Made by a program: the position numbers and the translations under genes
Part shown: piece by piece, positions 1-64,000 of the stretch
Numbering within the stretch: position 1 is the stretch's first letter
Layout of the letters: each line of letters begins with the position of its first letter
Origin: Burkholderia seminalis DSM 23518
GTDB lineage: Bacteria > Pseudomonadota > Gammaproteobacteria > Burkholderiales > Burkholderiaceae
Direction: 5' to 3'
Assembly (NCBI RefSeq): GCF_902832885.1
Contig: NZ_CADFDK010000001.1
Span: 744,001-808,000 of the forward strand
DNA length: 64,000 nucleotides
The notes under the pieces: generated by a model
The model's database searches: none
What the model saw: only the letters and a program-made list of their open reading frames with translations
What the model was told of the DNA's origin: nothing

Positions 1-27
1 GCATGCGCCCCGCGCCGACGGCGCCGG

Positions 28-267
28 TCAATTGCACACCTTGACGGTACCGTTGGTCGTGCACTGACCGACGGCCCAGTGACTCTGCCCTGCCAGATGA
101 GGTGCCATGCCCATGCCGCGAATCGGCTCGGCCGGCGACGCTGCCGGCACGGCTGCCGATGCGGTCTCGGGCGACGGCGGCGGAAGCGGCGCTTCGGGCG
201 CGGCCTGGCAGGCTGCGAGCGCCAGACAAAGCGCGGATCCCAACGGAGCGATAACAGGCCTGGACAT
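28..267 (-). CDS. small lipoprotein
   Basis: This 79-residue protein begins MSRPVIAPLG and has a hydrophobic signal stretch ending in a lipobox, LAAC, with the lipidated Cys near residue 21. A Pro/Ala-rich linker (residues 22-50) leads to a short C-terminal part with two cysteines. It should be exported by Sec, lipidated and anchored in the cell envelope. A longer upstream reading frame exists but lacks a signal peptide at its start, so this ATG is preferred. No enzymatic domain is visible and the function is unknown. Confidence 0.6.
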   Translation of the reverse strand: MSRPVIAPLGSALCLALAACQAAPEAPLPPPSPETASAAVPAASPAEPIRGMGMAPHLAGQSHWAVGQCTTNGTVKVCN

Positions 268-457
268 GATCTCGTACGCGTTTGCGCGATTCGATTCGGA
301 TACCGGCTCGCCGAACCTCGCGCGCCCCTCCTGACCGTTCGGCGCAACCCGCATGCAGTATGGCGACGATTCGATACTACGCCTCGCGATCAGTGTCGTG
401 CTAGCGGCCGTTCGGCCAGGTTCCGCAGTCGACGCCGCAGCGCGCGCGCCGGTCCGC

Positions 458-766
458 TCAGATTTGCGGAAGATCGCGCAACGTGCGCGACTCGCTCGTT
501 GCATCGATGTCGAGCTCGATGCCTTCCGACGCATCCCGATACAGCACGCGTTTCAGCCTGGGCCCGATCGCGGTGGCGTCCGATGCCGAAAAGATCGCGC
601 GGACATCGCTGCCGGACGCAAGCGCGCGTGCCACGTCCGCCACCGGCGCCTCGCTCGGCGTCGCCGCCCACGACCGGTCGGCCGGATTCACGGCCGCCCA
701 GCGCACGTGCGTCACGCGCGCGCTGAGCGGATCGATTCGGACACCATTCACCGCAAACATCGACAT
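458..766 (-). CDS. hypothetical protein, 102 aa
   Basis: The ATG is preceded by a strong ribosome binding site, AAGGAGATTCCG. The protein starts MSMFAVNGVRIDPLSARVTH and contains no signal peptide or membrane segment. It looks like a small soluble cytoplasmic protein of mixed alpha/beta type with a Trp-rich first third. I do not recognise a family. It diverges from the gene starting at 952 with a gap of about 185 bases, where promoters for both should lie. Confidence 0.6.
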   Translation of the reverse strand: MSMFAVNGVRIDPLSARVTHVRWAAVNPADRSWAATPSEAPVADVARALASGSDVRAIFSASDATAIGPRLKRVLYRDASEGIELDIDATSESRTLRDLPQI

Positions 767-951
767 CGGAATCTCCTTCGGATTTTTCTCGCGGCCCGCC
801 ACACGCCTGCGGAAAGCCGCAGTCGGCCACGGCTCTCGCCGACGTTCGCGCGCGGCACGCGATCATGCGCGCGTCGCTGCCCACGCGATTTTCGATGATA
901 CATTGGGACGCTTTGCAACCGTCAACAGACAATCGTGTACGGGAGAAACAC

Positions 952-1695
952 ATGACCGACGCCTGGGGAACCTTCCCTGCCAGAATGGGCGACCATCAGG
1001 CTTTCATCAGCTTCAACCACAGCTTCGCGGAAATCGCCGAAGGCGATCCGCGCACGTCGCTGCTCACCGTGCGCGTTCCGTTCGCGCATCCGACGCCCGA
1101 AGGCCTGCCGGCCGGCGACGAATTCGCCGACCTGGCAAAGATCGAGGATCTGCTGGACGCGGCGATCACCGCGAAAGGCGGCGTGCAGGTCGGCCGCATC
1201 ACCGTCGACGGCAACCGGGATTTCCTGTTCTACGTGCCGTTCGACGAAGAGGCGGCGGCCGAGATCGTCGACGCGCTGGCCGAACAGACGACCTACGCGC
1301 TTCAGTACGCGCACCAGGACGATCCGGACAAGGCATCGTACTGGCAGACGCTATACCCGACCGACGACGACTGGCAGATGATGCGCGACATGCGCGTACT
1401 GGATGCGCTGCGGCAGAAAGGCGACGCCAGCGACGTGAGCCGGCGCGTGATGCACTGGGCGTACTTCCCGGACCCGAGCGACGCGCACCAGTTCGCGGAC
1501 TGGGCCGAAGGGAAAGGCTATCCGGTCGAGTCGGTCGCGCCGACCGAGGACGGCAAGTCGGCCGTACGGTTTTCGCACGAAGGCACGATGGCGCTGGCCG
1601 ACATCACGCGTCACACGATCGCGATCAATCGCGAGGTGCGTTCACTCGGCGGGGAATACGACGGATGGGAAACCAGCGTCGAACAGGCTGGCTGA
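952..1695 (+). CDS. DUF695/RraB-like protein
   Basis: This is a 247-residue soluble protein beginning MTDAWGTFPARMGDHQAFIS. The N-terminal half (to about residue 130) looks like a DUF695 domain. The C-terminal half, with WAYFPDPSDAHQFADWAEGK and DITRHTIAINREV, resembles the ferredoxin-like fold of RraB, the RNase E regulator. That two-part arrangement occurs in proteobacterial hypotheticals, but the link to RNA degradation is by fold only and is not shown here. The start follows a purine-rich GGGAGAAACAC. It is a single-gene unit. Confidence 0.65.
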   Translation: MTDAWGTFPARMGDHQAFISFNHSFAEIAEGDPRTSLLTVRVPFAHPTPEGLPAGDEFADLAKIEDLLDAAITAKGGVQVGRITVDGNRDFLFYVPFDEEAAAEIVDALAEQTTYALQYAHQDDPDKASYWQTLYPTDDDWQMMRDMRVLDALRQKGDASDVSRRVMHWAYFPDPSDAHQFADWAEGKGYPVESVAPTEDGKSAVRFSHEGTMALADITRHTIAINREVRSLGGEYDGWETSVEQAG

Positions 1696-2470
1696 GCGGA
1701 TCGGCATGGCCGTCGCGCACGACGTGACGCGACGCGTCCGGCGCAAAAAACATCCCGGCAGCGTTGTGACACGCCGCCGGGATCAAGGCATCGCCGGCCG
1801 AAACCGGCGATGGGCCTGAGGGTTCGCTCAGGCACGAGGAAAACGATGCGTGCTGATCAGGCGAACGGTTGCCGAGGCGCGCCGTGGGTGCCATCGCGCA
1901 GCCTGCCGAACGCCTGTCCGGTTCCGCCGACGCGGTCTTCCGGCGTCGGACGGGCAAAAAGCCCCCGCTCCTGCGCGAGCGAGCGGGGAAATAGTTGACC
2001 GGGCCGGGGAAGAACGGTCAACCGGCCAAATTGTGATCGCGGGTCACAAGACGGTCTGTGCGGCAACTCACCCTTTGATGACATGCGGCAACGGGCGACA
2101 GCCTCATGAGCCGGGCGCGAAATTCCCGGTCGATTGCCGGGCGATACTCGGGTATGTCGACGATTCAGGAAATTTCTGCCTTCATTGAACGGCATGGCCA
2201 TGCGGCCCACCAGGTCGGCAGCGATTTTGATCAATGTCAGCCGTTACCGGCGTTTTTCTTTTCATGTCTGGTCTTCTATTTTTTTAGTTCACGCGGACGT
2301 CCTCGGAATCGGGCCAGTTTCCGGTAAATCACGCGCATTGTCAAAGCAGGTTTATTCTATTTTTCACGCGACGTGATTCCGGCTGCATTTTCTCGCGCCT
2401 GATTTTATGAATTGGCGTTTTTCGAACGCAATAGCATAAATTACATCGGAAACGCGGCAACCCGGTTTCA
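1696..2470. other. intergenic region with two hairpin terminators
   Basis: I see no convincing gene in these 775 bases. Two GC-rich hairpins look like intrinsic terminators for leftward transcripts: arms 1752-1759/1776-1783 next to an A-run at 1746-1750, and arms 1963-1970/1981-1988 next to an A-run at 1956-1960. Both would stop transcription coming from the minus-strand gene at 2471-2872. The stretch from about 2240 to 2470 is visibly AT-richer than the surroundings. Confidence 0.5.
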
Positions 2471-2872
2471 TCATCCAGGCGCGCTGCTGGAAAACCAGTC
2501 GGCAACCATGTCGACCCAGTCCGGATCGCTGACGATTTCAACGACGGTTTCGCCGACGATTTCGGCAGCCGATGCGTCCGTCGCCACGCCGCCCCCGGAA
2601 ACCGCCGCACCGGCCTTCGCGATCTCGGTGGATGCGCCGGACCGCGGGTCGGCAAGCCGTTCCAGCCAGTCGACGATATTGGCGCGCGCATCTTCTTCGT
2701 CGGCGAAGTCGTTGCGCGCGAGAAAGCGATCGAACACGATCCACGCGAGCGTCTTGCCACGTGAGTCGGATTCGAGTCGCCAGTCGACGACGGCTGTCCG
2801 GCCGGACGCCCTGATTTCGAGCGTCGCGGTGAAGCAGTAATCGAGATACTCGATCTCAAGTTTCGACGACAT
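2471..2872 (-). CDS. hypothetical acidic protein, 133 aa
   Basis: The protein begins MSSKLEIEYLDYCFTATLEI and is rich in Asp, Glu, Ala and Val, especially in a C-terminal stretch with many valines and serines. There is no signal peptide or membrane segment, so it is probably cytoplasmic. I do not recognise a family. The reading frame shows clear GC3 bias, which supports it being real. It is a lone minus-strand gene, with leftward terminators several hundred bases downstream. Confidence 0.55.
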   Translation of the reverse strand: MSSKLEIEYLDYCFTATLEIRASGRTAVVDWRLESDSRGKTLAWIVFDRFLARNDFADEEDARANIVDWLERLADPRSGASTEIAKAGAAVSGGGVATDASAAEIVGETVVEIVSDPDWVDMVADWFSSSAPG

Positions 2873-3185
2873 GATTTGCGCCCGTCACTCCGCCCTCTCC
2901 AGCCTCATGACGAACCACGCGTGCCGCATTGCGCGCCACTGTGTGAATCTTGCATGACTGTTACAACGCATGTCCTTCCGGCTGGCAGTATCACGACAGT
3001 CTCGCCCCCTGTCGATATCGACTGCCGATGCATGACCGCCGCTACTTTGCCACCGGCTTTCCCTGCCCCTGTGCCTATGCGGCGAGTCGTTCCGTTTTTC
3101 CATTCCGCGTATCGACCTGCTCCGTTGCCGTGATCGCACTGCTAAACTCGAACCCAAGAACCCGCTCGCACCACCAGAGGAAATA
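2873..3185. other. intergenic region
   Basis: About 310 bases without a supportable gene. It should hold the promoters of the divergent genes at 2872 (leftward) and 3186 (rightward). A ribosome binding site, AGAGGAAATA, lies directly before the ATG at 3186. I see no repeats or strong hairpins. Confidence 0.4.
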
Positions 3186-3650
3186 ATGACACTCGCCCAC
3201 GCACAACAAAGCGGCGTGGATGTCTGGATTATCCAGCTCCCCGGACATGCCCCGTATGCCTATACGCACCTCAAGCGGGTATTCTCGTCCGACGACTCGC
3301 GACATCGGGTCGTGATGATCGATCTGAAGAAGTTGCTGGCGTGCGCCGACCGCGACACGACGGACTATGTCCTGCCGTCGGTCCAGTACTGGGCCCCGGG
3401 AAAAGCCGCGGGTATCCGCACATTCCTCGCTCCGGATCAGGACAGGATTCCCGACATGCCGTTCATCACGTTTCGCGAGACCAGAGCGCGAACGCTGCTC
3501 GGCATTCCCGGCCTGTCGAAAATCGGCGTCGCGTCGTTTCGCAACGGCCAGCATCGGGCGCGCTATCTTGCCCATGCGGGCGCGACGGCGCTGCCCGTCG
3601 AGATCCACGAGACCGAGGCTGATTTGCTCGTTCGATATTGCGGCGAGTAA
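3186..3650 (+). CDS. ParB/sulfiredoxin-like superfamily protein
   Basis: This 154-residue protein begins MTLAHAQQSGVDVWIIQLPG. Its C-terminal motif FRNGQHRARYLAHAGATALP matches the F-x-(D/N)-G-x-H-R signature with a following G-x-x-x-(I/L)-P-V found in ParB-like and sulfiredoxin-like domains, including plasmid fertility-inhibition factors. Family members bind or hydrolyse nucleotides, and some act on DNA. I infer a nucleotide-binding fold but cannot name a substrate. The ribosome binding site GAGGAAATA decides the start. Nothing in the neighbourhood suggests a plasmid. Confidence 0.55.
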   Translation: MTLAHAQQSGVDVWIIQLPGHAPYAYTHLKRVFSSDDSRHRVVMIDLKKLLACADRDTTDYVLPSVQYWAPGKAAGIRTFLAPDQDRIPDMPFITFRETRARTLLGIPGLSKIGVASFRNGQHRARYLAHAGATALPVEIHETEADLLVRYCGE

Positions 3651-3692
3651 CGGCGAAGCGCGTCCGGCTTTCTCACCGATACCGGCAAGCCC

Positions 3693-4208
3693 TCAGGCGT
3701 CGATCGCGTAGATCCGATCGGTGACCTCCGTCGGGCCGATGCGGCTCGTTTCGATACCGGCCAGTTGCCAGCCGTTGTGTTCGTAGAAACCGATCGCTCG
3801 CACGTTGCCGTCCAGCACCTGCAGGTGGACCTTGCCCGCGCCGATCGACCGCGCCCACGCACGGACGGCTTCGATCATGCGCTTGCCCGTCCCGCAGCCG
3901 TGATGCGAAGGATGGACATGCAGGCAGTCGAGCAGCACACCGAGCGCCGGATCGTCAGGACGTTCCGCGCTGACGAAGCCGACGGGCGCGCCGTCCGACT
4001 CGGCGATCAGCACCAAGCCCCACTCGTCTTCGTTGCGATCGAGATACTTGCGCCACCGGATCGCGTGCTCTGTCGGCACCTCATCCGACAGGTAGGTGGC
4101 CGGAAGGATATGACTGTATGCGGTCTGCCAGCTCTGCGTATGCAGGCGAGCGATGAGGGACGCGTCGTGCGCAGTCGCGGCGCGAAGCGTGGTCCGAGTG
4201 TCCGACAT
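3693..4208 (-). CDS. GNAT family N-acetyltransferase
   Basis: This 171-residue protein belongs to the GNAT superfamily, which transfers acetyl groups from acetyl-CoA to amines. The acetyl-CoA-binding signature is visible in LDCLHVHPSHHGCGTGKRMI (motif A, x-x-x-P-x-x-x-G-x-G-x-G-K-x-(L/M)), around residues 92-112. The later VLDGNVRAIGFYEHNGWQ is the typical motif B region (N-x-x-A-x-x-F-Y-x-x-x-G-F/W). The substrate is unknown. The preferred ATG begins MSDTRTTLRAATAHDA; an upstream extension looks non-coding. It is a single gene. Confidence 0.85.
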   Translation of the reverse strand: MSDTRTTLRAATAHDASLIARLHTQSWQTAYSHILPATYLSDEVPTEHAIRWRKYLDRNEDEWGLVLIAESDGAPVGFVSAERPDDPALGVLLDCLHVHPSHHGCGTGKRMIEAVRAWARSIGAGKVHLQVLDGNVRAIGFYEHNGWQLAGIETSRIGPTEVTDRIYAIDA

Positions 4209-4823
4209 GGGTTGGCGACTCCTTGTAGCGTGTTCTATCGATCGGTATGTGTCGTCGCAAAATATACCGTGCCTTGCGAAATGCCTTTCTCGGTGACGCA
4301 TCGCGGGGGTATCGCTGCATATGCAAAAAAAATCCCGGCGCCTTCATGGGTCGTCGGGATCGAACGGCCCTGCAAAGCATGAGGGCACGAGGAAGGCGAT
4401 ACATTACACCCATGAAAGACTGTTGCGCTTTGTCGGTTGGCGCCAAGTCCCTGTTCCATTCCGCCAATCCAGTCTTCGATGGAATGCCGTAAACGAAAAA
4501 AGCCTGCTCGCGCATCACGCGAGCAGGCAAGAAAACGGATCAGCATTCGAGGCACGAGGGCTGTCCAGGAGAGATAACGGCACGGCGCGCGCAAACCTTA
4601 GCGGAAAGCAGCAGCGATATCAGCCGATGCTGCGTTCGATGTCGAGCCCAATTTCGACACACGCCCGCTTTGCCTGGCGAACGAGCACCCAGGAGGATTG
4701 ATGCCGGTGCTTCTAGCGGGATTCGACGGCTTGTGCCGTTGGCCCGCCGCACAACTGGTGGTGGCGATGAACACCGCCTGAAGAATGTCGTCCCAAAGCG
4801 GCTGGCTCCGAATGAGCAGCGGA
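4209..4823. other. intergenic region with a leftward terminator
   Basis: I find no gene in these 615 bases. A strong hairpin has arms 4502-4512 and 4518-4528 (GCCTGCTCGCG and its complement) with an A-run at 4496-4501. On the minus strand this reads as a stem followed by TTTTTT, an intrinsic terminator for the gene at 4824-5936. A second small hairpin near 4331-4356 is less convincing. Confidence 0.5.
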
Positions 4824-5936
4824 TCAGTTGCCCGCGCAGAGAAACTGAACCGTATTCGTGCCGGTTCCGGTGAAAGTGATCGATGCACCCGAATCTTGAC
4901 TGACCTTCACGGCGTTCGCCGCGGTCGTGTCGTTGGCCGTGCAGGTATAACTCGACGCAGACGTATAAACGGCTGGACCGGTGAGTTTGACCGTGGCGCT
5001 GCCGGATGCCAACACGACCGATCCATGCACCATGTGCGGAGCATTCGCGCCGGCACCGGTCGGGCTATAAAGCGGCATTGAACCTGTTCCGCCAGCCGAA
5101 ATATTTCCTTTTGCGGAATAGTTTCCGGTATCTGAAAACGTGTGCTCGTTGACGCCGGAAAGATTCTGCAACGCAAGCAGCCCGTTCGCAAATATCGCGC
5201 GAAGCGACGCGGTCGTTGCATCGCTTCGGATTGCCGCAACCTTGTTCCCTGCACTGCCGAACCACACGACAGCGTCCTTTCGTGGCAATACAATTGCGTT
5301 GCCTTCGCCAGTCGTCGTGTTCAAGGCGCTGCTTTGAAACACGATCCCGTTTTCGAAGGCAGTGTTGTTGTTTACGATGCCGACGGCGGCACTGGCGTTG
5401 GCCGCGCCGGTCTTCACATCACGGCGTCCCGATGACAACCAGAGCCCCGGGGTGATACCGCTCCGGAACATGTCGTACGGGTCGAGTCCAACGACGGAGC
5501 CCTGATTTACAACGTCGATTTCATGCCCTTGAGTCGTTCCGGCGCCCGGCCTTCTCCGCGCTTCGGAGTAGGTGGCATAGGCAGTTTGGACGTGAACCGT
5601 ATTGTCATTGATTGCATAGCCCGCAACACCCTGAGCGGCCATTGACCCGGTCAGCGAATTGTCCGACGTGCGCGTCGCTCCCAGCAAACCCATTCCACCA
5701 CCGGCCGATTGCGACCATGTTTGCGCGCACGCGGTCGTACATGGAATCAATGAGTTAAGCCAGGTGAATTGATTTCCGAATGATGCAACGGTGGGTGCCG
5801 TGTGGCCGGTTTTCGAGGAAGACGCGCCGTAGGGTTGAGAAGCCGTGCGTGGCAGGCCGGCCGCCGGCTGAGCGTGCGACGGCAACGCGGCCAACGATAC
5901 GAGCGCGACAAGCAAGCGAATGCGGATGTTCTTCAT
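4824..5936 (-). CDS. secreted tail-fibre-like protein, paralogue of prophage gene 13216-14472
   Basis: This 370-residue protein begins with a clear Sec signal peptide, MKNIRIRLLVALVSLAALPS, followed by a likely cleavage site at HA-Q. The mature part is rich in Asn, Thr, Ser and Gly and closely resembles the prophage protein at 13216-14472 over its middle 200 residues: both have FGNQ-x-x-WLNSLIPCTTAC, GGGMGLLGATR and AVGIVNNNTAFENG-like blocks. At DNA level 5706-5764 is identical to 14026-14084. The C-terminal 100 residues differ. It lies outside the prophage, 2 kb from attL. I infer a phage-derived, exported surface or fibre protein; its host role is unknown. Confidence 0.7.
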   Translation of the reverse strand: MKNIRIRLLVALVSLAALPSHAQPAAGLPRTASQPYGASSSKTGHTAPTVASFGNQFTWLNSLIPCTTACAQTWSQSAGGGMGLLGATRTSDNSLTGSMAAQGVAGYAINDNTVHVQTAYATYSEARRRPGAGTTQGHEIDVVNQGSVVGLDPYDMFRSGITPGLWLSSGRRDVKTGAANASAAVGIVNNNTAFENGIVFQSSALNTTTGEGNAIVLPRKDAVVWFGSAGNKVAAIRSDATTASLRAIFANGLLALQNLSGVNEHTFSDTGNYSAKGNISAGGTGSMPLYSPTGAGANAPHMVHGSVVLASGSATVKLTGPAVYTSASSYTCTANDTTAANAVKVSQDSGASITFTGTGTNTVQFLCAGN

Positions 5937-6383
5937 GGTGAGTGGTCAACCGAGAAGTGAAACGTCGAGAACGAACATGTAATCGAGCAAGTTCCGAGCG
6001 ACGATCGTGGGCACTTCACACGGCCCGAAATCGAGGCCTGCACAGTATGCATTGTCGTAATCGAACCCGAAAAACCGAAGTGTCGCGGGTCGCCGTGGTC
6101 GCCTGGCTGACGCGCACGCATTCCGGCTTGAGGCTCGGGAGATGCTCACGCCGGCCAATCGCGAATCCACCCTGTCACGAGGTCGCGTCGAGGCACGGTT
6201 CGAGTTTCGAGAAACGACAAATCCTCCGTGTGCGGCTGCCCCTCGACACGTGTGCGTGCCGATACACCGTCGGTAGTGCACTCCCGAGAATGAAGCAAAC
6301 GCCGAACGACAGTGGATGGATGATCCCACTTACATGACGTAAGATTGCCAACCGTGACCCCCACCACATCGATGGAGACCGAA
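5937..6383. other. intergenic region between divergent genes
   Basis: About 450 bases separate the secreted tail-fibre-like gene (leftward) from the methyltransferase gene (rightward). I see no supportable gene or hairpin. It should contain two divergent promoters, but I cannot point to clear -35 and -10 elements. GGAG at 6374-6377 lies six bases before the preferred ATG at 6384. Confidence 0.35.
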
Positions 6384-7442
6384 ATGGTGAAGGCGGCATT
6401 GAAGGCGATCGGCAGGCCGATCTGGAAGCGGGTGCAGTTCCGTATCAATGTTGCGATCGATCGGCGCATCGAATCTGACCGGGCAGAAATTGCGCGGCTC
6501 AAGCAGGCGACTGTCGACCTTCAAAAAAAGATCGACTCCCTGTACGTCGAGCGCGGATGCACAAGTGAGCATTTCGATCTGGACAAACGCATTGCGAATG
6601 CAATCGAACAACGAATCTTCGTTCCATCCGATCCAGTCCTCGACGATCAAGCGCCGTTCATGCAGTACTCGACATGTAGTGCGGCCGATATGCTTCACCC
6701 GGAGCATGCACGAGTTTGCGCGATGCTCTGCCTCCCCCCGATGTATCAGCGAAAATTTTGGGAATGGACATACATCATCCACCACCTGAACCGGCTAGGC
6801 ATGCTCACCCCCGGTCGGCGCGGGCTCGGCTTTGGCGTGGGTCAGGAGCGATTGCCGGCGCTTTTCGCCAAACTGGGATGCTTCATCGTCGCCACTGACG
6901 CGCCACCGGAAATTGGACAATCCAGCGGATGGTCCCAAACCGGACAACACAGTAACGCCCTCAACGAGCTGCGATTCCCGAACATCGTGGCCGACGAAAT
7001 TTTCGATCGCGCCGTGACGCATCAACATTGCGACATGAACGCCATTGCCCCGTCTTTGCGCGATTTTGATTTCAACTGGTCCTCCTGCTGCTTCGAGCAC
7101 CTTGGCAATCTGGAGGCCGGCCTTCAGTTCGTCATCAACAGCATGGATACACTGAAGCCCGGTGGGGTTGCCGTTCACACGACGGAATACAATCTTTCGT
7201 CGAACGACGATACGTCCAGCGAAGGCGGCACCGTGATTTACCGAAAGCGCGATATGGAAGAACTCGTCATGCGGTTACGCAAGCGAGGATACGAGGTTGA
7301 GTCGTTCGCGCCAGCACCACACGCGCACGCACTCGATTTCCACGTCGACGCGCCGCCGTACAGCAACAACCCGCATCTCAAATTGAGGTTGGCCGGCTAT
7401 ACAACCACCTCCGCCGGAATCTGCATTCGCCGCAGCGCGTGA
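6384..7442 (+). CDS. SAM-dependent methyltransferase-like protein
   Basis: This protein of about 352 residues has an N-terminal helical region with a short coiled coil (DRAEIARLKQATVDLQKKID) and a C-terminal Rossmann-type domain. The glycine-rich motif I is LGFGVGQERLPALFAKLGCF, with an acidic residue in VATDAP just after it. The block SSCCFEHLGNLEAGLQF and LKPGGVAVHTTEY match the post-motif regions of class I methyltransferases, as seen in glycan and lipopolysaccharide biosynthesis clusters. The acceptor is unknown. The start MVKAALKAIG follows GGAG; two upstream ATGs at 6345 and 6372 are alternatives. It converges on attL. Confidence 0.65.
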   Translation: MVKAALKAIGRPIWKRVQFRINVAIDRRIESDRAEIARLKQATVDLQKKIDSLYVERGCTSEHFDLDKRIANAIEQRIFVPSDPVLDDQAPFMQYSTCSAADMLHPEHARVCAMLCLPPMYQRKFWEWTYIIHHLNRLGMLTPGRRGLGFGVGQERLPALFAKLGCFIVATDAPPEIGQSSGWSQTGQHSNALNELRFPNIVADEIFDRAVTHQHCDMNAIAPSLRDFDFNWSSCCFEHLGNLEAGLQFVINSMDTLKPGGVAVHTTEYNLSSNDDTSSEGGTVIYRKRDMEELVMRLRKRGYEVESFAPAPHAHALDFHVDAPPYSNNPHLKLRLAGYTTTSAGICIRRSA

Positions 7443-7806
7443 GTTCCCTTGTTGTTGGAAGGTTCTGCGAAGGTCGCGCCGTATCCGTAACAGGTGCATA
7501 CCGGCGCGCCATCAGGAATCTCGACGGCTGCCGAGTACGCGCCATTGGACGGCAATCGGGAAATCAAGTTTCTGATCTCGGCTGGCCGCAGATCGACGCG
7601 ACTCCGGGCACGTTCGCGTAAAGCAGCGCGGTGCATGCCCTGCCCCACTCGCAGATACGGCAACAGCCACGCGCGGCATGCGTCTGCAACAAGATCGTGA
7701 AACGCAAAGGCCCCATGAAAATTCTCTTTGCGGAAGTCAAAACAAAAACGGCACTGTCTTTTGGGACAGTGCCGTTTTTAACTTCTTGATACCGCTAGGA
7801 ATTCTG
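7443..7806. other. intergenic region left of attL
   Basis: These bases hold one strong terminator (7744-7779, listed separately) and no gene I can support. A minus-strand open frame at 7397-7663 contains a protein-like stretch (GAYSAAVEIPDGAPVCTCYG) and could be a decayed gene fragment, but it has no plausible start or domain. Before prophage insertion this DNA lay directly downstream of tRNA-His. Confidence 0.35.
7744..7779 (-). terminator. intrinsic terminator, probably the original tRNA-His terminator
   Basis: An 11-bp perfect stem (ACGGCACTGTC, 7748-7758, pairing with 7765-7775) is flanked by AAAA and TTTT, so it can work in both directions. Seen from the minus strand it lies 27 bases beyond attL, just where the terminator of tRNA-His would be in the uninfected chromosome. 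It would also stop the convergent methyltransferase transcript. Confidence 0.8.
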
Positions 7807-7855
7807 TGGGGTGGCTGATGGGACTCGAACCCACGACGACAGGAATCACAATCCT
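7807..7855. repeat. attL core, 49-bp copy of tRNA-His 3' end
   Basis: These 49 bases are identical to 54978-55026. They comprise the anticodon-loop-to-CCA part of tRNA-His, minus strand. Identity breaks at both edges (g/t at 7806 versus 54977, and t/g at 7856 versus 55027). The 5' half of the tRNA is absent here, so this is the partial copy left at the far end of the integrated element. Confidence 0.95.
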
Positions 7856-8023
7856 TGAATATTTTCCTTATATTTCAATAACTTACATAAAATCATTGGA
7901 ATATAAGGTGCTGCAAGCGGCTTATCTGGCGTAGCGAGTTTTGCTCATGTTCCAAGGTATTAGGTAGCGTAAATTATTAAAATTTAGCTCATCCAGGCTA
8001 CATTTGCACGATCTCAATCGTAC

Positions 8024-8743
8024 TCACCGAGGCACTTTAAGCGGTGGCTTCACACCAATCATGATGAGTACTTTTCCTTGCTGGACATCGGGTCGCCCTT
8101 CAACTCTACGTTCTGGTATTATTTTTCCATCAAACAAAGTTGACACGATTAAATCTAAAATGCCGCGAATCTTTGGATTATCTTCGTCTGCTTGATTTGC
8201 CCAAACTTGAACACCTACAGGAGCACTCCCACCAAACGCCATTTGTTTTGCACCGCCATCAGGAAGGCTCCAACCTGATGAGATTATAGCATCAGCAAAT
8301 TGAGATGCATAACTCAACCCCTCCGCATCTCCCATCACCGAACCCAATTCAACCTCTACTCCCGGACGCGCCCGAAACTTTTTTATAATATTCTGTCGCT
8401 GCTCGGAATCGATGGCCCGCCATTCAAGTTGCTTTTTTACGCGAAGATTTTCAGCTTCCAAAACTATCGCTTTTTCATTAAGCTCGGCAGCAGCCTTGTT
8501 GGCTACAGCCGCCTCACGAATGGCATTTGCCGCTTCCTGATTTGCCAGCGCTGCTTTCTTATTTGCATCTGCGATTTTAGCTTCTGCCTCGACCTTATAT
8601 TGCGCCAACTCCGCATCTTTTTTGTCTGATATTCTATTACTCACCCGATATTGAGCAACACCAGCCAAAATGCTTAATGAAGCGGCAGCAAAATAAGTAA
8701 CGGATACGACCCGAAACCACGTATCGTCGTTCATCCCGAGCAT
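8024..8743 (-). CDS. membrane-anchored coiled-coil protein, probable cargo gene
   Basis: This 239-residue protein has one N-terminal membrane segment (about residues 12-32, VVSVTYFAAASLSILAGVAQ). A long Ala/Glu/Lys coiled coil follows (residues 38-110, with repeated A-N-K-A-A and E-A-A-N-A units), then a C-terminal globular domain of about 120 residues containing YASQFADAIISSGWSLPDGG. I do not recognise the globular domain. The gene is visibly AT-richer than the phage structural genes and lies alone next to attL, the usual place for acquired cargo. It may be a lysogenic-conversion or exclusion gene; this is inference. Confidence 0.65.
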   Translation of the reverse strand: MLGMNDDTWFRVVSVTYFAAASLSILAGVAQYRVSNRISDKKDAELAQYKVEAEAKIADANKKAALANQEAANAIREAAVANKAAAELNEKAIVLEAENLRVKKQLEWRAIDSEQRQNIIKKFRARPGVEVELGSVMGDAEGLSYASQFADAIISSGWSLPDGGAKQMAFGGSAPVGVQVWANQADEDNPKIRGILDLIVSTLFDGKIIPERRVEGRPDVQQGKVLIMIGVKPPLKVPR

Positions 8744-8792
8744 ATGAGTTCCCCGTCATGACTTGTTGTAGATTGATTTCAACAGTCTACTA

Positions 8793-9443
8793 TTACTCAG
8801 TCTCACGTGGAGCTGGCTCCGCAACCATCTGATCCGCTGGATATAGCTGCAGCATCGCGCGTGCCGCATCGACGTTCTTCGTGTGCAACCACTCGTCGTA
8901 ATCGTCCGGCCGCAGGATCACGACCGACCGTTTCTCGTCGCCGGGCTTGTGCATGTGCTTCATCACAGGGTGCGCGTCGGCGTTGACGGTCAGCATCGCC
9001 ATGGCGAGCGTTTCGGCGCCGTCCGGGCCGCGCCACGCGCGCCAGATCCCAGCCACGCAGTACGGCTGCCAATCGCCGACGCCGATCCGGTAGCGCACGT
9101 GCTTACCGGTCTCCCAGTTCGGTTCGTAGATCCACGCCGCAGGAACCAGGCAGCGCTGTCCAGCGCGCCATGCCGTACGATATACAGGCTTCTCGGCGAC
9201 GGTTTCGGATCGAGCGTTGACCGTCATGAAGTGCTTCCCCGCCGGCTGGAATGCCTTCGGCATCATGCCGAAGTTCGCAATCACCGCTTCGGCACCGTCG
9301 CCGGCCGCGCGCACTATGGGCGCGAGGTAGTCCGGAAAAATCTCGGGCTTCCATGGGAAGCGCCGGTAGAGATCGCTGAACGGCTGGATCTTCAGCTCGC
9401 GCAGCTCGTAGTCTTCATGCGACGCGCGGTAGTTGGTGCACAT
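8793..9443 (-). CDS. SRAP (SOS response-associated peptidase) family protein, YedK/HMCES-like
   Basis: The 216-residue protein begins MCTNY, so Cys2 becomes the N-terminal nucleophile after Met removal, as in E. coli YedK and human HMCES. Other family signatures are visible: TVNARSETV, with the conserved Asn and Glu, and HPVMKHMHKPG, with the conserved His. The family forms a thiazolidine crosslink with abasic sites in single-stranded DNA and protects them. A near-consensus LexA box lies about 50 bases upstream, shared with the divergent gene at 9524, so it should be induced by DNA damage. Confidence 0.92.
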   Translation of the reverse strand: MCTNYRASHEDYELRELKIQPFSDLYRRFPWKPEIFPDYLAPIVRAAGDGAEAVIANFGMMPKAFQPAGKHFMTVNARSETVAEKPVYRTAWRAGQRCLVPAAWIYEPNWETGKHVRYRIGVGDWQPYCVAGIWRAWRGPDGAETLAMAMLTVNADAHPVMKHMHKPGDEKRSVVILRPDDYDEWLHTKNVDAARAMLQLYPADQMVAEPAPRETE

Positions 9444-9491
9444 CGCCGTCCCCTATTTTCGTTCTTGACGGCCCCATCTTACCCCGCGCTA

Positions 9492-9511
9492 CACTGTATA
9501 TCCATACAGTA
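9492..9511. promoter_or_regulatory. LexA (SOS) box between SRAP gene and 9524 gene
   Basis: CACTGTATATCCATACAGTA contains CTGT-N8-ACAG exactly (CTGT 9494-9497, ACAG 9506-9509) with an AT-rich centre, very close to the LexA consensus shared by gamma- and betaproteobacteria. It lies 12 bases before the ATG at 9524 and about 48 bases before the SRAP start at 9443, so one operator can control both divergent genes. Confidence 0.88.
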
Positions 9512-9523
9512 TCGTATCGCATC

Positions 9524-9985
9524 ATGAAACCCAATTGGGCGTATATCTGGGAGTACACGGACCTCGAATCCGGGGAGCGGCGGCGCACGCACGTCCCCGT
9601 TACGCCCGGAGAATTTCAGGCCCTGACAGACCAGTTCCTCGACGAATCGGACGCTCGGCCGATCGAAGAAACGAAAGTCGACCGCAACGTCGTGCGGCTT
9701 ACAGACCCTCACGTCAGGCGTGTTCCTCGGATGCCAAAATTCGATGCCCCGAGCGACTCGGAGCTGCGCGAGCTGTGGCGCACGCATCACGATAAGGAAT
9801 TCAGGCGCCTGATCCTCGAAATCGTGACGCTTCGCCAATCGCTTCGCAAAATTCTGGATTTTTGGGAATGCGTGGACCGCGTGACCAAAGACGTTGGTGA
9901 ATTGAGCGGCCCCTTCGGACATTGGCGCAAGCTGTATCTGCTGGTCAGGGACGAGATGCGGCGCGCGAACTCTTGGCCACCGTGA
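9524..9985 (+). CDS. hypothetical protein under a LexA box, 153 aa
   Basis: The protein begins MKPNWAYIWEYTDLESGERR and is soluble and strongly charged, with a helical C-terminal half (about residues 85-150, many Arg and Leu). I do not recognise a family. The LexA box ends only 12 bases before the ATG, which leaves little room for a leader and makes direct LexA repression likely. It converges on the end of the late operon (10004) with an 18-base gap. The arrangement opposite SRAP suggests a role in the damage response or in prophage induction; function unknown. Confidence 0.7.
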   Translation: MKPNWAYIWEYTDLESGERRRTHVPVTPGEFQALTDQFLDESDARPIEETKVDRNVVRLTDPHVRRVPRMPKFDAPSDSELRELWRTHHDKEFRRLILEIVTLRQSLRKILDFWECVDRVTKDVGELSGPFGHWRKLYLLVRDEMRRANSWPP

Positions 9986-10003
9986 GCTGACGGCGCCCCT
10001 CGA

Positions 10004-10819
10004 TCATGCTGCGCGCGCCAGCAAGGTCGCCAGTTCGCCGGCCGTAACCGCGTATCCGTCGTCGTACAGGCGCTCCCGCGTGGCAACCGACATGTGCCGG
10101 TCGAATGAGCTGGCATAGCCGGTCGGCACGCGCACGAACGTCGCGCCGGTCAGTTGATCAAGCGTGAGGTGCGTTTCCTCGTTCGAAGCGAGCATGACGT
10201 CGATCATCCGCGGTGCGAGCGTCGCGAATCCGTATCGACCAGGCAGAAGCGGAGAATCGTCGGACTCGAGGAAGATCCCCACCCGCGGCACGTCATCGAC
10301 CGTCAGGTCGCTGACGGGCATGTTGTCGCACATGCCGCCGTCGACGAATAGGCCACCCGCGACGGTGACCGGCACGAATACAATCGGGATCGATGCGCTC
10401 GCGCGCGCGGCCAGCGCAATCGGGACGTCAGGCGTCGAAGTCTTCGAGAACTGGAATTCGCGCTCGTTCAACAGGTCCGTCGCGATCACCTTCAGATCGA
10501 TTTCGAGCTCGGCGAAGGTCTTCCCGCTCGTCACGCCCATCAGATACTCGCGCAGGGCCTCGCCGCTACATAGCGCCTGATGCCGGATCAGCGTCCACGG
10601 CGAAAAGCTCATTATCCGCGACCAGTCCATCTCCATCAGCATTTGACGCATTACGTCCAGCGGCACGCCGCTCGCGTACATGCTTGCGACGATCGATCCG
10701 CCCGACGTCCCGGCGAGCTCGACGATCGTATAGCCGGCATCCTCGATCGCCTGCAGCGCGCCGAGATGCGCGCCGAGGCGAAAGCCGCTGCCGCTCAGTG
10801 CGACGCGAATCGGCTTCAT
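10004..10819 (-). CDS. patatin-like phospholipase
   Basis: This 271-residue protein carries patatin signatures: an oxyanion-hole-like glycine motif, SGSGFRLGAHLGAL (residues 9-22), and the nucleophile elbow GTSGGSIVA (G-x-S-x-G, Ser near residue 36). The catalytic Asp is probably in VDGGMCDN (D-G-G). The family hydrolyses acyl esters of phospholipids. The start MKPIRVALSG overlaps the stop of the upstream lipoprotein gene; a much longer upstream frame is rejected because it runs through that gene. As the last gene of the late operon, behind holin and endolysin, it may help disrupt membranes at lysis or act as a virulence factor. Confidence 0.85.
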   Translation of the reverse strand: MKPIRVALSGSGFRLGAHLGALQAIEDAGYTIVELAGTSGGSIVASMYASGVPLDVMRQMLMEMDWSRIMSFSPWTLIRHQALCSGEALREYLMGVTSGKTFAELEIDLKVIATDLLNEREFQFSKTSTPDVPIALAARASASIPIVFVPVTVAGGLFVDGGMCDNMPVSDLTVDDVPRVGIFLESDDSPLLPGRYGFATLAPRMIDVMLASNEETHLTLDQLTGATFVRVPTGYASSFDRHMSVATRERLYDDGYAVTAGELATLLARAA

Positions 10820-11457
10820 CACAACGGCGCGCCGGCGATCGCTGCCGTGGGGTAATTGACCGCCGGCACCGCGCGCCAGAAGCCATTGATCTCGGCCGGC
10901 TGCGGCACGCCTTCGAGCATTTCGAGGCGCTTGTTGAGCGCCTCGAAATTGCGATTCAGATCGTCGGCCGTGAGCACGTCGCCGTGACGGAACGTCGTCA
11001 TCGCAGCCGGCGCGATCGGCACAGTCGGGACGGACGAGGCGCCCGAGGCCGGCGCGGTCACCGTTGCCGGCGGGAATGCCGCGTCGATCATGCCCTTGAT
11101 CGTGCCGATCGCCAGCACCGCAGTGACCTGGTCGGACTGCTTCAGCCCGGATTCCTTCACGACCGTGATGAGCAGCGGCGCGACCGCCGACGAGATCGAT
11201 TGCACACTGACCTGGGTGACCGCCGCGCCAGCCGCGCATGCTGCATCGACCTTCGGGGCGATCTTCTCGTTCAGCGTGACGGCTGCGCCGCCGGTGAAAA
11301 CGCCGGCCTGCGACAGGGTACTGATTTCGGTCTGAAGCAACGGGCAGACCTTCGAGGCGACCTGTGCGGGCGTCTGGAGGGAGAGCGACGAGCATGCGCT
11401 GAACAGCGCGACGGACGCGACAACGCCTGCCGCGAGCAGCATCGAAAAACGCTTCAT
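10819..11457 (-). CDS. prophage lipoprotein, 212 aa
   Basis: It begins MKRFSMLLAAGVVASVALFS and has a lipobox-like FSAC, so the mature protein should start at Cys22 and be anchored in a membrane. The mature part has three further cysteines and alternates Ala/Val-rich helices. A Pro/Ala-rich stretch (about 135-160) precedes a C-terminal coiled-coil-like LTADDLNRNFEALNKRLEML. It overlaps the patatin gene by one base (translational coupling) and may be its partner. It is larger than a typical Rz1 and has no C-terminal membrane segment. Function unknown. Confidence 0.65.
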   Translation of the reverse strand: MKRFSMLLAAGVVASVALFSACSSLSLQTPAQVASKVCPLLQTEISTLSQAGVFTGGAAVTLNEKIAPKVDAACAAGAAVTQVSVQSISSAVAPLLITVVKESGLKQSDQVTAVLAIGTIKGMIDAAFPPATVTAPASGASSVPTVPIAPAAMTTFRHGDVLTADDLNRNFEALNKRLEMLEGVPQPAEINGFWRAVPAVNYPTAAIAGAPL

Positions 11458-11467
11458 GGGAGTTTCC

Positions 11468-11797
11468 TTACTTGAGGGTCTTGATCGCCGTCACCGCGGC
11501 GGAAGTTGCCGCGCCGACGACATCGGATGCCGCTGCTGCGGCGGTTGCCTGCCCTGCGAATGCTTCAACGTCGGTTTCGCGGAGCGAGATGGAATAGGAG
11601 TTGTCGGATTGATGCGTGAACGTCGCCTCGACGGTCGCCATCTGCTTGCCGTTCCAAACGCGCAGCACGCAACATCCAGCGGGATCGCCGGCCTCGTTGA
11701 CGAGGGGCGATACGTCGTACCGCGCGATGCCGGCATAGCGCAGCGAATCGCAACCGCCGAATGCGAGGCACGCGGCCAGCACGACGGCCGCGCGCAT
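11468..11797 (-). CDS. small prophage lipoprotein, 109 aa
   Basis: The signal peptide MRAAVVLAACLAFGGC ends in a good lipobox (FGGC, Cys16), so this is an outer- or inner-membrane lipoprotein. The mature part is beta-rich up to about residue 75 (TATFTHQ and YSISLRETD-type strands) and ends with an Ala-rich helix. It overlaps the stop of the upstream membrane gene by one base and sits in the lysis region. Position suggests a spanin-like envelope role, but there is no C-terminal transmembrane segment, so it is not a classical unimolecular spanin. Unassigned. Confidence 0.6.
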   Translation of the reverse strand: MRAAVVLAACLAFGGCDSLRYAGIARYDVSPLVNEAGDPAGCCVLRVWNGKQMATVEATFTHQSDNSYSISLRETDVEAFAGQATAAAAASDVVGAATSAAVTAIKTLK

Positions 11798-12333
11798 TAC
11801 GGCGCCGGCGCGGGTTGCGCCGCAACGGCCGGGACCGCTGCGGGTACGGCGTCGGCGCCTGCCACCGGTGCCGCCGGCGAATCAGCGGTGGCGGAGGTGA
11901 CCGCGGAAGCCGCCGAGGCAGCTGCAGGCATCGCTGCGGCACCACCACTGCCGGCGCCCGCGAGGCCCGTCAGCGTCACCGGCGTCACCGAGAAGCCGTC
12001 GATCCGCGCGGTGACAAGCGATGGCTTGCCCGTCGCCTGATAGACGCCGAGGCCCGCGAGCGTATATGCGATTGCATCGATCAGGCCAGCGGCCGGCGTC
12101 AAGCCCCTGGCGACGAGCGCCAGCCACGCGCCAAACAGAAGCAGTCCGGCCAGGAACTTCAGCACGATATTCCCGCCATCCGAGGCCGCGTGATAGATCC
12201 CGAGGCCGACGAGCGCATAGCCGATCGCGTCGACAAGAGCGGGCGCCGGCGCGAGACGGGCCAGCACGAGGCCGAGCCAGGTGCCGAACAGCAGAACGCC
12301 GGCGATGAACTTCATCCAGGTTGCACGATTCAT
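11797..12333 (-). CDS. membrane protein with internal duplication, lysis region
   Basis: This 178-residue protein contains two tandem copies of a roughly 44-residue hydrophobic unit, residues 7-50 (MKFIAGVLLFGTWLGLVLAR...) and 58-100 (LKFLAGLLLFGAWLALVARG...). They are about 60% identical, each ending in VDAIGYALVGLGIYHA or its variant. Each unit can form two membrane helices, giving four in total. The C-terminal 75 residues are Ala/Pro/Val-rich and low complexity. It follows the endolysin gene by 59 bases. A second holin or antiholin-like role is possible but not supported by any motif. Confidence 0.6.
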   Translation of the reverse strand: MNRATWMKFIAGVLLFGTWLGLVLARLAPAPALVDAIGYALVGLGIYHAASDGGNIVLKFLAGLLLFGAWLALVARGLTPAAGLIDAIAYTLAGLGVYQATGKPSLVTARIDGFSVTPVTLTGLAGAGSGGAAAMPAAASAASAVTSATADSPAAPVAGADAVPAAVPAVAAQPAPAP

Positions 12334-12392
12334 GAACGAATCTCCGTTTTGTGCCGCGACCGCGGCGAGGTGTAGCGCATGCGCGCCGAGAA

Positions 12393-12962
12393 TTACGAGC
12401 TGACGCCGAGCGCCGCTTTGCAGGAAGTCCAGAGCGCCTGGCGGTCATCCATCCCGTTCGGCGTGCCCGTCGAGCGAGGATTGCCGAGGTTGATTGCGCG
12501 GCTGATCGACAGGAAATCGCCTGCATCGGCGAAGGCGCTCAACGCGTTGTCGGCCCAGAACTGGGCCGATACTTCGGCCGCAACGCTCGGTTGCACGATC
12601 TGGTCGGGGTTGCCCTCGAGGTCGACGCTGATCTTCTGGCCCATCACACGGTAGTTGTAGCGGCCGGTGATCTGCAGCAGGCCACCGCCGCGGTACCGAA
12701 ACCCGTCTCCGGGCTGCATGTTGCCGAGCGTGGCCGCCTTCGCGGCCGGCGGCTCGTACGCACGCTGCGCCGGCGTCGGCCCCCAGATCTCGCGCAGCCA
12801 TTGGAAGCGGCCAGATTCGTGACCGCACTGCGCGAGAAACGCAGCCTGCCGCGCGGGCGAATCGATCGCATACAGCGCCATCACTGCCGAGAGCGGGTCA
12901 GCCCAAGGCGTCGCGCGTGAGGGCGAAATTTGCAACGCACTCGCCAAAATATCGGGTGTCAT
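12393..12962 (-). CDS. endolysin, GH19 (chitinase-type) lysozyme
   Basis: The 189-residue protein has the GH19 signatures: AFLAQCGHESGRFQWLREIW, with the catalytic Glu in HES (around residue 53), and RGGGLLQITGRYNY, the typical substrate-groove motif of family 19 endolysins. It cuts the glycan chain of peptidoglycan during lysis. There is no signal peptide, so it needs the holin. The ATG giving MTPDILASALQISPS is preferred; an extension of 30 residues upstream runs into the holin gene. Start and holin stop are 10 bases apart. Confidence 0.9.
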   Translation of the reverse strand: MTPDILASALQISPSRATPWADPLSAVMALYAIDSPARQAAFLAQCGHESGRFQWLREIWGPTPAQRAYEPPAAKAATLGNMQPGDGFRYRGGGLLQITGRYNYRVMGQKISVDLEGNPDQIVQPSVAAEVSAQFWADNALSAFADAGDFLSISRAINLGNPRSTGTPNGMDDRQALWTSCKAALGVSS

Positions 12963-12972
12963 TGCGACCTCG

Positions 12973-13155
12973 TCACGTATCGAGCAAGCTCTGCTTGCCC
13001 TTGTTCTTGACCAGGTAGTACGCCTGCAACCCGATGTAGACGATTGTCGCAACGGCTACCCACCAGTTGATGTCGTGGTTCGTCAGCCACAACCAGAAAT
13101 TGCTTCCCACTGCCGGCGCCGCCTTCGCTGCGCTCGATGCCAGATCGCTTTTCAT
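12973..13155 (-). CDS. holin, small, one membrane segment
   Basis: The 60-residue protein MKSDLASSAAKAAPAVGSNF... has an N-terminal polar/Ala-rich stretch, one strong membrane helix (about residues 32-50, WVAVATIVYIGLQAYYLV) and a short basic tail (KNKGKQ). Size, composition and position directly upstream of the endolysin fit a phage holin of the short type, which forms the inner-membrane lesion that releases endolysin and times lysis. A rho-independent terminator separates it from the tail-fibre gene, so lysis genes may have their own promoter or need read-through. Confidence 0.8.
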   Translation of the reverse strand: MKSDLASSAAKAAPAVGSNFWLWLTNHDINWWVAVATIVYIGLQAYYLVKNKGKQSLLDT

Positions 13156-13170
13156 TCATTCCCCGGAAAT

Positions 13171-13195
13171 AAAAAAGGGCGCCCGATGGCGCCCT
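13171..13195 (-). terminator. intrinsic terminator after tail-fibre gene
   Basis: Arms AGGGCGCC (13176-13183) and GGCGCCCT (13188-13195) with a 4-base loop are followed, on the minus strand, by TTTTTTATTT. It lies 20 bases after the stop of the gene at 13216-14472 and just before the holin gene, so it divides tail from lysis genes. Confidence 0.82.
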
Positions 13196-13215
13196 GCTGC
13201 TGGCTGATGCGCGTA

Positions 13216-14472
13216 TTAGTGAGCCGTCCAGGACGTCCCGTTACAGAACACGGGGATCGTCGTCGATCCGCCTCCAGTGACCGAGCTGTTGTATGTCGGT
13301 GACGCTGCGTCGGTCACGGCGTAGAGATAGCCGCGCGTGCCTGCGCCACAACCGGGCAGGCTGGCCACTGTCGTTACGGGCAGTACGACGCCATTCGTGC
13401 CGTATACAGTCGAGCCTTGGATGCTCGACGGAGTGGTGAATCCGCCCGTCGTCGTGAACGTGAATTTCGTGTTGCCGGACAGGTCTTGCAGCACCATCTG
13501 ACCGTTCGCGAAGATCATGCGCAGCGACGCGGTCGTCGCGTCGCTTCGGATCGCAGCCACCTTGTTGCCCGCGCTTCCATACCACACGACCGCGTCCTTC
13601 TGCGGGAGCACGATCGCGTTACCTTCGCCGGACGTCGTGTTCAATGCGGTGCTGTGGAAAACGAGCCCGTTCTCGAACGCGGTGTTGTTGTTGATGACGC
13701 CGATCGCCGCACTCGCGTTCGCCGCGCTCGTCGTGACGTCCGGGCGCCCCGACGAAATCCACATTCCGGGCGTCGTGCCTGTCGAGAACATGTTGTACGG
13801 GTCGAGGCCGACAACGGAACCTTGGTTCACGATGTCGATTTCGTTGCCCTGCGTGGTGCCAGCTCCGGCCGCTCGACGCGCCTCGAAGTAGCCCGCGTAG
13901 ACGGTCTGCACCTGCGACGTGTTGTCGTTGATCGCATATCCAGCGACACCTTGCGCAGCCATCGATCCAGCAAGCGTGTTGTCCGACGATCGTGTCGCGC
14001 CGAGCAAACCCATTCCACCGCCGGTCGATTGCGACCATGTTTGCGCGCACGCGGTCGTACATGGAATCAATGAGTTAAGCCAGGCAGATTGGTTGCCGAA
14101 CGATGCGAACGCAGGCGATGCGAACGTGCCGGACGAAACGGTGAGGCTGCCAACCGACGCCCCCGTGGACAGCACGACAGAACCCGTTCCCGTTCGAGTC
14201 GTTGTGCCAGTGCCACCCGACGCGACCGGGATAGGAGATGACAGGCCGGTGATCGAACCGCCCGTGATCGTGGCGTTGGAGCTTGCGAGCGTCGGCACCG
14301 TCAGCGCGCCGGTCAGCGTACCGCCCGTGAGAGGAAGCACGTTCGAGAATGCATAGTTCAGTTGCCCGGCCGTGAGTAATTGCCCGGAAATGAACTGCGA
14401 ATGCGCTGGCAACGTCCAGAGCAGCACGATTGCACAAATCGCGCTCCCGATGGTGGCAAAGATCCTTTTCAT
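13216..14472 (-). CDS. tail-fibre-like protein with Sec signal peptide
   Basis: This 418-residue protein starts with an apparent signal peptide, MKRIFATIGSAICAIVLLWT, with a likely cleavage at AHS-Q. The mature part begins with LTAGQLNYAFSNVLPLTGGT and LTGALTVP, a pattern typical of phage tail-fibre or collar proteins, followed by Thr/Ser/Gly/Asn-rich beta repeats. A signal peptide is unusual for a virion protein. Its middle 200 residues match the host gene at 4824-5936. It is the last gene before the terminator at 13171. It could be a fibre, or an exported protein derived from one. Confidence 0.7.
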   Translation of the reverse strand: MKRIFATIGSAICAIVLLWTLPAHSQFISGQLLTAGQLNYAFSNVLPLTGGTLTGALTVPTLASSNATITGGSITGLSSPIPVASGGTGTTTRTGTGSVVLSTGASVGSLTVSSGTFASPAFASFGNQSAWLNSLIPCTTACAQTWSQSTGGGMGLLGATRSSDNTLAGSMAAQGVAGYAINDNTSQVQTVYAGYFEARRAAGAGTTQGNEIDIVNQGSVVGLDPYNMFSTGTTPGMWISSGRPDVTTSAANASAAIGVINNNTAFENGLVFHSTALNTTSGEGNAIVLPQKDAVVWYGSAGNKVAAIRSDATTASLRMIFANGQMVLQDLSGNTKFTFTTTGGFTTPSSIQGSTVYGTNGVVLPVTTVASLPGCGAGTRGYLYAVTDAASPTYNSSVTGGGSTTIPVFCNGTSWTAH

Positions 14473-14483
14473 GACAGTCTCGC

Positions 14484-14678
14484 TCAGGAAGAAATGGATT
14501 TTTGGGAGACGGGCACAGGCGTGAAGGCCTTACCGTCATACGTCCCGCCGACTTCGGCGCCGGCCGTCGCGGCCACAACCTGGCAGTTGTCTGGCGCGGC
14601 CCATTCGGCTTTGCCATCCCAAAGCACGATGTTGATGACGACGCCGTTCTCGACGATCGCGTAGCTGGAAACTGTCAT
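14484..14678 (-). CDS. small tail-fibre-associated protein, 64 aa
   Basis: The protein begins MTVSSYAIVENGVVINIVLW and contains the pattern VENGVVINIVLWDG...WAAPDNCQVV...GGTYDGKAFTP. That pattern is common in short proteins lying beside tail-fibre genes of Burkholderia and related phages. It is probably a virion-associated or fibre-assembly protein. It lies 4 bases upstream of the glycine-rich fibre gene stop and 11 bases before the next start, so it is within the tail operon. Confidence 0.6.
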   Translation of the reverse strand: MTVSSYAIVENGVVINIVLWDGKAEWAAPDNCQVVAATAGAEVGGTYDGKAFTPVPVSQKSISS

Positions 14679-14682
14679 GTGA

Positions 14683-15609
14683 TCACCATTCGAACATCAG
14701 GAAACCCGGGCCGCTGTTGCCGCCCGCTCCGCCGTTGCCGCCGCCCGCGATGTAGACCCCCCCACCGCCGCCGCCGCCAGATCCAAACCCGTATCCACTC
14801 GCACCGGCAATGCCTCCACCAGCGGCACCACGGCCAGCACCGCCGCCGCCACCGAAAGGCGAGCTTGCGCCCATCCCCCCAGTCCCGCTCGCATTATTGG
14901 CCGTGGCGTCGGAACCGTAAGTGCCGCTCGGAAAGCCAGCACCGCCCGCCCCGCCTGCAGCATTGGAGTTCGTCACCGCCAGACCTCCAGAACCGCCGTT
15001 ACCACCGGGAAGCGTCACCGGCGTGCCCCCATTGAAGCCCGTACCGGAGATGACCAGGTTTCCGCCTGACGCTCCGTTGTTGCCGTTGCCCGACGTCGGG
15101 GCTGCGCCGCCCGTCGCCGCAGCCGGAATCGTGATGCTGATCACACTCCCGGGCACAACCGTATAGGGAACGCGAATCATCGATTGACCGGCACCACCAC
15201 CGCCGCCGCCCGCGGACCAGGCCGATGTACTTGATACCGAACCAGCGCCGCCCGAGCCCGCTGCCCCTCCAGCGGCACACCCGCTCGCATAGACGGTCGT
15301 AACGCCAGCAGGAACCGTGAATGAAGTGCTCGAAGTGAAACGCGCGATGCCCTTGATCACGCCGACCGAGGAAGCAATCAGCGCTCGGATCGCTGCCACA
15401 ATCTGGGTGTATGTGGTCTTGCTGGGAGTGATGCTCGCAGCTGCGAGGACGCTCATGAGCTCCTCTTGAACCATATTCAGCCAGTCGGCATCGAGGATGG
15501 TGGCCGCCTGACCGGTTGCCGGGTTTCCGCCGGTGAAAAAGCCGGGCGTCCCCGCCGGCGCCGGAACGGGCAGCGATGTAACAGCCGTGTTCTGATCGGT
15601 ACGAAACAT
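14683..15609 (-). CDS. tail fibre/receptor-binding protein with glycine-rich domain
   Basis: This 308-residue protein starts MFRTDQNTAVTSLPVPAPAG. The first 90 residues, including ATILDADWLNMVQEELMSVL, are a typical fibre N-terminal module. From about residue 120 the sequence turns into long Gly-rich stretches (GGGGGGAG, SGGNGGSGG and similar) interrupted by short polar segments. This resembles the polyglycine-II sandwich of some phage receptor-binding tips, such as the adhesin of Salmonella phage S16 (comparison by composition only). It probably recognises the host surface. An upstream frame of 37 residues is dropped because it overlaps the preceding gene. Confidence 0.7.
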   Translation of the reverse strand: MFRTDQNTAVTSLPVPAPAGTPGFFTGGNPATGQAATILDADWLNMVQEELMSVLAAASITPSKTTYTQIVAAIRALIASSVGVIKGIARFTSSTSFTVPAGVTTVYASGCAAGGAAGSGGAGSVSSTSAWSAGGGGGGAGQSMIRVPYTVVPGSVISITIPAAATGGAAPTSGNGNNGASGGNLVISGTGFNGGTPVTLPGGNGGSGGLAVTNSNAAGGAGGAGFPSGTYGSDATANNASGTGGMGASSPFGGGGGAGRGAAGGGIAGASGYGFGSGGGGGGGVYIAGGGNGGAGGNSGPGFLMFEW

Positions 15610-15617
15610 GAATGCCT

Positions 15618-16259
15618 CTATGACAGAGTCGTTGAGTCGAGCCTGAAGGTCGAATCCAAGAAACCAGGGTTGGCGATGATCACCAGCGTGTGTGCGGGCT
15701 TCAGCGAGTTGATCTCGCAAAAGAGGACCGCGTTACCCCATGATTCGAGGGGCTCTCCTGCGGCCGACAGGCCGGCGCGGAAGTAATTGATCGTTGTCGA
15801 CGGTGCGTTGATGCGCCACGTGTGAGCCCATCCCTCTGCGCCAACGGAATCGCCCGCGGCATGCACCCCGACACGAAACGGCGTGAACTCACTGACCGTT
15901 ACGTCGAACCCGAGGTTTTTCGCGTAATTGACGAAGTACGCGATCGACGCACCGCCGCTGTTCGCGAATCGGGCAACGACTTGCGCCTGTCGCTGCGCAA
16001 TCGTTGGGGCCTCACCCGCGCACGGATCAGGAAGCCCGAGGGTCGCCTCCCATTCCGGCAGCAGCTCGACCGTTGTTGAAGGAAATGCATCGATGAGCAG
16101 GAAGTTATTCGCGGCGACATGCCGCGCCCAGATCGGCGCGAGTGCCGCGATTGACTGCCCCATCACCGAACTTGGATCGCGCGGCCACGCCAATCCGCGA
16201 GGCATGAGCGCATGCAACGCCGACTCGAAGTCGGTCGCCGAATAGTTCGGTGCGCTCAT
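15618..16259 (-). CDS. Mu gp48/YmfQ-like tail protein (DUF2313)
   Basis: The 213-residue protein begins MSAPNYSATDFESALHALMP. It contains LMPRGLAWPRDPSS and a later LPDP...TIAQRQAQVVARF block, which are hallmarks of the YmfQ/Mu gp48 family (DUF2313), a baseplate-wedge component. In Mu and P2 the equivalent gene follows baseplate J and precedes tail fibres, as here. The start is directly adjacent to the stop of the baseplate J gene, indicating translational coupling. Confidence 0.88.
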   Translation of the reverse strand: MSAPNYSATDFESALHALMPRGLAWPRDPSSVMGQSIAALAPIWARHVAANNFLLIDAFPSTTVELLPEWEATLGLPDPCAGEAPTIAQRQAQVVARFANSGGASIAYFVNYAKNLGFDVTVSEFTPFRVGVHAAGDSVGAEGWAHTWRINAPSTTINYFRAGLSAAGEPLESWGNAVLFCEINSLKPAHTLVIIANPGFLDSTFRLDSTTLS

Positions 16260-17411
16260 TTAAGGAAGCCAGGTGATGTTGCCGAGTACCGGAAGTTGCC
16301 CCGTCGTTCCGACGATGTTCTGCAGCGGCGACGTGATCACGAAGCCCTGCGTGCCTGCGATCGCGGCGATCGCGGAATCGATGTACGACAGGTCAACGAC
16401 GCCGTTCTGACTGCCAGTTCCTACCGGCGATCCGTACAACACGAAGATCCCCGAGATAGCCGATTCGATCGCGACCTTCTGCGCCGCGGTGAAGTTGGCC
16501 GTCCCAGTGATCGTGAAATCGATCGCAGTCGGGATCGGGCCGCACGAATAAACGAGTGCCGTGACGGGGCGCAACGGGTAAATCGAGTTCGCGACCGTGA
16601 GCTGGTCACCGGTGGCCGGCGCTCCGCGCTTCTCGTTCGTCGCGACGCCATCCGTTCCAACCGGAAACCCGTCGTTGCCCGATTCCGCTTGGTCGAACAT
16701 CGTGTACACGACGACAGTGCCGGGCCCGAAGCCGACCGGATTGCACCAAGCGCGCGTCACGCCCGCCACCGCACGCGCCCAGCCGACGTAGTCCGATTCG
16801 GAACCGCCCTGAGCGGGATTCTGGTACGCGAACAGCATGCGCGAACGCAAGCTGTCATCCTTCTCGATGTCGGCGCCACCAGTGAATGCCACCGACACCT
16901 GGCCTGTCGAGTTGATGCCGGCGATCGAGACGCCGAGCGTCATCGAGGTGCCAACGGCGCAATTCCCGAATGCGCCGACCAGGCCGGCCGGATCCGCGTT
17001 CGCCACGGCATTCACCGTGACGACTCCGGCCGTTACCGTTCCTTCGCTCGTCGTCGTATAGCCGACGCCGTCGCTGCGGCTAATCGACGTGCCGGCAGGA
17101 ATCGTCCCGCTCGTGCCGATGAATTGAATCTGCCCGGGCGTCAATGCGCCGGCCTGTGCCGCCGGTTCGCGATAGATACCTTTCAGCGCGGCCCACGCCT
17201 CGAGGAACTCGTCTGTCGCGGTGAATGGGTTCGACTGCTTCGCGATGTAGTCGGTATAGCCATACTGCAGCTGAGCCAGCCCGGCCAGTGCGCGGCCGAT
17301 AACGCCGAAGCTCGAAAATCTCAGCAACGGATCGGTACCCGGCAACCGACTCTGGATGTCGGCCGCGACCTGCGCCTTGAGCTCGGAAAGTGTCGGACGA
17401 AGATACGGCAT
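16260..17411 (-). CDS. baseplate J family protein (Mu gp47-like)
   Basis: This 383-residue protein starts MPYLRPTLSELKAQVAADIQ. It has the family features of baseplate protein J: an N-terminal LP..DPLLRFSSFGVIGRALAG and a central AAQAGALTPGQIQFIGTSGT. A following DDSLRSRMLFAYQNPAQGGS is the conserved block E-x-D-x-x-x-R-x-R. It forms part of the contractile-tail baseplate wedge. It overlaps the upstream gp46-like gene by a TGATG junction. Confidence 0.92.
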   Translation of the reverse strand: MPYLRPTLSELKAQVAADIQSRLPGTDPLLRFSSFGVIGRALAGLAQLQYGYTDYIAKQSNPFTATDEFLEAWAALKGIYREPAAQAGALTPGQIQFIGTSGTIPAGTSISRSDGVGYTTTSEGTVTAGVVTVNAVANADPAGLVGAFGNCAVGTSMTLGVSIAGINSTGQVSVAFTGGADIEKDDSLRSRMLFAYQNPAQGGSESDYVGWARAVAGVTRAWCNPVGFGPGTVVVYTMFDQAESGNDGFPVGTDGVATNEKRGAPATGDQLTVANSIYPLRPVTALVYSCGPIPTAIDFTITGTANFTAAQKVAIESAISGIFVLYGSPVGTGSQNGVVDLSYIDSAIAAIAGTQGFVITSPLQNIVGTTGQLPVLGNITWLP

Positions 17412-17851
17412 CAGTTAATTCCTTCCCAAACCCACACGTATTGACCGTCCAACGGGACGACGCCGTTCTTGATCACGACGATCCGCGCGCCGAGGACGCC
17501 TCGGCGCACCCATTGCGTCGTGATCTCGATGCGCCCGGCCACGCCATCGTCGATAAGCCACTGAAGCGCCTCGGCGAGATAGTCGTAAGCGCGCTGCGCT
17601 GTTTGCGTCGTCTGCTTCGCTCGCTTCAGCAGCCACATCCGAGAACCGATCGGGATCTCGTCGTCTGCCCACCAGCCGCGTCGGTCCGCCGATCCGTCCG
17701 GAATGACGTCGTCGACGCTCGCCTCGCGGTCGGTGAAGATGCTGATCAGCACTGCGCTCTGGAGGTCGCTCCCTGTCGCGAGGTCCGCCCCGGCTAGGAC
17801 CCAGTCCGCGTAATTCGTCGCGGCGTCCCAAGAAAGCGTGATGTCGGGCAT
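17411..17851 (-). CDS. Mu gp46-like baseplate protein
   Basis: The 146-residue protein MPDITLSWDAATNYADWVLA... has the gp46 family layout. An N-terminal segment is followed by LQSAVLISIFTDREASVDD and a WWADDEIPIGSRMWLLKRAK block, then helices and a C-terminal beta part ending VWVWEGIN. In Mu it links the baseplate hub with the wedge and is related to T4 gp25. It lies between spike gp45 and baseplate J, the same order as in Mu. Confidence 0.88.
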   Translation of the reverse strand: MPDITLSWDAATNYADWVLAGADLATGSDLQSAVLISIFTDREASVDDVIPDGSADRRGWWADDEIPIGSRMWLLKRAKQTTQTAQRAYDYLAEALQWLIDDGVAGRIEITTQWVRRGVLGARIVVIKNGVVPLDGQYVWVWEGIN

Positions 17852-17869
17852 TTCGTGCAGGCAAAAAGA

Positions 17870-17887
17870 AACCCGCCGAAGCGGGTT
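17870..17887 (-). terminator. hairpin terminator inside the tail operon (gp45/gp46 gap)
   Basis: AACCCGC (17870-17876) pairs with GCGGGTT (17881-17887); on the minus strand the loop is TTCG and the stem is followed by TCTTTTT. It sits in the 59-base gap between the spike gene and the gp46-like gene. It may reduce rather than block read-through. Confidence 0.65.
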
Positions 17888-17910
17888 GGTTGTGGCGGGG
17901 CGCAGCAGCG

Positions 17911-18534
17911 CTACATTTGCTGATTCGGCACGTCCGAGACGATCGTCGAGCTTCCACCCTGCACGTTCACCACGTCGTGCGTATGCTCGTCGTACCGCTC
18001 ACGCATGCCCTTCATCGTTTCATCGTTCGTTTCGACGTTGTCCTGCATGTCACCTGTCGACGAGAGCATCGGCGTGTCGAATTCGGACCCGCCTGGCGCG
18101 ACGACGCTGAACTTCCCGCCGGCGACGATCTTGAAATCACCGCTGCAGTTCCAGGTGACGTTCGCTGCATCGTTCACGACAACGTCCTGCCCCTTCGCGT
18201 CAACGACGATGCTGCCGTTCTTCAGGTAGACGCTCTTCCCGTCTTGGCTGTACAGGATCGATTCGCCAGGCGCGAGCCCGCGCGGCCGCGATTCTTGGTG
18301 GTTCGTTCCGACCACCGCGCCGGCCGACCTGTCGCCGGCGACGTGCAGGGCAAGTGCATCCGAGCCGATCGGTGGATTCGAAGAAAAACCGAATTCCGGC
18401 ACGCGGTACCGGCCTGCAGGCACCTCCAGGCCGTTCATCCGCAATTGCACGATCTGCACAGGGCCCGTATCGTCGACTATGGTGATCCGGCCACGCCCGA
18501 ACAGGTTTCGAATACGATTCAAAATCTCCGTCAT
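17911..18534 (-). CDS. baseplate spike, Mu gp45-like (baseplate assembly protein V)
   Basis: This 207-residue protein begins MTEILNRIRNLFGRGRITIV. An OB-like N-terminal half with Q-x-L-R-M-N-x-L-E is followed by a beta-helical C-terminal part. Near the end lies YDEHTHDVVN, the H-x-H motif that binds iron at the tip of Mu gp45 and P2 gpV spikes. It forms the membrane-piercing needle. It overlaps the stop of the gp44-like gene by an ATGA junction. Confidence 0.9.
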   Translation of the reverse strand: MTEILNRIRNLFGRGRITIVDDTGPVQIVQLRMNGLEVPAGRYRVPEFGFSSNPPIGSDALALHVAGDRSAGAVVGTNHQESRPRGLAPGESILYSQDGKSVYLKNGSIVVDAKGQDVVVNDAANVTWNCSGDFKIVAGGKFSVVAPGGSEFDTPMLSSTGDMQDNVETNDETMKGMRERYDEHTHDVVNVQGGSSTIVSDVPNQQM

Positions 18535-19685
18535 TGCGCAACCCTACTGAAGTCCGGACCGACCGGATTGAGGATGATCGGCTCCTGATAGAACGCCTGC
18601 GGCGGCATGATCGTCAGCTCAGCTGACGTACCCTGCAAATCCTTTTTGTACGTCACGTCAGAAATCAGCCAACGCTTCTTCGGCAGCTTCAGCGACGGCA
18701 AGTCGATGTCCACGAGCACATTCGGCTCATACAATGCCCCCGCCGAGTCGCGCCACGAATCCGTTACGAGTCGCACCTGGTACGACCGGCCGAGCCGATA
18801 TGCCATCTCCCAGTTTGCACGCTGCAGGGCAATATCCCTCCCGCCGTTCACATTCTCGGAAATGATCGCCCTATACCGAAAACGCGGCACTGTGCTGTCG
18901 TGCACGGTGGAAATGATATTTCCCCCGTCACCGATGTCGCGCAGCGTGTCGAGCCCCTGATACGCTGCGTCGTACCTTGAGAATCGGCCGTCCATTGCCA
19001 TCATGAACGAGGCCGATGCGACGTTGATTCCCTCTGTGAAGCCACTCGAAGCTACCCGCGTGCCGATTGACGTGTTACGGGTACGCGTAGCCGGGCCACC
19101 GGACGCGAAGATCAAACTGCCATCCGGCATGTCGTACAGCAACAGTCCTTGGTAGCGGCACAAAAGTTCGAGTACCGAATATGACGTCTGTCCAACCATG
19201 ACGTTGACCTGCTCGATCGGCGCACCGACATCGGTGCCAGCTGCGACGCTGGACGCAATCCCGTACGGTGCGCATAGCGCCGCCGCGATCTTGTCGACCG
19301 TCATGTTGAGCAGCTGACCGCCATCGATGAGCGCTGCACAGTCGACGAGATCCTGGCACTTGCTTCGGCCGACGATTCGCACGCTATGCTGATTGCCGCT
19401 GTACGACGGCATGTAGCGGTCGACGAAGCCGGTCAATACCAGATCATCGCCGAGCACGACTTGCACCCAGTCTCCAGGCTGCGCGAGGATCTCGCCCACG
19501 CCCGGATATGGCTCCGTATAGCTCACCTCAAAACTCGATGGGCAGCGCTCGATACCTCGCGAAACGGTCACGTCAGTCCACCCGGTAATCGAGCGCGCAT
19601 TCGACGTCGTGAACGTCTCCTGCCCGGGTTTAGCTGCGGGATTGAACGTGCAGGTTGCGACCTTAAGGGTTACGTCGTCGTTCAT
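18531..19685 (-). CDS. baseplate hub, Mu gp44-like (gpP)
   Basis: The 384-residue protein begins MNDDVTLKVATCTFNPAAKP. It contains ITGWTDVTVSRGIERCPSSF and a conserved W-x-x-V-x-V-x-R-G-x-E-x-x-P-x-x-F motif, characteristic of the Mu gp44 hub family, which is related to T4 gp27. The hub joins tail tube and spike. Further blocks include FASGGPATRTRNT and KKRWLISDVTYKKD. Start and upstream stop overlap (ATGA), and gene order matches Mu. Confidence 0.9.
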   Translation of the reverse strand: MNDDVTLKVATCTFNPAAKPGQETFTTSNARSITGWTDVTVSRGIERCPSSFEVSYTEPYPGVGEILAQPGDWVQVVLGDDLVLTGFVDRYMPSYSGNQHSVRIVGRSKCQDLVDCAALIDGGQLLNMTVDKIAAALCAPYGIASSVAAGTDVGAPIEQVNVMVGQTSYSVLELLCRYQGLLLYDMPDGSLIFASGGPATRTRNTSIGTRVASSGFTEGINVASASFMMAMDGRFSRYDAAYQGLDTLRDIGDGGNIISTVHDSTVPRFRYRAIISENVNGGRDIALQRANWEMAYRLGRSYQVRLVTDSWRDSAGALYEPNVLVDIDLPSLKLPKKRWLISDVTYKKDLQGTSAELTIMPPQAFYQEPIILNPVGPDFSRVAQ

Positions 19686-21112
19686 TTCGCAAGCGCTTGA
19701 AACGTAATCGGGCAGAATGCCGGGTGAATCGGGTCGATCTGCTGCAGCAACTGCGGCTCACGCGTCACATCGTCGTAGATGCGTTGTGCGAGCAGCAGCG
19801 ACGGCAACGTGGTGTTAAACGAGAACGTCGCGAGCGTCGCAAGATCGGCCCCGCGCGCCGTCAAGTCGGCATAGACCGCTCGTCTCAGCGATCGCAATGC
19901 GACGAACGTATCGTCGTCGCCCGCGTCGCCCGCGATGTCGATCTCTGCGTCATACAAATCGAGCGCGTTTGACAGAACCGTCGCTGCATCCTGCTGTGAC
20001 GATGGCTGATAACTCGACAGCGTCACGGCCAGCTGCGCGAGCGCGTACCGCCGAAGCAGCGCCGCTGTCGCAACTTGCACCACGCTCATCGATGCGCCGA
20101 TCTGGCCAGGCACGACGACGTCATCCGGCGAGTACTGCACGAGTCCACTCACCAAACGCACGGCGTCCGCCGGATCGTTCGCCGAAGCGGCGATCGCAGC
20201 AACAAACGCATCGACGCTCGAGCCAAGCGTGGCACTTTCCGACGGATTCGCCGCGGCCGCCTGCATGGCCGCGCCAGCGGACACGACAGCGGCGCGCCCT
20301 GCAGCCGACGCCGCAAGCAGGTCAGCTGCCGTGGTGCTGGGCGACGCTTTCGCATTGCTCGCCGAATAGCCCGAATTGCCGCCACCGAAGAGGCGGCCGA
20401 AATTTCCTGAAAGTGTCGAGACAGCGCCGATCACGCGCTTAACGTCATTTACGGCCGTGACGCCGAGCTGATACCAGGCAACTACCGTCGAAACAGCCTT
20501 CTGCACGACGGCCGCACCGTTCCGGATGTCCGCCGCGATGTCCTTTGCGTAGTCGAGAAGTCCTTTCTCCTTCAGGTTCGCCGCGTTGTTCGCGCTATCG
20601 TCTGCCGTGGATACCTGAGTCGTCGGAAACTTGCGCGGCCCCGACACGATCAAGGTGAGCCGGATCTCGAAGACCGGACCTAGGTCGAGCCGCTCGATCG
20701 CCTCGACGCTCAAACATGCAACGTCGTTGACAGTTCCGAACGTCGGGTGAACCAACGTAGCGTTTCCGGGCGACTCGCATACAAAAAACAAGGCGTCGCG
20801 CTGATCAATTACAGACCCTCGATTCGTCTTGAGATCGTTCTCCAGCAGGAAGCCAATAACCTCGAACGCACGAGGCTTCTGGCCCAGATCTTCCACCCAT
20901 ACTTCATCACGAAACGGGTAGGTATGAACTGCCTGCTGCCGACCGGTCGAATTGCGAATTTCAAAGACGCCGAAAGGCACGCCGCCGTAACTGGCCTTCT
21001 GAAGTGTTGAAAACCAGTCGCCCGCCAACAGCGACGCAGCATCGCCAACCGCCGACGCCAGGCCGCCAATGCTCCCGACCACGCTCAGGACGTCGGTTGT
21101 TGTCGATGCCAC
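19682..21112 (-). CDS. DNA circularisation-type tail protein (Mu gp43/N-like)
   Basis: This 476-residue protein has the family N-terminal domain in WFSTLQKASYGGVPFGVFEI and RQQAVHTYPFRDEVWVEDLG, the DNA-circulation N domain of Mu gpN. Despite the name, structural work places the Mu protein in the baseplate. The rest is Ala-rich and helical. It lies between the tape measure and the hub gene, as in Mu, and its start is 11 bases after the tape-measure stop. Confidence 0.88.
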   Translation of the reverse strand: MASTTTDVLSVVGSIGGLASAVGDAASLLAGDWFSTLQKASYGGVPFGVFEIRNSTGRQQAVHTYPFRDEVWVEDLGQKPRAFEVIGFLLENDLKTNRGSVIDQRDALFFVCESPGNATLVHPTFGTVNDVACLSVEAIERLDLGPVFEIRLTLIVSGPRKFPTTQVSTADDSANNAANLKEKGLLDYAKDIAADIRNGAAVVQKAVSTVVAWYQLGVTAVNDVKRVIGAVSTLSGNFGRLFGGGNSGYSASNAKASPSTTAADLLAASAAGRAAVVSAGAAMQAAAANPSESATLGSSVDAFVAAIAASANDPADAVRLVSGLVQYSPDDVVVPGQIGASMSVVQVATAALLRRYALAQLAVTLSSYQPSSQQDAATVLSNALDLYDAEIDIAGDAGDDDTFVALRSLRRAVYADLTARGADLATLATFSFNTTLPSLLLAQRIYDDVTREPQLLQQIDPIHPAFCPITFQALAK

Positions 21113-21123
21113 TGCGATTCCCC

Positions 21124-23037
21124 TTACGTAATGCCGTCCAATCGATATTGGACCCGCGTAGGAAGATAGTTCCCCTCGGCCGTCTTCGCCTCGGCCCGCA
21201 TTCCTTGAGGCACGTTCTTCATGTCGAGCGTAACGTGCATCGATTGCTGTGCCCCGACGCCGCCGGCAGAGCCCGACGGCGCCACGCCGGATGTCGGGAC
21301 GGCTCCTGCCATATTCGCTTCGACCGCCGCAATGTATCTGCGCGTCTCGCTAGGTGCGGCGCCGAGGCCTGAGCGATTCAGGTTTCCCTGCCCCCAGTTG
21401 TAACCGGCCAGTGCACGCTCCAGATCACCGCCGTTCGCTTTCAGCAAATCGCTATACATCCGGGCCGCGGCCGTCGCCGACTGCTGCAAATCATTCGGAT
21501 CCTGCAGGCCATATTGCTTCGCGGTTGCCGGCATGAACTGGAAATGCCCCATTGCGCCCTTAGGCGAAAGCATGTTGGCGCCACGCCCCGATTCGACTGT
21601 CCATACGCTATCGAGAAGGCCACGTGGCAACCGATACTGCGCCTCGAGATTGCTGAACAGCGAATTCGATTCGGGCGTCGCCGCCCGCGCCGCACCTCGC
21701 GTGAGCTTCGCGCGGACACCGCCAACGCTATCCAGCTCATCCTGTGTATAGCCTCCGGTCGCGCCCAGCTGGAGACGATGAGTCCCAGTCAGATAGTCAT
21801 TCAGCGACCACCGATCACCGCCCGTCACCTTGCGAACATACTCGTCGTAATATGGGCGAAGCCATTTCCCGATTTCCCATCCGCCGAATCCAGCTGCAGC
21901 GGTACCGGCAACGGTCGGAACTCCTCCAAGAGGGCTCAGGGCCTTCACGGCTGCGGGAGCGACAGTCGTAGCGAGTTTCGTGAGGTTGCCGATGAGGCTG
22001 ACAATCCCTGCGATCGGGCCGGCAAAGGTAATCGCGGCAATCGCCACCATGACGCCCTTGGCGCCGCCAAGGGTGTCCCACAGCTCCTTGGCGTCCTTCG
22101 CTACACCATCCCAGTCAACCTTGGAAATCCAGTTGACGAAGCGCTGTACCGCGTCAGCCAGCTTGTCAGCGATCTCCGCGCGATGCGCATCCAGCCACGC
22201 CGAAAACTGCTTGACGACCGGCTCGAGAACCGGGACAAGGCTTGCACCGATGGAATTCCCGAGCCCCGACACCGAATCTTCGAGGTCGTTGACCTCTTCC
22301 TTGAATCGCGTGGCCCGGGCGATTTCATCCGGGGTAGGAATCAGGCCCTTCCTGAACGCACGCGCCTTATCTTCGTTATACGTGCCCTGCTGCAGCATCG
22401 GCAGCAACCCACCCATGCCGACCGCGTCCGCAGCTGCTCGCTGCGTGACGGCGCTGCGTTGGCCGGCGATCGCCTTCATCAGCTTCTGCTGAGTTGTGTA
22501 GTAGTCGACGGTGCCGTCCTTGTTGCGTTGGATCTGCACACCCATCTTCTGCATCAGCACCAACGCGGCCGGGTTCGCGCCATTCGCTGCATCACGGATC
22601 GCCATCTGCGACGACGAAATCGCAGAATCAAATTCATCGGCAGAGACGCCGGCTCGTTTCGCTGCGACGTGCCAGGCCGCGAGCTCCTGAGCATTCATGC
22701 CGAGAAGCTTCGACGACTTGTTCAGCGCGAAACCGAAATTGCCGAAGCGATTCGTCAGGCCGGCGATCCCGGCCACCGTCCCGGCCGCGCCGAGCGCAGC
22801 GAGCCCCGGCACGAGCTCGACGACCTTGTCGACGAGTGTGTGCGCTGCCCTTGCTGCCGACTCCAGGCCCTTCGTCAACTTCTCAAAACTGCGTATGCCG
22901 ACCGCGCCGATGTTCGCGAAGCGCTTTTGCGCCTTGTCAACCGGCGCCGTCACCTTACCGAGTGCGGCTTGAATTTTTTTGATCGTGGCCGTGGCTGCAT
23001 CGTCGGCTTGGATCCGGATGACGAACTCTTCAGCCAT
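21124..23037 (-). CDS. tail tape measure protein with C-terminal transglycosylase domain
   Basis: This 637-residue protein begins MAEEFVIRIQADDAATATIK. Residues 1-450 are helical with hydrophobic patches (VPGLAALGAAGTVAGIAGL and VAIAAITFAGPIAGIVSLIG), typical of tape measures, which set tail length. From about residue 458 there is a lysozyme-like SLT domain: VWTVESGRGANMLSPKGAMG with the catalytic Glu near 482, then FMPATAKQYGL and ALAGYNWGQGN. It probably degrades peptidoglycan locally during DNA injection. Its ATG overlaps the end of the frameshifted chaperone extension. Confidence 0.92.
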   Translation of the reverse strand: MAEEFVIRIQADDAATATIKKIQAALGKVTAPVDKAQKRFANIGAVGIRSFEKLTKGLESAARAAHTLVDKVVELVPGLAALGAAGTVAGIAGLTNRFGNFGFALNKSSKLLGMNAQELAAWHVAAKRAGVSADEFDSAISSSQMAIRDAANGANPAALVLMQKMGVQIQRNKDGTVDYYTTQQKLMKAIAGQRSAVTQRAAADAVGMGGLLPMLQQGTYNEDKARAFRKGLIPTPDEIARATRFKEEVNDLEDSVSGLGNSIGASLVPVLEPVVKQFSAWLDAHRAEIADKLADAVQRFVNWISKVDWDGVAKDAKELWDTLGGAKGVMVAIAAITFAGPIAGIVSLIGNLTKLATTVAPAAVKALSPLGGVPTVAGTAAAGFGGWEIGKWLRPYYDEYVRKVTGGDRWSLNDYLTGTHRLQLGATGGYTQDELDSVGGVRAKLTRGAARAATPESNSLFSNLEAQYRLPRGLLDSVWTVESGRGANMLSPKGAMGHFQFMPATAKQYGLQDPNDLQQSATAAARMYSDLLKANGGDLERALAGYNWGQGNLNRSGLGAAPSETRRYIAAVEANMAGAVPTSGVAPSGSAGGVGAQQSMHVTLDMKNVPQGMRAEAKTAEGNYLPTRVQYRLDGIT

Positions 23038-23197
23038 TGCCCGATTCCTTTTTCTTCAACATCAACGCCGCGTGGTAGGCGTACTCACACACCTCGCTCC
23101 ACGTAAGCTCCTTCGTTTCGCTCGGCTGCCAGCCCCATGACCGTTCAACCACCTTGACTAAGTGCTCCCAATCTATCGGGAGCCCACCTCGTTTCCC
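23030..23197 (-). CDS. tail assembly chaperone T extension, made by -1 frameshift
   Basis: At 23197-23191 the minus strand reads GGGAAAC, a classical X-XXY-YYZ slippery heptamer with the gene's zero frame reading GGA AAC. A -1 shift there continues through an open frame that includes VKVVERSWGWQPSETKELTW and AYHAALMLKKKES. It ends at a TGA at 23030-23032, overlapping the tape-measure start. Length, location and composition match the T part of the lambda G-GT and Mu gp41-gp41' chaperone pairs. The extended protein guides tape-measure and tube assembly. Confidence 0.85.
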   Translation of the reverse strand, partial: GKRGGLPIDWEHLVKVVERSWGWQPSETKELTWSEVCEYAYHAALMLKKKESGNG

Positions 23198-23517
23198 TCG
23201 GGGTCGTCCTCGTCGGGCGGCGTCAGGAAGAACGATAGGTATTCCTGCGCCTTGTAGTAGTCACGCGCCGAAATCTTGTCGATGCCCAACACGGGAATGC
23301 CGGTTTGCTCGCTGATGAGCGTCTGAAACGCTTCGATAGCGCCTTTTGCCGAGACCATTTTCACGAAGGCCTTGATCTGGCGGAGATTCGGCTCGCGCAG
23401 TTCGAGTTCCGTATGAACGGTGTCCTCATCCTTCCCGCTCAACGTGATCGGCTCGGAAAGCGTGATCGTGATCGTCGACGGCTGGATTTTCCGGGGCTTC
23501 TTTTCGTTCTCTTCCAT
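23173..23517 (-). CDS. tail assembly chaperone (Mu gp41-like, G product)
   Basis: The 114-residue protein begins MEENEKKPRKIQPSTITITL. It contains LREPNLRQIKAFVKMVSAKG, typical of the phage tail assembly chaperone family (PF10109: E, 41 or 14). An upstream TTG start is possible, but GAGG lies eight bases before this ATG and overlaps the stop of the tube gene. The slippery heptamer at 23197 lies five codons before the stop, so part of the ribosomes should make the longer GT form. Confidence 0.88.
   Translation of the reverse strand: MEENEKKPRKIQPSTITITLSEPITLSGKDEDTVHTELELREPNLRQIKAFVKMVSAKGAIEAFQTLISEQTGIPVLGIDKISARDYYKAQEYLSFFLTPPDEDDPEGNEVGSR
23191..23197 (-). promoter_or_regulatory. programmed -1 frameshift slippery site
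   Basis: GGGAAAC on the minus strand, in phase for tandem slippage (zero frame GGA AAC, shifted frame GGG AAA). It lies between the chaperone and tape-measure genes where tailed phages conserve this event. Confidence 0.82.
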
Positions 23518-23525
23518 CACTCGCC

Positions 23526-23897
23526 TCAAGCGGTTTGTTCGGTGACTTCGGGACCTTCGAACGACACTTCGAAGGTCGCTTCTTCGGTGTCGACTTCTTC
23601 GGCCTCGACGGTGCCCATGTTGCGACCGGTCACGATCTTGCCGTTCGCGAGTTCCAGCACCACCGTCGAATTGCGCATCGCGTTGAAGTCCGCGATCGAC
23701 AGGCCGCCCGAATCGCGCAGCGACATCTTGATCGAGCCCGGGCGGGGCATTTCCTTGAAGCCGTGGAAACCGTCCTGCCCCATAAGCGTGTCGCGCTTCA
23801 CCTTGGCAACGCTGTAACGCGCCTTGCCCTCGAGCTGGTAGGTAACGCCATCGATCTTGGCGTTGGTGATTCCTGCGAGCAGTTGGCTACCCGACAT
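23526..23897 (-). CDS. tail tube protein (Mu gpM-like)
   Basis: The 123-residue protein MSGSQLLAGITNAKIDGVTY... matches the Mu-type tail tube family. It has an N-terminal G-x-x-x-x-K-I-D-G-x-x-Y segment, then MGQDGFHGFKEMPRPGSIKM and a beta-rich C terminus with VVLELANGKIVTGRN. It polymerises into the inner tube through which DNA passes. It follows the sheath gene with a gap that contains a terminator hairpin. Confidence 0.92.
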   Translation of the reverse strand: MSGSQLLAGITNAKIDGVTYQLEGKARYSVAKVKRDTLMGQDGFHGFKEMPRPGSIKMSLRDSGGLSIADFNAMRNSTVVLELANGKIVTGRNMGTVEAEEVDTEEATFEVSFEGPEVTEQTA

Positions 23898-23915
23898 GTG
23901 TTTCTCCTAAGAATG

Positions 23916-23936
23916 AAAAAGCCGCCCGGAGGCGGC
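23916..23936 (-). terminator. hairpin terminator between sheath and tube genes
   Basis: GCCGCC (23921-23926) pairs with GGCGGC (23931-23936); on the minus strand the loop is TCCG and the stem is followed by TTTTTCATT. It lies in the 61-base gap between the sheath stop and the tube start, within the late operon. Confidence 0.7.
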
Positions 23937-23958
23937 GATCTCTGACCGTCGAGCGGCG

Positions 23959-25443
23959 TTACTGCAGCCGGAACTGCACCAGCGTCGCGAACGTGCGCAT
24001 CTGGTTGACCGGGGTGCCGGGCCAGAGGATGTCGACGCGGTTCGGGTTGACCGTATTCTTCTGCACGACGAGCGCGGCAGCGAATGCCGCCTTGCCCTGC
24101 ACGAAACCAGCATCGACGCGCTCGTTGTACAGCGCGATGATGTCCGCCTTGATCGTGCTCGGCGTAACCAGGTTCGAACCGGCAGCCGGCCGCGAGCCGT
24201 CGTCTGCGAGTTTGCAGCGTGCGTATTTCGACGACAGCATCGCGAGCAGCGTCCGAATTTCCAGCACCAGCTGGTACATCGTTTCGACTTCGAGATAGCT
24301 GTCGTCGTCGACGCCCTGCGCGTTCGTCTGGTAGGTCGTGATGATGTTTTCGGTCATCACGGTACCGTCGTTCGCCACGGTGAACGTCGACATGCCGTCG
24401 AACAGCAGCGTATTGCGAATCGACGGCTGCCAACGCTTCTCGACCGCCGGCGGCAACACGCCGTTGAGCGGCAGCGACTGCAGCGGCACGCCCGGATCCG
24501 CGCGAACGCTCACTGCGGCCTGTCCGGCAAGCGCCGCCGCCCAGAGCCACGAAGGTGTCGGGCTGCTGTCGGCCGGCAAGATGGTCTCGTGCTGATTGTT
24601 CCGTCCGTTGCCGAGCGTCGTTGCCTGCGCAAACGTGGCCGCCAAGCCGCCGAACGAATGGCCGTAGAGCTGCTCGAGATAGCTCCACCGGCCATTCTGG
24701 TCGTTGAGCAGCGTCTTAACGGCGTCGAGCGACGCGGCGTCGTTGTACGGATTGACGATGAAGTCGAACGACGTCGTCCCGAGATTTGCGAGCGCCGTGG
24801 TGAGCGACGGATTCGTCGCGCCGCCGGTCATTGCGGTAATCGAGTACGCCAGGCCCGTCGGCAGCACTTCCCCGCCGGCCGTGCCGCGGTAGTTGAATCG
24901 AATATCGATCTCGTTGCCGCTCAAGCCCTTGTTGACGGCAGTGACCGTCACGACACCGGCGGCGCTCGCCGCGGTGACCGGGAGACCGGAGACGGCATTG
25001 ACTGCGGCGGCCACCGCCGTAGCGACGTCTGCGACGGCCTGGCCGGCCGTGACCGGTACCGTAACGAGATTCCCCGCGATGTACAGCGACAGCGTGCCGT
25101 TTGCCGACGGCGCCGCCGTGAAAGTCACGGAACCAGCGGCGCCCGTCGCACCGGCGGCGTCAGCGACCGGCAGGATCCACAGTTCGCCGAACGTATCATT
25201 GAGCCGATACTTGGCGACCATGTTCGCCAGCATCGAATTCACGCCGCCCGCGACCTGAGCGTCACCAATGCCGCCGCAGATAATGGGCACGTTCGGCGTC
25301 GCAGCGCCGGCCGCAGTGATCTGGCCGATGATCAGCGCGCGCTGCGTCGTCGCGCCGGTATTCGCCTGCGAATTGTCCAGCTCGAACAGCGCGCCCGGCA
25401 GACGGTAGTTTTGCGGGATGACCCGGAACGGAATCGTGCTCAT
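23959..25443 (-). CDS. tail sheath protein (Mu gpL-like)
   Basis: This 494-residue protein begins MSTIPFRVIPQNYRLPGALF, the typical N terminus of Mu-like sheaths (I-P-x-x-x-R-x-P-x-x-x-x-E-x-D-N-S-x-A). A central insertion rich in Ala, Thr and Val (about residues 100-185) looks like a surface domain. The C-terminal part has QTNAQGVDDDSYLEVETMYQ and YARCKLADDGS, conserved in sheath polymerisation domains. It contracts to drive the tube into the host. It overlaps the DUF2635 gene by ATGA. Confidence 0.92.
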   Translation of the reverse strand: MSTIPFRVIPQNYRLPGALFELDNSQANTGATTQRALIIGQITAAGAATPNVPIICGGIGDAQVAGGVNSMLANMVAKYRLNDTFGELWILPVADAAGATGAAGSVTFTAAPSANGTLSLYIAGNLVTVPVTAGQAVADVATAVAAAVNAVSGLPVTAASAAGVVTVTAVNKGLSGNEIDIRFNYRGTAGGEVLPTGLAYSITAMTGGATNPSLTTALANLGTTSFDFIVNPYNDAASLDAVKTLLNDQNGRWSYLEQLYGHSFGGLAATFAQATTLGNGRNNQHETILPADSSPTPSWLWAAALAGQAAVSVRADPGVPLQSLPLNGVLPPAVEKRWQPSIRNTLLFDGMSTFTVANDGTVMTENIITTYQTNAQGVDDDSYLEVETMYQLVLEIRTLLAMLSSKYARCKLADDGSRPAAGSNLVTPSTIKADIIALYNERVDAGFVQGKAAFAAALVVQKNTVNPNRVDILWPGTPVNQMRTFATLVQFRLQ

Positions 25444-25640
25444 GCATTTTCACCTTCGGTTGCAGCGCGGGCGCTGGTCAGCTTGGCCGTCGCCGGCTGC
25501 TCGACGCGCACGACATCGCCGTCGTTGAGGATCCTGTTCCAGACAGGGCTGTCGTCCGGCACGTCGATGCCCTCTTCGGGCAAAAGCTTTTTCGTATGCG
25601 GGTCACGCACTTGCAGACCCGGGGCAGGTTTCACGCGCAT
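25440..25640 (-). CDS. DUF2635 protein (Mu gp38-like)
   Basis: This 66-residue protein MRVKPAPGLQVRDPHTKKLL... has the family pattern VRDP-x-T-x-x-L-L-P-x-x-G-x-x-V-P-x-x-x-x-W-x-R-x-L-x-D-G-D-V. In Mu-like phages it always precedes the sheath gene, and its role is unknown, possibly in sheath assembly. It is coupled to the sheath gene by an ATGA overlap. Confidence 0.9.
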   Translation of the reverse strand: MRVKPAPGLQVRDPHTKKLLPEEGIDVPDDSPVWNRILNDGDVVRVEQPATAKLTSARAATEGENA

Positions 25641-25649
25641 GCGGCGCTC

Positions 25650-26213
25650 CTACGAAATAGGTGGTTGAATCGGAATCGAGAACGTCGGCTGCACGGTGCC
25701 CTCAGGCATCACGACTGAGCCGCCGATAGCCTCAAGAGCAGGCGGGTTGGATTGCCGGAAATCACTGGCGTCCTGCACGAACTCAAGCCCGATCTCGATC
25801 TCGACGCCGCCGACGTGCTCGCCCGCGTCACCGGGCCCGGGCTTTCCCCGGACTTTGAAGAACGCGTACTGCTGGATCTGGCTCATCAGCGGCCCGTAGT
25901 TGATGACCGCGCGCTTGACCTGATCGCGCAGCGCCTCGAGCTGGCCTAGCAGGTCAAGCGCGCCGCCGTCGTCCGGTACCGCAAGTGCGCTCGTGCGTGC
26001 CTCGACGATCAGGCTGCAGGACACCGTGAAGGCCGGCGCGCCGTTGCGCCCGAACGACTCACCGTCCTCGTCGAGCGGCATCGAGACGAACAGCACCGGA
26101 TACTCGTCGTCCCACGTCGACGCGTCGCGTGCGCCGTACACTCGCGCGCCGGCGTCCGTCTGCCCGATCAGCCCCTGCATGGCGGCCGCGAGCAAATCGG
26201 TTTTCGTGGTCAT
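25650..26213 (-). CDS. tail terminator-like protein (Mu gp37 position)
   Basis: The 187-residue protein begins MTTKTDLLAAAMQGLIGQTD. It has an N-terminal alpha/beta domain with YPVLFVSMPLDEDGESFGRN and VSCSLIVEARTSALAVPDD, then LEALRDQVKRAVI. This arrangement is common to phage tail-completion or terminator proteins of about 150-190 residues. It lies between the head-tail joiner and the DUF2635/sheath genes, which fits capping the tail tube. The family assignment is by layout and not by a decisive motif. Confidence 0.6.
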   Translation of the reverse strand: MTTKTDLLAAAMQGLIGQTDAGARVYGARDASTWDDEYPVLFVSMPLDEDGESFGRNGAPAFTVSCSLIVEARTSALAVPDDGGALDLLGQLEALRDQVKRAVINYGPLMSQIQQYAFFKVRGKPGPGDAGEHVGGVEIEIGLEFVQDASDFRQSNPPALEAIGGSVVMPEGTVQPTFSIPIQPPIS

Positions 26214-26533
26214 TTCGCAACCTTGAGGATCAGGTTCAGCCAGCCGATGCCGTCGCTGTGAACGTCGAGCACCATGAAACGGTCGCCCGTCTTCAGGCGA
26301 GTCAGCACGTCGTTCTTCACCGGCTTCGCAGGAAAATCAGCGAGCCGCACGCCGATCGCGGGCGCCGTCGTCGTGTAACCGACCGAACCGTCATCCTTGT
26401 AGTAAGGCGTTCGGAATGAATCGACGACGACGCCTGTGACGGCGAAGGGCGCGCCGCCGGCGGCCGGCTGGTACAACACCGACTCGCCGAACACGCCGTT
26501 GATCGAGGCGTTCAGCTGGTCGAAGTCGTACAC
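26210..26533 (-). CDS. head-tail joining protein (lambda FII-like)
   Basis: This 107-residue protein begins MYDFDQLNASINGVFGESVL and contains a beta-barrel-like pattern: VLYQPAAGG, GVVVDSFRTPYYKDDG, RLADFPAKPVKNDVL and GDRFMVLDVHSDG-x-G. It matches the size and layout of the phage head-tail attachment family that includes lambda gpFII. It marks the joint between lambda-type head genes and Mu-type tail genes. Start and downstream stop overlap neighbours, so it is part of the operon. Confidence 0.75.
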   Translation of the reverse strand: MYDFDQLNASINGVFGESVLYQPAAGGAPFAVTGVVVDSFRTPYYKDDGSVGYTTTAPAIGVRLADFPAKPVKNDVLTRLKTGDRFMVLDVHSDGIGWLNLILKVAK

Positions 26534-26534
26534 G

Positions 26535-26801
26535 TCAGCCTCGCTTGATCTGGACGCCCGCGCTCATCGTGATGCGCGGCCCGATCGTCGCGCCATCGTT
26601 CCGCAGCACCTCGGGCTCTTTGGGGTCGACCAGATAGCCGGCCTTGCGCAGCGACGCGACTTCCGCGGCGAGCAAGGTGACTTCTTTGCCAGCCGCGACG
26701 AGCTTTCCGTCCGCCCCCATCACCATGCGACCGCGGGCGACGATCGCGGTCACGGTGCGTGCCGGTTTGCCGCCGGCCTCGGGTGTGGTCGGCGTCGACA
26801 T
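26535..26801 (-). CDS. small head protein, 88 aa (FI-like position)
   Basis: The protein starts MSTPTTPEAGGKPARTVTAI and has a central helix, EVTLLAAEVASLRKAGYLVD, followed by a beta part. It overlaps the capsid-gene stop. In lambda the gene after E encodes FI, a packaging helper, but I see no clear FI signature, so only the position supports that. A longer upstream frame, antisense-like and Arg-rich, is rejected. Confidence 0.6.
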   Translation of the reverse strand: MSTPTTPEAGGKPARTVTAIVARGRMVMGADGKLVAAGKEVTLLAAEVASLRKAGYLVDPKEPEVLRNDGATIGPRITMSAGVQIKRG

Positions 26802-27871
26802 TAGTCGAGCACCGGATCGGTGACGCGGGCGCCGAACGATGCATTCACCCGGCTCGGGATGACGATCGGCGACGACTGCATCAACAGGTAACGCTGCGCC
26901 GGATCTTCCTTCACCCACGTTTTGGGCGCGTACGGCAACGCCTCGTAGTTGAACGTCGGATCCATGATCTGGCCGAAGGCGCGCGTGCCGAGCAGGTTTG
27001 CGCCGCTCATGACGATCTCGCCATCCGGCATCATCGGGACCTCGACCCCGTTCTCGTCGATGAACCAGTCGTTGTAGACCCACAGGTCATACTGACCCCA
27101 GCGCCCCTTGTAGACCGCACCCTGTTCGATCTGCGCGCCCGGATTGATGATGTTCCCGTTGACGTTCAGCGCCGGGAAGATAATCGCGCCCTTCAGCTTC
27201 GGATCGAGAATGAAGCCCGTCCAGGCCGACGTCGTGAAAACGATGTCGGATACCTTCGCGCCGGACTTCTTGAGGATCTGATGCTGCCAGGCCTCGACAT
27301 CGTCGACCGGCGTTGCGGTGCCGGCGACCACGTTTTGCGGGGTCCATTTTCGGCCGGCAGACAGCGCCACGGTCAGCGACGGATCGCGACCGAAATCGAT
27401 GTCGACGGTTTCGAAGCCTTCACCCTCGACGCGGACCACGCCGGTGCGCAATGCACAGCAGCCCATCCATTCGAGACGACGATTCAGGATGTCGACCTGA
27501 TCCGTCATCTCGGCCTCGAGGTTCGCCATCTCGCGCTCGGCGCCCTTCAGCTCGCCGCCGATGCGCTCGCCGATCATCCGGCGAACGGGCTTGCGCAGGT
27601 CCGGAGCGCGCTTGTCCTTGATGTACGCCGGCTTGAATTCGTTCGTCTGGTAGCGGCGTTGCTCGACGAGCTTGCCTTCGACCAGCGGCGAAACGAACGG
27701 CGCCATCCGGCGCAGGCCGACGTCGACGTCGATCGACACCTTTTCGGAATCGGACATGACGATGTTCTGGAAGAACTTGTCGAGCATGAATTGCTGCGCC
27801 AGCTTCAGGTTCGGCACAACCTGAATCAGCGTGTTGGTGTCGTACACCAACGATCCTTGGGGCGTGGTCAT
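26801..27871 (-). CDS. major capsid protein, lambda gpE family
   Basis: The 356-residue protein MTTPQGSLVYDTNTLIQVVP... is a full-length member of the lambda gpE family (PF03864, usually 330-350 residues). Family blocks are visible: FQNIVMSDSEKVSIDVDVGL, RMAPFVSPLVEGK and PDLRKPVRRMIGERIGGEL. A later WVYNDWFIDENGVEVPMMPDG fits too. It forms the icosahedral shell with the decoration protein encoded just upstream. A TTCG-loop terminator in front of the gene may modulate its expression relative to D. Confidence 0.95.
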   Translation of the reverse strand: MTTPQGSLVYDTNTLIQVVPNLKLAQQFMLDKFFQNIVMSDSEKVSIDVDVGLRRMAPFVSPLVEGKLVEQRRYQTNEFKPAYIKDKRAPDLRKPVRRMIGERIGGELKGAEREMANLEAEMTDQVDILNRRLEWMGCCALRTGVVRVEGEGFETVDIDFGRDPSLTVALSAGRKWTPQNVVAGTATPVDDVEAWQHQILKKSGAKVSDIVFTTSAWTGFILDPKLKGAIIFPALNVNGNIINPGAQIEQGAVYKGRWGQYDLWVYNDWFIDENGVEVPMMPDGEIVMSGANLLGTRAFGQIMDPTFNYEALPYAPKTWVKEDPAQRYLLMQSSPIVIPSRVNASFGARVTDPVLD

Positions 27872-27910
27872 CCCTCAATCTCCTTGATACGAATTGCCCC
27901 GCTGAAAACA

Positions 27911-27934
27911 AAAAACCCCGCCGAAGCGGGGTTT
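27911..27934 (-). terminator. hairpin terminator between decoration and capsid genes
   Basis: A 9-bp perfect stem, AAACCCCGC (27913-27921) with GCGGGGTTT (27926-27934), has loop TTCG on the minus strand and is followed by TTTTTTGTTTT. It is a textbook intrinsic terminator placed in the 81-base gap in front of the major capsid gene. Confidence 0.85.
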
Positions 27935-27952
27935 CTCGAAGCGGAGTCGGGT

Positions 27953-28630
27953 TTAAGTCGGGTCGGCAGCGGAGACCGAGGACTTGACGAAAATCGTGTA
28001 CTGCCGCAGCGCTGCACGCAGCGAGGCGATGTCCCACGACGGATCGAAATTCAGCGCACGCGCATTGACTTCGGCGGCGACGTACGCGCCGGCCGTCACG
28101 GGCCCAGCGCTCGCGTCGGCGTAGTCTGCCAGAATGGCCGACGGGATCTGGCTGCCGTCCGACGCCGTCTTCACCGACAGCTTGTAAGTACCGACCGCAT
28201 CCTCGATTTCGATCGTGAACGTGTCGCCAGCCCCGAAGGCCGTCGCACCAGCCGTCAGCGTGAAGCCGATACCGGATTGCGAATACGCGGTCCCAACGGT
28301 AGCCGGCGGGAGCGCATTGCCCTCCGGGTCGGTCACCGAGAACGTCGTTGCTGCGGTGGCCGTGAGCACGTAGGCGCCGGCCAGCGCGCCGTTTGCGCTG
28401 ACGCTGCCGATCGTGCCGTTGCCGGTGTTCGAGGCGCCCGGCTCGGCGATCGCGTTCAGCGAACTCACCATGCCGAGCACGGAGCCACGCGGCAGCGTGC
28501 CGGCAGCCAGGATGATCGGCTGCGAGACGATTTGCAGCGCGCCCGCGATCAGCTGATCGGGAATGTAGGTTTCGGCCTGGATACCCGGCTGCTGCGGGTT
28601 ATCGCCGATCGTGTTGACGGGAAGCGTCAT
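27953..28630 (-). CDS. head decoration protein (lambda gpD-like) with inserted domain
   Basis: The 225-residue protein MTLPVNTIGDNPQQPGIQAE... belongs to the head decoration family: TLPRGSVLGMVSS and a C-terminal PSAILADYADASAGPVTAGA and YVAAEVNARALNFD match conserved gpD blocks. Lambda gpD has 110 residues. Here about 95 extra residues (roughly 60-155) form a Thr/Gly/Ala-rich beta domain inserted in the middle. It stabilises the capsid after expansion, and the insertion may be exposed on the shell. Confidence 0.88.
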   Translation of the reverse strand: MTLPVNTIGDNPQQPGIQAETYIPDQLIAGALQIVSQPIILAAGTLPRGSVLGMVSSLNAIAEPGASNTGNGTIGSVSANGALAGAYVLTATAATTFSVTDPEGNALPPATVGTAYSQSGIGFTLTAGATAFGAGDTFTIEIEDAVGTYKLSVKTASDGSQIPSAILADYADASAGPVTAGAYVAAEVNARALNFDPSWDIASLRAALRQYTIFVKSSVSAADPT

Positions 28631-28665
28631 GACTTCTCCTTACTCGTGTCAGATTGAACGACCGA

Positions 28666-29286
28666 TCAAGCTTCGCCGCGACGGATCTTTCCCGCCTGGA
28701 CGATCTGCTCGGCCAGGTTCGGGGCTTTCGGCATCGCGCCGCCCGCACCCGCCGCCGGAATGACGGTCGACGCCATGCGGCTCGACAGGCTGGATGCGCG
28801 CCGCGGCTGCGCAGGCGAATCTTCGACGCCGGCGTTGAGCGCCGCGATCGCTGCGCGCGAGGACATCTTCGTGTCGAATGCGAAGACGCCAGCGTGGCGC
28901 GCCCGACCGAGCTTGATGCCGTGCGCCATGATGCGGGCACAGCGCACGCGCTCGCGCTGACGCGCTGCACTTGCCGTTGCGTCGTCGCCGTCACCGTCGT
29001 CGTCCTCGGAGTCGTCGTCGCCTTCTGCCGCGGCGCGCTTCGCGTCCTCTTCCTTCTTGCGTTCTTCCTCGGCGCGGCGAGCGTCTTCCTGCTTGTTGCG
29101 CTCCTCTTCCTCGGCTCGCTCCTTCTCGTCGAGCTCGTCCATGCGCTTTGCGTAGTCCTCGTCGGACTCGCCCTCGCGCTGCTTGCGCTCGTCGTCTTCA
29201 CCGCCGCCGTCTTCGATTCGAGCGCCGGCCGCACGCGGGGCACTGCTCAGAAAGCTGGCGAACGGAGCCAAGATTTTCGATTTCAT
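28666..29286 (-). CDS. putative scaffolding protein
   Basis: This 206-residue protein is highly charged. After a basic N terminus comes a long Glu/Lys/Asp/Arg stretch (about residues 30-110, including EEERNKQEDARRAEEERKKE), predicted coiled coil. A C-terminal part with SSRMASTVIPAAG follows. Its place between the ClpP-like protease and the decoration gene, and its composition, fit a scaffold comparable to lambda Nu3. Unlike Nu3 it has its own separate gene, 21 bases downstream of the protease gene. Confidence 0.72.
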   Translation of the reverse strand: MKSKILAPFASFLSSAPRAAGARIEDGGGEDDERKQREGESDEDYAKRMDELDEKERAEEEERNKQEDARRAEEERKKEEDAKRAAAEGDDDSEDDDGDGDDATASAARQRERVRCARIMAHGIKLGRARHAGVFAFDTKMSSRAAIAALNAGVEDSPAQPRRASSLSSRMASTVIPAAGAGGAMPKAPNLAEQIVQAGKIRRGEA

Positions 29287-29306
29287 ATCTTTCCTTTCAA
29301 TGGTTG

Positions 29307-30197
29307 TCAGCCAAGCTCTGCGAGCAGGGCGAGAAGCGCCTCGTCGGGCGCCATCACGGCATCGGCCAATCCGATGCTCACGCCGGCATCGCCCATGTAG
29401 CAGGCGGCCTCCGTCTTTCGGACGACGTCCGCCGACAGGCCGCGGTTACGCGCGACCGTCGAGACGAACAGCTCGCCCATCGTGTTGATGTCGGCCTGCG
29501 CTGCCTGGTAGGCCTCTTTCGAGAGCGGGATCTCCGGATGGAAATCCGCCTTGCGCTCGCCGTAGGTGATGAACGTCACGGCCATACCGGCATTCGTCAG
29601 CGCCTTCGACCAGTCGACGTGCATCACAATCACGCCGATCGAGCCAACGCCGCCGGTGCGCGGCACGATTACGCGATCGGCCGCGCTGGCGATCGCGTAT
29701 CCGGCCGAATACGCCGACTCGGTCAGGATCGACCACATCGGCTTGTTGCCGCGGTGCGCGTAGATCGTGTCGACGAGATCGAAACACCCGGCCACCTCGC
29801 CGCCGGGCGAGTCCACATTGAACACAATGGCCTTGACCTTCGGATCGGCGTGCGCGCGCAGGATCGCTTGGCGCAGACCGTCGTAGCCGGTCATACCGGA
29901 CCACGGACGGAGCGAGCCAAGCTTCTGCACGAGCGTGCCCTGCACACTGATCAGGGCCACGCCGGTGTCCTCGATCATGTCGTAGCCAGGATCCGGAACA
30001 CGCCCTTCACGCGAAAAGCTGTCGTAATCGTCGTCCCAGTCCTCCATCGCCATCGGCTTCAGGCGACCGCCTTCGAGCCGCGCAATCTGCGACACGCCGA
30101 GCCGATCCATCAGCGCGGCCATGATCACCTCGGCCTTTTCGCGGCGGATCGCGAGCGGCACGTTGAACAGCCGCTGCGCCATGTGCGCGAACTTCAT
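29307..30197 (-). CDS. capsid maturation protease, S49 family (lambda gpC-like)
   Basis: This 296-residue S49/ClpP-fold peptidase contains VFNVDSPGGEVAGCFDLVDT and then ILTESAYSAGYAIASAADRV, where the Ser in SAYSAGYA is the likely nucleophile. GGVGSIGVIVMHVDW and a downstream Lys complete the Ser-Lys dyad region. In lambda, gpC cleaves scaffold and portal during head maturation. Start and portal stop share a base. There is no Nu3-like internal extension. Confidence 0.93.
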   Translation of the reverse strand: MKFAHMAQRLFNVPLAIRREKAEVIMAALMDRLGVSQIARLEGGRLKPMAMEDWDDDYDSFSREGRVPDPGYDMIEDTGVALISVQGTLVQKLGSLRPWSGMTGYDGLRQAILRAHADPKVKAIVFNVDSPGGEVAGCFDLVDTIYAHRGNKPMWSILTESAYSAGYAIASAADRVIVPRTGGVGSIGVIVMHVDWSKALTNAGMAVTFITYGERKADFHPEIPLSKEAYQAAQADINTMGELFVSTVARNRGLSADVVRKTEAACYMGDAGVSIGLADAVMAPDEALLALLAELG

Positions 30198-31831
30198 CAG
30201 ACTTCCTCCGGAATTGCGCTCGCTTCCTTGACGCTGTCACCTACCAGCGTCGCCGGCGGCCGTAGGCCGAGATCGCGGTAATAGGCCTCTTCGACCGCAC
30301 GCCGCTGCGCGACTTCGCGCCAATCGGTACCGCCCGTCTCGGCACACTCGTCCTCGAGCGACGAAAAGCCGCCCGCGACGCCCATCGAAGCGCCCTGCCG
30401 CTCCTTCACGATGTCCACCAGACCGCGGCCAGGGCCGAGCCATTTCGCGCGCGAATACGCCGCGCGTGCTTCGATGAAGTCGGGCACGTCGCCGAGCGGC
30501 ATCGGATAATCGTCGACCTCCATCGATTCCTCGAGCCAGCCCGTGAAGATCGGCTGCGTGTACGTCGCGGCGAAGCCGAGGCGGCGCCGATGAAATGTCT
30601 TCCACGCTTCAAGCATCGCCGAACGATATGCGCTGTAGTTGACCTCGGCCCAGTTCTGGCTGATCTGCTGCGCGGCCAGGCCGGTCGATGCCGAGAAGCT
30701 GCGCAGAAACGCACTGTTGAACGCCGCGTAATTCGCGCTCGGACGGTTCGGCATCACCGAACCGATCGTTTCGCCCGGAAAGAGGTGCGTCATCCCGACG
30801 TTGCCGAGCCGGGTTTTGCGCTCCTCGTGAAACGCAGCGCGTTCCTCCTGATACTTGTTGAGGCGGTCAGGGCTCTGGAGCGCTTCCTCGACCAGATCTC
30901 CATCGAACGGGCTCTGGATGTACGCCGCAAAAAAAGCGTTGATGATCGCCGCGTCGAGCTCGGTCTCGTCGTACTTGATCAGCATCTTGAAGCGCTGCAG
31001 CACGGGCGTCAGGAAGCCGATGCCGCGGTGCTGCGATGCTCGATCATGCTCGTACGAATGAATGATGATCTGGCGCCCCCAGTCCGTCTCGCGCGGGATA
31101 CGCTTCCAGCGCACCGACTTCGCTGCGCTGAACCAGTCGCCCTGATGCGCCTCACGAATGTGATACCAGGTTGGTGCGCCGAACTCGTCGACCTCGACGC
31201 CGCCGCGCAACGCCTGTTGGTCGAACTGCAGCTGCGGATTCGACAGGCGATCGGGATCGAGCACCTGTAATGCGGTCGCATAGCGCGCACGGCCGACATC
31301 AACTCGCTGCGTCAGGTAGTGAAGCTGGCCCAGTCCGTCACCGTCGACAATCTTGTGCCGGAATGCGACTTGAAACAGCCCGGGCAGCGGCAGCATCCGT
31401 TCGACGTCGCAATAGAAGCCGGGATCGTGCGCCCACGCACGATAGTTCGCCTCAACCTGCTGACCGAATTCATCGGCCCAAACGTGATCGAATGCTTTGT
31501 TTCCGGTCAGCGCACGCAGCGCGACATGGTCCGGCTTCGAGATCGGCCGGAAATCCGGGCCGATGACGTTGTCGAGCGTCCGCATTACTGCGGCCGTCGC
31601 CCACCCGTCGTTTCGGACCAGATCGCGCGCGCGAGCAGTGATCCGGTCGTGGTACATGTTGATCTCCCCATCGGGAGACCACAGGTACGGATTCCAGTCC
31701 TCGACGTGCGCACCGTACAGGTTGGCCGCGTCGTAGGGAGTCTGGCTCGCTCCGGACAGCATCGACGCACGCCCCTGACGCGGGGGCAACGGCTTGCCAT
31801 CCACGCCGAGAATTTGCACGGGATTGTCCAT
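30197..31831 (-). CDS. portal protein, lambda gpB family
   Basis: The 544-residue protein belongs to the lambda portal family (PF05136). It has YDAANLYGAHVEDWNPYLWS, ITARARDLVRNDGWATAAVM and NVIGPDFRPISKPD near the N terminus. GQLHYLTQRVDVGRA and HSYEHDRASQHRGIGFLTPV lie in the middle, with QISQNWAEVNYSAYRSAMLE towards the C terminus. It forms the dodecameric DNA channel and docks terminase and joiner proteins. It ends by overlapping the protease gene and begins at the W stop. Confidence 0.95.
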   Translation of the reverse strand: MDNPVQILGVDGKPLPPRQGRASMLSGASQTPYDAANLYGAHVEDWNPYLWSPDGEINMYHDRITARARDLVRNDGWATAAVMRTLDNVIGPDFRPISKPDHVALRALTGNKAFDHVWADEFGQQVEANYRAWAHDPGFYCDVERMLPLPGLFQVAFRHKIVDGDGLGQLHYLTQRVDVGRARYATALQVLDPDRLSNPQLQFDQQALRGGVEVDEFGAPTWYHIREAHQGDWFSAAKSVRWKRIPRETDWGRQIIIHSYEHDRASQHRGIGFLTPVLQRFKMLIKYDETELDAAIINAFFAAYIQSPFDGDLVEEALQSPDRLNKYQEERAAFHEERKTRLGNVGMTHLFPGETIGSVMPNRPSANYAAFNSAFLRSFSASTGLAAQQISQNWAEVNYSAYRSAMLEAWKTFHRRRLGFAATYTQPIFTGWLEESMEVDDYPMPLGDVPDFIEARAAYSRAKWLGPGRGLVDIVKERQGASMGVAGGFSSLEDECAETGGTDWREVAQRRAVEEAYYRDLGLRPPATLVGDSVKEASAIPEEV

Positions 31832-32079
31832 TAGCGATACACGAATCGAATTTGCCTGCGTGCTCGGCGCACGATGCCGAGCTGCTCTTGAAGTTTCGAG
31901 ATCAGCCCATCGAGCGTACCGAGATCCGTTTGACGGAACGTGACCGAGCGCGAGCCGTCGCTCTGCGAGTAGTTGGCGCTCGCAACCATTTGGCCCGCGG
32001 CCAGCTGGGCGTAGGCCTTCAGCAGCGCCGTCAGCTGCGCCTGCAGGTCGGCCCTGCTGCGTCCATCGTATGCACCCAT
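31831..32079 (-). CDS. head-tail joining protein, gpW-like
   Basis: The 82-residue protein MGAYDGRSRADLQAQLTALL... has the gpW layout: a first helix, a beta hairpin with ANYSQSDGSRSVTFRQTD, and a second helix, LDGLISKLQEQLG. In lambda, gpW seals the portal after packaging. The ATG at 32079 is chosen because an upstream extension overlaps the terminase stop and is Arg/Ala-rich. It sits between terminase large subunit and portal, as in lambda. Confidence 0.87.
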   Translation of the reverse strand: MGAYDGRSRADLQAQLTALLKAYAQLAAGQMVASANYSQSDGSRSVTFRQTDLGTLDGLISKLQEQLGIVRRARRQIRFVYR

Positions 32080-32089
32080 CACCACTCCG

Positions 32090-34276
32090 TTATGCGAGGC
32101 GGCTCGCGCGCGATTTGCCACCGCTGCTCGATGCACCTACCTTCTTCACCATCGGCCCGCGCGCCACCGCTACGACCGGTGACGCCGCCGGCTGCTCGAC
32201 CGCCTCGTTCTGCTCGCCGCCTTCCGCGCCGACCGCGGGCTTCGGCTCGACGTATGGCTTCGCCGTGAACGCTGCGCCGACCTCATCTGCACGCCGGTTC
32301 AACTGCAACCCGAAATGCGAAAGCCCGCACAAGGCGGCGTACGCGTAGACGCGACAATCGAGTGCCTCATTCCGCTTCCCGTTCGGCAGTTCCCACACCC
32401 GGTAGCGATGGCCGCCGGATGTTTTCAGGGTAGACACCTCGGCAGTCAGCTGCGCGAAGTACCCGATGTCTCGATCGGCCGGGAAATGCATATATCCGGG
32501 ACCGGGTTCTTCGTAGCGAAGCCGCGCGTAAATGACGTCCTTGGCGGCGTTCGTGCCGATGATCACGGGTCTGAAGCTCTGCTTGTTCCGGCTGCTCGGG
32601 CGCTTCGTGGGCCACACCGGCGAGCGCGCGCCAGATCGCTCCGACGCACCCTTGATCGCCCAGATTCTGCGACCGAGGCGCGCCTTCGCGAACTCGTACA
32701 CCTTTTGTGTGTTGTGGCCGCCGGAGTCGATACAAGCAGCCATCACCTCGAAAGGCATGCCGTCGGACCGGTACCAGGTACGCTTCAGGTATGCATCCAC
32801 CTGTTCCCAGAACACCGGGGTTTCCGGATCGCCTTCGATGACGTGATGGTCGATAGACCAAGACTCTTCGTTGCGCCCCCAGCCGACCGTCTCCAACTCG
32901 CCGCGGTCTGGCTGAATGTCGACGCCGACCGTGATTGCTGCAACGCCGTTCGGAACTTCGGATGGCCACATCTCACAACGTGCCAGCAATGCGTCCGGCG
33001 TCGTTCCTTTACCGACGTGTCGACGATACGGGAGACCCATTTGCGTGTTCCACCAGGCCTGCAACTGCTCTTCGTCACCCTGCGCGGCAACCCACTTTCC
33101 TGCGATGTCAGAGGGCTTGTCCTTGCTCCATGGGCTATACAGCTTCGAGGCCTGAAATCCAGCGTGTTCGCCCTCGACACCGCGCGCCCCACACGTAGGG
33201 CAGTGAGCGTAATAGACCGCATGCCGATCGCTTTCAGACCAACGCCAAACCCTTTCGATCGCCCCCTCATCTCGGTCCTGCCAGGCAATGTCGTAATCTG
33301 TCAGCGGAGCATGGCGACGGCCGCAACACTCGAACGGGCGCGTTTGGTGCCAGCGCACCGTATCGAGCGCACGAAGACGCTCCCCCTCCGACCATGCCGC
33401 TCCGCAACCTTCGCAGACGATTCGAGCCGTCTTCGTTCTGTGCGCCAACGTATTGCCCTGCGCATCCTTCTCCTTGTCCCAATGGACATGCTTGAAGAAA
33501 TCGAGAAACTGTCGGTGCCCGCAGTGCGGGCAGGCCACCGAGGCGCGGCGCTGATCGGAGTCGTTGTAACTCTTCTCAATCCGGCTCTCGCCGGAATACG
33601 TCGGTGAGCAGGCGCGCACAGACAGCCAGTTCACCCCGAAGGATGCAGTTCGCTCTTCCGCAATGAAGATCGAATCGCCCTCTTTCAACGGCGGGTATTT
33701 GTCGATCTCATCCGCCAGAATGACGCGGATCGGCCGGCGCGCCAGGTTATCCGGACTGCCCGCGCTCACCAGCGCGAGAAAGCCACCCGGGAATGCCTTG
33801 TAGCCAAGCGTGTCATCGCTGTTCCGCGATTTGCTCGCGCCCATGATCTCGCGCAACACCGGTGTGCTGCGGATCAGCGGGGCAATTCGTTCCTTCGAGA
33901 ACTGCTCGGCCGCCTCGTCCTTGGGCTGAATCAGCAGGATCGGGCACGCGTCCAGATGGGCGAAGTATCCGAAAATGTTTTCTAGCAACGCCGTCTTCAG
34001 CATCTGCGTGCTCACCATTACAGTGATCACATGGATGCCCGGCTCCGTGACGGCCAACATCGGGCCGCGCGCAGCTTCCACCGTAGAGGTACGCCAGTTT
34101 CCCGACGTACTACCGGCCTCCTTCGCGAGTTTGCGGTAGCGATCCGCCCATTCGGGAATGCTAATGCGCGGCGGCGGCGTCCAGCCGCGGCGATAGTCGC
34201 GCGCAAGTCCTTCAGCTTTGCGATCCGTCGAAGTGAGCATCCGGTTCGCCGAGGTCAGCGATTTGTCTGTGGACAT
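32090..34276 (-). CDS. terminase large subunit, lambda gpA family
   Basis: This protein of about 728 residues matches the GpA family (PF05876). It has an N-terminal WTPPPRISIPEWADRYRKL, an ATPase region with VITVMVSTQMLKTALLENI and Walker B VILADEIDKYP near residue 190. Three CxxC-type pairs (CPHCGHRQF, CEGCGAAW, CPTCGARG) form zinc-finger-like elements. A C-terminal nuclease region contains ITVGVDIQPDRGELETVGWG. It cuts concatemers and pumps DNA. The start could be TTG 34282, ATG 34276 or ATG 34240; all overlap the small subunit gene. Confidence 0.95.
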   Translation of the reverse strand: MSTDKSLTSANRMLTSTDRKAEGLARDYRRGWTPPPRISIPEWADRYRKLAKEAGSTSGNWRTSTVEAARGPMLAVTEPGIHVITVMVSTQMLKTALLENIFGYFAHLDACPILLIQPKDEAAEQFSKERIAPLIRSTPVLREIMGASKSRNSDDTLGYKAFPGGFLALVSAGSPDNLARRPIRVILADEIDKYPPLKEGDSIFIAEERTASFGVNWLSVRACSPTYSGESRIEKSYNDSDQRRASVACPHCGHRQFLDFFKHVHWDKEKDAQGNTLAHRTKTARIVCEGCGAAWSEGERLRALDTVRWHQTRPFECCGRRHAPLTDYDIAWQDRDEGAIERVWRWSESDRHAVYYAHCPTCGARGVEGEHAGFQASKLYSPWSKDKPSDIAGKWVAAQGDEEQLQAWWNTQMGLPYRRHVGKGTTPDALLARCEMWPSEVPNGVAAITVGVDIQPDRGELETVGWGRNEESWSIDHHVIEGDPETPVFWEQVDAYLKRTWYRSDGMPFEVMAACIDSGGHNTQKVYEFAKARLGRRIWAIKGASERSGARSPVWPTKRPSSRNKQSFRPVIIGTNAAKDVIYARLRYEEPGPGYMHFPADRDIGYFAQLTAEVSTLKTSGGHRYRVWELPNGKRNEALDCRVYAYAALCGLSHFGLQLNRRADEVGAAFTAKPYVEPKPAVGAEGGEQNEAVEQPAASPVVAVARGPMVKKVGASSSGGKSRASRLA

Positions 34277-34817
34277 GCTCAATCAAAACCTCGGTTACTC
34301 GGTCAGCCTCCAGCCCAAGATCGGCGGCAATTTTCGGGCCGACACGCATCGGCCAGTTCATCCAGGAGTCCCGCGCTGCGCGCGCGCAATCGAAGAGCAC
34401 CGTCCGCGCAACGGACAGGTCGACGAGCGATCCTGACTTCTGTTCGTATTCGAGCTGCTTGAGCAGTGCGTTGAAGTTTTCCTTGATCCGAATAGCTTCG
34501 GCCAGGTTGTTCGTGGCACCCATCGCCATCACGAGTTTGGCCGCGGCCTCGGTCGGAGAGTCGTTCTCGTCGACAACCGGGGCGCGGACACTTTCCGTGC
34601 GGACAGTTTTTGCGGACACTTTCGGAGTGTCCGCACTGTCCGCAACCGTCTTGCTCGATCTGATCGGCCTGCGCCAGCCAGACGAAACGAGAGCAGGATC
34701 TAGCCTGCCATCCGCGTCCGGCTTAAGTTTGCCGGATGCGACGGCACGACGAACCTGCTTCTCATCGCATCCAGCGAGCTTCGCGAACTCGCGCTGCGTA
34801 ACGTGGGGTGCGGACAC
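34212..34817 (-). CDS. terminase small subunit, Nu1-like
   Basis: The 201-residue protein starts at GTG (MSAPHVTQREFAKLAGCDEK). Its N-terminal winged helix-turn-helix (T-Q-R-E-F-A-K-L-A-G-C-D-E-K-Q-V-R-R-A-V) resembles Nu1. A Ser/Thr/Val-rich linker (about residues 55-85) is encoded by nested repeats. The C-terminal helical domain should bind the large subunit. Small terminase proteins recognise the packaging site. It overlaps the large-subunit start by about 65 bases, as adjacent terminase genes often do. Confidence 0.85.
   Translation of the reverse strand: MSAPHVTQREFAKLAGCDEKQVRRAVASGKLKPDADGRLDPALVSSGWRRPIRSSKTVADSADTPKVSAKTVRTESVRAPVVDENDSPTEAAAKLVMAMGATNNLAEAIRIKENFNALLKQLEYEQKSGSLVDLSVARTVLFDCARAARDSWMNWPMRVGPKIAADLGLEADRVTEVLIEHVHRQIADLGEPDAHFDGSQS
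34584..34643. repeat. nested direct and inverted repeats inside the small terminase gene
   Basis: Three direct copies of GCGGACA(C/G)TTT start at 34584, 34599 and 34612. The last two have inverted partners: GCGGACACT (34612-34620) with AGTGTCCGC (34626-34634), and GCGGACAGT (34599-34607) with ACTGTCCGC (34635-34643). A further copy lies at 34810-34820 over the gene's start codon. They could be terminase-binding elements. Confidence 0.75.
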
Positions 34818-34898
34818 TTTTCAGAACCTGTGGCTGGTGAAATATCGCGATGCGCAATTGCCCGTGACCCTCCCCCCTCCGGATGGGACCCGTTGGCC

Positions 34899-35519
34899 TC
34901 ACCGCGCGGACGCGAGCGCCTTCGCCATCGCGGCGTCGAGCTCGCGGCGGAACACGGCAGCAACGACACGCTTGCCAACACCACGGTAATCGAGGTGCTG
35001 CCGCACGTCGTGCGCGTCCTCGAACTTCATCATCAACTTGAGGCCAGCGGCTTTTCCGCGCGCCTTCTTCGTGCGCTGCCACACGCCATCAACCACGCCG
35101 GCTTTGGTCTGCACCTTGCCAATGAAGACGTTCGGCTTGCCCTTCAGTCGCGCCAGCGTCGTGCGTGGCAGGTTGCCGTATTGGTTGACCCTCTGGTTGA
35201 CAGGCTTGATCAGCGCACGGCTGTTCAGCTTGTTCTTGCCGCCCACTTCATAGGGCAGCAGATACGACACCGCGATCGGCTTCACGTACACAAGTGCGAC
35301 AGGGCTCGATTTCGTCGCTCGCTTGATCGCGACAGAGTTCAGCGTGAATGGCGTGGGGTTATCGAGCACCTTGCTCATGTTCTCGCGCTCGGCGTCACGG
35401 ACCTTCTCGGCCGTCGCATTGATCGCTTGGGCCGTCGCGAAAGGCAGCTGCTTGCGCGCAAGCGAGTCAAGCTTCCTCGCGAGCGAGCGAACATCGGCCT
35501 TCACGGAAAGTGTGAGCAT
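34899..35519 (-). CDS. tail completion/minor tail protein Z-like
   Basis: This 206-residue basic protein begins MLTLSVKADVRSLARKLDSL and continues LPFATAQAINATAEKVRDAE. That layout resembles lambda gpZ-type minor tail proteins (N-terminal helix pair, about 190 residues, basic C terminus). Later blocks include SSPVALVYVKPIA and GKPNVFIGKVQTKAG. It is the first gene of the late operon, upstream of terminase, an unusual place for a tail gene. The assignment is moderate; it is certainly a phage late gene by position. Confidence 0.55.
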   Translation of the reverse strand: MLTLSVKADVRSLARKLDSLARKQLPFATAQAINATAEKVRDAERENMSKVLDNPTPFTLNSVAIKRATKSSPVALVYVKPIAVSYLLPYEVGGKNKLNSRALIKPVNQRVNQYGNLPRTTLARLKGKPNVFIGKVQTKAGVVDGVWQRTKKARGKAAGLKLMMKFEDAHDVRQHLDYRGVGKRVVAAVFRRELDAAMAKALASAR

Positions 35520-35543
35520 CGCGCACGGGATTTGGAAACAAAA

Positions 35544-35573
35544 AAGCCCGCAAACCTTTCGGTTTGCGGGCTT
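35544..35573 (-). terminator. intrinsic terminator at the head of the late operon
   Basis: A 13-bp perfect stem (AAGCCCGCAAACC, 35544-35556, with its complement 35561-35573) has a GAAA loop on the minus strand and is followed by TTTTGTTTCC. It lies 25 bases in front of the first late gene and would stop transcripts coming from the early genes unless antiterminated. Confidence 0.88.
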
Positions 35574-35762
35574 TCAGAAGACGCATCTTCCCGTCGATTA
35601 ATGTACAGCATCTTTTTTCTGACTGCAAGTGTCGATCGAAAACTTTTTCAGCCCTTCCTGCCCATACAACCTCTCGATAGGGATCGCGAAAACCGATCTC
35701 TCGATCCCGAGTAAAATCGTCGACGCTGAGGTTTGACTCAACAACAATCTATTGAACCAACT

Positions 35763-36722
35763 ATGACGATCATTATTACAGCCGGTAACGCCGAGTCAGT
35801 TATCCAGTTTTCCGATCGTCGATTGTCGATTGGAAAAAAAGTCATCGACGAACACTCTAACAAGGCGACTGCATTCATCTGCCGTGACGGACGTTTTGCC
35901 ATAGGCTTCACGGGACTCGCAAAAACCTCAGATTTCGAGTTCCAGGCGTGGTTGGTCGACGCGTTGCGCCGATGCGCTCCACCTGACTTTCAGATCATTG
36001 GGACGATTGAAAGGCTCATCCTGGAGCTCGACCTACTGCTGTCGACAAAGCCAGGAATCCGGTGGCTTCCCAAGCATGCCAAGCGCTTGACCGTCATGAT
36101 CTCCGGATACGCTTACCGGTTCGACGGCCGCCCTTATATGTGCAACTTCTGGGTCACAAACTTCCAAAATTTTGAGTCAGGAATCGACCTCAATGAGGCA
36201 CAGCCTCGATTTTGGTATGCGGCAGCGGTAGAAAAAGAAGTTCCTACTGGCCCAGTTGTAATGGTCCAGCGGGTTGGAGCATGGAGTGCAATGACTTTGC
36301 GTGACGAAGAAATACTCCGTCGAGTTCTCGAACGCTCGAACTCCATCGAGACTGTGCTCAATGCCGGCGTAAGTGTCGTACGCCAGATCTCGAACCGCCC
36401 GTTGTCCGCAAACACTGTCGGTGAAGAGGTCGCTATTACCATCGTTCCATGCGACCTCAACCAGCCGATGTCCAGTCGCGTCAGATTGGGGGCTGACTCG
36501 GACTCGATTACGATGATTGACTGTGTTACTGCTGTTCCGGGCGCAGATGGACAGCAAGCAGCCGGTGTCTCAATTCGCAACGTAACGTTTGAGGCAACCA
36601 ATCCAACCCCTGGAAAACCAGCGATCGGCGCTATGCGGGGCCCCAATGAACGGTGTTGGTGCAAGAGCGGCCTACGCTTTAAGCATTGCCACGGGGCTAG
36701 GTCCCGCCAGACGTTCACGTAA
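35763..36722 (+). CDS. proteasome-like Ntn-hydrolase with C-terminal SEC-C motif
   Basis: This 319-residue protein reads against its neighbours and is AT-richer than they are. From the ATG at 35763 it begins M-TIIITAGNAESVIQFSDRRL. If Met is removed, Thr1, Asp17 (SDRR), Lys33 (SNKA) and Gly47 (AIGF) fall on the exact active-site numbering of proteasome beta subunits, HslV and Anbu. The C terminus NERCWCKSGLRFKHCHG is a SEC-C zinc motif, used by SecA and other proteins for partner binding. I infer an autoprocessed threonine peptidase or amidohydrolase with a targeting tail. A TTG at 35733 would give a 10-residue extension but would destroy the N-terminal Thr. Confidence 0.75.
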   Translation: MTIIITAGNAESVIQFSDRRLSIGKKVIDEHSNKATAFICRDGRFAIGFTGLAKTSDFEFQAWLVDALRRCAPPDFQIIGTIERLILELDLLLSTKPGIRWLPKHAKRLTVMISGYAYRFDGRPYMCNFWVTNFQNFESGIDLNEAQPRFWYAAAVEKEVPTGPVVMVQRVGAWSAMTLRDEEILRRVLERSNSIETVLNAGVSVVRQISNRPLSANTVGEEVAITIVPCDLNQPMSSRVRLGADSDSITMIDCVTAVPGADGQQAAGVSIRNVTFEATNPTPGKPAIGAMRGPNERCWCKSGLRFKHCHGARSRQTFT

Positions 36723-36775
36723 GATGTCGTGAGCCCCGACGACGAATTTTTTGCGGCCACGCTGTTCCAGAATAT

Positions 36776-37174
36776 TCACGCGTGTGCTACCGGTCGGATC
36801 AAATGCTTCGAAAGGAGCATCGGCAGAAGTGCATCCTTCGCCGCCTGGTATCTCGCATGCTGCGCGCCAGCGCGAACGCTGCTCCAGACGTCACGCCCGC
36901 ATTCCTTGTTGCGCATACTCACAGAGATCGCGGCGCGCTGCTCAGCAGTCAGCATGTCGACGCAAAGCTGCACCTGCTCGGATTGACGATCGTCGGCCCA
37001 TTGGTAAGCGCCCTCGTCATCCTCCTCGTCGGTCGACGGCGTCACGTAGCCACGGCAGGTTCGATCCTCTGGACGATAGAAGTGCGCCAGGGTCTCGGCG
37101 TGCGACTGGCGGATCTGCCAGCGGTACCAGGTCAGCAAGAGTTCTTCGATTTGTTGGCTCTGATCGGGCGTCAT
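36776..37174 (-). CDS. putative late regulator (antiterminator Q position)
   Basis: The 132-residue protein MTPDQSQQIEELLLTWYRWQ... has an N-terminal W-x-x-W helix. A helical C-terminal half contains AISVSMRNKECGRDVWSSVR and ARYQAAKDALLPMLLSKHL, comparable to the helix-turn-helix-like end of phage antitermination/late-regulator proteins. It is the last gene of the PR operon, directly before the late operon and its leading terminator, exactly where lambda Q lies. No decisive family motif, so the function is inference. An upstream extension of 47 residues is rejected. Confidence 0.5.
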   Translation of the reverse strand: MTPDQSQQIEELLLTWYRWQIRQSHAETLAHFYRPEDRTCRGYVTPSTDEEDDEGAYQWADDRQSEQVQLCVDMLTAEQRAAISVSMRNKECGRDVWSSVRAGAQHARYQAAKDALLPMLLSKHLIRPVAHA

Positions 37175-37200
37175 GGTCGTCCTATCGTTGAATTTGAATT

Positions 37201-37461
37201 TCACCGCAGACCCGCTGCGGCTCGGTGCTTGGAATACGGGCCACGGATGAATCGCTCGAACTTGGCTTTCGCGCGCGGATCGTGGTCCAGGAATGCACGG
37301 CTCTCGACGCAGCAACGCGCACGAATGAACTCGGCCGCATCGTCAGGTGTATTGGCCGGCTGGCCGATCGCGCGCATCCAGTCGAGAAACGTCGGCTCGT
37401 TCGCCCAGCGGCCCGCGAGCTTCGCCAATGGGCCACCCTTCGGTCGTTGGATCGAAGCCAT
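37201..37461 (-). CDS. hypothetical nin-region protein, 86 aa
   Basis: It begins MASIQRPKGGPLAKLAGRWA and contains NEPTFLDWMRAIGQP-x-x-TPDDAAEFIRARCCVESRA, then DHDPRAKAKFERFIRGPYSK. This looks like a small soluble helical protein of the kind common in phage nin regions near HNH and RNA-ligase-type genes. I cannot assign a function. Its start overlaps the stop of the upstream gene (TGATG). Confidence 0.6.
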   Translation of the reverse strand: MASIQRPKGGPLAKLAGRWANEPTFLDWMRAIGQPANTPDDAAEFIRARCCVESRAFLDHDPRAKAKFERFIRGPYSKHRAAAGLR

Positions 37462-37700
37462 CACGGCATCACCCGGAAAGGGATGCCCCAATACAGCATC
37501 CAGTCGATAAACGATTCGCGAATCTCGATCGCGCGGGGAAACGAAAATTCGATTTCTCCGTCGGCGAGTTCGCGTCCGACCATCGGACAGCCATTGAACG
37601 CAATGACCCGGTCACCCGAGGCACCGTCTACCCGGCGAGCAGCACCGGCGATCAGCGGCGCCGGCACCGAGGACAGTTCGATGCACGCGATTTCGCTCAT
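37461..37700 (-). CDS. hypothetical protein, 79 aa
   Basis: MSEIACIELSSVPAPLIAGA... is a small soluble protein with a beta-rich first half and EFSFPRAIEIRESFIDWMLY towards the end. No family is recognised. It is coupled to both neighbours by overlapping start and stop codons (ATGA at 37697-37700, TGATG at 37461), so it belongs to the PR operon. Confidence 0.6.
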   Translation of the reverse strand: MSEIACIELSSVPAPLIAGAARRVDGASGDRVIAFNGCPMVGRELADGEIEFSFPRAIEIRESFIDWMLYWGIPFRVMP

Positions 37701-38185
37701 GCCAGGCTCTTGAGGAGGGATTGGAACTGGCGCAACTTTTCGAGGTTGGCGGCATTTTCAGCGTTGTCCTGCTCGATCGTGAGCGCAGCCGTCTCGATGT
37801 CCGATGCGAGCATGACGAGTTCGGTTGCGAGTGACCGCGCGCGCTCGGACAGTTTCGCGAGAATTTCGATCGGAAGAGCCGCTTGAACCTCCGGCGGTGC
37901 TATGGTGATTTCGGATTTCTGGACCGGCACTTGCAATACCTCCCTCTCTCTGACCTCGACACGTTGATAGCGTCCGCGGCTCGGCTCGCGAATCAGCCCC
38001 GAATCCTTAAGCCGCCCAAGACAACCCTCAATGACGGCGGGGTCCGGCGAACTCTTCGTGACCCGCAGGAGGTGTCCGGCGATCTCAGCACGCGACCATG
38101 CCTCCTGAATCGGGACCATTTCGAGAACCTTCTTCGCAATAGCGGACTGACCGCTGAGCGCGGCCTGATATTTCGCTGGCGTCAT
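37697..38185 (-). CDS. hypothetical protein with winged-helix-like N terminus
   Basis: This 162-residue protein begins MTPAKYQAALSGQSAIAKKV. The segment EAWSRAEIAGHLLRVTKSS...VIEGCLGRLKDSGLIREPSR looks like a winged helix (helix-turn-helix plus wing). A Val/Gln linker and a C-terminal coiled coil, DIETAALTIEQDNAENAANL, follow. It is probably a DNA-binding or regulatory protein of the phage early region. Overlapping ATGA junctions on both sides show operon membership. Confidence 0.6.
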   Translation of the reverse strand: MTPAKYQAALSGQSAIAKKVLEMVPIQEAWSRAEIAGHLLRVTKSSPDPAVIEGCLGRLKDSGLIREPSRGRYQRVEVREREVLQVPVQKSEITIAPPEVQAALPIEILAKLSERARSLATELVMLASDIETAALTIEQDNAENAANLEKLRQFQSLLKSLA

Positions 38186-38505
38186 TGCCGATCCCCCACG
38201 TCTAACTCGATTTCACCTGCGTCCATTCGAACGAGATACGGAGCCAATGTCCGAGCGTTCCAGTTCACCGGCACTTCCACCGGATACGTGCCGTCCGGAT
38301 TCCATGCGTGCGGGGCGGCTTTGTCGCGGTATTGCTCCGGAACGATCACATCCGCGTAGATCCATGCCGTTGCAGGCTTCGCAGGCGTGCCGTGACGAAC
38401 CGGACCGCGCAAACGCACGGCCCGGCATTCGAACGTCGCGTAGTTCTCGCGCAGGTAGCGCCAGTGCCGTACGGCAGGCAGGGACATCTTCACTTTCAGG
38501 CGCAC
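38182..38505 (-). CDS. hypothetical protein, 107 aa (GTG start)
   Basis: The GTG at 38505 is preceded by GGAGGAAGC, a strong ribosome binding site, and gives a protein starting M-RLKVKMSLPAVRHWRYLRE. The rest contains ECRAVRLRGPVRHGTPAKPA and a beta-rich WIYADVIVPEQYRDKAAPH-x-WNPDGTYPVEVP. An ATG at 38487 is the alternative. No family recognised. It overlaps the HNH gene by 10 bases. Confidence 0.55.
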   Translation of the reverse strand: MRLKVKMSLPAVRHWRYLRENYATFECRAVRLRGPVRHGTPAKPATAWIYADVIVPEQYRDKAAPHAWNPDGTYPVEVPVNWNARTLAPYLVRMDAGEIELDVGDRQ

Positions 38506-38930
38506 GCTTCCTCCGTCAATCCCATCTTTCGGGCCCGTACCGGCTCCCATGCCTCGAATGCCACGTCCCATACTGCGAATTTGTGCTCGCGCAACCCGGG
38601 CCCCTGGTCGATCAACGCGTGGCAATTCGAGCAGCCCGGCACCGTAAATTCGTGGCGCGCCTTGATGCCCATGCCCTTGCCATGCTTCGCCTGGTTCGAG
38701 TGGCATGGAACAACCGTCTCACCGCCGCCGAGGCACCCGCGCATGCGCAGATAGCAAGGTTCGCCGCGGCATGCGGCGAGGTATTTCGAACCCTCGGCGA
38801 CCGTCGGCCGTTTCGCTCGCCGCTTCATCGCTACCTTGCGCGGCGACTGTTCGGGCAAAGGTGAGCTTTTGCGGGACCACGAACCCCGCGACATCGGGGT
38901 CTTGCGCGGGCCGAATCCGGAACGCTTCAT
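38496..38930 (-). CDS. HNH-type nuclease, YbcO/DUF1364-like
   Basis: The 144-residue protein has a basic N terminus (MKRSGFGPRKTPMSRGSWSR) and a zinc-nuclease core: CYLRMRGCLGGGETVVPCHS, then KHGKGMGIKARHEFTVPGCS and CHALIDQG. This is the C-x-(V/L)-R-x-x-G-x-C...H...K...C-x-x-C-H-x-x-I-D pattern of YbcO-like nucleases from lambdoid nin regions. They cleave DNA, perhaps at recombination intermediates. Its ATG overlaps the upstream stop (ATGA). Confidence 0.82.
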   Translation of the reverse strand: MKRSGFGPRKTPMSRGSWSRKSSPLPEQSPRKVAMKRRAKRPTVAEGSKYLAACRGEPCYLRMRGCLGGGETVVPCHSNQAKHGKGMGIKARHEFTVPGCSNCHALIDQGPGLREHKFAVWDVAFEAWEPVRARKMGLTEEACA

Positions 38931-39268
38931 GCTTCTACTCGCCCCACTTCAACGAATGCCCGCATAGCGGGGACGAGCTGCTCGAATCCTTCTTCGATGC
39001 GCCGATGGCGCGCGGCGACAGCGTTCTCGATCGGCGAATAGCTTTCCACCGAAGGGAACGGCTTCCCGCTGAGCTTCAAGCGACTACCGCCCTTCAGCCG
39101 CCGCCCACGCGTGATGTACTCGTCGGCGATCAGCCTGCGTGTCGGGCGGCGGATAGCCTCGACCACCCGACCCATTTTTTCGGCCAACTGCACAACCGTG
39201 ACGTTCGGGTGCTCTTCGAGAGCCTTCAGAATCTGAAGCGCCAACAGGGTCATCTTCCGTTCAGCCAT
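38927..39268 (-). CDS. winged-helix DNA-binding protein, 113 aa
   Basis: It begins MAERKMTLLALQILKALEEH and has a helix-turn-helix core, NVTVVQLAEKMGRVVEAIRR, with PTRRLIADEYITRGRR-x-x-x-G wing. A C-terminal helix, RRIEEGFEQLVPAMRAFVE, follows. The ATG at 39268 lies six bases after AGGTGA and is preferred to 39274. It is probably a small regulator in the PR operon. Target unknown. Confidence 0.6.
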   Translation of the reverse strand: MAERKMTLLALQILKALEEHPNVTVVQLAEKMGRVVEAIRRPTRRLIADEYITRGRRLKGGSRLKLSGKPFPSVESYSPIENAVAARHRRIEEGFEQLVPAMRAFVEVGRVEA

Positions 39269-39281
39269 TCGCATTCACCTA

Positions 39282-39827
39282 TCACTTGATTTCGACGATC
39301 TGCAGGCCGCGTGCGGCCATCAGGTGCCGTTTGATGCGGTATTCGGGGGTGATCACGCCCTTGACGTCCTCGATCACCGTTTTGCCTTCGCGCTCATAGA
39401 CGAAGTCCGCGACATAGCGCAGTGCAGGCTTCTTCCTGCCATCGATCACAACGGGATCGGCAAGAATGAAAGTGACCTGGCGCTCGAGCTCGGCAATCAC
39501 ACCGGCGTCACGCTCGCGGCAGAGCTGAATCCAGCGATCACGCTCGCGCCGGCTGTCGAACGTGATGCCCTCATGCTCGCAGCGCTGGTTCCGGTATTTC
39601 GACGGCTTCACGGGCTTCTGTGCGGACAGCGGCACCGGCCGGCCGGAATCGAGTCCATCCGCGATCTCGTCGAAGCCGGCATCGACCTGCGGGCGGTTAC
39701 CCGTCACGTCGAAGATCGCTTTCTGGGCGGCCGTCATCTTCGGCCGCGAGTCATCGCGAATACGGGCTGTTCCGACATGCGTCGCGCCAACATCGACGCG
39801 CATCGACCAGGAGGCTCGCTTCGTCAT
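39282..39827 (-). CDS. DUF1064 nuclease-like protein
   Basis: This 181-residue protein carries the DUF1064 signature: KYRNQRCEHEGITFDSRRER (K-Y-x-N-x-x-x-x-x-D/E-G-I-x-F-D-S-x-x-E) and RYVADFVYEREGKTVIEDVK (Y-x-A-D-F-x-Y, V-x-E-D-V-K-G). The D...E-x-K pattern places it in the PD-(D/E)xK nuclease superfamily, probably a resolvase-like or recombination nuclease. A 292-residue frame extending upstream is rejected because the ATG at 39827 overlaps the upstream stop (ATGA). Confidence 0.87.
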   Translation of the reverse strand: MTKRASWSMRVDVGATHVGTARIRDDSRPKMTAAQKAIFDVTGNRPQVDAGFDEIADGLDSGRPVPLSAQKPVKPSKYRNQRCEHEGITFDSRRERDRWIQLCRERDAGVIAELERQVTFILADPVVIDGRKKPALRYVADFVYEREGKTVIEDVKGVITPEYRIKRHLMAARGLQIVEIK

Positions 39828-40837
39828 GCGGCCTCCGCTTGCGCGACCTGGTCGCGCGGGATGTCGTTGAGGTACGCGTACAAGGCCTCGTAGCGCTCCT
39901 CGCTTTCCCGACTGACCGTGCGCAGCAGTTCCTCCATCCATTCGCCCGGGCCAGCGAGCTTGCAGACCTTCGCCTTGTACTGCTCGAAGTATTGAAATTT
40001 GGAACGCTCGACGCCGAAGTGCGCACCCATCGCCAGATACCCGCTCTCCGATTTCCACCAGTCGGCAGGAATCGACGCGGCACCTGTCGCCGCGACAACC
40101 GCTTCCGCTTTCAGCGGGAACAGGCCCGTCCAGCCCCGCAACACGGCCTCTTCGATGCACGCCTTCGGGTCCTGCCCGACACTACGCAGCTTCGTCAGCT
40201 TCCGAAGTGAGACGATCGCGGCCGGCCGCGTCCAGGGGATGCCGTTCCTGCCCGTCGATTTCGATTCGCGGTGCTCGCACCACATGTCCCAGTCCTCGAA
40301 CGCGAGCCACTCGGGCAATTCCATCGCCTGCAACGCGCCGTGAGCCGCAACTTTCGGCGCACGACGTGCGCCTTGGTGGTTCTCTGATGGTTCCTGTGGT
40401 GGTTCATGGTGAATCGGGTGCAACCCATTGCACCCTTTTGCGAAACCCATTGCACCCTTTCCGTCGTCCGTTGCACCCTTTTTGCTGCCCGTTGCACCCT
40501 TTTCGATGGGTGCATCCGTTGCACCCTTTGAGCCAGACGAAATGGGTGCAATCTCTGCACCGTTTATCCAGTCGGGATTGATGCGGTATTCGCAGGCGCG
40601 GCCACGACCGCCGGCCGCATTCGCGACGAGGATCAACCAGCCGCGCTCGACCATGCTCTTGATCTGGTACTGAACCGCGCGTACGGAGCGACGCGTCTTC
40701 TCGGCCAGGGTTTCGATGCTCGGGAAGATGTGCTCGCCGTTGTCGTCGCAGAAGTCGGCCAGCTTCAGGGCGAGCAACAGCTCGTGATCCTCGCCCGGGA
40801 AGCGATCCCACACCATCGTTTGGACCTTGATGCTCAT
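39824..40837 (-). CDS. phage replication initiator (O-like) with internal iterons
   Basis: The 337-residue protein begins MSIKVQTMVWDRFPGEDHEL. Its first 95 residues form a winged helix (HIFPSIETLAEKTRRSVRAV, QYQIKSMVERGWL) of the HTH_36 type found in phage O/DnaT-like initiators. Residues about 100-140 are a repetitive K-G-A-T-rich linker encoded by 21-base iterons. The C-terminal half has a conserved FEDWDMWCEHRESK. As in lambda O, the origin probably lies inside the gene. It is coupled to ParB-like and DUF1064 genes by ATGA overlaps. Confidence 0.75.
   Translation of the reverse strand: MSIKVQTMVWDRFPGEDHELLLALKLADFCDDNGEHIFPSIETLAEKTRRSVRAVQYQIKSMVERGWLILVANAAGGRGRACEYRINPDWINGAEIAPISSGSKGATDAPIEKGATGSKKGATDDGKGAMGFAKGCNGLHPIHHEPPQEPSENHQGARRAPKVAAHGALQAMELPEWLAFEDWDMWCEHRESKSTGRNGIPWTRPAAIVSLRKLTKLRSVGQDPKACIEEAVLRGWTGLFPLKAEAVVAATGAASIPADWWKSESGYLAMGAHFGVERSKFQYFEQYKAKVCKLAGPGEWMEELLRTVSRESEERYEALYAYLNDIPRDQVAQAEAA
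40429..40530. repeat. iterons, candidate phage replication origin
   Basis: Five direct copies of TTGCACCCTTT start at 40429, 40451, 40472, 40493 and 40520, i.e. about every 21-22 bases (two helical turns), each preceded by C-C-(A/G). Inverted GGGTGCA elements flank them at 40418, 40509 and 40545. They lie inside the O-like initiator gene, as lambda's iterons lie in O. Confidence 0.8.
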
Positions 40838-41715
40838 GCAGCCTTGTCCGCGTGCGTGGCAGTGATGGCGTCGTCGATCGTCACCTGGCGCGGATCGACC
40901 TCCGACGCGTTCTCGCCTTCGGAGAGGCCTAGCACCCAGCGGAGCGCCTCGGCGCGCTCGCCAGTTGCCGTCTTCAGCGCCTCGGCAATGTCCTTCCGCG
41001 TCGGCTTGGCGCGCTTTACCGGCGCAGCGTCGAGCGCAGCGAGCATCGCACGCGACCGTTCGTGCCCCCTCTTCCCTTCGATGGCGGCTTCGATCTCGGC
41101 CAGCTTCGCGCGCTGCTCGTCCGGCGACAGCTTCGCGAGCTTCATCGCGACGACCTGGGTAATCGTGCCGGCCTCGACCGCGTCACGGACAGCCATGCAG
41201 CACTCCAGCAGCTTCATGGCGCCCGTCACCGTCGCCTCGTTCACACCGAACATGGTCGCCACGGCGTCGAGCGGATGTCCGACGTCGAGCGCGCGCGCCA
41301 TCTTCTCGGCACGATTCACGAGCGAGTCGCCCTGGCGAATCTCGTTCGCGCTGATCATCACGCCGACGAACGGCTTCACGCCGTCGCCGAGAACGCGCTT
41401 CGGAATCGCAGGAATCGTGATCGGCTCGAAACCTTCATGCCGCAGGCGGCGATTGAGCTCGCGCGCGTTGATGACCCGGCGGCGCCCCTCGACGATCAGG
41501 AATTCACCGGTCTCGGGGTCCTTGAAGAAAACCACCGGCGTGAAAACGCCATGCGCCCGATAGTTGCGAATCGTTTTTTCGTCCGGTGCCTGATGCACTC
41601 GACGGTCGTACAGCGGGTGCGTCGGATCGGTTACGAGCGTGAATGCGTCCGGATCCATGCCGAGCACGTTTCCTTGACCCGACGCCCCGTAAACTTCTTT
41701 CGAGCTTCTGCCCAC
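40834..41715 (-). CDS. ParB/RepB-like nuclease-domain protein
   Basis: The 293-residue protein starts at GTG (AGGAG six bases upstream). It begins MGRSSKEVYGASGQGNVLGM. A ParB N-terminal fold is seen in YRAHGVFTPVVFFKDPETGE and FLIVEGRRRVINARELNRRL (the E-G-R-R-R box). A helix-turn-helix, DAVATMFGVNEATVTGAMKL, follows. In phages such proteins sit beside the initiator and may bind DNA for replication control; no ParA is nearby, so plasmid-style partition is unlikely. Confidence 0.8.
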   Translation of the reverse strand: MGRSSKEVYGASGQGNVLGMDPDAFTLVTDPTHPLYDRRVHQAPDEKTIRNYRAHGVFTPVVFFKDPETGEFLIVEGRRRVINARELNRRLRHEGFEPITIPAIPKRVLGDGVKPFVGVMISANEIRQGDSLVNRAEKMARALDVGHPLDAVATMFGVNEATVTGAMKLLECCMAVRDAVEAGTITQVVAMKLAKLSPDEQRAKLAEIEAAIEGKRGHERSRAMLAALDAAPVKRAKPTRKDIAEALKTATGERAEALRWVLGLSEGENASEVDPRQVTIDDAITATHADKAA

Positions 41716-41736
41716 GTTTTTCTCCTATGCTGCCGC

Positions 41737-42081
41737 TCACGCGGCAATCGGTTCGCGCGATTCTGCGCTGTATTGCGCCACCAGGGCGTCGTGTTGGTCT
41801 TGGGTCATGTCGCGCGTCCAGAAGTCGGGATGACCGGGCAGCCGGTCGCTGCCGTCCTTGCGGTGCTGGCAGTAGAAGCACCCGATGCGGTGCGGAAACC
41901 AGTAGCCGGGACAATCGCACCGAGTCACGCCGGCGTTGCGCTCCATCATCCATTTGTCGATGCGCCAGTCGCGGGCGCCGCAGATGCATTCCGGATATGC
42001 CGCGTCCTCCAGGACGCTAGGTTTGTCCTGAAGTACCTTGCGGCGGTCGCACTTGCGACAGCGGCAATGGAATCGAGCCAT
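41737..42081 (-). CDS. zinc-ribbon-like cysteine-rich protein, 114 aa
   Basis: It begins MARFHCRCRKCDRRKVLQDK and contains ten cysteines in pairs: CRCRKC, CICGARDW, RCDCPGYWFPHRIGCFYC. The C-terminal part includes WTRDMTQDQHDALVAQYSAE. It probably binds one or two zinc ions. Similar proteins of unknown function are common in Burkholderia prophage early regions. An upstream extension is rejected because it runs into the neighbour gene. Confidence 0.65.
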   Translation of the reverse strand: MARFHCRCRKCDRRKVLQDKPSVLEDAAYPECICGARDWRIDKWMMERNAGVTRCDCPGYWFPHRIGCFYCQHRKDGSDRLPGHPDFWTRDMTQDQHDALVAQYSAESREPIAA

Positions 42082-42082
42082 G

Positions 42083-42382
42083 TCAGGCGACCGGCAGGCC
42101 GAGCAGTTCTTGCGACTTGCCCGTCGCGGTGCATTTGCGCGACCCGCGCTTCGCCAGCCGCTCGGCGTCGAGCAGCTCACGTGCACGACCACACACGCTG
42201 GAAAGCTTGAGATTGGTGCGCGCCGAGATGTCCTCGCGCGTGAGCAAGGTCTCGGGCGAATCGAAGCAATCCATCACCATCTGCTGCTTGGCCGAGAGTT
42301 CGGACACAGGCATGGCGTGGAAGCTGTCTTGTTGCGTCTCGGAGACGCGATGGCCCGTTCGGGCGCTGAAAAAATCATCCAT
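42083..42382 (-). CDS. winged-helix hypothetical protein, 99 aa
   Basis: MDDFFSARTGHRVSETQQDS... has a winged-helix-like core, SAKQQMVMDCFDSPETLLTR and EDISARTNLKLSSVCGRARE, with a C-terminal L-x-x-x-x-R-G-S-R-K wing. This suggests a small DNA-binding protein. It lies between the CII-like and the cysteine-rich gene in the PR operon; the stop is one base from the next start. Confidence 0.6.
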   Translation of the reverse strand: MDDFFSARTGHRVSETQQDSFHAMPVSELSAKQQMVMDCFDSPETLLTREDISARTNLKLSSVCGRARELLDAERLAKRGSRKCTATGKSQELLGLPVA

Positions 42383-42479
42383 GCGGCCTCTCCTACGGCC
42401 GAAGCCGCTTAGGACTACGAAATCCGGATAAAAACGCTTTCCGCAGAAAACGCTTGTATCGAGATTCCTGCCGCTTACA

Positions 42480-42779
42480 TCAGAACCGGCCGCCGCACTC
42501 CCCGAACCCTTCGCGCGCGCAGTGGCAGTTCACGCCGACTTTGCTCATGGTCGACAGCCCATCGAGGTACTCGCGTGACACGACACGGAGCTCGAGCGCA
42601 TTCAGCCCAACATCGATCTTGCCGATCGGAATACCGAGTTGCCCCGACAAAAAACGGCTGACCTGAGATTCGTCCCACCCGAGCGCTTCAGCTACCGGAC
42701 CGCGCGCACGCGGATCCGTCAGCGCTTCGCGGAACGCGCGCTCGATGCTCGGTTTTCGGACAAATTCAATCGTGCTCAT
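42480..42779 (-). CDS. CII-like transcription activator
   Basis: This 99-residue protein begins MSTIEFVRKPSIERAFREAL. It has the lambda CII-type helix-turn-helix, PVAEALGWDESQVSRFLSGQ, followed by the G-I-P-I-x-K-I core. CII proteins switch on the repressor and integrase after infection. Its place downstream of cro and upstream of the initiator gene is as in lambda. The upstream extension of 44 residues is rejected. Possible target promoters were not identified. Confidence 0.78.
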   Translation of the reverse strand: MSTIEFVRKPSIERAFREALTDPRARGPVAEALGWDESQVSRFLSGQLGIPIGKIDVGLNALELRVVSREYLDGLSTMSKVGVNCHCAREGFGECGGRF

Positions 42780-42925
42780 ACCAACTCCGTAGTAATCAAA
42801 ATTGCTTGAATGACCTTGAGGGTCGACCTGCGTAACCTGTAACCGCTGACTCAACCGGATGCGAACCATCGCTATGCGAGAATTGAAGCCTCTGACCTCT
42901 TCAACAACCACACAACGGGGTTCGC

Positions 42926-43201
42926 ATGACCGACGACGAAATCAACGACAAATTCAAGAGCCTTGCGATCGCCCTCGAAATGCAGCGCGCTCGCAGCGAC
43001 GTTCTATCGCTCGTTGTGAAACACGCCCTTCTTTCCTTGCCTCAGGCAGCGCCCTTAATCGAGAAGATCACAAGTTCGTTGAGCTATACCGGTACCCACG
43101 CCTTGTTTTCGACGGAGACGAACGACGCTTACATGGCCGCCTTCGACGCCGAGGTCCAAGTAATTTCCTCATGGTTGCCGCCTCAGAAGCACGGCGCCTG
43201 A
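42926..43201 (+). CDS. hypothetical protein, 91 aa, opposite strand in PR operon
   Basis: MTDDEINDKFKSLAIALEMQ... is a small helical acidic protein with no recognised family. It reads rightwards between the leftward cII-like and cro-like genes. A purine-rich GGGGTTCGC precedes the ATG. It is AT-richer than its neighbours. It could be a cargo gene or an antisense regulator of the PR transcript. Confidence 0.55.
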   Translation: MTDDEINDKFKSLAIALEMQRARSDVLSLVVKHALLSLPQAAPLIEKITSSLSYTGTHALFSTETNDAYMAAFDAEVQVISSWLPPQKHGA

Positions 43202-43460
43202 GAATCTCCTGCCAGTCGGTATCGTCGGGTGCCCTGAGGAACGGGACCCACTCGTCCATCGGGACGCCTGCCATTAACGAACCTCCTGTCGATCCGGCGT
43301 TCCGATCAGCGGCAGGATTCGGCTGACGCTCAGTCGTTCAGCCGAGTACACGCTGGATGCAATGATCACAACCGGCATAGGGGTGAGGGTTCCAGCCTTC
43401 GCCGTAGAATCAGCAGTTCTCACACAAACTTTTTCCACTTCACTCACGGAAGGAACCCTC

Positions 43461-43991
43461 ATGGACGTTTCGTTCATTAACGCCGCTGCTGCATCGCTTG
43501 GCATCGCTCGCGATTTCGGCAAAGCAGCGCTGGCGGTTCGTGATTTCAATGAGATGGCGGCAATCGTCAGCAAGCTCAACGATCAGATCCTTGATGCTCA
43601 GGACAAGCTTTTCGCTCTGCAGCGCGAGTTGTTCCGGGAACAACAAGAGCACTTCGAGGCTGAGAAGAAGATCGTGGAACTGGAGAAGGCGTTGAAAGAC
43701 CAAACGGACTGCGAACTTGTCGACATCGGCAAGGGATTCCGTGCGTATCAGGACAAAGACCGCGCTGTTCCGGCTGGCGAAGTCTCGCCAGTTGCGCCGA
43801 ATGCGCTCCACTTCTTCTGTCAACCCTGCTTCGAGAGCACGGGGATCAAATCCACGCTTCAGCCCGACATTTATATGGGGCAACAAACTGGCTGGAAGTG
43901 CCGGATTTGCAAAGAGGAATTCGCCAGCGGCAGTCCCGATCCAGCTGCAATGCAAGCAGCGATCCGTCGACGCGTGCAGAGGTTGCCGTGA
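43461..43991 (+). CDS. coiled-coil zinc-ribbon protein, 176 aa
   Basis: Preceded by GGAAGGA, the ATG gives MDVSFINAAAASLGIARDFG. A coiled coil (about residues 30-90, AQDKLFALQRELFREQQEHF) is followed by a C-terminal zinc ribbon: FCQPCFESTG...WKCRICKEEF (two C-x-x-C pairs). Proteins of this layout lie beside repressor genes in many phages and their function is unknown. It reads rightwards and converges on the Cro-like gene, nine bases apart. Confidence 0.65.
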   Translation: MDVSFINAAAASLGIARDFGKAALAVRDFNEMAAIVSKLNDQILDAQDKLFALQRELFREQQEHFEAEKKIVELEKALKDQTDCELVDIGKGFRAYQDKDRAVPAGEVSPVAPNALHFFCQPCFESTGIKSTLQPDIYMGQQTGWKCRICKEEFASGSPDPAAMQAAIRRRVQRLP

Positions 43992-43999
43992 TGCGCCCA

Positions 44000-44284
44000 T
44001 CAGCGAACCTCATCGTCATCAAGCGGCTGGACGTCGTCCGACGCATCGGTGCTGCTCGGAACGTCTGCGAGATCGGGCCATGTATCCCGAATCACTTTCG
44101 GCGGAAAGAGGTCAACGCGGCGCACTTGGCCGCCTGTCTCACGCTCGATAGGCCAACCGTAAGGAATTGGCACGGGCCTCTTCTTGTTCGCCCATGCGCT
44201 GATGTCGGAGGCGTGGGCGTCAATGGCGGCAGCTAGTTTCACTAGCCTGCCGCGCTCCACATCAAGGTAGGTTCTGAGGTCCAT
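44000..44284 (-). CDS. Cro/YdaS-like repressor
   Basis: The 94-residue protein MDLRTYLDVERGRLVKLAAA... has the YdaS/Cro pattern: Y-L-x-x-x-R-G-x-x-x-x-L-A-A-x-I, HASDISAWANKKRPVPIPYG and IERETGGQVRRVDLFP. It is the first gene transcribed from PR. The -10 hexamer TAAAGT ends only six bases before the ATG, so the mRNA is probably leaderless. It should repress the CI gene and early promoters during lytic growth. Confidence 0.82.
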   Translation of the reverse strand: MDLRTYLDVERGRLVKLAAAIDAHASDISAWANKKRPVPIPYGWPIERETGGQVRRVDLFPPKVIRDTWPDLADVPSSTDASDDVQPLDDDEVR

Positions 44285-44290
44285 GCCCGG

Positions 44291-44324
44291 ACTTTAGCGA
44301 AACGCAAAAGCTTTGTCTATAGCG
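44291..44324 (-). promoter_or_regulatory. PR promoter with operator
   Basis: On the minus strand: -35 TAGACA (44319-44314), a 17-base spacer containing GCGTTTCGC, and -10 TAAAGT (44296-44291). The 34 bases match 45216-45249 (plus strand) at 32 positions. Further operator-like motifs, GCGTTTCGC at 44322-44330 and TAGCGTTTTGCTA at 44344-44356, lie between here and the cI-like gene. Confidence 0.8.
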
Positions 44325-44360
44325 TTTCGCGCATATACGGCTTTAGCGTTTTGCTATTGA

Positions 44361-44771
44361 ATGCGAGACATGAAGGAAATTGACGAAATCCGTCGAGACA
44401 ATCTCCGGATCATCGAGGCTGAGCACGGCGGCCCTTCGGCCGCTGCCGCGGCTCTTGGGATGTCCCATTCCCAATTCACGAACCTCCGAGACGGCGCGAA
44501 GGATTCGAAGACCGGTCGGCCACGCGGTATGCGCACTGCGACGGCCCGCAAGATCGACGAACTCGCCGGCAAACCGGCTGGTTGGCTCGATACCGATCAC
44601 TCCCACACTACGGCCGACGTACTGAGCCACGGAGTTCCCGCCGGTTGGGACAAACTTTCCCAAGCTCAGCGCGCCCAGGTCGAATCGTTTATCCGTTGGC
44701 TCATTAGTGAATCAGCGACCCACACCAACGTATCGGCGTCAGAGGGCAAACGCTTCGGTAAAGGTGATTAA
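44361..44771 (+). CDS. CI-like repressor without peptidase domain
   Basis: The 136-residue protein (MRDMKEIDEIRRDNLRIIEA...) has a lambda-type helix-turn-helix, PSAAAAALGMSHSQFTNLRD, and the typical AGKPAGWLDTD that closes the DNA-binding domain of many phage CI proteins. The C-terminal 50 residues (SQAQRAQVESFIRWLISES) are a short helical, probably oligomerising, part. The S24/LexA-type self-cleavage domain is absent, so RecA cannot inactivate it directly. The start may be 44361 or 44370. Confidence 0.8.
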   Translation: MRDMKEIDEIRRDNLRIIEAEHGGPSAAAAALGMSHSQFTNLRDGAKDSKTGRPRGMRTATARKIDELAGKPAGWLDTDHSHTTADVLSHGVPAGWDKLSQAQRAQVESFIRWLISESATHTNVSASEGKRFGKGD

Positions 44772-45002
44772 AATTTCAGGATGATCGGTCACCCTCGGCT
44801 CGAGCGACGCGTCCGAAAAAAGCCAGTCACGCGTAAGCAGCAATCCTTCCCCATCGTCGGCTAACCCGACGACTGGATCTCCGACCAGTTCGCATTCCCA
44901 GCGACCGTCACCGTGCGGATAGTCGACTCTCACGACCCTGCCAATCAGCGCCTGGTTTCGCGAATGGACTACCCGCGCCAGATCTCCAGGTTTGCACTTC
45001 AT
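44739..45002 (-). CDS. LexA-controlled small protein, candidate antirepressor
   Basis: The 87-residue protein begins MKCKPGDLARVVHSRNQALI and has a KOW/SH3-like beta pattern (GDLARVV...GRVVRVDY...WECELVGDPVVG). GAGGA lies eight bases before this ATG; a GTG at 45029 is an alternative. A near-consensus LexA box lies 57 bases upstream. It reads against the CI-like gene and overlaps its end by 33 bases. By analogy with phage 186 Tum and the LexA-controlled antirepressors of Salmonella Gifsy phages, it may inactivate CI after DNA damage (inference). Confidence 0.65.
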   Translation of the reverse strand: MKCKPGDLARVVHSRNQALIGRVVRVDYPHGDGRWECELVGDPVVGLADDGEGLLLTRDWLFSDASLEPRVTDHPEILITFTEAFAL

Positions 45003-45058
45003 TCGGCATGTCCTCGCGTCTCGATTCACATTAGCACCCCGCTTTGTCGCCGGCCAAA

Positions 45059-45078
45059 TACTGTATGAATGTACAGTA
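45059..45078. promoter_or_regulatory. LexA (SOS) box upstream of 44739-45002
   Basis: TACTGTATGAATGTACAGTA carries CTGT-N8-ACAG (CTGT 45061-45064, ACAG 45073-45076) and the flanking TA at both ends of the consensus. It lies upstream of the leftward small gene and about 140 bases left of PL. Confidence 0.9.
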
Positions 45079-45215
45079 GTTTATCCTCACAATTGGGGCG
45101 CTTTCAACTCCCGTTGTCATAACTGACATCGAACCATCCGGGAGATGCCACTGAGCGCCCGTCCTACCGCATCCGTTTCCATCGTTGGTCACGATTCGCG
45201 AAAATTTTCGCGTTT

Positions 45216-45249
45216 CGCTATAGACAAACATTTTGCGTTTCGCTAAAGT
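45216..45249 (+). promoter_or_regulatory. PL promoter with operator
   Basis: -35 TAGACA (45221-45226), 17-base spacer with GCGTTTCGC, and -10 TAAAGT (45244-45249), the same as PR except for two bases. A perfect 16-base palindrome, CGCGAAAATTTTCGCG (45197-45212), and another GCGTTTCGC lie directly upstream. It should drive the rightward early genes up to the integrase. Confidence 0.8.
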
Positions 45250-45592
45250 TCACGTCAACGCAGCACAGATCGCCGCGCCACCGCTCCAGGCGGACAGCTC
45301 TCTAAAAATTGATTTCTTGGACCCGGGACCCTCACGGGAGCAACCGGGCGGCTCTGAGGTGTAGCCGTGAAACGGGGTAGCTCCCGACACCTTCCATCCT
45401 CAAGAGCGCGCATTCGGGATGCGGATCCTCCGCAACCTCCAACCGACGCAGCGCACGCAGCACGCCGAGTGCGCGCCCTTGAGGGTTTCTGACTGCGTTG
45501 ATCGAAGGGCATTGACCTCCAGTGCCCTTCTTTGAACGCGGTCTTGGATGTCGAGTTTTTCAGTGTTTCGGCACTTATTTAGGAATCCTCAA
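45250..45592 (+). other. PL leader RNA region with terminator
   Basis: About 340 bases after PL contain no supportable gene. The first part (about 45300-45400) is rich in short complementary GC blocks (CCCGGGACCCTCACGGGAGC and neighbours) and should fold. A terminator-like hairpin has arms GAAGGGCA (45504-45511) and TGCCCTTC (45523-45530) followed by TTTG. A structured leader ahead of a terminator is where nut- or put-type antitermination sites lie in lambdoid phages. Confidence 0.5.
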
Positions 45593-45697
45593 ATGGAAAA
45601 GATCCTGATTGGCGTGTTTGCGCTTGCCGTCGTGCTTGGCATCGCGATCATTCGCGGCGTTAAGCACACGAACGACGACGAGCACCACCGGCACTGA
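45593..45697 (+). CDS. small membrane protein, 34 aa
   Basis: ATG at 45593 preceded by AGGAATCCTCAA. The peptide MEKILIGVFALAVVLGIAII continues RGVKHTNDDEHHRH: one membrane helix (residues 4-21) and a polar, His-rich tail. It is the first gene after PL. Function unknown; early phage membrane peptides often block superinfection or host processes. Confidence 0.6.
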   Translation: MEKILIGVFALAVVLGIAIIRGVKHTNDDEHHRH

Positions 45698-45723
45698 CCA
45701 ACGCAACACGAAGGGGAACGACG

Positions 45724-45903
45724 ATGAACAAGCAAGCCATCTACACCGTGGATTTCGACATCGATCAGATCGACGCGCAAATCTCGGTTTTCAACGTGAA
45801 AGCATTCAGCGCGGAACAGGCGGAAAACATGGCGCGCAGCACGCTTCATCCGCAATACACGTACCGCTGCACTGCGATTGATCGTGTGCGTGACGCCGCC
45901 TAA
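45724..45903 (+). CDS. hypothetical protein, 59 aa
   Basis: The ATG at 45724 follows AAGGGGAACGACG. The protein MNKQAIYTVDFDIDQIDAQI... is small and soluble with an alternating beta/alpha pattern (SVFNVKAFSAEQAENMARST). No family recognised. It is the second gene of the PL operon. Confidence 0.6.
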   Translation: MNKQAIYTVDFDIDQIDAQISVFNVKAFSAEQAENMARSTLHPQYTYRCTAIDRVRDAA

Positions 45904-45931
45904 CAACAGCTCCCGCTACAGGAGAAAGACG

Positions 45932-46111
45932 ATGCGAACCGTAATCGTGGAAGTGAAAAACGAGATTCTCGGGGACAGCGAATTTTGGCGCGGCCCGGAA
46001 TCAAAGATCGCGGAAATCCATAACGTCCCCGCGCGCAAAACGGCGGAACAAGTTGTCGTTGACGGCCAGCCCCGCAAATGCGGGATGTGGCACGTCCGCG
46101 TCGAAGACTGA
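45932..46111 (+). CDS. hypothetical protein, 59 aa
   Basis: ATG preceded by AGGAGAAAGACG. MRTVIVEVKNEILGDSEFWR... is a small soluble protein with beta strands at both ends (TVIVEVK and MWHVRVED). No family recognised. It is third in the PL operon. A shorter spacing to the upstream gene (28 bases) indicates co-transcription. Confidence 0.6.
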   Translation: MRTVIVEVKNEILGDSEFWRGPESKIAEIHNVPARKTAEQVVVDGQPRKCGMWHVRVED

Positions 46112-46158
46112 CCACCCGCGCCCGCCCTGCGGGCAATCACACCACACCGAGGGACCAC

Positions 46159-46488
46159 ATGCATACCAAGATCACGCCCGGGCCGTGGCAGCAGCATGCG
46201 CTTTACCCGGAAATTCTCGTTTCTTCGCATGCGCCAACGCTGTCGCTGCTGACGGTCGACGCAGCCGGCGCGGCCCGGTTCATCAACGCGCACGACTGCC
46301 AACTTGCAAGTTCTGGAGTCGACGTCGCCGAAGCACTGCAGTTGGTCCTGCGGGAACTACCCGCCGATGTGCTCAAGTCCAGCATTCGAACCGTGGCGGA
46401 AATGGCGCTCGTGAAGGCCGGCTACCTGACGATCAAGCCCAAGAGCGAGCCGCCGACACACTACCGGATCTGCGGGGAGAACCTGTGA
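46159..46488 (+). CDS. hypothetical phage early protein, 109 aa
   Basis: It begins MHTKITPGPWQQHALYPEIL. The pattern T-P-G-P-W near the start and A-x-A-x-x-F-I-x-x-A in the first half (AARFINAHDCQLASS) is common in small phage proteins of unknown function found in many beta- and gammaproteobacterial prophages. A C-terminal helix, LKSSIRTVAEMALVKAGYL, follows. Its TGA overlaps the next ATG (TGATG). Confidence 0.65.
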   Translation: MHTKITPGPWQQHALYPEILVSSHAPTLSLLTVDAAGAARFINAHDCQLASSGVDVAEALQLVLRELPADVLKSSIRTVAEMALVKAGYLTIKPKSEPPTHYRICGENL

Positions 46489-46709
46489 TGCCGACCGTCG
46501 CCGATAGCCTTCAGCCTGAAATGCACAAAAACAAAAGATCGCTCGTCCTGGCCGGATCAACCGATAACGAGCTGCTCGCTGCCTGCGGCGACCTCCATGG
46601 CTACATCATCAAGGGAAGCCTGTGGGTCGTCGGGAGCGGGATCGCTGTCGCATGTGTCTGGTTTCTCTGTGTCGCCTTTCGTGCTGGGGTGCTCGCATGG
46701 CCCTGGTGA
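46488..46709 (+). CDS. small membrane protein, 73 aa
   Basis: MPTVADSLQPEMHKNKRSLV... has a soluble N-terminal half and one membrane helix near the end (about residues 45-66, LWVVGSGIAVACVWFLCVAF). No family recognised. It is coupled by overlap to both neighbours (46488 and 46697). Confidence 0.6.
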   Translation: MPTVADSLQPEMHKNKRSLVLAGSTDNELLAACGDLHGYIIKGSLWVVGSGIAVACVWFLCVAFRAGVLAWPW

Positions 46710-46777
46710 AGGTCTGGATCGGTTCCGTGATAGCCATCGTCATATTCTTGTTGATGCAAGCAACACTCGATCGTTAG
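46697..46777 (+). CDS. tiny membrane peptide, 26 aa
   Basis: The frame MALVKVWIGSVIAIVIFLLM continues QATLDR and overlaps the preceding gene by 13 bases. Almost the whole peptide is one membrane helix. It is too short to test by composition, so the support is the start overlap and hydrophobic pattern alone. It ends at the stop of the opposite-strand gene 46774-47424. Confidence 0.4.
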   Translation: MALVKVWIGSVIAIVIFLLMQATLDR

Positions 46778-47424
46778 CCAGTAACAAGCACTGGATCTAC
46801 CCCAAACTGGCGCGAATACCGCTTTGCGCGGTCGAATGCGCGACCAAGCGTCGGCAGCAGGCTTCGGATGGCGTGAACATCTTCGTGCTGACTAAAGTCG
46901 GTCGTGCTGTCGATCGGATTCTGAGAAAGCTCCGCCTTGATCACATGAAGTGACTGAAATACGCGCGCGGCAGAATGCTTGAACTGAATGATCGGCGTCA
47001 CGAAGTCTGACGATGGCAAATCCCAGAGAGGAATTCCATCAAGAGCCGTCTGTAGCGTCGCGATTGTGTGCTCGTCGATAACCCGCCAGACATTCACGCG
47101 GACGTCCTCATCTGTTTTCATGTTCGCCGCGATCACGCCAATCCACCCATGCGTCTCAGCGAGAATTCGCAGAACAACTTCGACGCGCAGCTCAATACGC
47201 TTCTGTTCGGCAAGCTCTTGTCGCGAGCGTTCTGCGTTCATTTGCCACCGCACAAGCGCGACGGATGCAACGATCGCAGCGATCGAGCCAATCGCTTGCA
47301 TCCACGATGCCATGTAGTCAGTCTTATATGGCTGTGTGCCAGCAGACGTCGCTCCGAAAGCTGAAATGATGATAACGGCAGCGACTCCACCAAGGGCAGC
47401 CAACGCGTGCTTCCACGTCTTCAT
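46774..47424 (-). CDS. membrane protein with cytoplasmic helical domain, cargo candidate
   Basis: This protein of about 216 residues has two N-terminal membrane segments: KHALAALGGVAAVIIISAFG and AIGSIAAIVASVALVRWQMN. A 150-residue soluble part rich in helices follows (AEQKRIELRVEVVLRILAET, SAARVFQSLHVIKAELSQNP). No catalytic motif is seen. It is AT-richer than neighbours and reads against the PL operon, 16 bases downstream of a similar gene (47440). The pair looks like an acquired two-gene unit. Start may be 47424 or 47436. Confidence 0.6.
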   Translation of the reverse strand: MKTWKHALAALGGVAAVIIISAFGATSAGTQPYKTDYMASWMQAIGSIAAIVASVALVRWQMNAERSRQELAEQKRIELRVEVVLRILAETHGWIGVIAANMKTDEDVRVNVWRVIDEHTIATLQTALDGIPLWDLPSSDFVTPIIQFKHSAARVFQSLHVIKAELSQNPIDSTTDFSQHEDVHAIRSLLPTLGRAFDRAKRYSRQFGVDPVLVTG

Positions 47425-47439
47425 CGCGCACCCCATTCA

Positions 47440-48144
47440 TTAAGCATCGACAGACGCCTGGTTCATGGACTCCATCGCTTTCTTCACTGAAGGCGGGATT
47501 TTCACAGGAGTAATTTCCGATCCAGCCTTGCTTTTCAGCTCTTTCAGCGCTTGATCGACTTCCGACGCACCTTGCTCAAGCGCCTGCGCTACTAGGGCAA
47601 TCATCTCGAGTAAAGAGGGAGGAGCCCCATAGATCTGATCTGACCGACCTCGGAAACGCTCCAATTGGGTCTTGACGGATGTCATCGACCCCTGGACCTG
47701 CGCAATCTTAGCGGCACATTTGTATTGCAATGGTGTAACCGCAATAAGTTGCTGGTCCGTCACCTGGGGGAGAGTGTCCAGCTTGACGACAATTTCCGAA
47801 ATGGTTCCAAGGTTGAGAACATCTTGACTCGCAACCTTCCGAAGCAACTTGGCACACTCAATGAGTGTGTTGTTCATGGATATGAGCGTCGACAAAATTG
47901 TGTGGACCGTGATTCTCGCCACTACGAGCGATTCCTGACGCTTGATGAATTCTTGCCGGAGTGCGAACGCGAGCGCCAAAAGCGCAGAGGCACATGTTCC
48001 AACGGCCACCGCAAGATCAACGAGATCCTTTTTCGTGACGCCCTGCGACCCTCCGTACGACCCGATCAAATAGGCTAGACCGTACAAGCTTGCGAGACCC
48101 AAGGGAATAGTCGCCCATTTGGCGATTCGGACGAATGTCTGCAT
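47440..48144 (-). CDS. membrane protein with helical cytoplasmic domain, cargo candidate
   Basis: The 234-residue protein begins MQTFVRIAKWATIPLGLASL. Two membrane segments (residues 8-30 and about 42-62, AVAVGTCASALLALAFALRQ) are followed by a long helical soluble domain with ALKELKSKAGSE near the end. It is AT-rich compared with the structural genes. With 46774-47424 it forms a leftward pair inserted in the rightward PL operon. Function unknown; superinfection exclusion or defence is a possibility. ATG at 48144 is chosen over a TTG two codons upstream. Confidence 0.6.
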   Translation of the reverse strand: MQTFVRIAKWATIPLGLASLYGLAYLIGSYGGSQGVTKKDLVDLAVAVGTCASALLALAFALRQEFIKRQESLVVARITVHTILSTLISMNNTLIECAKLLRKVASQDVLNLGTISEIVVKLDTLPQVTDQQLIAVTPLQYKCAAKIAQVQGSMTSVKTQLERFRGRSDQIYGAPPSLLEMIALVAQALEQGASEVDQALKELKSKAGSEITPVKIPPSVKKAMESMNQASVDA

Positions 48145-48355
48145 ACGCAACCCCGATGATTTTTTTCAAATCGTAGCACGACCACCCTGCCCCAAACCGC
48201 GCACTTACCGTTGCCTCGGATGCGCGGTTTCTTCTTGAGGGCGGCCAGTTTGGCGCCCGTCTTTTTCCCTCCCGGCTTCAACGGCAGTTGCTTGACTACA
48301 CCACGTAGCAGAGCACCAGCCATTGAGGCTTGATCTACTGATTTAGAGGATGACG

Positions 48356-48984
48356 ATGGTACCGACCGCGATTTTCCTGTTCGACCGCACGGGCAACATG
48401 GCACGGCCGTGGGCGGACGCCGGCTATCGATGCATCTGCTACGACATCCAGCACGTCGGCCGCACGGTGCGCGACGGGATCATCTTCCAGCAATGGGACG
48501 CGCTGCTCGGCGCGCCGGCGATTCCCGCGGACTCGACCGTCGTATTCGGCTTCGCATTTCCGCCATGCACGGACCTCGCGGTCAGCGGCGCGCGCTGGTT
48601 CAAGGAAAAGGGCCTGCGCCGGCTCGCCCAGGCGATCGAGATGGTTGCTGTCGCCGACGAGTTTCTCAGTGGCCTCGGCGTGCCGTACGGCATCGAGAAC
48701 CCGGTGAGCGTGATCTCGTCGCACTGGCGCAAGCCGGACTACACGTTCCACCCGTACGAGTTCACCGGCTTCGAGCTGTCCGACAACTACACGAAGAAGA
48801 CGTGCATCTGGGCCGGCGGTGGATTCGAGATGCCGGCACCGAACCGCGCCGATGGGCTCGGCGCGCCCGACAACCGCATCCACGCTGCCCCCCATCCGAT
48901 GACCGCGGTGACATCCGCTCGGCTACGCCGCTCGGGTTCGCCCGAGCAGTGTTTGCGGCGAACGCGAAGCAGCTCATTACCTGA
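48356..48984 (+). pseudogene. DNA cytosine methyltransferase-like gene with a C-tract frameshift
   Basis: The first 178 residues show a C5-type methyltransferase pattern: AIFLFDRTGNMARPWADAGY (SAM loop), VVFGFAFPPCTDLAVSGARW (the P-P-C motif with the catalytic Cys) and VPYGIENPVSVIS (E-N-P). At the C6 tract 48888-48893 the frame is lost. One more C would restore AAPPSDDRGDIRSATPLGFA... to a stop at 48982-48984, the usual end of this family. As written, the frame instead reads on into the next gene, giving a 656-residue fusion up to 50326. Sequencing error, decay and phase variation are all possible. GAGG lies six bases before ATG 48356. Confidence 0.75.
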
Positions 48985-48994
48985 GGACCACACC

Positions 48995-50326
48995 ATGACC
49001 ACCGACAATAGCCGCGCTGATGCGCTGACGGACGAGCAATTAGACGCGATCTGGTATTCGATCCCGACGATGGATCTATATAGCATCCCTATTCCGACAG
49101 CTGTCCTTCGTCGCCAATACGCCCGCGCCGTCCTCGCCGCATCCCCCGTCGAGCAGCACGCAGCAGCGCCGATCGAAGCCCCGCTCCGGGTGCTGATGGG
49201 CGCTGTGAATGCCTACGAGAAAGAAACCGGAATAGGCGGCTGGTATGCCGAGCGGATTCAGGAATCTTGCAACAGTCTGCTGAAGGCGGCGGGATCGCCC
49301 GTGCGCTTCGGCATCGGCAGCGAGAACCCGGTCGAAGAACCCGCACCCTCGCCGGCGGACGAGCGGGCGGCACCCTCCTCGATGCTGAAATTGCTGGAAT
49401 GGGCCGTCGGCCGATGGGAGGCCGAAGTGAAGAACCGGCCTCTCATCAACGTGCACCGCCGGTCGCTCGACGACACGTGGCGTCAGGTCATCCGCCATTG
49501 CGGCGGCGACGACGTGTCGCTGCTCGGGCCTCGGCATGGTGATCTGCTCGCGGCGAACCCGATCAAGACGACCGACCGCGATCCGTCGTTCATCGACAGC
49601 GATCTGGATTTCGAGCCGAGCGCGCGGCACGCCGTCGCAGACATGGCGAACATCGGGTACGCGCTGCTCGAACAGATTGATCGGATGATGCCCGGCTATC
49701 ACTGGAACGAATCCCCGGTCGAGATCGTCAGCGACCTCATCAACGAGCGCGACGAAGCCCGCGCCGCATCAGCCAACGAGACGGGGGCGGAAGGGGCGGA
49801 TGAACCGTATCTGGTGATGCTCGACGTTCGCGACCTGTTCGCGTATCTGCGCGCGGCGTGGCGCGAAGGTCAGCACTACGACCGCGAAGATATGCCCGAC
49901 CAAGCCGATAGCTGGAGCGCTGCCAGCGACTACGCCAATAAGACGATCGAACGCTGGACGTCGATGCGCCCGGTCACCGCCCGCTCGCCCGCTATGGCGG
50001 CGGAAGCTCAGAAGCCGTTTGGATGGGCGCAGCCGAAGGGCGGCAACTACTTCACGCGCAATGAATCCAGCGCAAAGCGCATCGGCGGATTGGTGCCCGT
50101 CTACACCACTCCGCAGCCCGCGCAGGCAGACGCTCGGGTCGGGCTGACGGACGAGCAGCTCGCCACGATTCGGCTTGGCCTGACGGCAGCCAAGCATTTC
50201 ATCGCGAATGGCATCGAGTTGGGATTCATCCGCATGCCGGATGCGAATTGCCCGGACCCCGCGCACGACACACCGAAACTGGTCGACGAGGCACTCGCCC
50301 TTCTCCAAGGAGCCAACCATGCGTGA
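48995..50326 (+). CDS. large hypothetical early protein, 443 aa
   Basis: The ATG at 48995 follows GAGGACCACACC. The protein begins MTTDNSRADALTDEQLDAIW and has a second similar unit, LTDEQLATIRLGLTAAKHFI, near the C terminus. The middle is soluble and helical with a Trp-rich block (LLEWAVGRWEAEVKNR). Low-complexity Ala/Pro/Glu linkers separate the parts. Such L-T-D-E-Q proteins are frequent in Burkholderia phages and look like mosaics of short phage-encoded modules. Function unknown. In this sequence it is also read as the tail of the frameshifted methyltransferase. Confidence 0.65.
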   Translation: MTTDNSRADALTDEQLDAIWYSIPTMDLYSIPIPTAVLRRQYARAVLAASPVEQHAAAPIEAPLRVLMGAVNAYEKETGIGGWYAERIQESCNSLLKAAGSPVRFGIGSENPVEEPAPSPADERAAPSSMLKLLEWAVGRWEAEVKNRPLINVHRRSLDDTWRQVIRHCGGDDVSLLGPRHGDLLAANPIKTTDRDPSFIDSDLDFEPSARHAVADMANIGYALLEQIDRMMPGYHWNESPVEIVSDLINERDEARAASANETGAEGADEPYLVMLDVRDLFAYLRAAWREGQHYDREDMPDQADSWSAASDYANKTIERWTSMRPVTARSPAMAAEAQKPFGWAQPKGGNYFTRNESSAKRIGGLVPVYTTPQPAQADARVGLTDEQLATIRLGLTAAKHFIANGIELGFIRMPDANCPDPAHDTPKLVDEALALLQGANHA

Positions 50327-50564
50327 ACCTTCGTTCTTCCAGCGCTGGCGCACCGCAATCCTTGGCATTGGCCGCGAACCCGAGGTCATGACCGATGAGC
50401 AGTGGCTCAAGCGCTGCGCCGCACGCTTCGTCGAGCGCGCCCATGTCAACGAAACCATCGCGCGGTCATTCGCGGAATCGTGCTTCGAAAACATTGCAGA
50501 CTTCGGTTTCGAAAACGATCCGGAAGGCGCGGCCGACTGCGAAATGTCGTATTGGGGAGATTGA
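50319..50564 (+). CDS. hypothetical protein, 81 aa
   Basis: MREPSFFQRWRTAILGIGRE... overlaps the preceding gene by 8 bases and is preceded by CAAGGAGCC. The body VMTDEQWLKRCAARFVERAH is helical and the C terminus is acidic. The T-D-E-Q-W motif echoes the L-T-D-E-Q units of the upstream protein. No family recognised. Confidence 0.55.
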   Translation: MREPSFFQRWRTAILGIGREPEVMTDEQWLKRCAARFVERAHVNETIARSFAESCFENIADFGFENDPEGAADCEMSYWGD

Positions 50565-50566
50565 CC

Positions 50567-50662
50567 ATGCCGAATGACAACGTGCTGACGGACAATTTCC
50601 GCGGCGACAATGCGCAGATCGAATTACGCGATCGCCTGTTCGACACGTGGAAAGGCATCTGA
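50567..50662 (+). CDS. small peptide, 31 aa
   Basis: The ATG at 50567 lies two bases after the previous stop, with GGGGAG upstream. MPNDNVLTDNFRGDNAQIEL continues RDRLFDTWKGI. It is polar and soluble. Support is only the tight spacing and a good ribosome binding site. Confidence 0.4.
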   Translation: MPNDNVLTDNFRGDNAQIELRDRLFDTWKGI

Positions 50663-50686
50663 AGGTCAGCCTGGGATGTGACTGTG

Positions 50687-51205
50687 CTACTTCTCGTTCG
50701 AGAGTTTTTCCATTTCGTCTCGAATGATCTTCATTGCGTCCGCGAGCCGCGCGTCCCATTTCAACCACGGCGCGCCAAGCTCCCTACTGCCCGGGCCGTC
50801 CACCCCTCGGTGTTTTGACGCTTCAAAGCAAGCAGCGGCGAGCTCAGTACGTACCCGGATGATTTGCTCTGCCGACACAGCGGTAGGCAACGTATTGATC
50901 GGAAGCCCATTCAGGGCTTCCAGCACCTGACACAAATCGTTGCGAAATTTCCGGCGGTCCGGCTCATTCTCTACGTGATCCGGATTGTTCCGCATGTTGG
51001 AAACGTCGCAAACCACGAGCCATGCTCTCTTCGTAAAAGCATGCGCGATTCTCAACACTCTTTGGGCATCGTCCCGGTCGGCTTTGCGCTTACGCCTACC
51101 TTCCAGATGATGCTGAAGAAAAACGACACCGAATGCCCCAATGATCGCCGCGATAGAAGCGGCAGCTTGGGCAAACGATAACCAATCCTCATGGTGCCAA
51201 GACAT
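50687..51205 (-). CDS. membrane-anchored hypothetical protein, cargo candidate
   Basis: This 172-residue protein begins MSWHHEDWLSFAQAAASIAA. One membrane helix (about residues 8-30) is followed by a basic stretch, EGRRKRKADRDDAQR, and a helical soluble domain (FRNDLCQVLEALNGLPINTL). The architecture resembles 46774 and 47440. It reads against the PL operon, and its ATG overlaps the ATG of the divergent ASCH gene (shared CATG at 51203-51206). It is AT-richer than the flanks. No motif identifies a function. Confidence 0.6.
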   Translation of the reverse strand: MSWHHEDWLSFAQAAASIAAIIGAFGVVFLQHHLEGRRKRKADRDDAQRVLRIAHAFTKRAWLVVCDVSNMRNNPDHVENEPDRRKFRNDLCQVLEALNGLPINTLPTAVSAEQIIRVRTELAAACFEASKHRGVDGPGSRELGAPWLKWDARLADAMKIIRDEMEKLSNEK

Positions 51206-51893
51206 GCGTGAACTCCCGGTATTGTTCTCCGGCCCGATGGTACGAGCCATCCTCGAAGGTCGCAAGACGCAGACGCGGCGCATCGTGAAGCTGCCGCACA
51301 ACAATCCGCTCGGCGTGTGGGAACCGACAACGGCCGGCGGCGGCTCGGTGAAGTATGCCGGCGGGACGCCCGCGCCGGACCTGGCCGCGATCTGGCACAC
51401 ACGCACCGGCGATTGCTACGTCTGCCCGCATGGCGACGTCGGCGACCGTCTGTGGGTGCGCGAAACGCATGAGGTGCGCCGCATCGGCACCGAGACGTTC
51501 GAAGGCAGCCTACCGACACGCCGCTATGCCGGCATCGCGTACCGGGCCGACGACGGCCGCGCCGAAGTCGACATCGACCTCAACACGTTCCAGGCGCTCG
51601 ACGCCAAGGAATCGCGCGGCTGGACGCCGTCCATCCACATGCCGCGCTGGGCGTCGCGCATCACGCTCGAGATCACCGGCGTGCGCGCCGAGCGCCTGCA
51701 GAGCATCGAATGGGACGAGGCGATCGCCGAAGGGATCCCTGATCCGCGGCGCGCCGCCCGGCGCGTCGACCCGGTCGATGGCACTGTCGCTCAGTTCCGC
51801 CAGCTCTGGGACGGCCTGAACGCCGCGCGCGGGTATGGCTGGGATACGAACCCGTGGGTCTGGGTCGTGGCATTTCGAAGGATCGAACCATGA
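51204..51893 (+). CDS. ASCH-domain-like phage protein
   Basis: The protein of 229 residues begins MRELPVLFSGPMVRAILEGR, followed by KTQTRRIVK. This start, with the later GDRLWVRETH and MPRWASRITLEITGVRAERL, is the hallmark of a widespread phage family related to ASCH domains (RNA-binding, PUA-like fold). It ends WDTNPWVWVVAFRRIEP. Binding of RNA or modified nucleosides is suggested by fold only. Its stop overlaps the start of the DUF4224 gene (ATGA). Confidence 0.78.
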   Translation: MRELPVLFSGPMVRAILEGRKTQTRRIVKLPHNNPLGVWEPTTAGGGSVKYAGGTPAPDLAAIWHTRTGDCYVCPHGDVGDRLWVRETHEVRRIGTETFEGSLPTRRYAGIAYRADDGRAEVDIDLNTFQALDAKESRGWTPSIHMPRWASRITLEITGVRAERLQSIEWDEAIAEGIPDPRRAARRVDPVDGTVAQFRQLWDGLNAARGYGWDTNPWVWVVAFRRIEP

Positions 51894-52132
51894 GCATCTA
51901 CCTCACCACGCCTGAACTGGCCGAGCTGGTCGGCTGCAAGCCGCGCAGTCACGCGTGCATGAAACGCTGGCTCGAGCGCAACCATTGGCCGTACGCCGTC
52001 AACATCGCCGGCGTTCCGCTCGTCGCGCGCGAATACTATGACGCACGCATGAACGGCACCGCGCCGCAGACCGCGCATGCCCGGCGCACGCGCGGCACCG
52101 CAGAACAAGAACCGAATTTTGCTGCACTGTGA
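51890..52132 (+). CDS. DUF4224 excisionase-like protein
   Basis: The 80-residue protein begins MSIYLTTPELAELVGCKPRS and has the DUF4224 pattern L-T-x-x-E-L-x-x-L-x-G-x-K, then MKRWLERNHWPYAVNIAGVP (R-x-W-L-x-x-x-x-x-P-Y). These small helix-turn-helix proteins lie just before phage integrases and are thought to act as excisionases or directionality factors. It overlaps the integrase start by a few bases. Confidence 0.85.
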   Translation: MSIYLTTPELAELVGCKPRSHACMKRWLERNHWPYAVNIAGVPLVAREYYDARMNGTAPQTAHARRTRGTAEQEPNFAAL

Positions 52133-53256
52133 TCATGATCGGACGACGGAAACGGCCGGACGGGTTACCCTTCCGGCTCTACGCCCATTACGGGAAACAC
52201 AAGGTCAGCTTCGGCTACAAGCTGCCAAATGGCAGATGGGCATTCCGCCTGTCGGCCCCGGCCCACAACAAGGAAGCTCTCGCCGAGATCCGCAAGCAGG
52301 CGATCGAGCGCGCGGAGGCGCTGAACGGGAACGCGATCGAGCCGGGAACGGTCGAGGCACTCGTCGCGCGGTACTTCGAGTGGCAGGACGGCCTGCCGCA
52401 CACCGACGAGCGGCGCAAGGCCCAGTCCACGCTCGACGAGAACCGCGTCGAGTCGAAGCGCCTGGTCAAGGTATTCGGGAAGATGGCGCCGGCCGCCATC
52501 AAACCCAAGCACGTGTATGGCTACCTGGACAAGCGCGCGCAGCTCGGCGCGCCAGCGAAGGCGAACAAGGAAATCGCCCTGCTGTCCGCCGTCCTCGAAT
52601 ACGGCCGGCGGCGCGGCGAGCTCGAAACGAACCCATGCCGCGGCATCGAGTACAACCCGACGCGGCCGCGCCAGCGGTACGTGACGCAGGATGAAATCGA
52701 TCTCGCGGTCGAGGTCGCGCGGTCACGGCGAAGCGTCGGCGACCAGCATCCCAGTTCCGCGTACCTGATCCTCGCGCTCTGCGTGCAGGCCGCGTACCTG
52801 ACCGTCAGCCGACCGACCGAGATGCGGGAGCTACACCGACAGAGCATCAAGCCGGATGGCGTCGAGGTGCCGATCGGGAAACGGAAGGCCGGCGAGCAGC
52901 AGCGTGTGAAGCTCGTGCTGTGGTCGCCCGAGCTGAAGGCCGTAATCGACGAGGCGCTCGCGCTGCAGCGCACGTCTAGCGTGCACGTGTTCGGAAATAC
53001 CGCCGGCCAGGTGTATACGCGTAGCGGATGGAACACGAACTGGTCGCGGCTGATGGGCTACTGCGAGAAGGAAGCGCAAGCGCGTGGCGTGCCGTTCGAG
53101 CGTTTCGCACTGCGCGACATGCGGCCGGCCGCCGTAACCGACCGCCAGGAGGAAGGCGACGATCGAATTATCGATGCCACCGGCCATGCGGACGAGCGCA
53201 TGGTCCGGAAGACGTACGATCGCCGCAGACAACGCAAGGTGCGTGCGACACGCTAA
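52129..53256 (+). CDS. int: tyrosine recombinase integrase
   Basis: This 375-residue integrase has an N-terminal arm-binding/SAM-like part (DENRVESKRLVKVFGKMAPA) and a C-terminal catalytic domain. LTVSRPTEMRELHR carries the first Arg, and LRDMRPAAVTDRQEEGDDRI carries the second Arg. IDATGHADERMVRKTYDRRR carries the conserved His and the nucleophile Tyr (residue 363). It should recombine the 49-bp tRNA-His core. GTG at 52129 and ATG at 52135 are alternative starts. About 1.7 kb of cargo separates it from attR, which is unusual for a temperate phage. Confidence 0.95.
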   Translation: MIMIGRRKRPDGLPFRLYAHYGKHKVSFGYKLPNGRWAFRLSAPAHNKEALAEIRKQAIERAEALNGNAIEPGTVEALVARYFEWQDGLPHTDERRKAQSTLDENRVESKRLVKVFGKMAPAAIKPKHVYGYLDKRAQLGAPAKANKEIALLSAVLEYGRRRGELETNPCRGIEYNPTRPRQRYVTQDEIDLAVEVARSRRSVGDQHPSSAYLILALCVQAAYLTVSRPTEMRELHRQSIKPDGVEVPIGKRKAGEQQRVKLVLWSPELKAVIDEALALQRTSSVHVFGNTAGQVYTRSGWNTNWSRLMGYCEKEAQARGVPFERFALRDMRPAAVTDRQEEGDDRIIDATGHADERMVRKTYDRRRQRKVRATR

Positions 53257-53299
53257 ATGCCGCATTACCGACCTATCCAGTCCGATTGCCCCGTATTGC

Positions 53300-54244
53300 T
53301 CAACTTGAGCTTGTTAGAGGCAGACTAGCCAGCATCGCACGCTTCACCTCCATCAGGTGAGCAGCCGACTCGTAGTCGTCACGCGATCGCAGTGGTGTGG
53401 CGCCTCGACGGTTGATTAGTATGAGCGGCCCCTTCGATACTAGCTTCAACTCGTCAGCCTTCTCAGGAAGAACAGCAAAGAGTTGCCTGCGATTGCGAAG
53501 GCAAAACTCGGCCTGAGTCATGGTACCGCTTCGCTCCTCGCCTTCGACGATAATTGATCCAGCGGATAGCCCGATCTGAATTCGATTGCGTTGCACGAAC
53601 TGTTCTGGGAGCGCCGGGACGTTGATTGGATGTTCGGAAACCCATGCACCACCATTCGCCAAAATATCGTTTGCCAGATGAGCATTGGCTTTCGGTGTCG
53701 CATGGTGAAGTCCGTGTGCAAGCACCGCGACTGTCGCACCCGATACTCCAAGGGCGCCCCGGTGCGCAGCCGCATCGATTCCCAGTGCAAGGCCACTTAC
53801 GATCGTCCACTGCCGCTCGGCGAAATAGCCGGCTATGCGCTCCGCTATCCGCAGTCCATTTGGGGATGCCTTACGTGTACCCACTACAGAAACACCAGGC
53901 TTGGCAGAAAGCAGCTCTCTATTCCCTTTTGAATAGATTACAGGTGGTGCATCTTCGATCAGCTTAAGGTGAACAGGATAGTGATCGGACGTAACAGGAA
54001 TTACGTCGATCCCAGCCTCTACTGTCTCGCTGATGGATTTTTTGGAGAATGCCAATGCCGCCTCGTCACCCACCTTGTCGCGCGGCATGCCCTGACTCTC
54101 GCACCATTCGATCAGGTCGAGCTCGTCGACCATTTGGTCAACTGGCGCCTTCAGAAGCAATGCCGATGCCGCGCCCGGGCTTATGCGGCAGGCACGAAGA
54201 AGGATCTGTGCGACAACGCAAATTGACAGATCAGAATTCGTCAT
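53300..54244 (-). CDS. DprA/Smf-like protein of the SLOG superfamily
   Basis: The 314-residue protein begins MTNSDLSICVVAQILLRACR. It has a short helical N-terminal part and a full DprA Rossmann core: VSVVGTRKASPNGLRIAERI, TIVSGLALGIDAAAHRGALG, FVQRNRIQIGLSAGSIIVEG and SGTMTQAEFCLRNRRQLFAV. The usual C-terminal winged helix of DprA is missing. DprA loads RecA on single-stranded DNA in transformation; the wider SLOG superfamily also includes nucleotide-sensing immunity proteins. It is the second gene of a leftward operon with a phosphoribosyltransferase (ATGA overlap), outside the integrase. Confidence 0.88.
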   Translation of the reverse strand: MTNSDLSICVVAQILLRACRISPGAASALLLKAPVDQMVDELDLIEWCESQGMPRDKVGDEAALAFSKKSISETVEAGIDVIPVTSDHYPVHLKLIEDAPPVIYSKGNRELLSAKPGVSVVGTRKASPNGLRIAERIAGYFAERQWTIVSGLALGIDAAAHRGALGVSGATVAVLAHGLHHATPKANAHLANDILANGGAWVSEHPINVPALPEQFVQRNRIQIGLSAGSIIVEGEERSGTMTQAEFCLRNRRQLFAVLPEKADELKLVSKGPLILINRRGATPLRSRDDYESAAHLMEVKRAMLASLPLTSSS

Positions 54245-54819
54245 GTTGTCCGCCCAAGTGCGAGTGGCATCACTGTTGCCGCACCTGCTCGGCAGAGAAG
54301 GTCGGCGCAAGCGATAAGTGAGTTACCTGTAGTAGTGATGTCGTCCAGGAGAAGAATCGTCTTCTGCGCGATCTTCGCACCTCCGTTTCCAATTCGAATA
54401 GACGCTTGGTGCACTGCCTGGTTCCGATTGCCTCCAGCTGCGAGCTTCTGGATGGTTGTAGTGCGCTCGAGCACACGCGTTGCATCGATGAAATTCGCAT
54501 TTCGCCGGATTAGATTCGACGCGATCTTTTCGAGGCCCGCCCCCCACGTCCCCTGTTTGCTGGAGGGGACGATCGCGATGAGGACCTGCAGGTTTGGTGG
54601 CGGCACGCCATGCGCAGCAAGGAACGCCTCTACTTCACGACTGAAATGCGTGACAGCGGCGTTGTGGCCTCGCTCCGTATCCCTCTTCAAGTCCAACAGC
54701 ATCCTGCAATTGCTATCGAACGCAGGGTTGACGACTCGATTGCCCTGTCCATCGTCAATCCAGTAATTGTGATACTCGACAAGATTTGCGATCTGCTGTA
54801 CCTGCGGCACATACCCCAT
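54241..54819 (-). CDS. phosphoribosyltransferase (ComF-like)
   Basis: This 192-residue protein begins MGYVPQVQQIANLVEYHNYW. The PRPP-binding motif is ILLLDDITTTGNSLIACADL (two Asp followed by T-T-T-G), near residues 155-175, preceded by a basic RIGNGGAKIAQK. LIAIVPSSKQGTWGAGLEKI resembles the substrate/hood side of ComF-type enzymes. It should bind phosphoribosyl pyrophosphate; the acceptor is unknown. ComF and DprA belong to natural competence in the host, but here both are phage-borne and translationally coupled. A TTG at 54864 is an alternative start. Confidence 0.85.
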   Translation of the reverse strand: MGYVPQVQQIANLVEYHNYWIDDGQGNRVVNPAFDSNCRMLLDLKRDTERGHNAAVTHFSREVEAFLAAHGVPPPNLQVLIAIVPSSKQGTWGAGLEKIASNLIRRNANFIDATRVLERTTTIQKLAAGGNRNQAVHQASIRIGNGGAKIAQKTILLLDDITTTGNSLIACADLLCRAGAATVMPLALGRTT

Positions 54820-54865
54820 GTTGGCCCCCACCCGATTCTTCTTCTGGTTTTTGCTTGACGACAAA

Positions 54866-54886
54866 AAGCCCGCGCATGGCGGGCTT
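54866..54886 (-). terminator. intrinsic terminator between attR and the PRTase gene
   Basis: GCCCGC (54868-54873) pairs with GCGGGC (54879-54884), flanked by AA/TT; on the minus strand it is followed by TTTTTG. It lies about 90 bases beyond the tRNA-His 3' end and replaces the original tRNA terminator, which is now 47 kb away. It also leaves almost no room for a PRTase promoter. Confidence 0.75.
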
Positions 54887-54977
54887 CTATTTTGTCTTCA
54901 TCTTCCAAATTTTGGAATCTCATCTTCCAAAACCTGTAACACGTCAGCTTGATTCTGCTGCAAGTGCTTGAATTTGT

Positions 54978-55026
54978 TGGGGTGGCTGATGGGACTCGAA
55001 CCCACGACGACAGGAATCACAATCCT
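54978..55026. repeat. attR core, 49 bp within tRNA-His
   Basis: Identical to attL (7807-7855). It covers the 3' part of tRNA-His from the anticodon arm to the encoded CCA, so insertion keeps the tRNA complete on this side. The crossover point should lie in or near the anticodon arm. Confidence 0.95.
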
Positions 55027-55054
55027 GGACTCTACCAACTGAGCTACAGCCACC
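54978..55054 (-). tRNA. tRNA-His (GTG anticodon)
   Basis: The minus strand gives a 77-base cloverleaf. The extra G-1 typical of tRNA-His (GGTGGCTG at the 5' end) pairs with C73. The D-arm is AGCTCAGTTGGTAGAG, the anticodon loop has GTG within GGATTGTGATTCC, the T-arm is GGGTTCGAGTCCC, and CCA is encoded. Its 3' 49 bases are the phage attachment core. It lies 54 bases downstream of dusA in the same direction. Confidence 0.95.
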
Positions 55055-55107
55055 ACTGATACTGCTTACTTCGCTTCGCTGTTTTGTTTCAGCAGCGAAG
55101 AACAAGA

Positions 55108-56142
55108 TTATACGAAGACTTTTGAATCTTGCAAAGCCTTTTTTTCAAAAAATTCTTCGGCTTCGTTCAGATGCGCGCGCGCCTCGTCAAACACGGCCAG
55201 ATCGCCGCGCGCGAGCTTCTTGTTGTCGGACAGCACGCGGCGCCAGCCACGCGCGCCCGGCATGCCGCGATACAGTCCGAGCGCGTGCCGAACGATCGCG
55301 CCGAGATAGGTCCCACGCTTCAGTTCGGCCGCGCAATACTCGATCAGTTGCGCCTCGGCTTCCTCGCGCGTCGGCACCGCTGCGGTCGACCCGTAGAAGC
55401 GCGTATCGACTTCGGCCAGCACAAACGGATTGTGATACGCCTCGCGACCCAGCATCACGCCGTCGACATGTTCGAGGTGCTGCGCAACCTCGTCGAGCGT
55501 CGTGATGCCGCCGTTGATGACGATCTCCAGCGACGGAAAATCACGCTTCAACTGATACGCATAGTCGTACTTGAGCGGCGGGATCTCGCGATTCTCCTTC
55601 GGCGACAAACCCTTCAGGATCGCGTTGCGCGCATGCACGACGAACGTTTCGCAACCGGCCTCGGCCACCGTGCCGACGAAGTCCCGCACGAACGCGTAAT
55701 CTTCGACCGCGTCGACACCGATCCGGTGCTTGACCGTGACCGGCACCGACACCGCATCGCGCATCGCCTTCACGCCGTCGGCAACGAGCTGCGGCTCGTT
55801 CATCAGGCACGCGCCGAACGCGCCGCGCTGCACACGCTCGGACGGACATCCGCAATTCAGGTTGATTTCGTCGTAGCCCCACTGCTCGCCGAGCTTCGCG
55901 GCGCGCGCGAGATCGTCACGCTCGCTGCCGCCCAGTTGCAGCGCGATCGGCGATTCGCTCGGCGTGAACGCAAGATGCCGCTGCGCGTCGCCGAACAGCA
56001 GCGCGCCCGTCGTGATCATCTCCGTATACAGCCACGTGTTGCGCGTCAGCGTACGGTGGAACGACCGGCAATGACGGTCGGTCCAGTCGAGCATGGGCGC
56101 GACGGAAACGCGGCGGGGAGGAAGCGAGGACGAAACGGACAT
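55108..56142 (-). CDS. dusA: tRNA-dihydrouridine synthase A
   Basis: DusA reduces U20/U20a of tRNAs to dihydrouridine with FMN and NADPH. The 344-residue protein has the family signatures SVAPMLDWTDRHCRSFHRTL near the N terminus and YTEMITTGALLFGD. INLNCGCPSERVQRGAFGAC carries the catalytic Cys. VKHRIGVD, FVVHARNAILKGLSPKENRE (DusA-specific) and VDGVMLGREAYHNP follow. It lies just upstream of tRNA-His. The start MSVSSSLPPRR is chosen; 12 more residues upstream are possible. Confidence 0.96.
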   Translation of the reverse strand: MSVSSSLPPRRVSVAPMLDWTDRHCRSFHRTLTRNTWLYTEMITTGALLFGDAQRHLAFTPSESPIALQLGGSERDDLARAAKLGEQWGYDEINLNCGCPSERVQRGAFGACLMNEPQLVADGVKAMRDAVSVPVTVKHRIGVDAVEDYAFVRDFVGTVAEAGCETFVVHARNAILKGLSPKENREIPPLKYDYAYQLKRDFPSLEIVINGGITTLDEVAQHLEHVDGVMLGREAYHNPFVLAEVDTRFYGSTAAVPTREEAEAQLIEYCAAELKRGTYLGAIVRHALGLYRGMPGARGWRRVLSDNKKLARGDLAVFDEARAHLNEAEEFFEKKALQDSKVFV

Positions 56143-56222
56143 GGAATTCGGGCAACAGGCCAGCCGGCACGGGAACAACCGGTTATTTTACCGCAACCCG
56201 GGCCACTCCTGCCGGCGCTCCG

Positions 56223-56471
56223 CTAGCCGCCCTCGCCCAGCTCCGCATCGACGGCCCGGCGCGCCTCGTCGAGCACGCGCTCGATCACGCGTCGCTCGGT
56301 CAGCAGCATCCCGTCGACCTTGACGAGCCGCCAGTCGATCCGCACGGCATCGCCTTGCAGCACGCGGTAGTGCGCATGCTCGCCGTCCCAGACCTGTTCG
56401 GTCTTCACCTCGATCTCGAAACCGCGGTACGGCTCGCTGAAATCGCCGAGGTCGCTGCCTTTCGGTTCCAT
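56223..56471 (-). CDS. conserved small hypothetical protein, 82 aa
   Basis: MEPKGSDLGDFSEPYRGFEI... is a small soluble protein with beta strands in FEIEVKTEQVWDGEHAHYRV and a C-terminal helix, ERRVIERVLDEARRAVDAEL. The upstream ATG at 56483 is also possible, but GGAG five bases before 56471 favours this one. I do not recognise a family. Confidence 0.6.
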   Translation of the reverse strand: MEPKGSDLGDFSEPYRGFEIEVKTEQVWDGEHAHYRVLQGDAVRIDWRLVKVDGMLLTERRVIERVLDEARRAVDAELGEGG

Positions 56472-56526
56472 CGCACGCTCCATGGCGACGCGGCACCAGG
56501 CCGCCCGGGCAGCCGGCGCCGGGCGC

Positions 56527-56724
56527 TCAATCGTATTCGTTGGACAAAAAGGATTTGCCGTCGGTCGTCAGGTCGACCCGGTCGGCCGTCGCCTGATAGA
56601 TCAGCCCCTCGTTCAGCAACGCATAGACAACGTCGTCGAACGCAGCGGGAACCGGCCGGCTTTCGCCGAACTGGTCGATCCACTTCAGCGCCTCGATGGC
56701 TTCAGGGGAAAGAATGGGGGTCAT
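56527..56724 (-). CDS. small hypothetical protein, 65 aa
   Basis: MTPILSPEAIEALKWIDQFG... contains PAAFDDVVYALLNEGLIYQA and ends VDLTTDGKSFLSNEYD, a helix-helix-wing pattern that could be a minimal winged helix. No family recognised. It forms a short leftward cluster with 56223-56471. Confidence 0.6.
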   Translation of the reverse strand: MTPILSPEAIEALKWIDQFGESRPVPAAFDDVVYALLNEGLIYQATADRVDLTTDGKSFLSNEYD

Positions 56725-56869
56725 GCGTTGGCCTCCGGCGTCGTGTCGCTCCATCCTAGCACTTCGTCCGGACGCCGAATACCGAGGCATGCGCGCAGCG
56801 GGAACGCCGATGCGGCGCGGGGGGGGGCACACTGCCCGCCGGCGCCGCATCGGAGCAGGACACGCGCGG

Positions 56870-57085
56870 TCAGAGACGCGCGATCGAGACTTCGGTGGAC
56901 TTCACGAGCGCGACGACTTCCGCGCCGACCTTCAGTTCGAGTTCGTCGACCGAACGGGTCGTGATCACCGACGTGACGATGCCGAACGGCGTCTCGACGT
57001 CGACTTCGGAGACCACGGACCCGCGAATGATCTCCTTCACCTTGCCCTTGAACTGGTTACGTACGTTGATTGCAGTGATGCTCAT
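56870..57085 (-). CDS. ssuF: TOBE/Mop domain molybdopterin-binding protein, SsuF-like
   Basis: The 71-residue protein MSITAINVRNQFKGKVKEII... is one TOBE (Mop) domain with the hallmark S-A-R/I-N-x-x-x-G-x-V start and SVVSEVDVETPFGIVTSVIT. In the Pseudomonas putida ssu locus a protein of the same type and size, SsuF, is needed for sulfonate utilisation. Here it follows ssuB by 57 bases as the last gene of the leftward operon. Whether it binds molybdate or another anion is not shown by the sequence. Confidence 0.85.
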   Translation of the reverse strand: MSITAINVRNQFKGKVKEIIRGSVVSEVDVETPFGIVTSVITTRSVDELELKVGAEVVALVKSTEVSIARL

Positions 57086-57142
57086 CGGGATGATCGCTCC
57101 GAAGAAAAAAGTCTCAAGACGGGCGGCCGGAGCCGCCCGGAA

Positions 57143-58102
57143 TTAAACGGCCCAGCGGATCTGCCCGACCGGTCGAACCTTGTCTGCCTCATGCTCCGCG
57201 TCCTGATCGGCCGCGCCGGGCCCGCCGGCAAGCACGCGCTTCAGCACGCGATCCTCCAGCGCCGCGAATGCGGCCGAGGCACGGGCGCGCGGCCGGTCGA
57301 GCGGCACGGGCTGATCGAGCGCCACACGCCCCTGCTCGATCAGCAGGATGCGGTCGCCGAGCGCGACGGCCTCCTGCACGTCGTGCGTGACGAGCAGCGC
57401 GGTGAACCGATGCTCGCGCCACAACCGCTCGATCAGCGCATGCATCTCGATGCGGGTCAGCGCGTCGAGCGCGCCGAGCGGCTCGTCGAGCAACAGCAGT
57501 TGAGGCCGGTGCACGAGCGCGCGGGCCAGTGCAACGCGCTGGCGCTGACCGCCCGACAATTGCGCGGGCCAGTCGTTGGCCCGCTCCAGCAGGCCGACTT
57601 CATCGAGCACCGCGCGCGCCTGATCGCGCGCGCCGCGCCCGAGGCCCAGCATCACGTTCTGCAGCACGGTCTTCCACGGCAGCAGACGCGCATCCTGGTA
57701 CATGATCCGCGTGTCGAGCACGCCGCCGCCCTCGCCGCGCGTCACGAGCGCGCCGCTGCTCGGCTGCTCGAGCCCCGCGACGAGACGCAGCAGCGTCGAT
57801 TTCCCGCAGCCGCTGCGGCCGACGATCGCGACGAAGCTGCCGCGTGCGATACCGAGCTCGACGTTGTCGAGCACCGTGCGTGCGCCGAAGCGCTTGCTGA
57901 CGCCCGACAGCGTCACCGCGTCGTCGGGTGCCGGGCTGTCCGCGCGTCGTCGCGCGAGCGGCACGACCGATGCGCCGCCGTCGCGCTCGAGAATCGCCGC
58001 GTCGCGCGCATCGCCGTCCGCGACGCGTGCCTGTGCCAGTTCGACCTCGAGATCCGCGCCGGCGAGCGGGCCGTAGGCGGCCGCCGAAGTGGTCGCATTC
58101 AT
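57143..58102 (-). CDS. ssuB: aliphatic sulfonate ABC transporter ATP-binding protein
   Basis: This 319-residue ATPase drives sulfonate import with SsuC. It has the Walker [16 protein letters not shown]-loop [11 protein letters not shown] (with I in place of V before), signature [15 protein letters not shown], Walker [13 protein letters not shown] and the H-loop VTHDVQEAV. The N-terminal 65 residues are an extension of low complexity not found in E. coli SsuB. The C-terminal tail is also longer. Start overlaps the ssuC stop by ATGA. Confidence 0.93.
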
Positions 58103-58911
58103 GCCTTTGCTCCTGATTGATAAGCGGGATGCCAGCGCAGCGTCACGCGCTCGAGCCATTTCGCCAGCACGTCGGCCAGCTTGCCGAGCACCGCGTACAA
58201 CAGGATGCCGACCACCACCACGTCGGTTTGCAGGAATTCACGCGCGTTCATCGTCATGTAGCCGATGCCCGACTGCGCGGAGATCGTTTCCGCGACGATC
58301 AGCATCACCCACATCAGCCCGAGCGCGAAACGCACGCCGACGAGGATCGAAGGCAGCGCACCGGGCAGGATCACGTCGCGGTACAGCGCGAAGCCGCGCA
58401 CGCCGTAACTCTTCGCCATCTCGATCAGGTTCGCGTCGACCGAACGGATCCCGTGATACGTGTTGATGTAGACCGGGAAGAACACGCCGAGCGCGACCAG
58501 GAACAGCTTCGCCTTCTCGTCGATGCCGAACCACAGGATCACGAGCGGAATCATCGCGAGCGCCGGAATGTTGCGGATCATCTGGATCGTCGAATCGAGC
58601 GCGACCTCGGCCGCCTTCGACAGGCCGGTCGCGAGCCCCAGCGCAAGGCCGACGCCGCCGCCGATCGCAAAGCCGAACAGCGCGCGCCACGTGCTGACCT
58701 TCACGTTCGCCCACATTTCACCCGACGTCACGAGCGACCAGGCCGCGCGGACGACCGCCACCGGTTCGGGCAGCACGCGGGTCGACAGCCAGCCGGTGCG
58801 CGCACCGACCTCCCACGCCACCAGCAACGCGAGCGGCACGAGCCACGGCGCGACGCCGCGCCAGGCACGGGCCGCCACGACGGCGCCCGTCGTCGACGTT
58901 TTCGTTGTCAT
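58099..58911 (-). CDS. ssuC: aliphatic sulfonate ABC transporter permease
   Basis: The 270-residue membrane protein has six hydrophobic segments and the binding-protein-dependent transport EAA loop [20 protein letters not shown] followed by [20 protein letters not shown]. This is the SsuC/TauC pattern. It forms the inner-membrane channel with SsuB. It lies 17 bases downstream of ssuD in the same operon. Confidence 0.93.
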
Positions 58912-58928
58912 CGCAGGCCTCCTGTCGC

Positions 58929-60086
58929 TCAGCTCTGCGCGGCTTTCGGCAGATAGTTGTTGCCGACGATTTCGCCGAACGGCCCCGACAGCGGGCCGGT
59001 CGCCTTCTCCGCGCCCTTGCCCTTGATCAGCGGGAACACGAGCTCGGCGAAGCGATACGACTCCTCGAGGTGCGGATAACCGGACAGGATGAACGTCTCG
59101 ATGCCGAGATCCGCGTATTCGCGCATGCGTTCCGCGACCTGCTCGGGATTGCCGACGAGCGCCGTGCCCGCGCCGCCGCGCACCAGGCCGACGCCGGCCC
59201 ACAGGTTCGGGTACACCTCGAGCGCGTCGCGGCCGCCGCGCTTGCCGCCGTGCAGCGCGGCCATCCGGCGCTGGCCTTCCGAATCCATGTTCGCGAACGC
59301 CTGCTGCGCACGCGCGATCGTGTCGTCGTCCAGACGGCTGATCAGGCGCTCGGCGTCACGCCACGCTTCGTCCTCGGTTTCACGCACGATCACGTGCAAG
59401 CGGATGCCGAACTTGATCTTGCGACCGCGCGCCTCCGCGCGGGCCCGGATGTCGGCGATCTTCTTCGCGACGGCCTCGGGCGGCTCGCCCCAGGTCAGGT
59501 AGGTATCGATGTGATCGGCCGCAATCGCGTGGGCGGCCGGCGACGAACCGCCGAACCACAGCGGCGGATGCGGACGCTGCACGGGCGGATAAAGCGCCTT
59601 GCCGCCCTTCGACTGCAGGTGCTTGCCGATGTAGTCGAAGCCGCCGTTGTCGTGCGACGCGGCCAGCAGCCCGCGCCAGATGTTCAGGAAATCGTCGGTG
59701 ATCTCGTAGCGCGTGTCGTGATCGGCAAACAGGCCGTCGCCTTCGAGTTCGGCCGCGTCGCCACCCGTCACGACGTTGATCAGCAGGCGGCCGCCGGACA
59801 GGCGGTCGAACGTCGCGGCCATCCGTGCCGCCAGGCCCGGCGACGCGATGCCGGGACGCACGGCGACCAGGAATTTCAGGCGCTGCGTCGCCGGGATGAG
59901 GCTCGACGCGACGACCCACGCATCCTCGCAGGAACGGCCGGTCGGCAGCAGCACGCCTTCGTAGCCGAGCGTATCGGCCGCGACGGCGACCTGCTTGAAG
60001 TAATCGTAATCCGCGGCGCGCGCACCTTCGGCCGTGCCGAGATAGCGGCTGTCGCCATGCGTGGGGATAAACCAGAACACATTCAT
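58929..60086 (-). CDS. ssuD: FMNH2-dependent alkanesulfonate monooxygenase
   Basis: SsuD cleaves the C-S bond of alkanesulfonates with FMNH2 and O2, giving aldehyde and sulfite. The 385-residue protein starts [20 protein letters not shown]. It has the family blocks [40 protein letters not shown] and [20 protein letters not shown], with [14 protein letters not shown] near the C terminus. The first gene here of the operon ssuD-C-B-F; neither ssuA (binding protein) nor ssuE (flavin reductase) precedes it in this window. Confidence 0.95.
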
Positions 60087-60427
60087 CTGCTGCTCCTGCT
60101 TGACTGTCACTGCCGAAATTTGGAAAAGACATCGCCCTGCTCGCGTCGCGGATGCGCGGCGCATGCATGGTGTGCGTTCGATTCGGGATAGCTCGCCGGT
60201 CAGGCCGCGCGGCGGGCGAGGACGCGATTGCACGGCTGTTTCTGGGAAATCAGTCTAGGGATCGGTGCAGGGCTTTGGAACGATTTTTTTGAGCTTAGGT
60301 TTTCCGCTTTCGTGATTAGCACGACGCTGGAGCGAATATCGCCGCGGACGGGCCCTATAATGGCGCACCTATCCGAATAACTCCGCGCGCCCGGCCCCGG
60401 CCGTGCGCGCCTGCGGTGCACTCATCG
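60087..60427. other. intergenic region between ssuD and a membrane gene
   Basis: About 340 bases hold the ssu promoter (leftward) and that of the gene at 60428 (rightward). The ribosome binding site for ssuD is within CAAGCAGGAGCAGCAG (minus strand). I see no further gene and no clear Cbl/CysB site, which cannot be recognised reliably by eye. A T7 run at 60284-60290 stands out. Confidence 0.4.
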
Positions 60428-60856
60428 ATGCAGAAAGTCATCCTGCCATTCCTGTCCGGCTTCCTGGCCGCCCTGTTCTTCCGCGAGGCGACGCTCGCGC
60501 TCCTTCACACCGCCGACCTGATCGCCGCAACCGGCTTCTCGACGCAGCCGTTCGCGCCGCTCGGCATTCCTGAATTTGTCGCGAATGCGCTGATCAGCGC
60601 ATGCTGCGCCATTCCGATGGCGTGGCTGCTGCGCGTATCGCCGGAACGCGAGGCATCGTGGATCGGTGCGCTCATATTCGGCGGCATCGTGCTGACGGCC
60701 GCCCGCGTGTTCGCGATCGATCCGCTGCGCGGCATCTGGCCGTCGGGCAACATGATGCCCGTGCTCGCGGCCGGCTTCGCGGCGAACGCGGTGTGGGGCT
60801 TCGGCGCGCTCGTGTTCATGCGCGCGTTCATGTCCGACGACGCGGGCGACGAATAA
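60428..60856 (+). CDS. conserved membrane protein, 142 aa
   Basis: It begins MQKVILPFLSGFLAALFFRE and has about four membrane helices (residues 5-22, 45-65, 75-95 and 108-132), for example WIGALIFGGIVLTAARVFAI. No transporter or enzyme motif is visible. It is a single gene ending just before a bidirectional terminator. A GTG at 60416 gives a four-residue longer form. Confidence 0.7.
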   Translation: MQKVILPFLSGFLAALFFREATLALLHTADLIAATGFSTQPFAPLGIPEFVANALISACCAIPMAWLLRVSPEREASWIGALIFGGIVLTAARVFAIDPLRGIWPSGNMMPVLAAGFAANAVWGFGALVFMRAFMSDDAGDE

Positions 60857-60894
60857 CGCACGCTCGGGCGCGATGCCCTTCGATCGCCCTCCGC

Positions 60895-60928
60895 AAAAAA
60901 GGCCGCCTGCATCCGCAGGCGGCCTTTT
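60895..60928. terminator. bidirectional intrinsic terminator
   Basis: A 10-bp stem, GGCCGCCTGC (60901-60910) with GCAGGCGGCC (60915-60924), is flanked by AAAAAA and TTTT. It separates the convergent genes ending at 60856 and 60965. Confidence 0.9.
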
Positions 60929-60964
60929 CGTTTCTGTCTAGCGTGCCGGCCGGCCCGACCGACG

Positions 60965-62128
60965 TCAGTCCTGCAGATTCCGCAGCGGATGCGTGTCCGG
61001 CGCCCACGGGCTGTCGAACATCGCGAGCACGTCGGCGCGATCGACATCGGCGGCCGACTTGAAGCGCCAGGCCGGCCGGTGATCCTTGTCGACGATCAGC
61101 GCGCGCACGCCCTCGATCACGTCGCCGCGCGCGAACGTCGAGCGCGTGAGATCGAGATCGCGCCGCAGGCAATCGGCCATCGTCGCGCCGCGTGCGCGTT
61201 CGACGACCTCGAGCGACACGGCCATCGACAGCGGAGACAGCTGTTCGCGCATCGCATGGGTCGCCTTTTCGACCCAACCGTCGACAGCCGCGCAATCCTG
61301 CTCGGCGTCGAGCGATGCGAGGATCGCGTTGACGTCGGGCTGCGCGAAATGCCGGTCGATCCCGGCGCGCGCATCGGCCAGCGCCGACGTGTCGGGCGTC
61401 GGCACGACCTTGTGCGCGGCAGCCGCCTCGGCGACGCAAGCCACCGCCCGCGCACCGCTGTCGATCGGCGCGCTGCGCAGCGTATCGAGCAGTGCCGGCA
61501 GCGCGGCATCGGGCAGATAGACGTCGGCGAGTTGCGCGTACAGCGCGTCGGCCGCGCCGAGCGCCGCACCGGTCACGGCGAGATAACGGCCGATCGCGCC
61601 GGGCGTGCGCGCGAGAAACCAGCTCATCCCGACGTCCGGGAACAGGCCGATGCGCGTTTCCGGCATCGCCATCTTGGTCGAGTCGGTCACGACGCGCAGG
61701 CCGCCCGTATGCCGCGCGGCCTGCGAAATACCCATGCCGCCGCCCATCACGACACCATGCATCAACGCGATGTACGGCTTCGGATACGTGAAGATCGCAT
61801 GGTTCAGCGTGTATTCCTCGATGAAGAACGTGTCGACCGCGTCGCGGTCGCCGCGCTGCCATGCGTCGTGGAAGAAACGCACGTCGCCGCCCGCGCAGAA
61901 CGCGCGCGGGTGCGGGCTGTGCACGACGACGGCGACGACTTCGGGATCGTTGCGCCACGCGTCGAGTGCCTGCTGCATCAGCCGGATCATGCCGACCGAC
62001 AGCGCATTCAGCGCCTTCGGCCGGTTCAGCTCGAGAAAGCCGATGCGGTTCGCGACATACGCGTGGACGTCGGGCCGGACGGATTCGGCGGTAGCAACGG
62101 CGGAAGTGGAATCGGTCATGGAAGTCAT
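60965..62128 (-). CDS. enoyl-CoA hydratase/isomerase family, 3-hydroxyisobutyryl-CoA hydrolase-like
   Basis: The 387-residue protein has the crotonase fold: GFLELNRPKALNALSVGMIR, HSPHPRAFCAGGDVRFFHDA (oxyanion-hole region) and ALMHGVVMGGGMGISQAARH. MAMPETRIGLFPDVGMSWFL carries the Glu-x-x-x-G-x-x-x-D region typical of 3-hydroxyisobutyryl-CoA hydrolases. The length (about 350-390) fits this branch and not 260-residue hydratases. It probably acts in valine or acyl-CoA degradation. It is the first gene of a possible leftward unit, preceded by an SMR gene 22 bases away. Confidence 0.85.
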   Translation of the reverse strand: MTSMTDSTSAVATAESVRPDVHAYVANRIGFLELNRPKALNALSVGMIRLMQQALDAWRNDPEVVAVVVHSPHPRAFCAGGDVRFFHDAWQRGDRDAVDTFFIEEYTLNHAIFTYPKPYIALMHGVVMGGGMGISQAARHTGGLRVVTDSTKMAMPETRIGLFPDVGMSWFLARTPGAIGRYLAVTGAALGAADALYAQLADVYLPDAALPALLDTLRSAPIDSGARAVACVAEAAAAHKVVPTPDTSALADARAGIDRHFAQPDVNAILASLDAEQDCAAVDGWVEKATHAMREQLSPLSMAVSLEVVERARGATMADCLRRDLDLTRSTFARGDVIEGVRALIVDKDHRPAWRFKSAADVDRADVLAMFDSPWAPDTHPLRNLQD

Positions 62129-62150
62129 CCGGCAAACGGCAGTCGCACGG

Positions 62151-62489
62151 TCAGTGCGCCTGCATCTTCGAGAACAGGTTCAGTACCACGACGCCCGAGA
62201 TGATCAGCCCGAGGCCGATCACCGCCGGCAGGTCAGGCACCTGACGATAGAGCAGCATCGCGACGAGCGTGATCAGCACGATGCCGGCGCCCGACCAGAC
62301 TGCATAGATGATGCCGACGGGCATCGTGCGCAACGTGAGCGACAGACAGTAGAACGCGATGCCGTAACCGGCGACGACGAGCGCCGACGGCCAGAAGCGC
62401 GTGAAGCCGTCCGCCGCGCGCAACGCGGACGTGCCGACCACTTCCGCGACGATCGCGATCGCGAGCCATGCATAACCGGGCAGTTGCAT
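62151..62489 (-). CDS. SMR family small multidrug efflux transporter
   Basis: The 112-residue protein has four membrane helices and the SMR signatures. The first helix is WLAIAIVAEVVGTSALRAAD with the essential Glu (residue 16, equivalent to EmrE Glu14). FYCLSLTLRTMPVGIIYAVW and SGAGIVLITLVAMLL follow. It exports cationic compounds in exchange for protons as a dimer. The stop of the upstream UPF0303 gene is three bases from its start, so they are co-transcribed. Confidence 0.92.
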   Translation of the reverse strand: MQLPGYAWLAIAIVAEVVGTSALRAADGFTRFWPSALVVAGYGIAFYCLSLTLRTMPVGIIYAVWSGAGIVLITLVAMLLYRQVPDLPAVIGLGLIISGVVVLNLFSKMQAH

Positions 62490-62492
62490 CGC

Positions 62493-62990
62493 TCAGCTCC
62501 TGGCGAGGGCCAGCACGGCGTAGTCGTGGCCGAGCTCCGCGCACAGCGCCTCGACGACGAACTCGTGATCCGCGCGCTGCGGCAGCCCCGACGCGGTGAT
62601 CGAGCCGATCACGCCGGCGCCGGCGACGGTCAGCGGGAACGAGCCGCCGTGCGGCGCATATTCGGCGATCGGCAGCCCGTGCTTGTCCGCGAGCGTGGCG
62701 CCGGCCTGCTGCATGCGCAGGCCGATCGCGTACGAGCTGCGGCGGAAATGCGCGACGACGTTGCGCTTGCGGCGCACCCAGTCGGCGTTGTCGGGCGTCG
62801 CGCCGGCGAGCGCCGCGTAGAACAGCGGCTGGCCGAACGTGACGATGTCGATCGCGATCGCATGGCCGCGCGTCGTCGCGAGCGCATGCATCCGGTTGCC
62901 GAGCGCCCATGCGCGCGCGGGATCGAAATGGGGAAACACGAGCGCCTGTTCCTGCGCGCCGATCGATTGCAGATCGTGAGCGATGTCCAT
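62493..62990 (-). CDS. UPF0303 family protein (GlcG/HbpS-like fold)
   Basis: The 165-residue protein begins [20 protein letters not shown]. It contains [40 protein letters not shown] and [20 protein letters not shown], the block order of UPF0303 proteins, which share the HbpS/GlcG fold. Members may bind heme or small molecules; biochemical function is not settled. The upstream in-frame extension is Arg-rich and rejected. It is followed by the SMR gene. Confidence 0.85.
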
Positions 62991-63187
62991 GAATCCGTCG
63001 ATACAGTAAAGGGAGCCGCAACGGCGCCGACGCGATCGCGCACGGCCCTGCTGCCGGGATGACGACACAAACCGCTCGATTCTAGCGCACGCGCTCCACG
63101 TACCGTCCCTACGAGACGCGACACGCGATTGTCAGAAAGTGCTTGCATGCCCTGGGGTAACTCCTTATAATTCATTTCTTCGACGGA

Positions 63188-63264
<77 letters not shown>

Positions 63265-63282
63265 ACCCGTCCAGCATTCCGC

Positions 63283-63310
63283 AAAAAGCCCGGCCTCGTG
63301 CCGGGCTTTT
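63283..63310 (+). terminator. intrinsic terminator after tRNA-fMet
   Basis: The stem AGCCCGGC (63287-63294) with GCCGGGCT (63300-63307) is flanked by AAAA and TTTT, then GTTTTT. It ends the tRNA-fMet transcript. Confidence 0.88.
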
Positions 63311-63450
63311 TGTTTTTCCGCGCCCGGGCACGGCACCCTTTTCGCGCACGCGCACCTCCGCTTCGCGCGACATGCCGCCCGCATGCGCAGGCGTTCTGGA
63401 ATGGCGTGCCCCGGTGATACACTCGCATCACCTCGTCCCTTCCACTCGAC

Positions 63451-63996
63451 ATGAAATTCTGCTCCGTCTGCGGTCACGAAGTCATCGCGCGCATTCCTCC
63501 GGGCGACAACCGCGAGCGCTTCGTCTGCGATCACTGCGGCACGATCCACTACCAGAATCCGCGCAACGTCGTCGGCACGGTCCCGGTCTGGGGCGACCAG
63601 ATCCTGCTGTGTCGCCGCGCGATCGAACCGCGCTACGGATTCTGGACGCTGCCGGCAGGCTTCATGGAAATGGGCGAAACGACGGCCGAAGCCGCCGCGC
63701 GCGAAACGCTCGAGGAAGCCGGCGCACGCGTCGAGGTGCAGAACCTGTTCACGCTGCTCAATGTGCCGCACGTGCACCAGGTCCACCTGTTCTACCTCGC
63801 GCGGCTCACCGATCCGGGGTTCGAAGCCGGCGAGGAAAGCCTCGAAGTGAAGCTGTTCGACGAAGCCGACATTCCGTGGGACGAGATCGCGTTCCCGACC
63901 GTCAGCCAGACCCTGCGTTTCTTCTTCGCCGATCGCGCCGCCGGTGATTACGGCGTGCACACCGGCGACATCTTCCGCTCGCTGCGCAACGGCTGA
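63451..63996 (+). CDS. Nudix hydrolase with zinc ribbon, NADH pyrophosphatase-like
   Basis: The 181-residue protein begins MKFCSVCGHEVIARIPPGDN with a zinc ribbon (C-x-x-C...C-x-x-C, closing in FVCDHCGTIHYQNPRNVV). The Nudix box GFMEMGETTAEAAARETLEE continues AGARVE, matching G-x5-E-x7-R-E-U-x-E-E-x-G-U completely. Zinc ribbon plus this box is the layout of NudC-like enzymes, which hydrolyse NADH or cap-like NAD on RNA, although this one is shorter. Substrate not certain. Confidence 0.9.
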   Translation: MKFCSVCGHEVIARIPPGDNRERFVCDHCGTIHYQNPRNVVGTVPVWGDQILLCRRAIEPRYGFWTLPAGFMEMGETTAEAAARETLEEAGARVEVQNLFTLLNVPHVHQVHLFYLARLTDPGFEAGEESLEVKLFDEADIPWDEIAFPTVSQTLRFFFADRAAGDYGVHTGDIFRSLRNG

Positions 63997-64000
63997 GCCC

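What the first reader, a model, noticed from the sequence alone, without database searches (positions are those of the whole stretch)
53300..54819. Phage-borne PRTase-DprA operon between integrase and attR
Seen: a ComF-type phosphoribosyltransferase (motif LLLDDITTTGNSL) and a DprA/SLOG protein (SGLALGIDAAAH, RNRIQIGLS) joined by an ATGA overlap, reading against the integrase and lying at the element edge, where cargo accumulates. Known: DprA and ComF act in natural transformation, and DprA belongs to the SLOG superfamily, which includes nucleotide-sensing immunity proteins. Inference: a two-gene nucleotide-based defence or DNA-uptake-interference module carried for the lysogen. The DprA lacks the usual C-terminal winged helix, which argues against a plain competence role.
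Basis: partly seen in the sequence, partly recalled or inferred. Interest (0 to 1): 0.82.

Follow-up and report, generated by a model that had tools for sequence, protein, structure and literature searches.

The report
Compact ShosTA defence pair in prophage
A Burkholderia prophage carries, in a gene slot beside its integrase, a compact relative of the known ShosTA toxin-antitoxin phage-defence system; the pair is of a known kind, but related prophages fill the same slot with many different genes, several of them defence-like and most of them unknown.

Summary
The two genes are real and lie where reported: a 192-aa phosphoribosyltransferase (54241-54819, -) and a 314-aa DprA-like protein (53300-54244, -) sharing an ATGA overlap, between the integrase stop and an intact tRNA-His at the right end of a 47-kb prophage. 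They are unlikely to be competence genes. PADLOC calls them ShosT and ShosA, an anti-phage toxin-antitoxin system already described. The host genome has its own dprA on another contig. In a 52-row tree, DprA proteins paired with a PRTase fall apart from 27 others from Burkholderiales genomes. The variant is compact: its ShosT matches only the PRTase part of solved ShosT and lacks the HAD-like part. The nearest annotated relative found is an unnamed pair in Salmonella phage SopEPhi. The wider result is the site: of 37 distinct int-to-tRNA-His intervals from prophages with the same integrase, 10 are nearly empty and 27 hold 19 cargo configurations, including ShosTA, TIR, AriAB-like and protease genes, nearly always antiparallel to int. 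I read it as a defence-rich cargo slot holding an abortive-infection toxin-antitoxin pair. Toxicity, neutralisation and protection could not be tested here.

The parts
53300..54244 (-). shosA-like gene: 314-aa DprA-like (SLOG) protein, predicted antitoxin/sensor; no C-terminal winged helix
   Evidence: (PADLOC ShosA 8.9e-66)
54241..54819 (-). shosT-like gene: 192-aa PRTase, predicted toxin; PRPP loop LLLDDITTTG; no HAD-like part
   Evidence: (PADLOC ShosT 6.6e-16)
54241..54244 (-). ATGA stop/start overlap between the two genes (probable translational coupling, inferred)
52129..53256 (+). tyrosine integrase of the prophage; its stop codon is the left edge of the cargo slot
   Evidence: (phrog_1, 4.3e-31)
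54866..54886 (.). G+C-rich hairpin at the right edge of the cargo (A run before it, T-rich after it on the + strand), of a kind present in most related prophages
54887..54977 (.). shared arm with ATCTTCCAA/TTGGAAT/ATCTTCCAAAA repeats, probably integrase arm-binding sites (inferred)
54970..55029 (.). attR core within the intact tRNA-His gene
7799..7858 (.). attL, remnant of the tRNA-His 3' end
54978..55053 (-). tRNA-His (GTG), intact, attachment gene

Best explanation
A compact ShosTA-type toxin-antitoxin system carried as anti-phage cargo of a 47-kb contractile-tailed Burkholderia prophage integrated in tRNA-His. Most likely working: ShosT (PRTase only) binds PRPP and, when free, drains or corrupts the PRPP/purine-nucleotide pool, leading to DNA damage and growth arrest. 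ShosA, a DprA-like protein made from a coupled start codon, binds ShosT and/or DNA and keeps the toxin off. Infection by another phage disturbs ShosA or the replication intermediates it watches, ShosT is released, and the infected lysogen aborts the infection, protecting sister lysogens and the resident prophage. Shown here: gene structure, family, predicted fold of ShosT, purifying selection, prophage and slot location. Inferred from relatives: toxicity, neutralisation, trigger and abortive infection.
Confidence: 0.75

Rival explanations
1. Plain competence or recombination genes: a captured dprA and comF-like gene that help DNA uptake or recombination-mediated prophage replication.
Against: No C-terminal winged helix; comF model 40 bits against cut-off 233.55 and dprA equivalog 177.9 against 191.15, both below cut-off; apart from 27 other Burkholderiales DprAs in the tree; recurs as a pair on viral contigs; the genome has another dprA on another contig.
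Confidence: 0.07
2. An addiction module: a toxin-antitoxin pair that mainly stabilises the prophage in the lysogen, with any phage defence incidental.
For: DprA homologues act as antitoxins in shosTA, syrTA and rqlHI (PMC9122126, passages); overlapping genes; edge position in a mobile element.
Against: The same slot holds many unrelated cargo genes, 4 of 20 scanned with strong PADLOC matches against 0 of 40 other prophage ORFs, which fits phage-phage conflict better than stability; ten distinct intervals are nearly empty, so the slot is not needed for maintenance.
Confidence: 0.13
3. A decayed or horizontally scattered remnant with no present function.
For: Seen in 1 of 65 genomes of the genus; cargo G+C 0.554 against 0.615 for the prophage.
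Against: Both frames intact; dN/dS 0.02 and 0.045 at dS 0.41-0.62 against the IMG/VR relative, comparable with the integrase (0.021).
Confidence: 0.04

Closest known systems
ShosTA, P2_4C9 type (solved as 8zvb/8zvc/8zvd, 9w2p, 9w2q); same kind of pair as the P2-hotspot system of Rousset 2022
   Same: PRTase + DprA-like gene pair in a temperate phage; the window PRTase model superposes on residues 175-363 of ShosT; both pairs recognised by PADLOC ShosT/ShosA models
   Different: P2_4C9 ShosT is 424 aa with weak HAD-hydrolase matches at residues 30-133 and motif DDFCTEG; the window's is 192 aa, PRTase only, DDITTTG; gene order reversed (ShosA first in P2_4C9); ShosA 29% identical
Unnamed pair orf14-orf15 of Salmonella phage SopEPhi and relatives on IMG/VR contigs
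   Same: 193-aa PRTase followed by an overlapping DprA-like gene; same ShosA clade (100/96); 36% and 38% identity in alignment
   Different: Lies at 11.1-12.6 kb of a 35-kb P2-like genome; not shown to be at an int-attR slot; annotated only as 'unknown'
RqlHI / PsyrTA
   Same: Toxic PRTase domain countered by a DprA-like partner (RqlHI: PMC4670107, passages); weaker PADLOC matches PsyrA 2.5e-34, PsyrT 8.5e-9
   Different: RqlH fuses the PRTase to a RecQ-like helicase (PsyrT model 689 positions); here there is no helicase
ShosTA of Pseudomonas phage PfAC02a
   Same: ShosT-ShosA pair in a temperate phage, beside Kiwa genes
   Different: 478-aa ShosT with HAD, PRTase and zinc-ribbon matches
P2/P4 defence hotspots (PMC9122126)
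   Same: Variable defence cargo at a fixed place in related temperate phages
   Different: There the slot is next to the cos site; here it lies between integrase stop and attR in tRNA-His-integrated Burkholderia prophages

Membership tests
ShosTA (PADLOC sense) | Adjacent PRTase and DprA-like genes, same strand | tested here: met
ShosTA (PADLOC sense) | Both proteins best matched by ShosT and ShosA models | tested here: met
   PDLC03962 6.6e-16, PDLC03961 8.9e-66
ShosTA (PADLOC sense) | PRTase with PRPP-binding loop | tested here: met
ShosTA (PADLOC sense) | DprA-like partner distinct from ordinary genomic DprA | tested here: met
   27 rows labelled chromosomal (best DprA matches of Burkholderiales genomes, their neighbours not checked) on one side of a 98/92 branch; long branches and an unsettled bootstrap were warned of
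ShosTA (PADLOC sense) | ShosT toxic, ShosA neutralises | not testable with these tools
   needs expression tests
ShosTA (PADLOC sense) | Protects against phages | not testable with these tools
   needs plating tests
ShosTA, HAD-PRTase subtype (P2_4C9) | HAD-like region of ShosT | tested here: not met
   no HAD hit at E 0.1; the 192-aa model covers only chain residues 175-363 of 424
Competence DprA | C-terminal winged-helix region | tested here: not met
   314 aa, only DNA_processg_A and SLOG cluster4 in Pfam; [quoted passage not shown]
Competence DprA | NCBIfam dprA equivalog cut-off | tested here: not met
   TIGR00732 177.9 against 191.15 bits
ComF | NCBIfam comF cut-off | tested here: not met
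   TIGR00201 40 against 233.55 bits
PsyrTA/RqlHI | PRTase fused to a RecQ-like helicase | tested here: not met
   192-aa protein with PRTase matches only

The most novel reading that the evidence does not exclude
The int-attR slot of tRNA-His-integrated Burkholderia prophages is a so far unnamed anti-phage cargo hotspot. Its cargo is swapped as a unit between the integrase stop codon and a shared hairpin-plus-arm; most of its 19 cargo configurations (14, two of them unscanned) have no strong defence-library match and many would be new defence genes; and its ShosTA works with a single PRTase domain, so the HAD-like part of the studied ShosT is not needed for the core mechanism.
Probability: 0.5. 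Interest if true: 0.62.

Novelty: new member of a known kind. Interest (0 to 1): 0.45.

Why it matters
The pair itself adds a compact, PRTase-only ShosTA to a known defence family and suggests a function for two 'unknown' genes of phage SopEPhi. The slot matters more: it is short, sharply bounded, easy to find by its integrase and tRNA-His core, and offers a ready list of candidate anti-phage genes from Burkholderia prophages. The compact ShosT makes directly testable which part of ShosT kills.

Tried and rejected
Competence reading: rejected on model cut-offs, missing winged helix and tree position.

Plasmid origin: no DNA match of the cargo in the plasmid collection. Two parts of the prophage (7860-20000 and 20000-44000) were compared with named phages: only short matches in four Burkholderia phage records, and none.

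Structure of ShosA: a 12-row alignment gave pLDDT 44.8 and is not used. Structure search of ShosT in BFVD gave no match at E 0.001. Sequence search of ShosT alone in the PDB gave none at E 0.1, and a profile of 13 ShosT rows found only other PRTases, not ShosT, at E 0.01: the link to solved ShosT rests on the fold and on the PADLOC models.

Promoter scan: none found; the one hairpin found is not above the shuffle mean, but a like hairpin recurs at that place in most related prophages.

Genome contigs with ShosT: no relative found. The ShosT family model over 399 genomes of the order is not specific: 189 match at E 1e-6, many probably ComF-like (my reading). Thirty loci (L007-L036) were checked for a DprA within about 1.5 kb; L015 is the window itself; of the other 29, 7 are positive, all among the 9 best; L012 (near a contig end) and L016 are the negatives among those 9. 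With a profile of alignment A3, 3 of 150 genomes of the phylum, the own one included, matched at E 1e-15.

Slot count: 56 loci examined (window, L037-L051, L052-L085, L087-L092); 11 dropped for contig end, no att core downstream, distant integrase, or being a copy: L037, L045, L047, L049, L050, L052, L078, L079, L080, L082, L089. The 45 kept rows reduce to 37 distinct intervals. L048 and L051 are two pieces of one broken integrase locus. Besides the window pair, 20 cargo proteins were scanned against PADLOC and Pfam, L082 among them although it is not a kept slot; 14 of 20 had no PADLOC match at E 0.01, two more only weak ones (L062 0.0038, L068 0.0052). The configurations L044/L073/L074 (no ORF of 100 aa) and L067 (only an ORF parallel to int) were not scanned, nor were the second or third ORFs of some others.

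Control for the slot: 40 ORFs of the window's prophage, chosen mechanically by length and codon-position G+C; some may not be genes.

Tree: the P2_4C9, PfAC02a and Bosnia rows have very long branches and the bootstrap had not settled; the order of ShosA lineages is not claimed. L117 (broken frame), L153 (weak match) and L154 (copy of L007) were left out before the tree.

Papers: Pu et al. 2025 (PMC11961720) and a 2023 Cell paper (by DOI, recalled) were not held; what is said of Pu et al. is the review's wording and reference entry. Searches for a described Burkholderia prophage hotspot or tRNA-His slot (13 papers listed; 2; 12 of 23; listings only) showed none by title or abstract opening; subscription journals and preprints are mostly not covered.

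Full report
WHAT IS THERE. The two genes are present exactly as described. The first, on the minus strand from ATG 54819 to the stop at 54241-54243, encodes 192 aa with the PRPP loop LLLDDITTTG. The second starts inside the stop of the first (ATGA, 54244-54241) and ends at 53300; it encodes 314 aa. The pair converges on a tyrosine integrase (52129-53256, +) and lies between it and an intact tRNA-His (54978-55053, -). A 60-nt, 93% repeat at 7799-7858 and 54970-55029, with a 48-nt exact core present twice in the window, marks attL and attR, so the element is about 47.2 kb. Ten of its ORFs were scanned with PHROGs; nine matched: terminase, portal, major head protein, tail sheath, tape measure, baseplate hub and wedge, a replication O-like and a ParB-like protein, so this is a contractile-tailed prophage. 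The genus is Burkholderia by the named loci that share the integrase, for example B. anthina at 98%; the species is not known. The right flank is 95.6% identical over 5.1 kb to a Burkholderia metagenome bin and 92.4% over 6.1 kb to B. anthina.

FAMILY. Pfam gives DNA_processg_A (E 2.1e-59) and Pribosyltran (2.6e-6). PADLOC gives ShosA (8.9e-66) and ShosT (6.6e-16) as best models. The NCBIfam dprA and comF models both stay below their cut-offs. The genome has another dprA on contig C19, 475 aa, with a peptide-deformylase-like ORF beside it (the deformylase name is my reading of the sequence, not a scan).

RELATIVES. In IMG/VR, scans with alignments of the two proteins gave 19 contigs with a ShosA relative; 18 of 19 have a PRTase next to it on the same strand, one of them cut by the contig edge (L102) and one split in two frames (L106); the nineteenth (L118) starts inside ShosA. 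These contigs are relatives of an already paired query, so they are not independent cases. One contig, 2816332256, has a close copy (98% and 96%) at the same place between the same integrase and tRNA-His. Against it, dN/dS is 0.02 for ShosT, 0.045 for ShosA and 0.021 for the integrase, so both genes look kept by selection. Among 65 genomes of the genus only the window's own has this ShosT at E 1e-8. Among named phages, 38 of 50,697 records have a match to ShosA at E 1e-5 and one, Salmonella phage SopEPhi, matches both proteins; there the pair is orf14-orf15, annotated 'unknown'. Four further phage records were opened and all four have a PRTase gene beside the DprA gene: P2_4C9, PfAC02a (next to Kiwa genes), Burkholderia phage Mana and Gordonia phage Bosnia; in Mana and Bosnia the pair lies near the integrase; for Bosnia the ShosT match is weak (7e-4). 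A tree of 52 DprA-like proteins puts 27 rows labelled chromosomal (the best DprA matches of Burkholderiales genomes; their neighbours were not checked) on one side of a 98/92 branch and 25 paired ones on the other, with the window in a 14-row clade with SopEPhi (100/96).

THE SLOT. The integrase was searched in 65 genomes of the genus (14 have a match at E 1e-40), in IMG/VR (34 loci) and in genome contigs (6 loci). For 45 of 56 loci the interval between the integrase stop and a tRNA-His core downstream was kept (the 11 dropped are listed under Tried and rejected). They are 37 distinct sequences: 10 shorter than 200 bp and 27 of 657-2554 bp. The left edge is the integrase stop codon itself; the right edge in most occupied intervals is a hairpin followed by a shared arm with ATCTTCCAA / TTGGAAT / ATCTTCCAAAA repeats and then the tRNA core; L085 has a different hairpin and L091 none before the arm. 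The short intervals contain a like hairpin and arm and little else (L075-L077 and L084 have a second hairpin), except L090, which has only the arm. In 24 of 27 occupied intervals the main ORF of 100 aa or more is antiparallel to the integrase; in one (L067) it is parallel, in two there is none. I count 19 cargo configurations (my grouping): ShosTA; TIR proteins (L040/L088 with L062, and L065); an AAA ATPase closest to AriAB (L054, 7.3e-27); a trypsin-like protease with PDC-M35A (L066, 2.4e-23); a HipA-like PDC-M03A protein (L091, 7.3e-108); a DUF4145 protein (L068/L081); and twelve without a name, two of them not scanned. Of 20 cargo proteins scanned besides the window pair, 4 match PADLOC at E below 1e-10 (L091, L054, L065, L066), 2 weakly, and 14 have no match at 0.01. 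As control, of 40 other ORFs of the window's prophage none reaches 1e-10; six PADLOC models match at 0.01, best 1.1e-9. The one-sided hypergeometric chance of 4 of 20 against 0 of 40 is 0.0099; the sets are small, the controls come from one prophage, and the cut-off was chosen after seeing the data. Against the window, the integrase's last 150 nt are less alike (77-90% over 22 prophages) than 1100 nt overall (86-90%), and the highest value is the prophage with the same cargo, which would fit swapping of cargo by recombination in the integrase 3' end; this is a hint only.

HOW IT MOST LIKELY WORKS. Rousset et al. 2022 (PMC9122126; [quoted passage not shown] In RqlHI (PMC4670107; passages) the PRTase domain is genotoxic, D663A in the PRPP pocket removes most toxicity, and a DprA-like partner lacking its C-terminal 80 residues still gives nearly complete rescue. 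A review (PMC12593503; passages) reports from Pu et al. 2025 that ShosT is a phosphoribosyltransferase and pyrophosphatase that disturbs purine metabolism, that ShosA binds DNA, and that T7 Gp0.7 triggers the system; another paper (PMC10732053; [quoted passage not shown] I did not read Pu et al. By analogy the window pair is a toxin-antitoxin abortive-infection system. The steps shown here are gene structure, family, predicted PRTase fold with an intact PRPP loop, selection and location; toxicity, neutralisation, trigger and protection are inferred. That the HAD-like part carries the reported pyrophosphatase activity is my inference; if so, the compact type must kill by the PRTase alone.

NOVELTY. 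The gene pair is a new member of a known kind, in a compact form shared with SopEPhi. The cargo slot follows a known pattern (defence hotspots in temperate phages), but I found no description of this one in three literature searches read as listings only. The interest lies mainly in the slot and in the PRTase-only toxin, not in the pair as such.

Noticed in passing
L086 (SopEPhi 11098-12646): orf14 and orf15 of Salmonella phage SopEPhi, annotated 'unknown', are a ShosT/ShosA-type pair by PADLOC (6.1e-17 and 4.6e-71).
   Followed up: partly
L054:7227-8819 and 8877-9293: Same slot in another prophage holds a 531-aa AAA ATPase closest to AriAB (PARIS-like, name recalled), with a small second gene related to the cargo proteins of L057 and L064.
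   Followed up: partly
L087, L059, L046, L071, L072, L085, L060 (slot intervals): Cargo proteins in the slot with no Pfam or PADLOC match at E 0.01 among those scanned; candidates for unknown defence or lysogenic-conversion genes.
   Followed up: no
L004:2897-3970 and 4089-5132: On IMG/VR contig 2816332256 a second integrase-like ORF lies beyond a dusA-like gene next to tRNA-His (names by eye), suggesting a second element attached at dusA.
   Followed up: no
L092 positions 1132, 8320, 11713: Burkholderia catarinensis locus has three copies of the tRNA-His core, suggesting elements integrated in tandem.
   Followed up: no
G000:C17:96073-96369: A PRTase domain within an 880-aa open frame in the own genome; possibly a helicase-PRTase fusion; partner not looked for.
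   Followed up: no
window 5137-5436 and 13457-13756: A 300-nt direct repeat, 76% identical, one copy outside and one inside the prophage.
   Followed up: no
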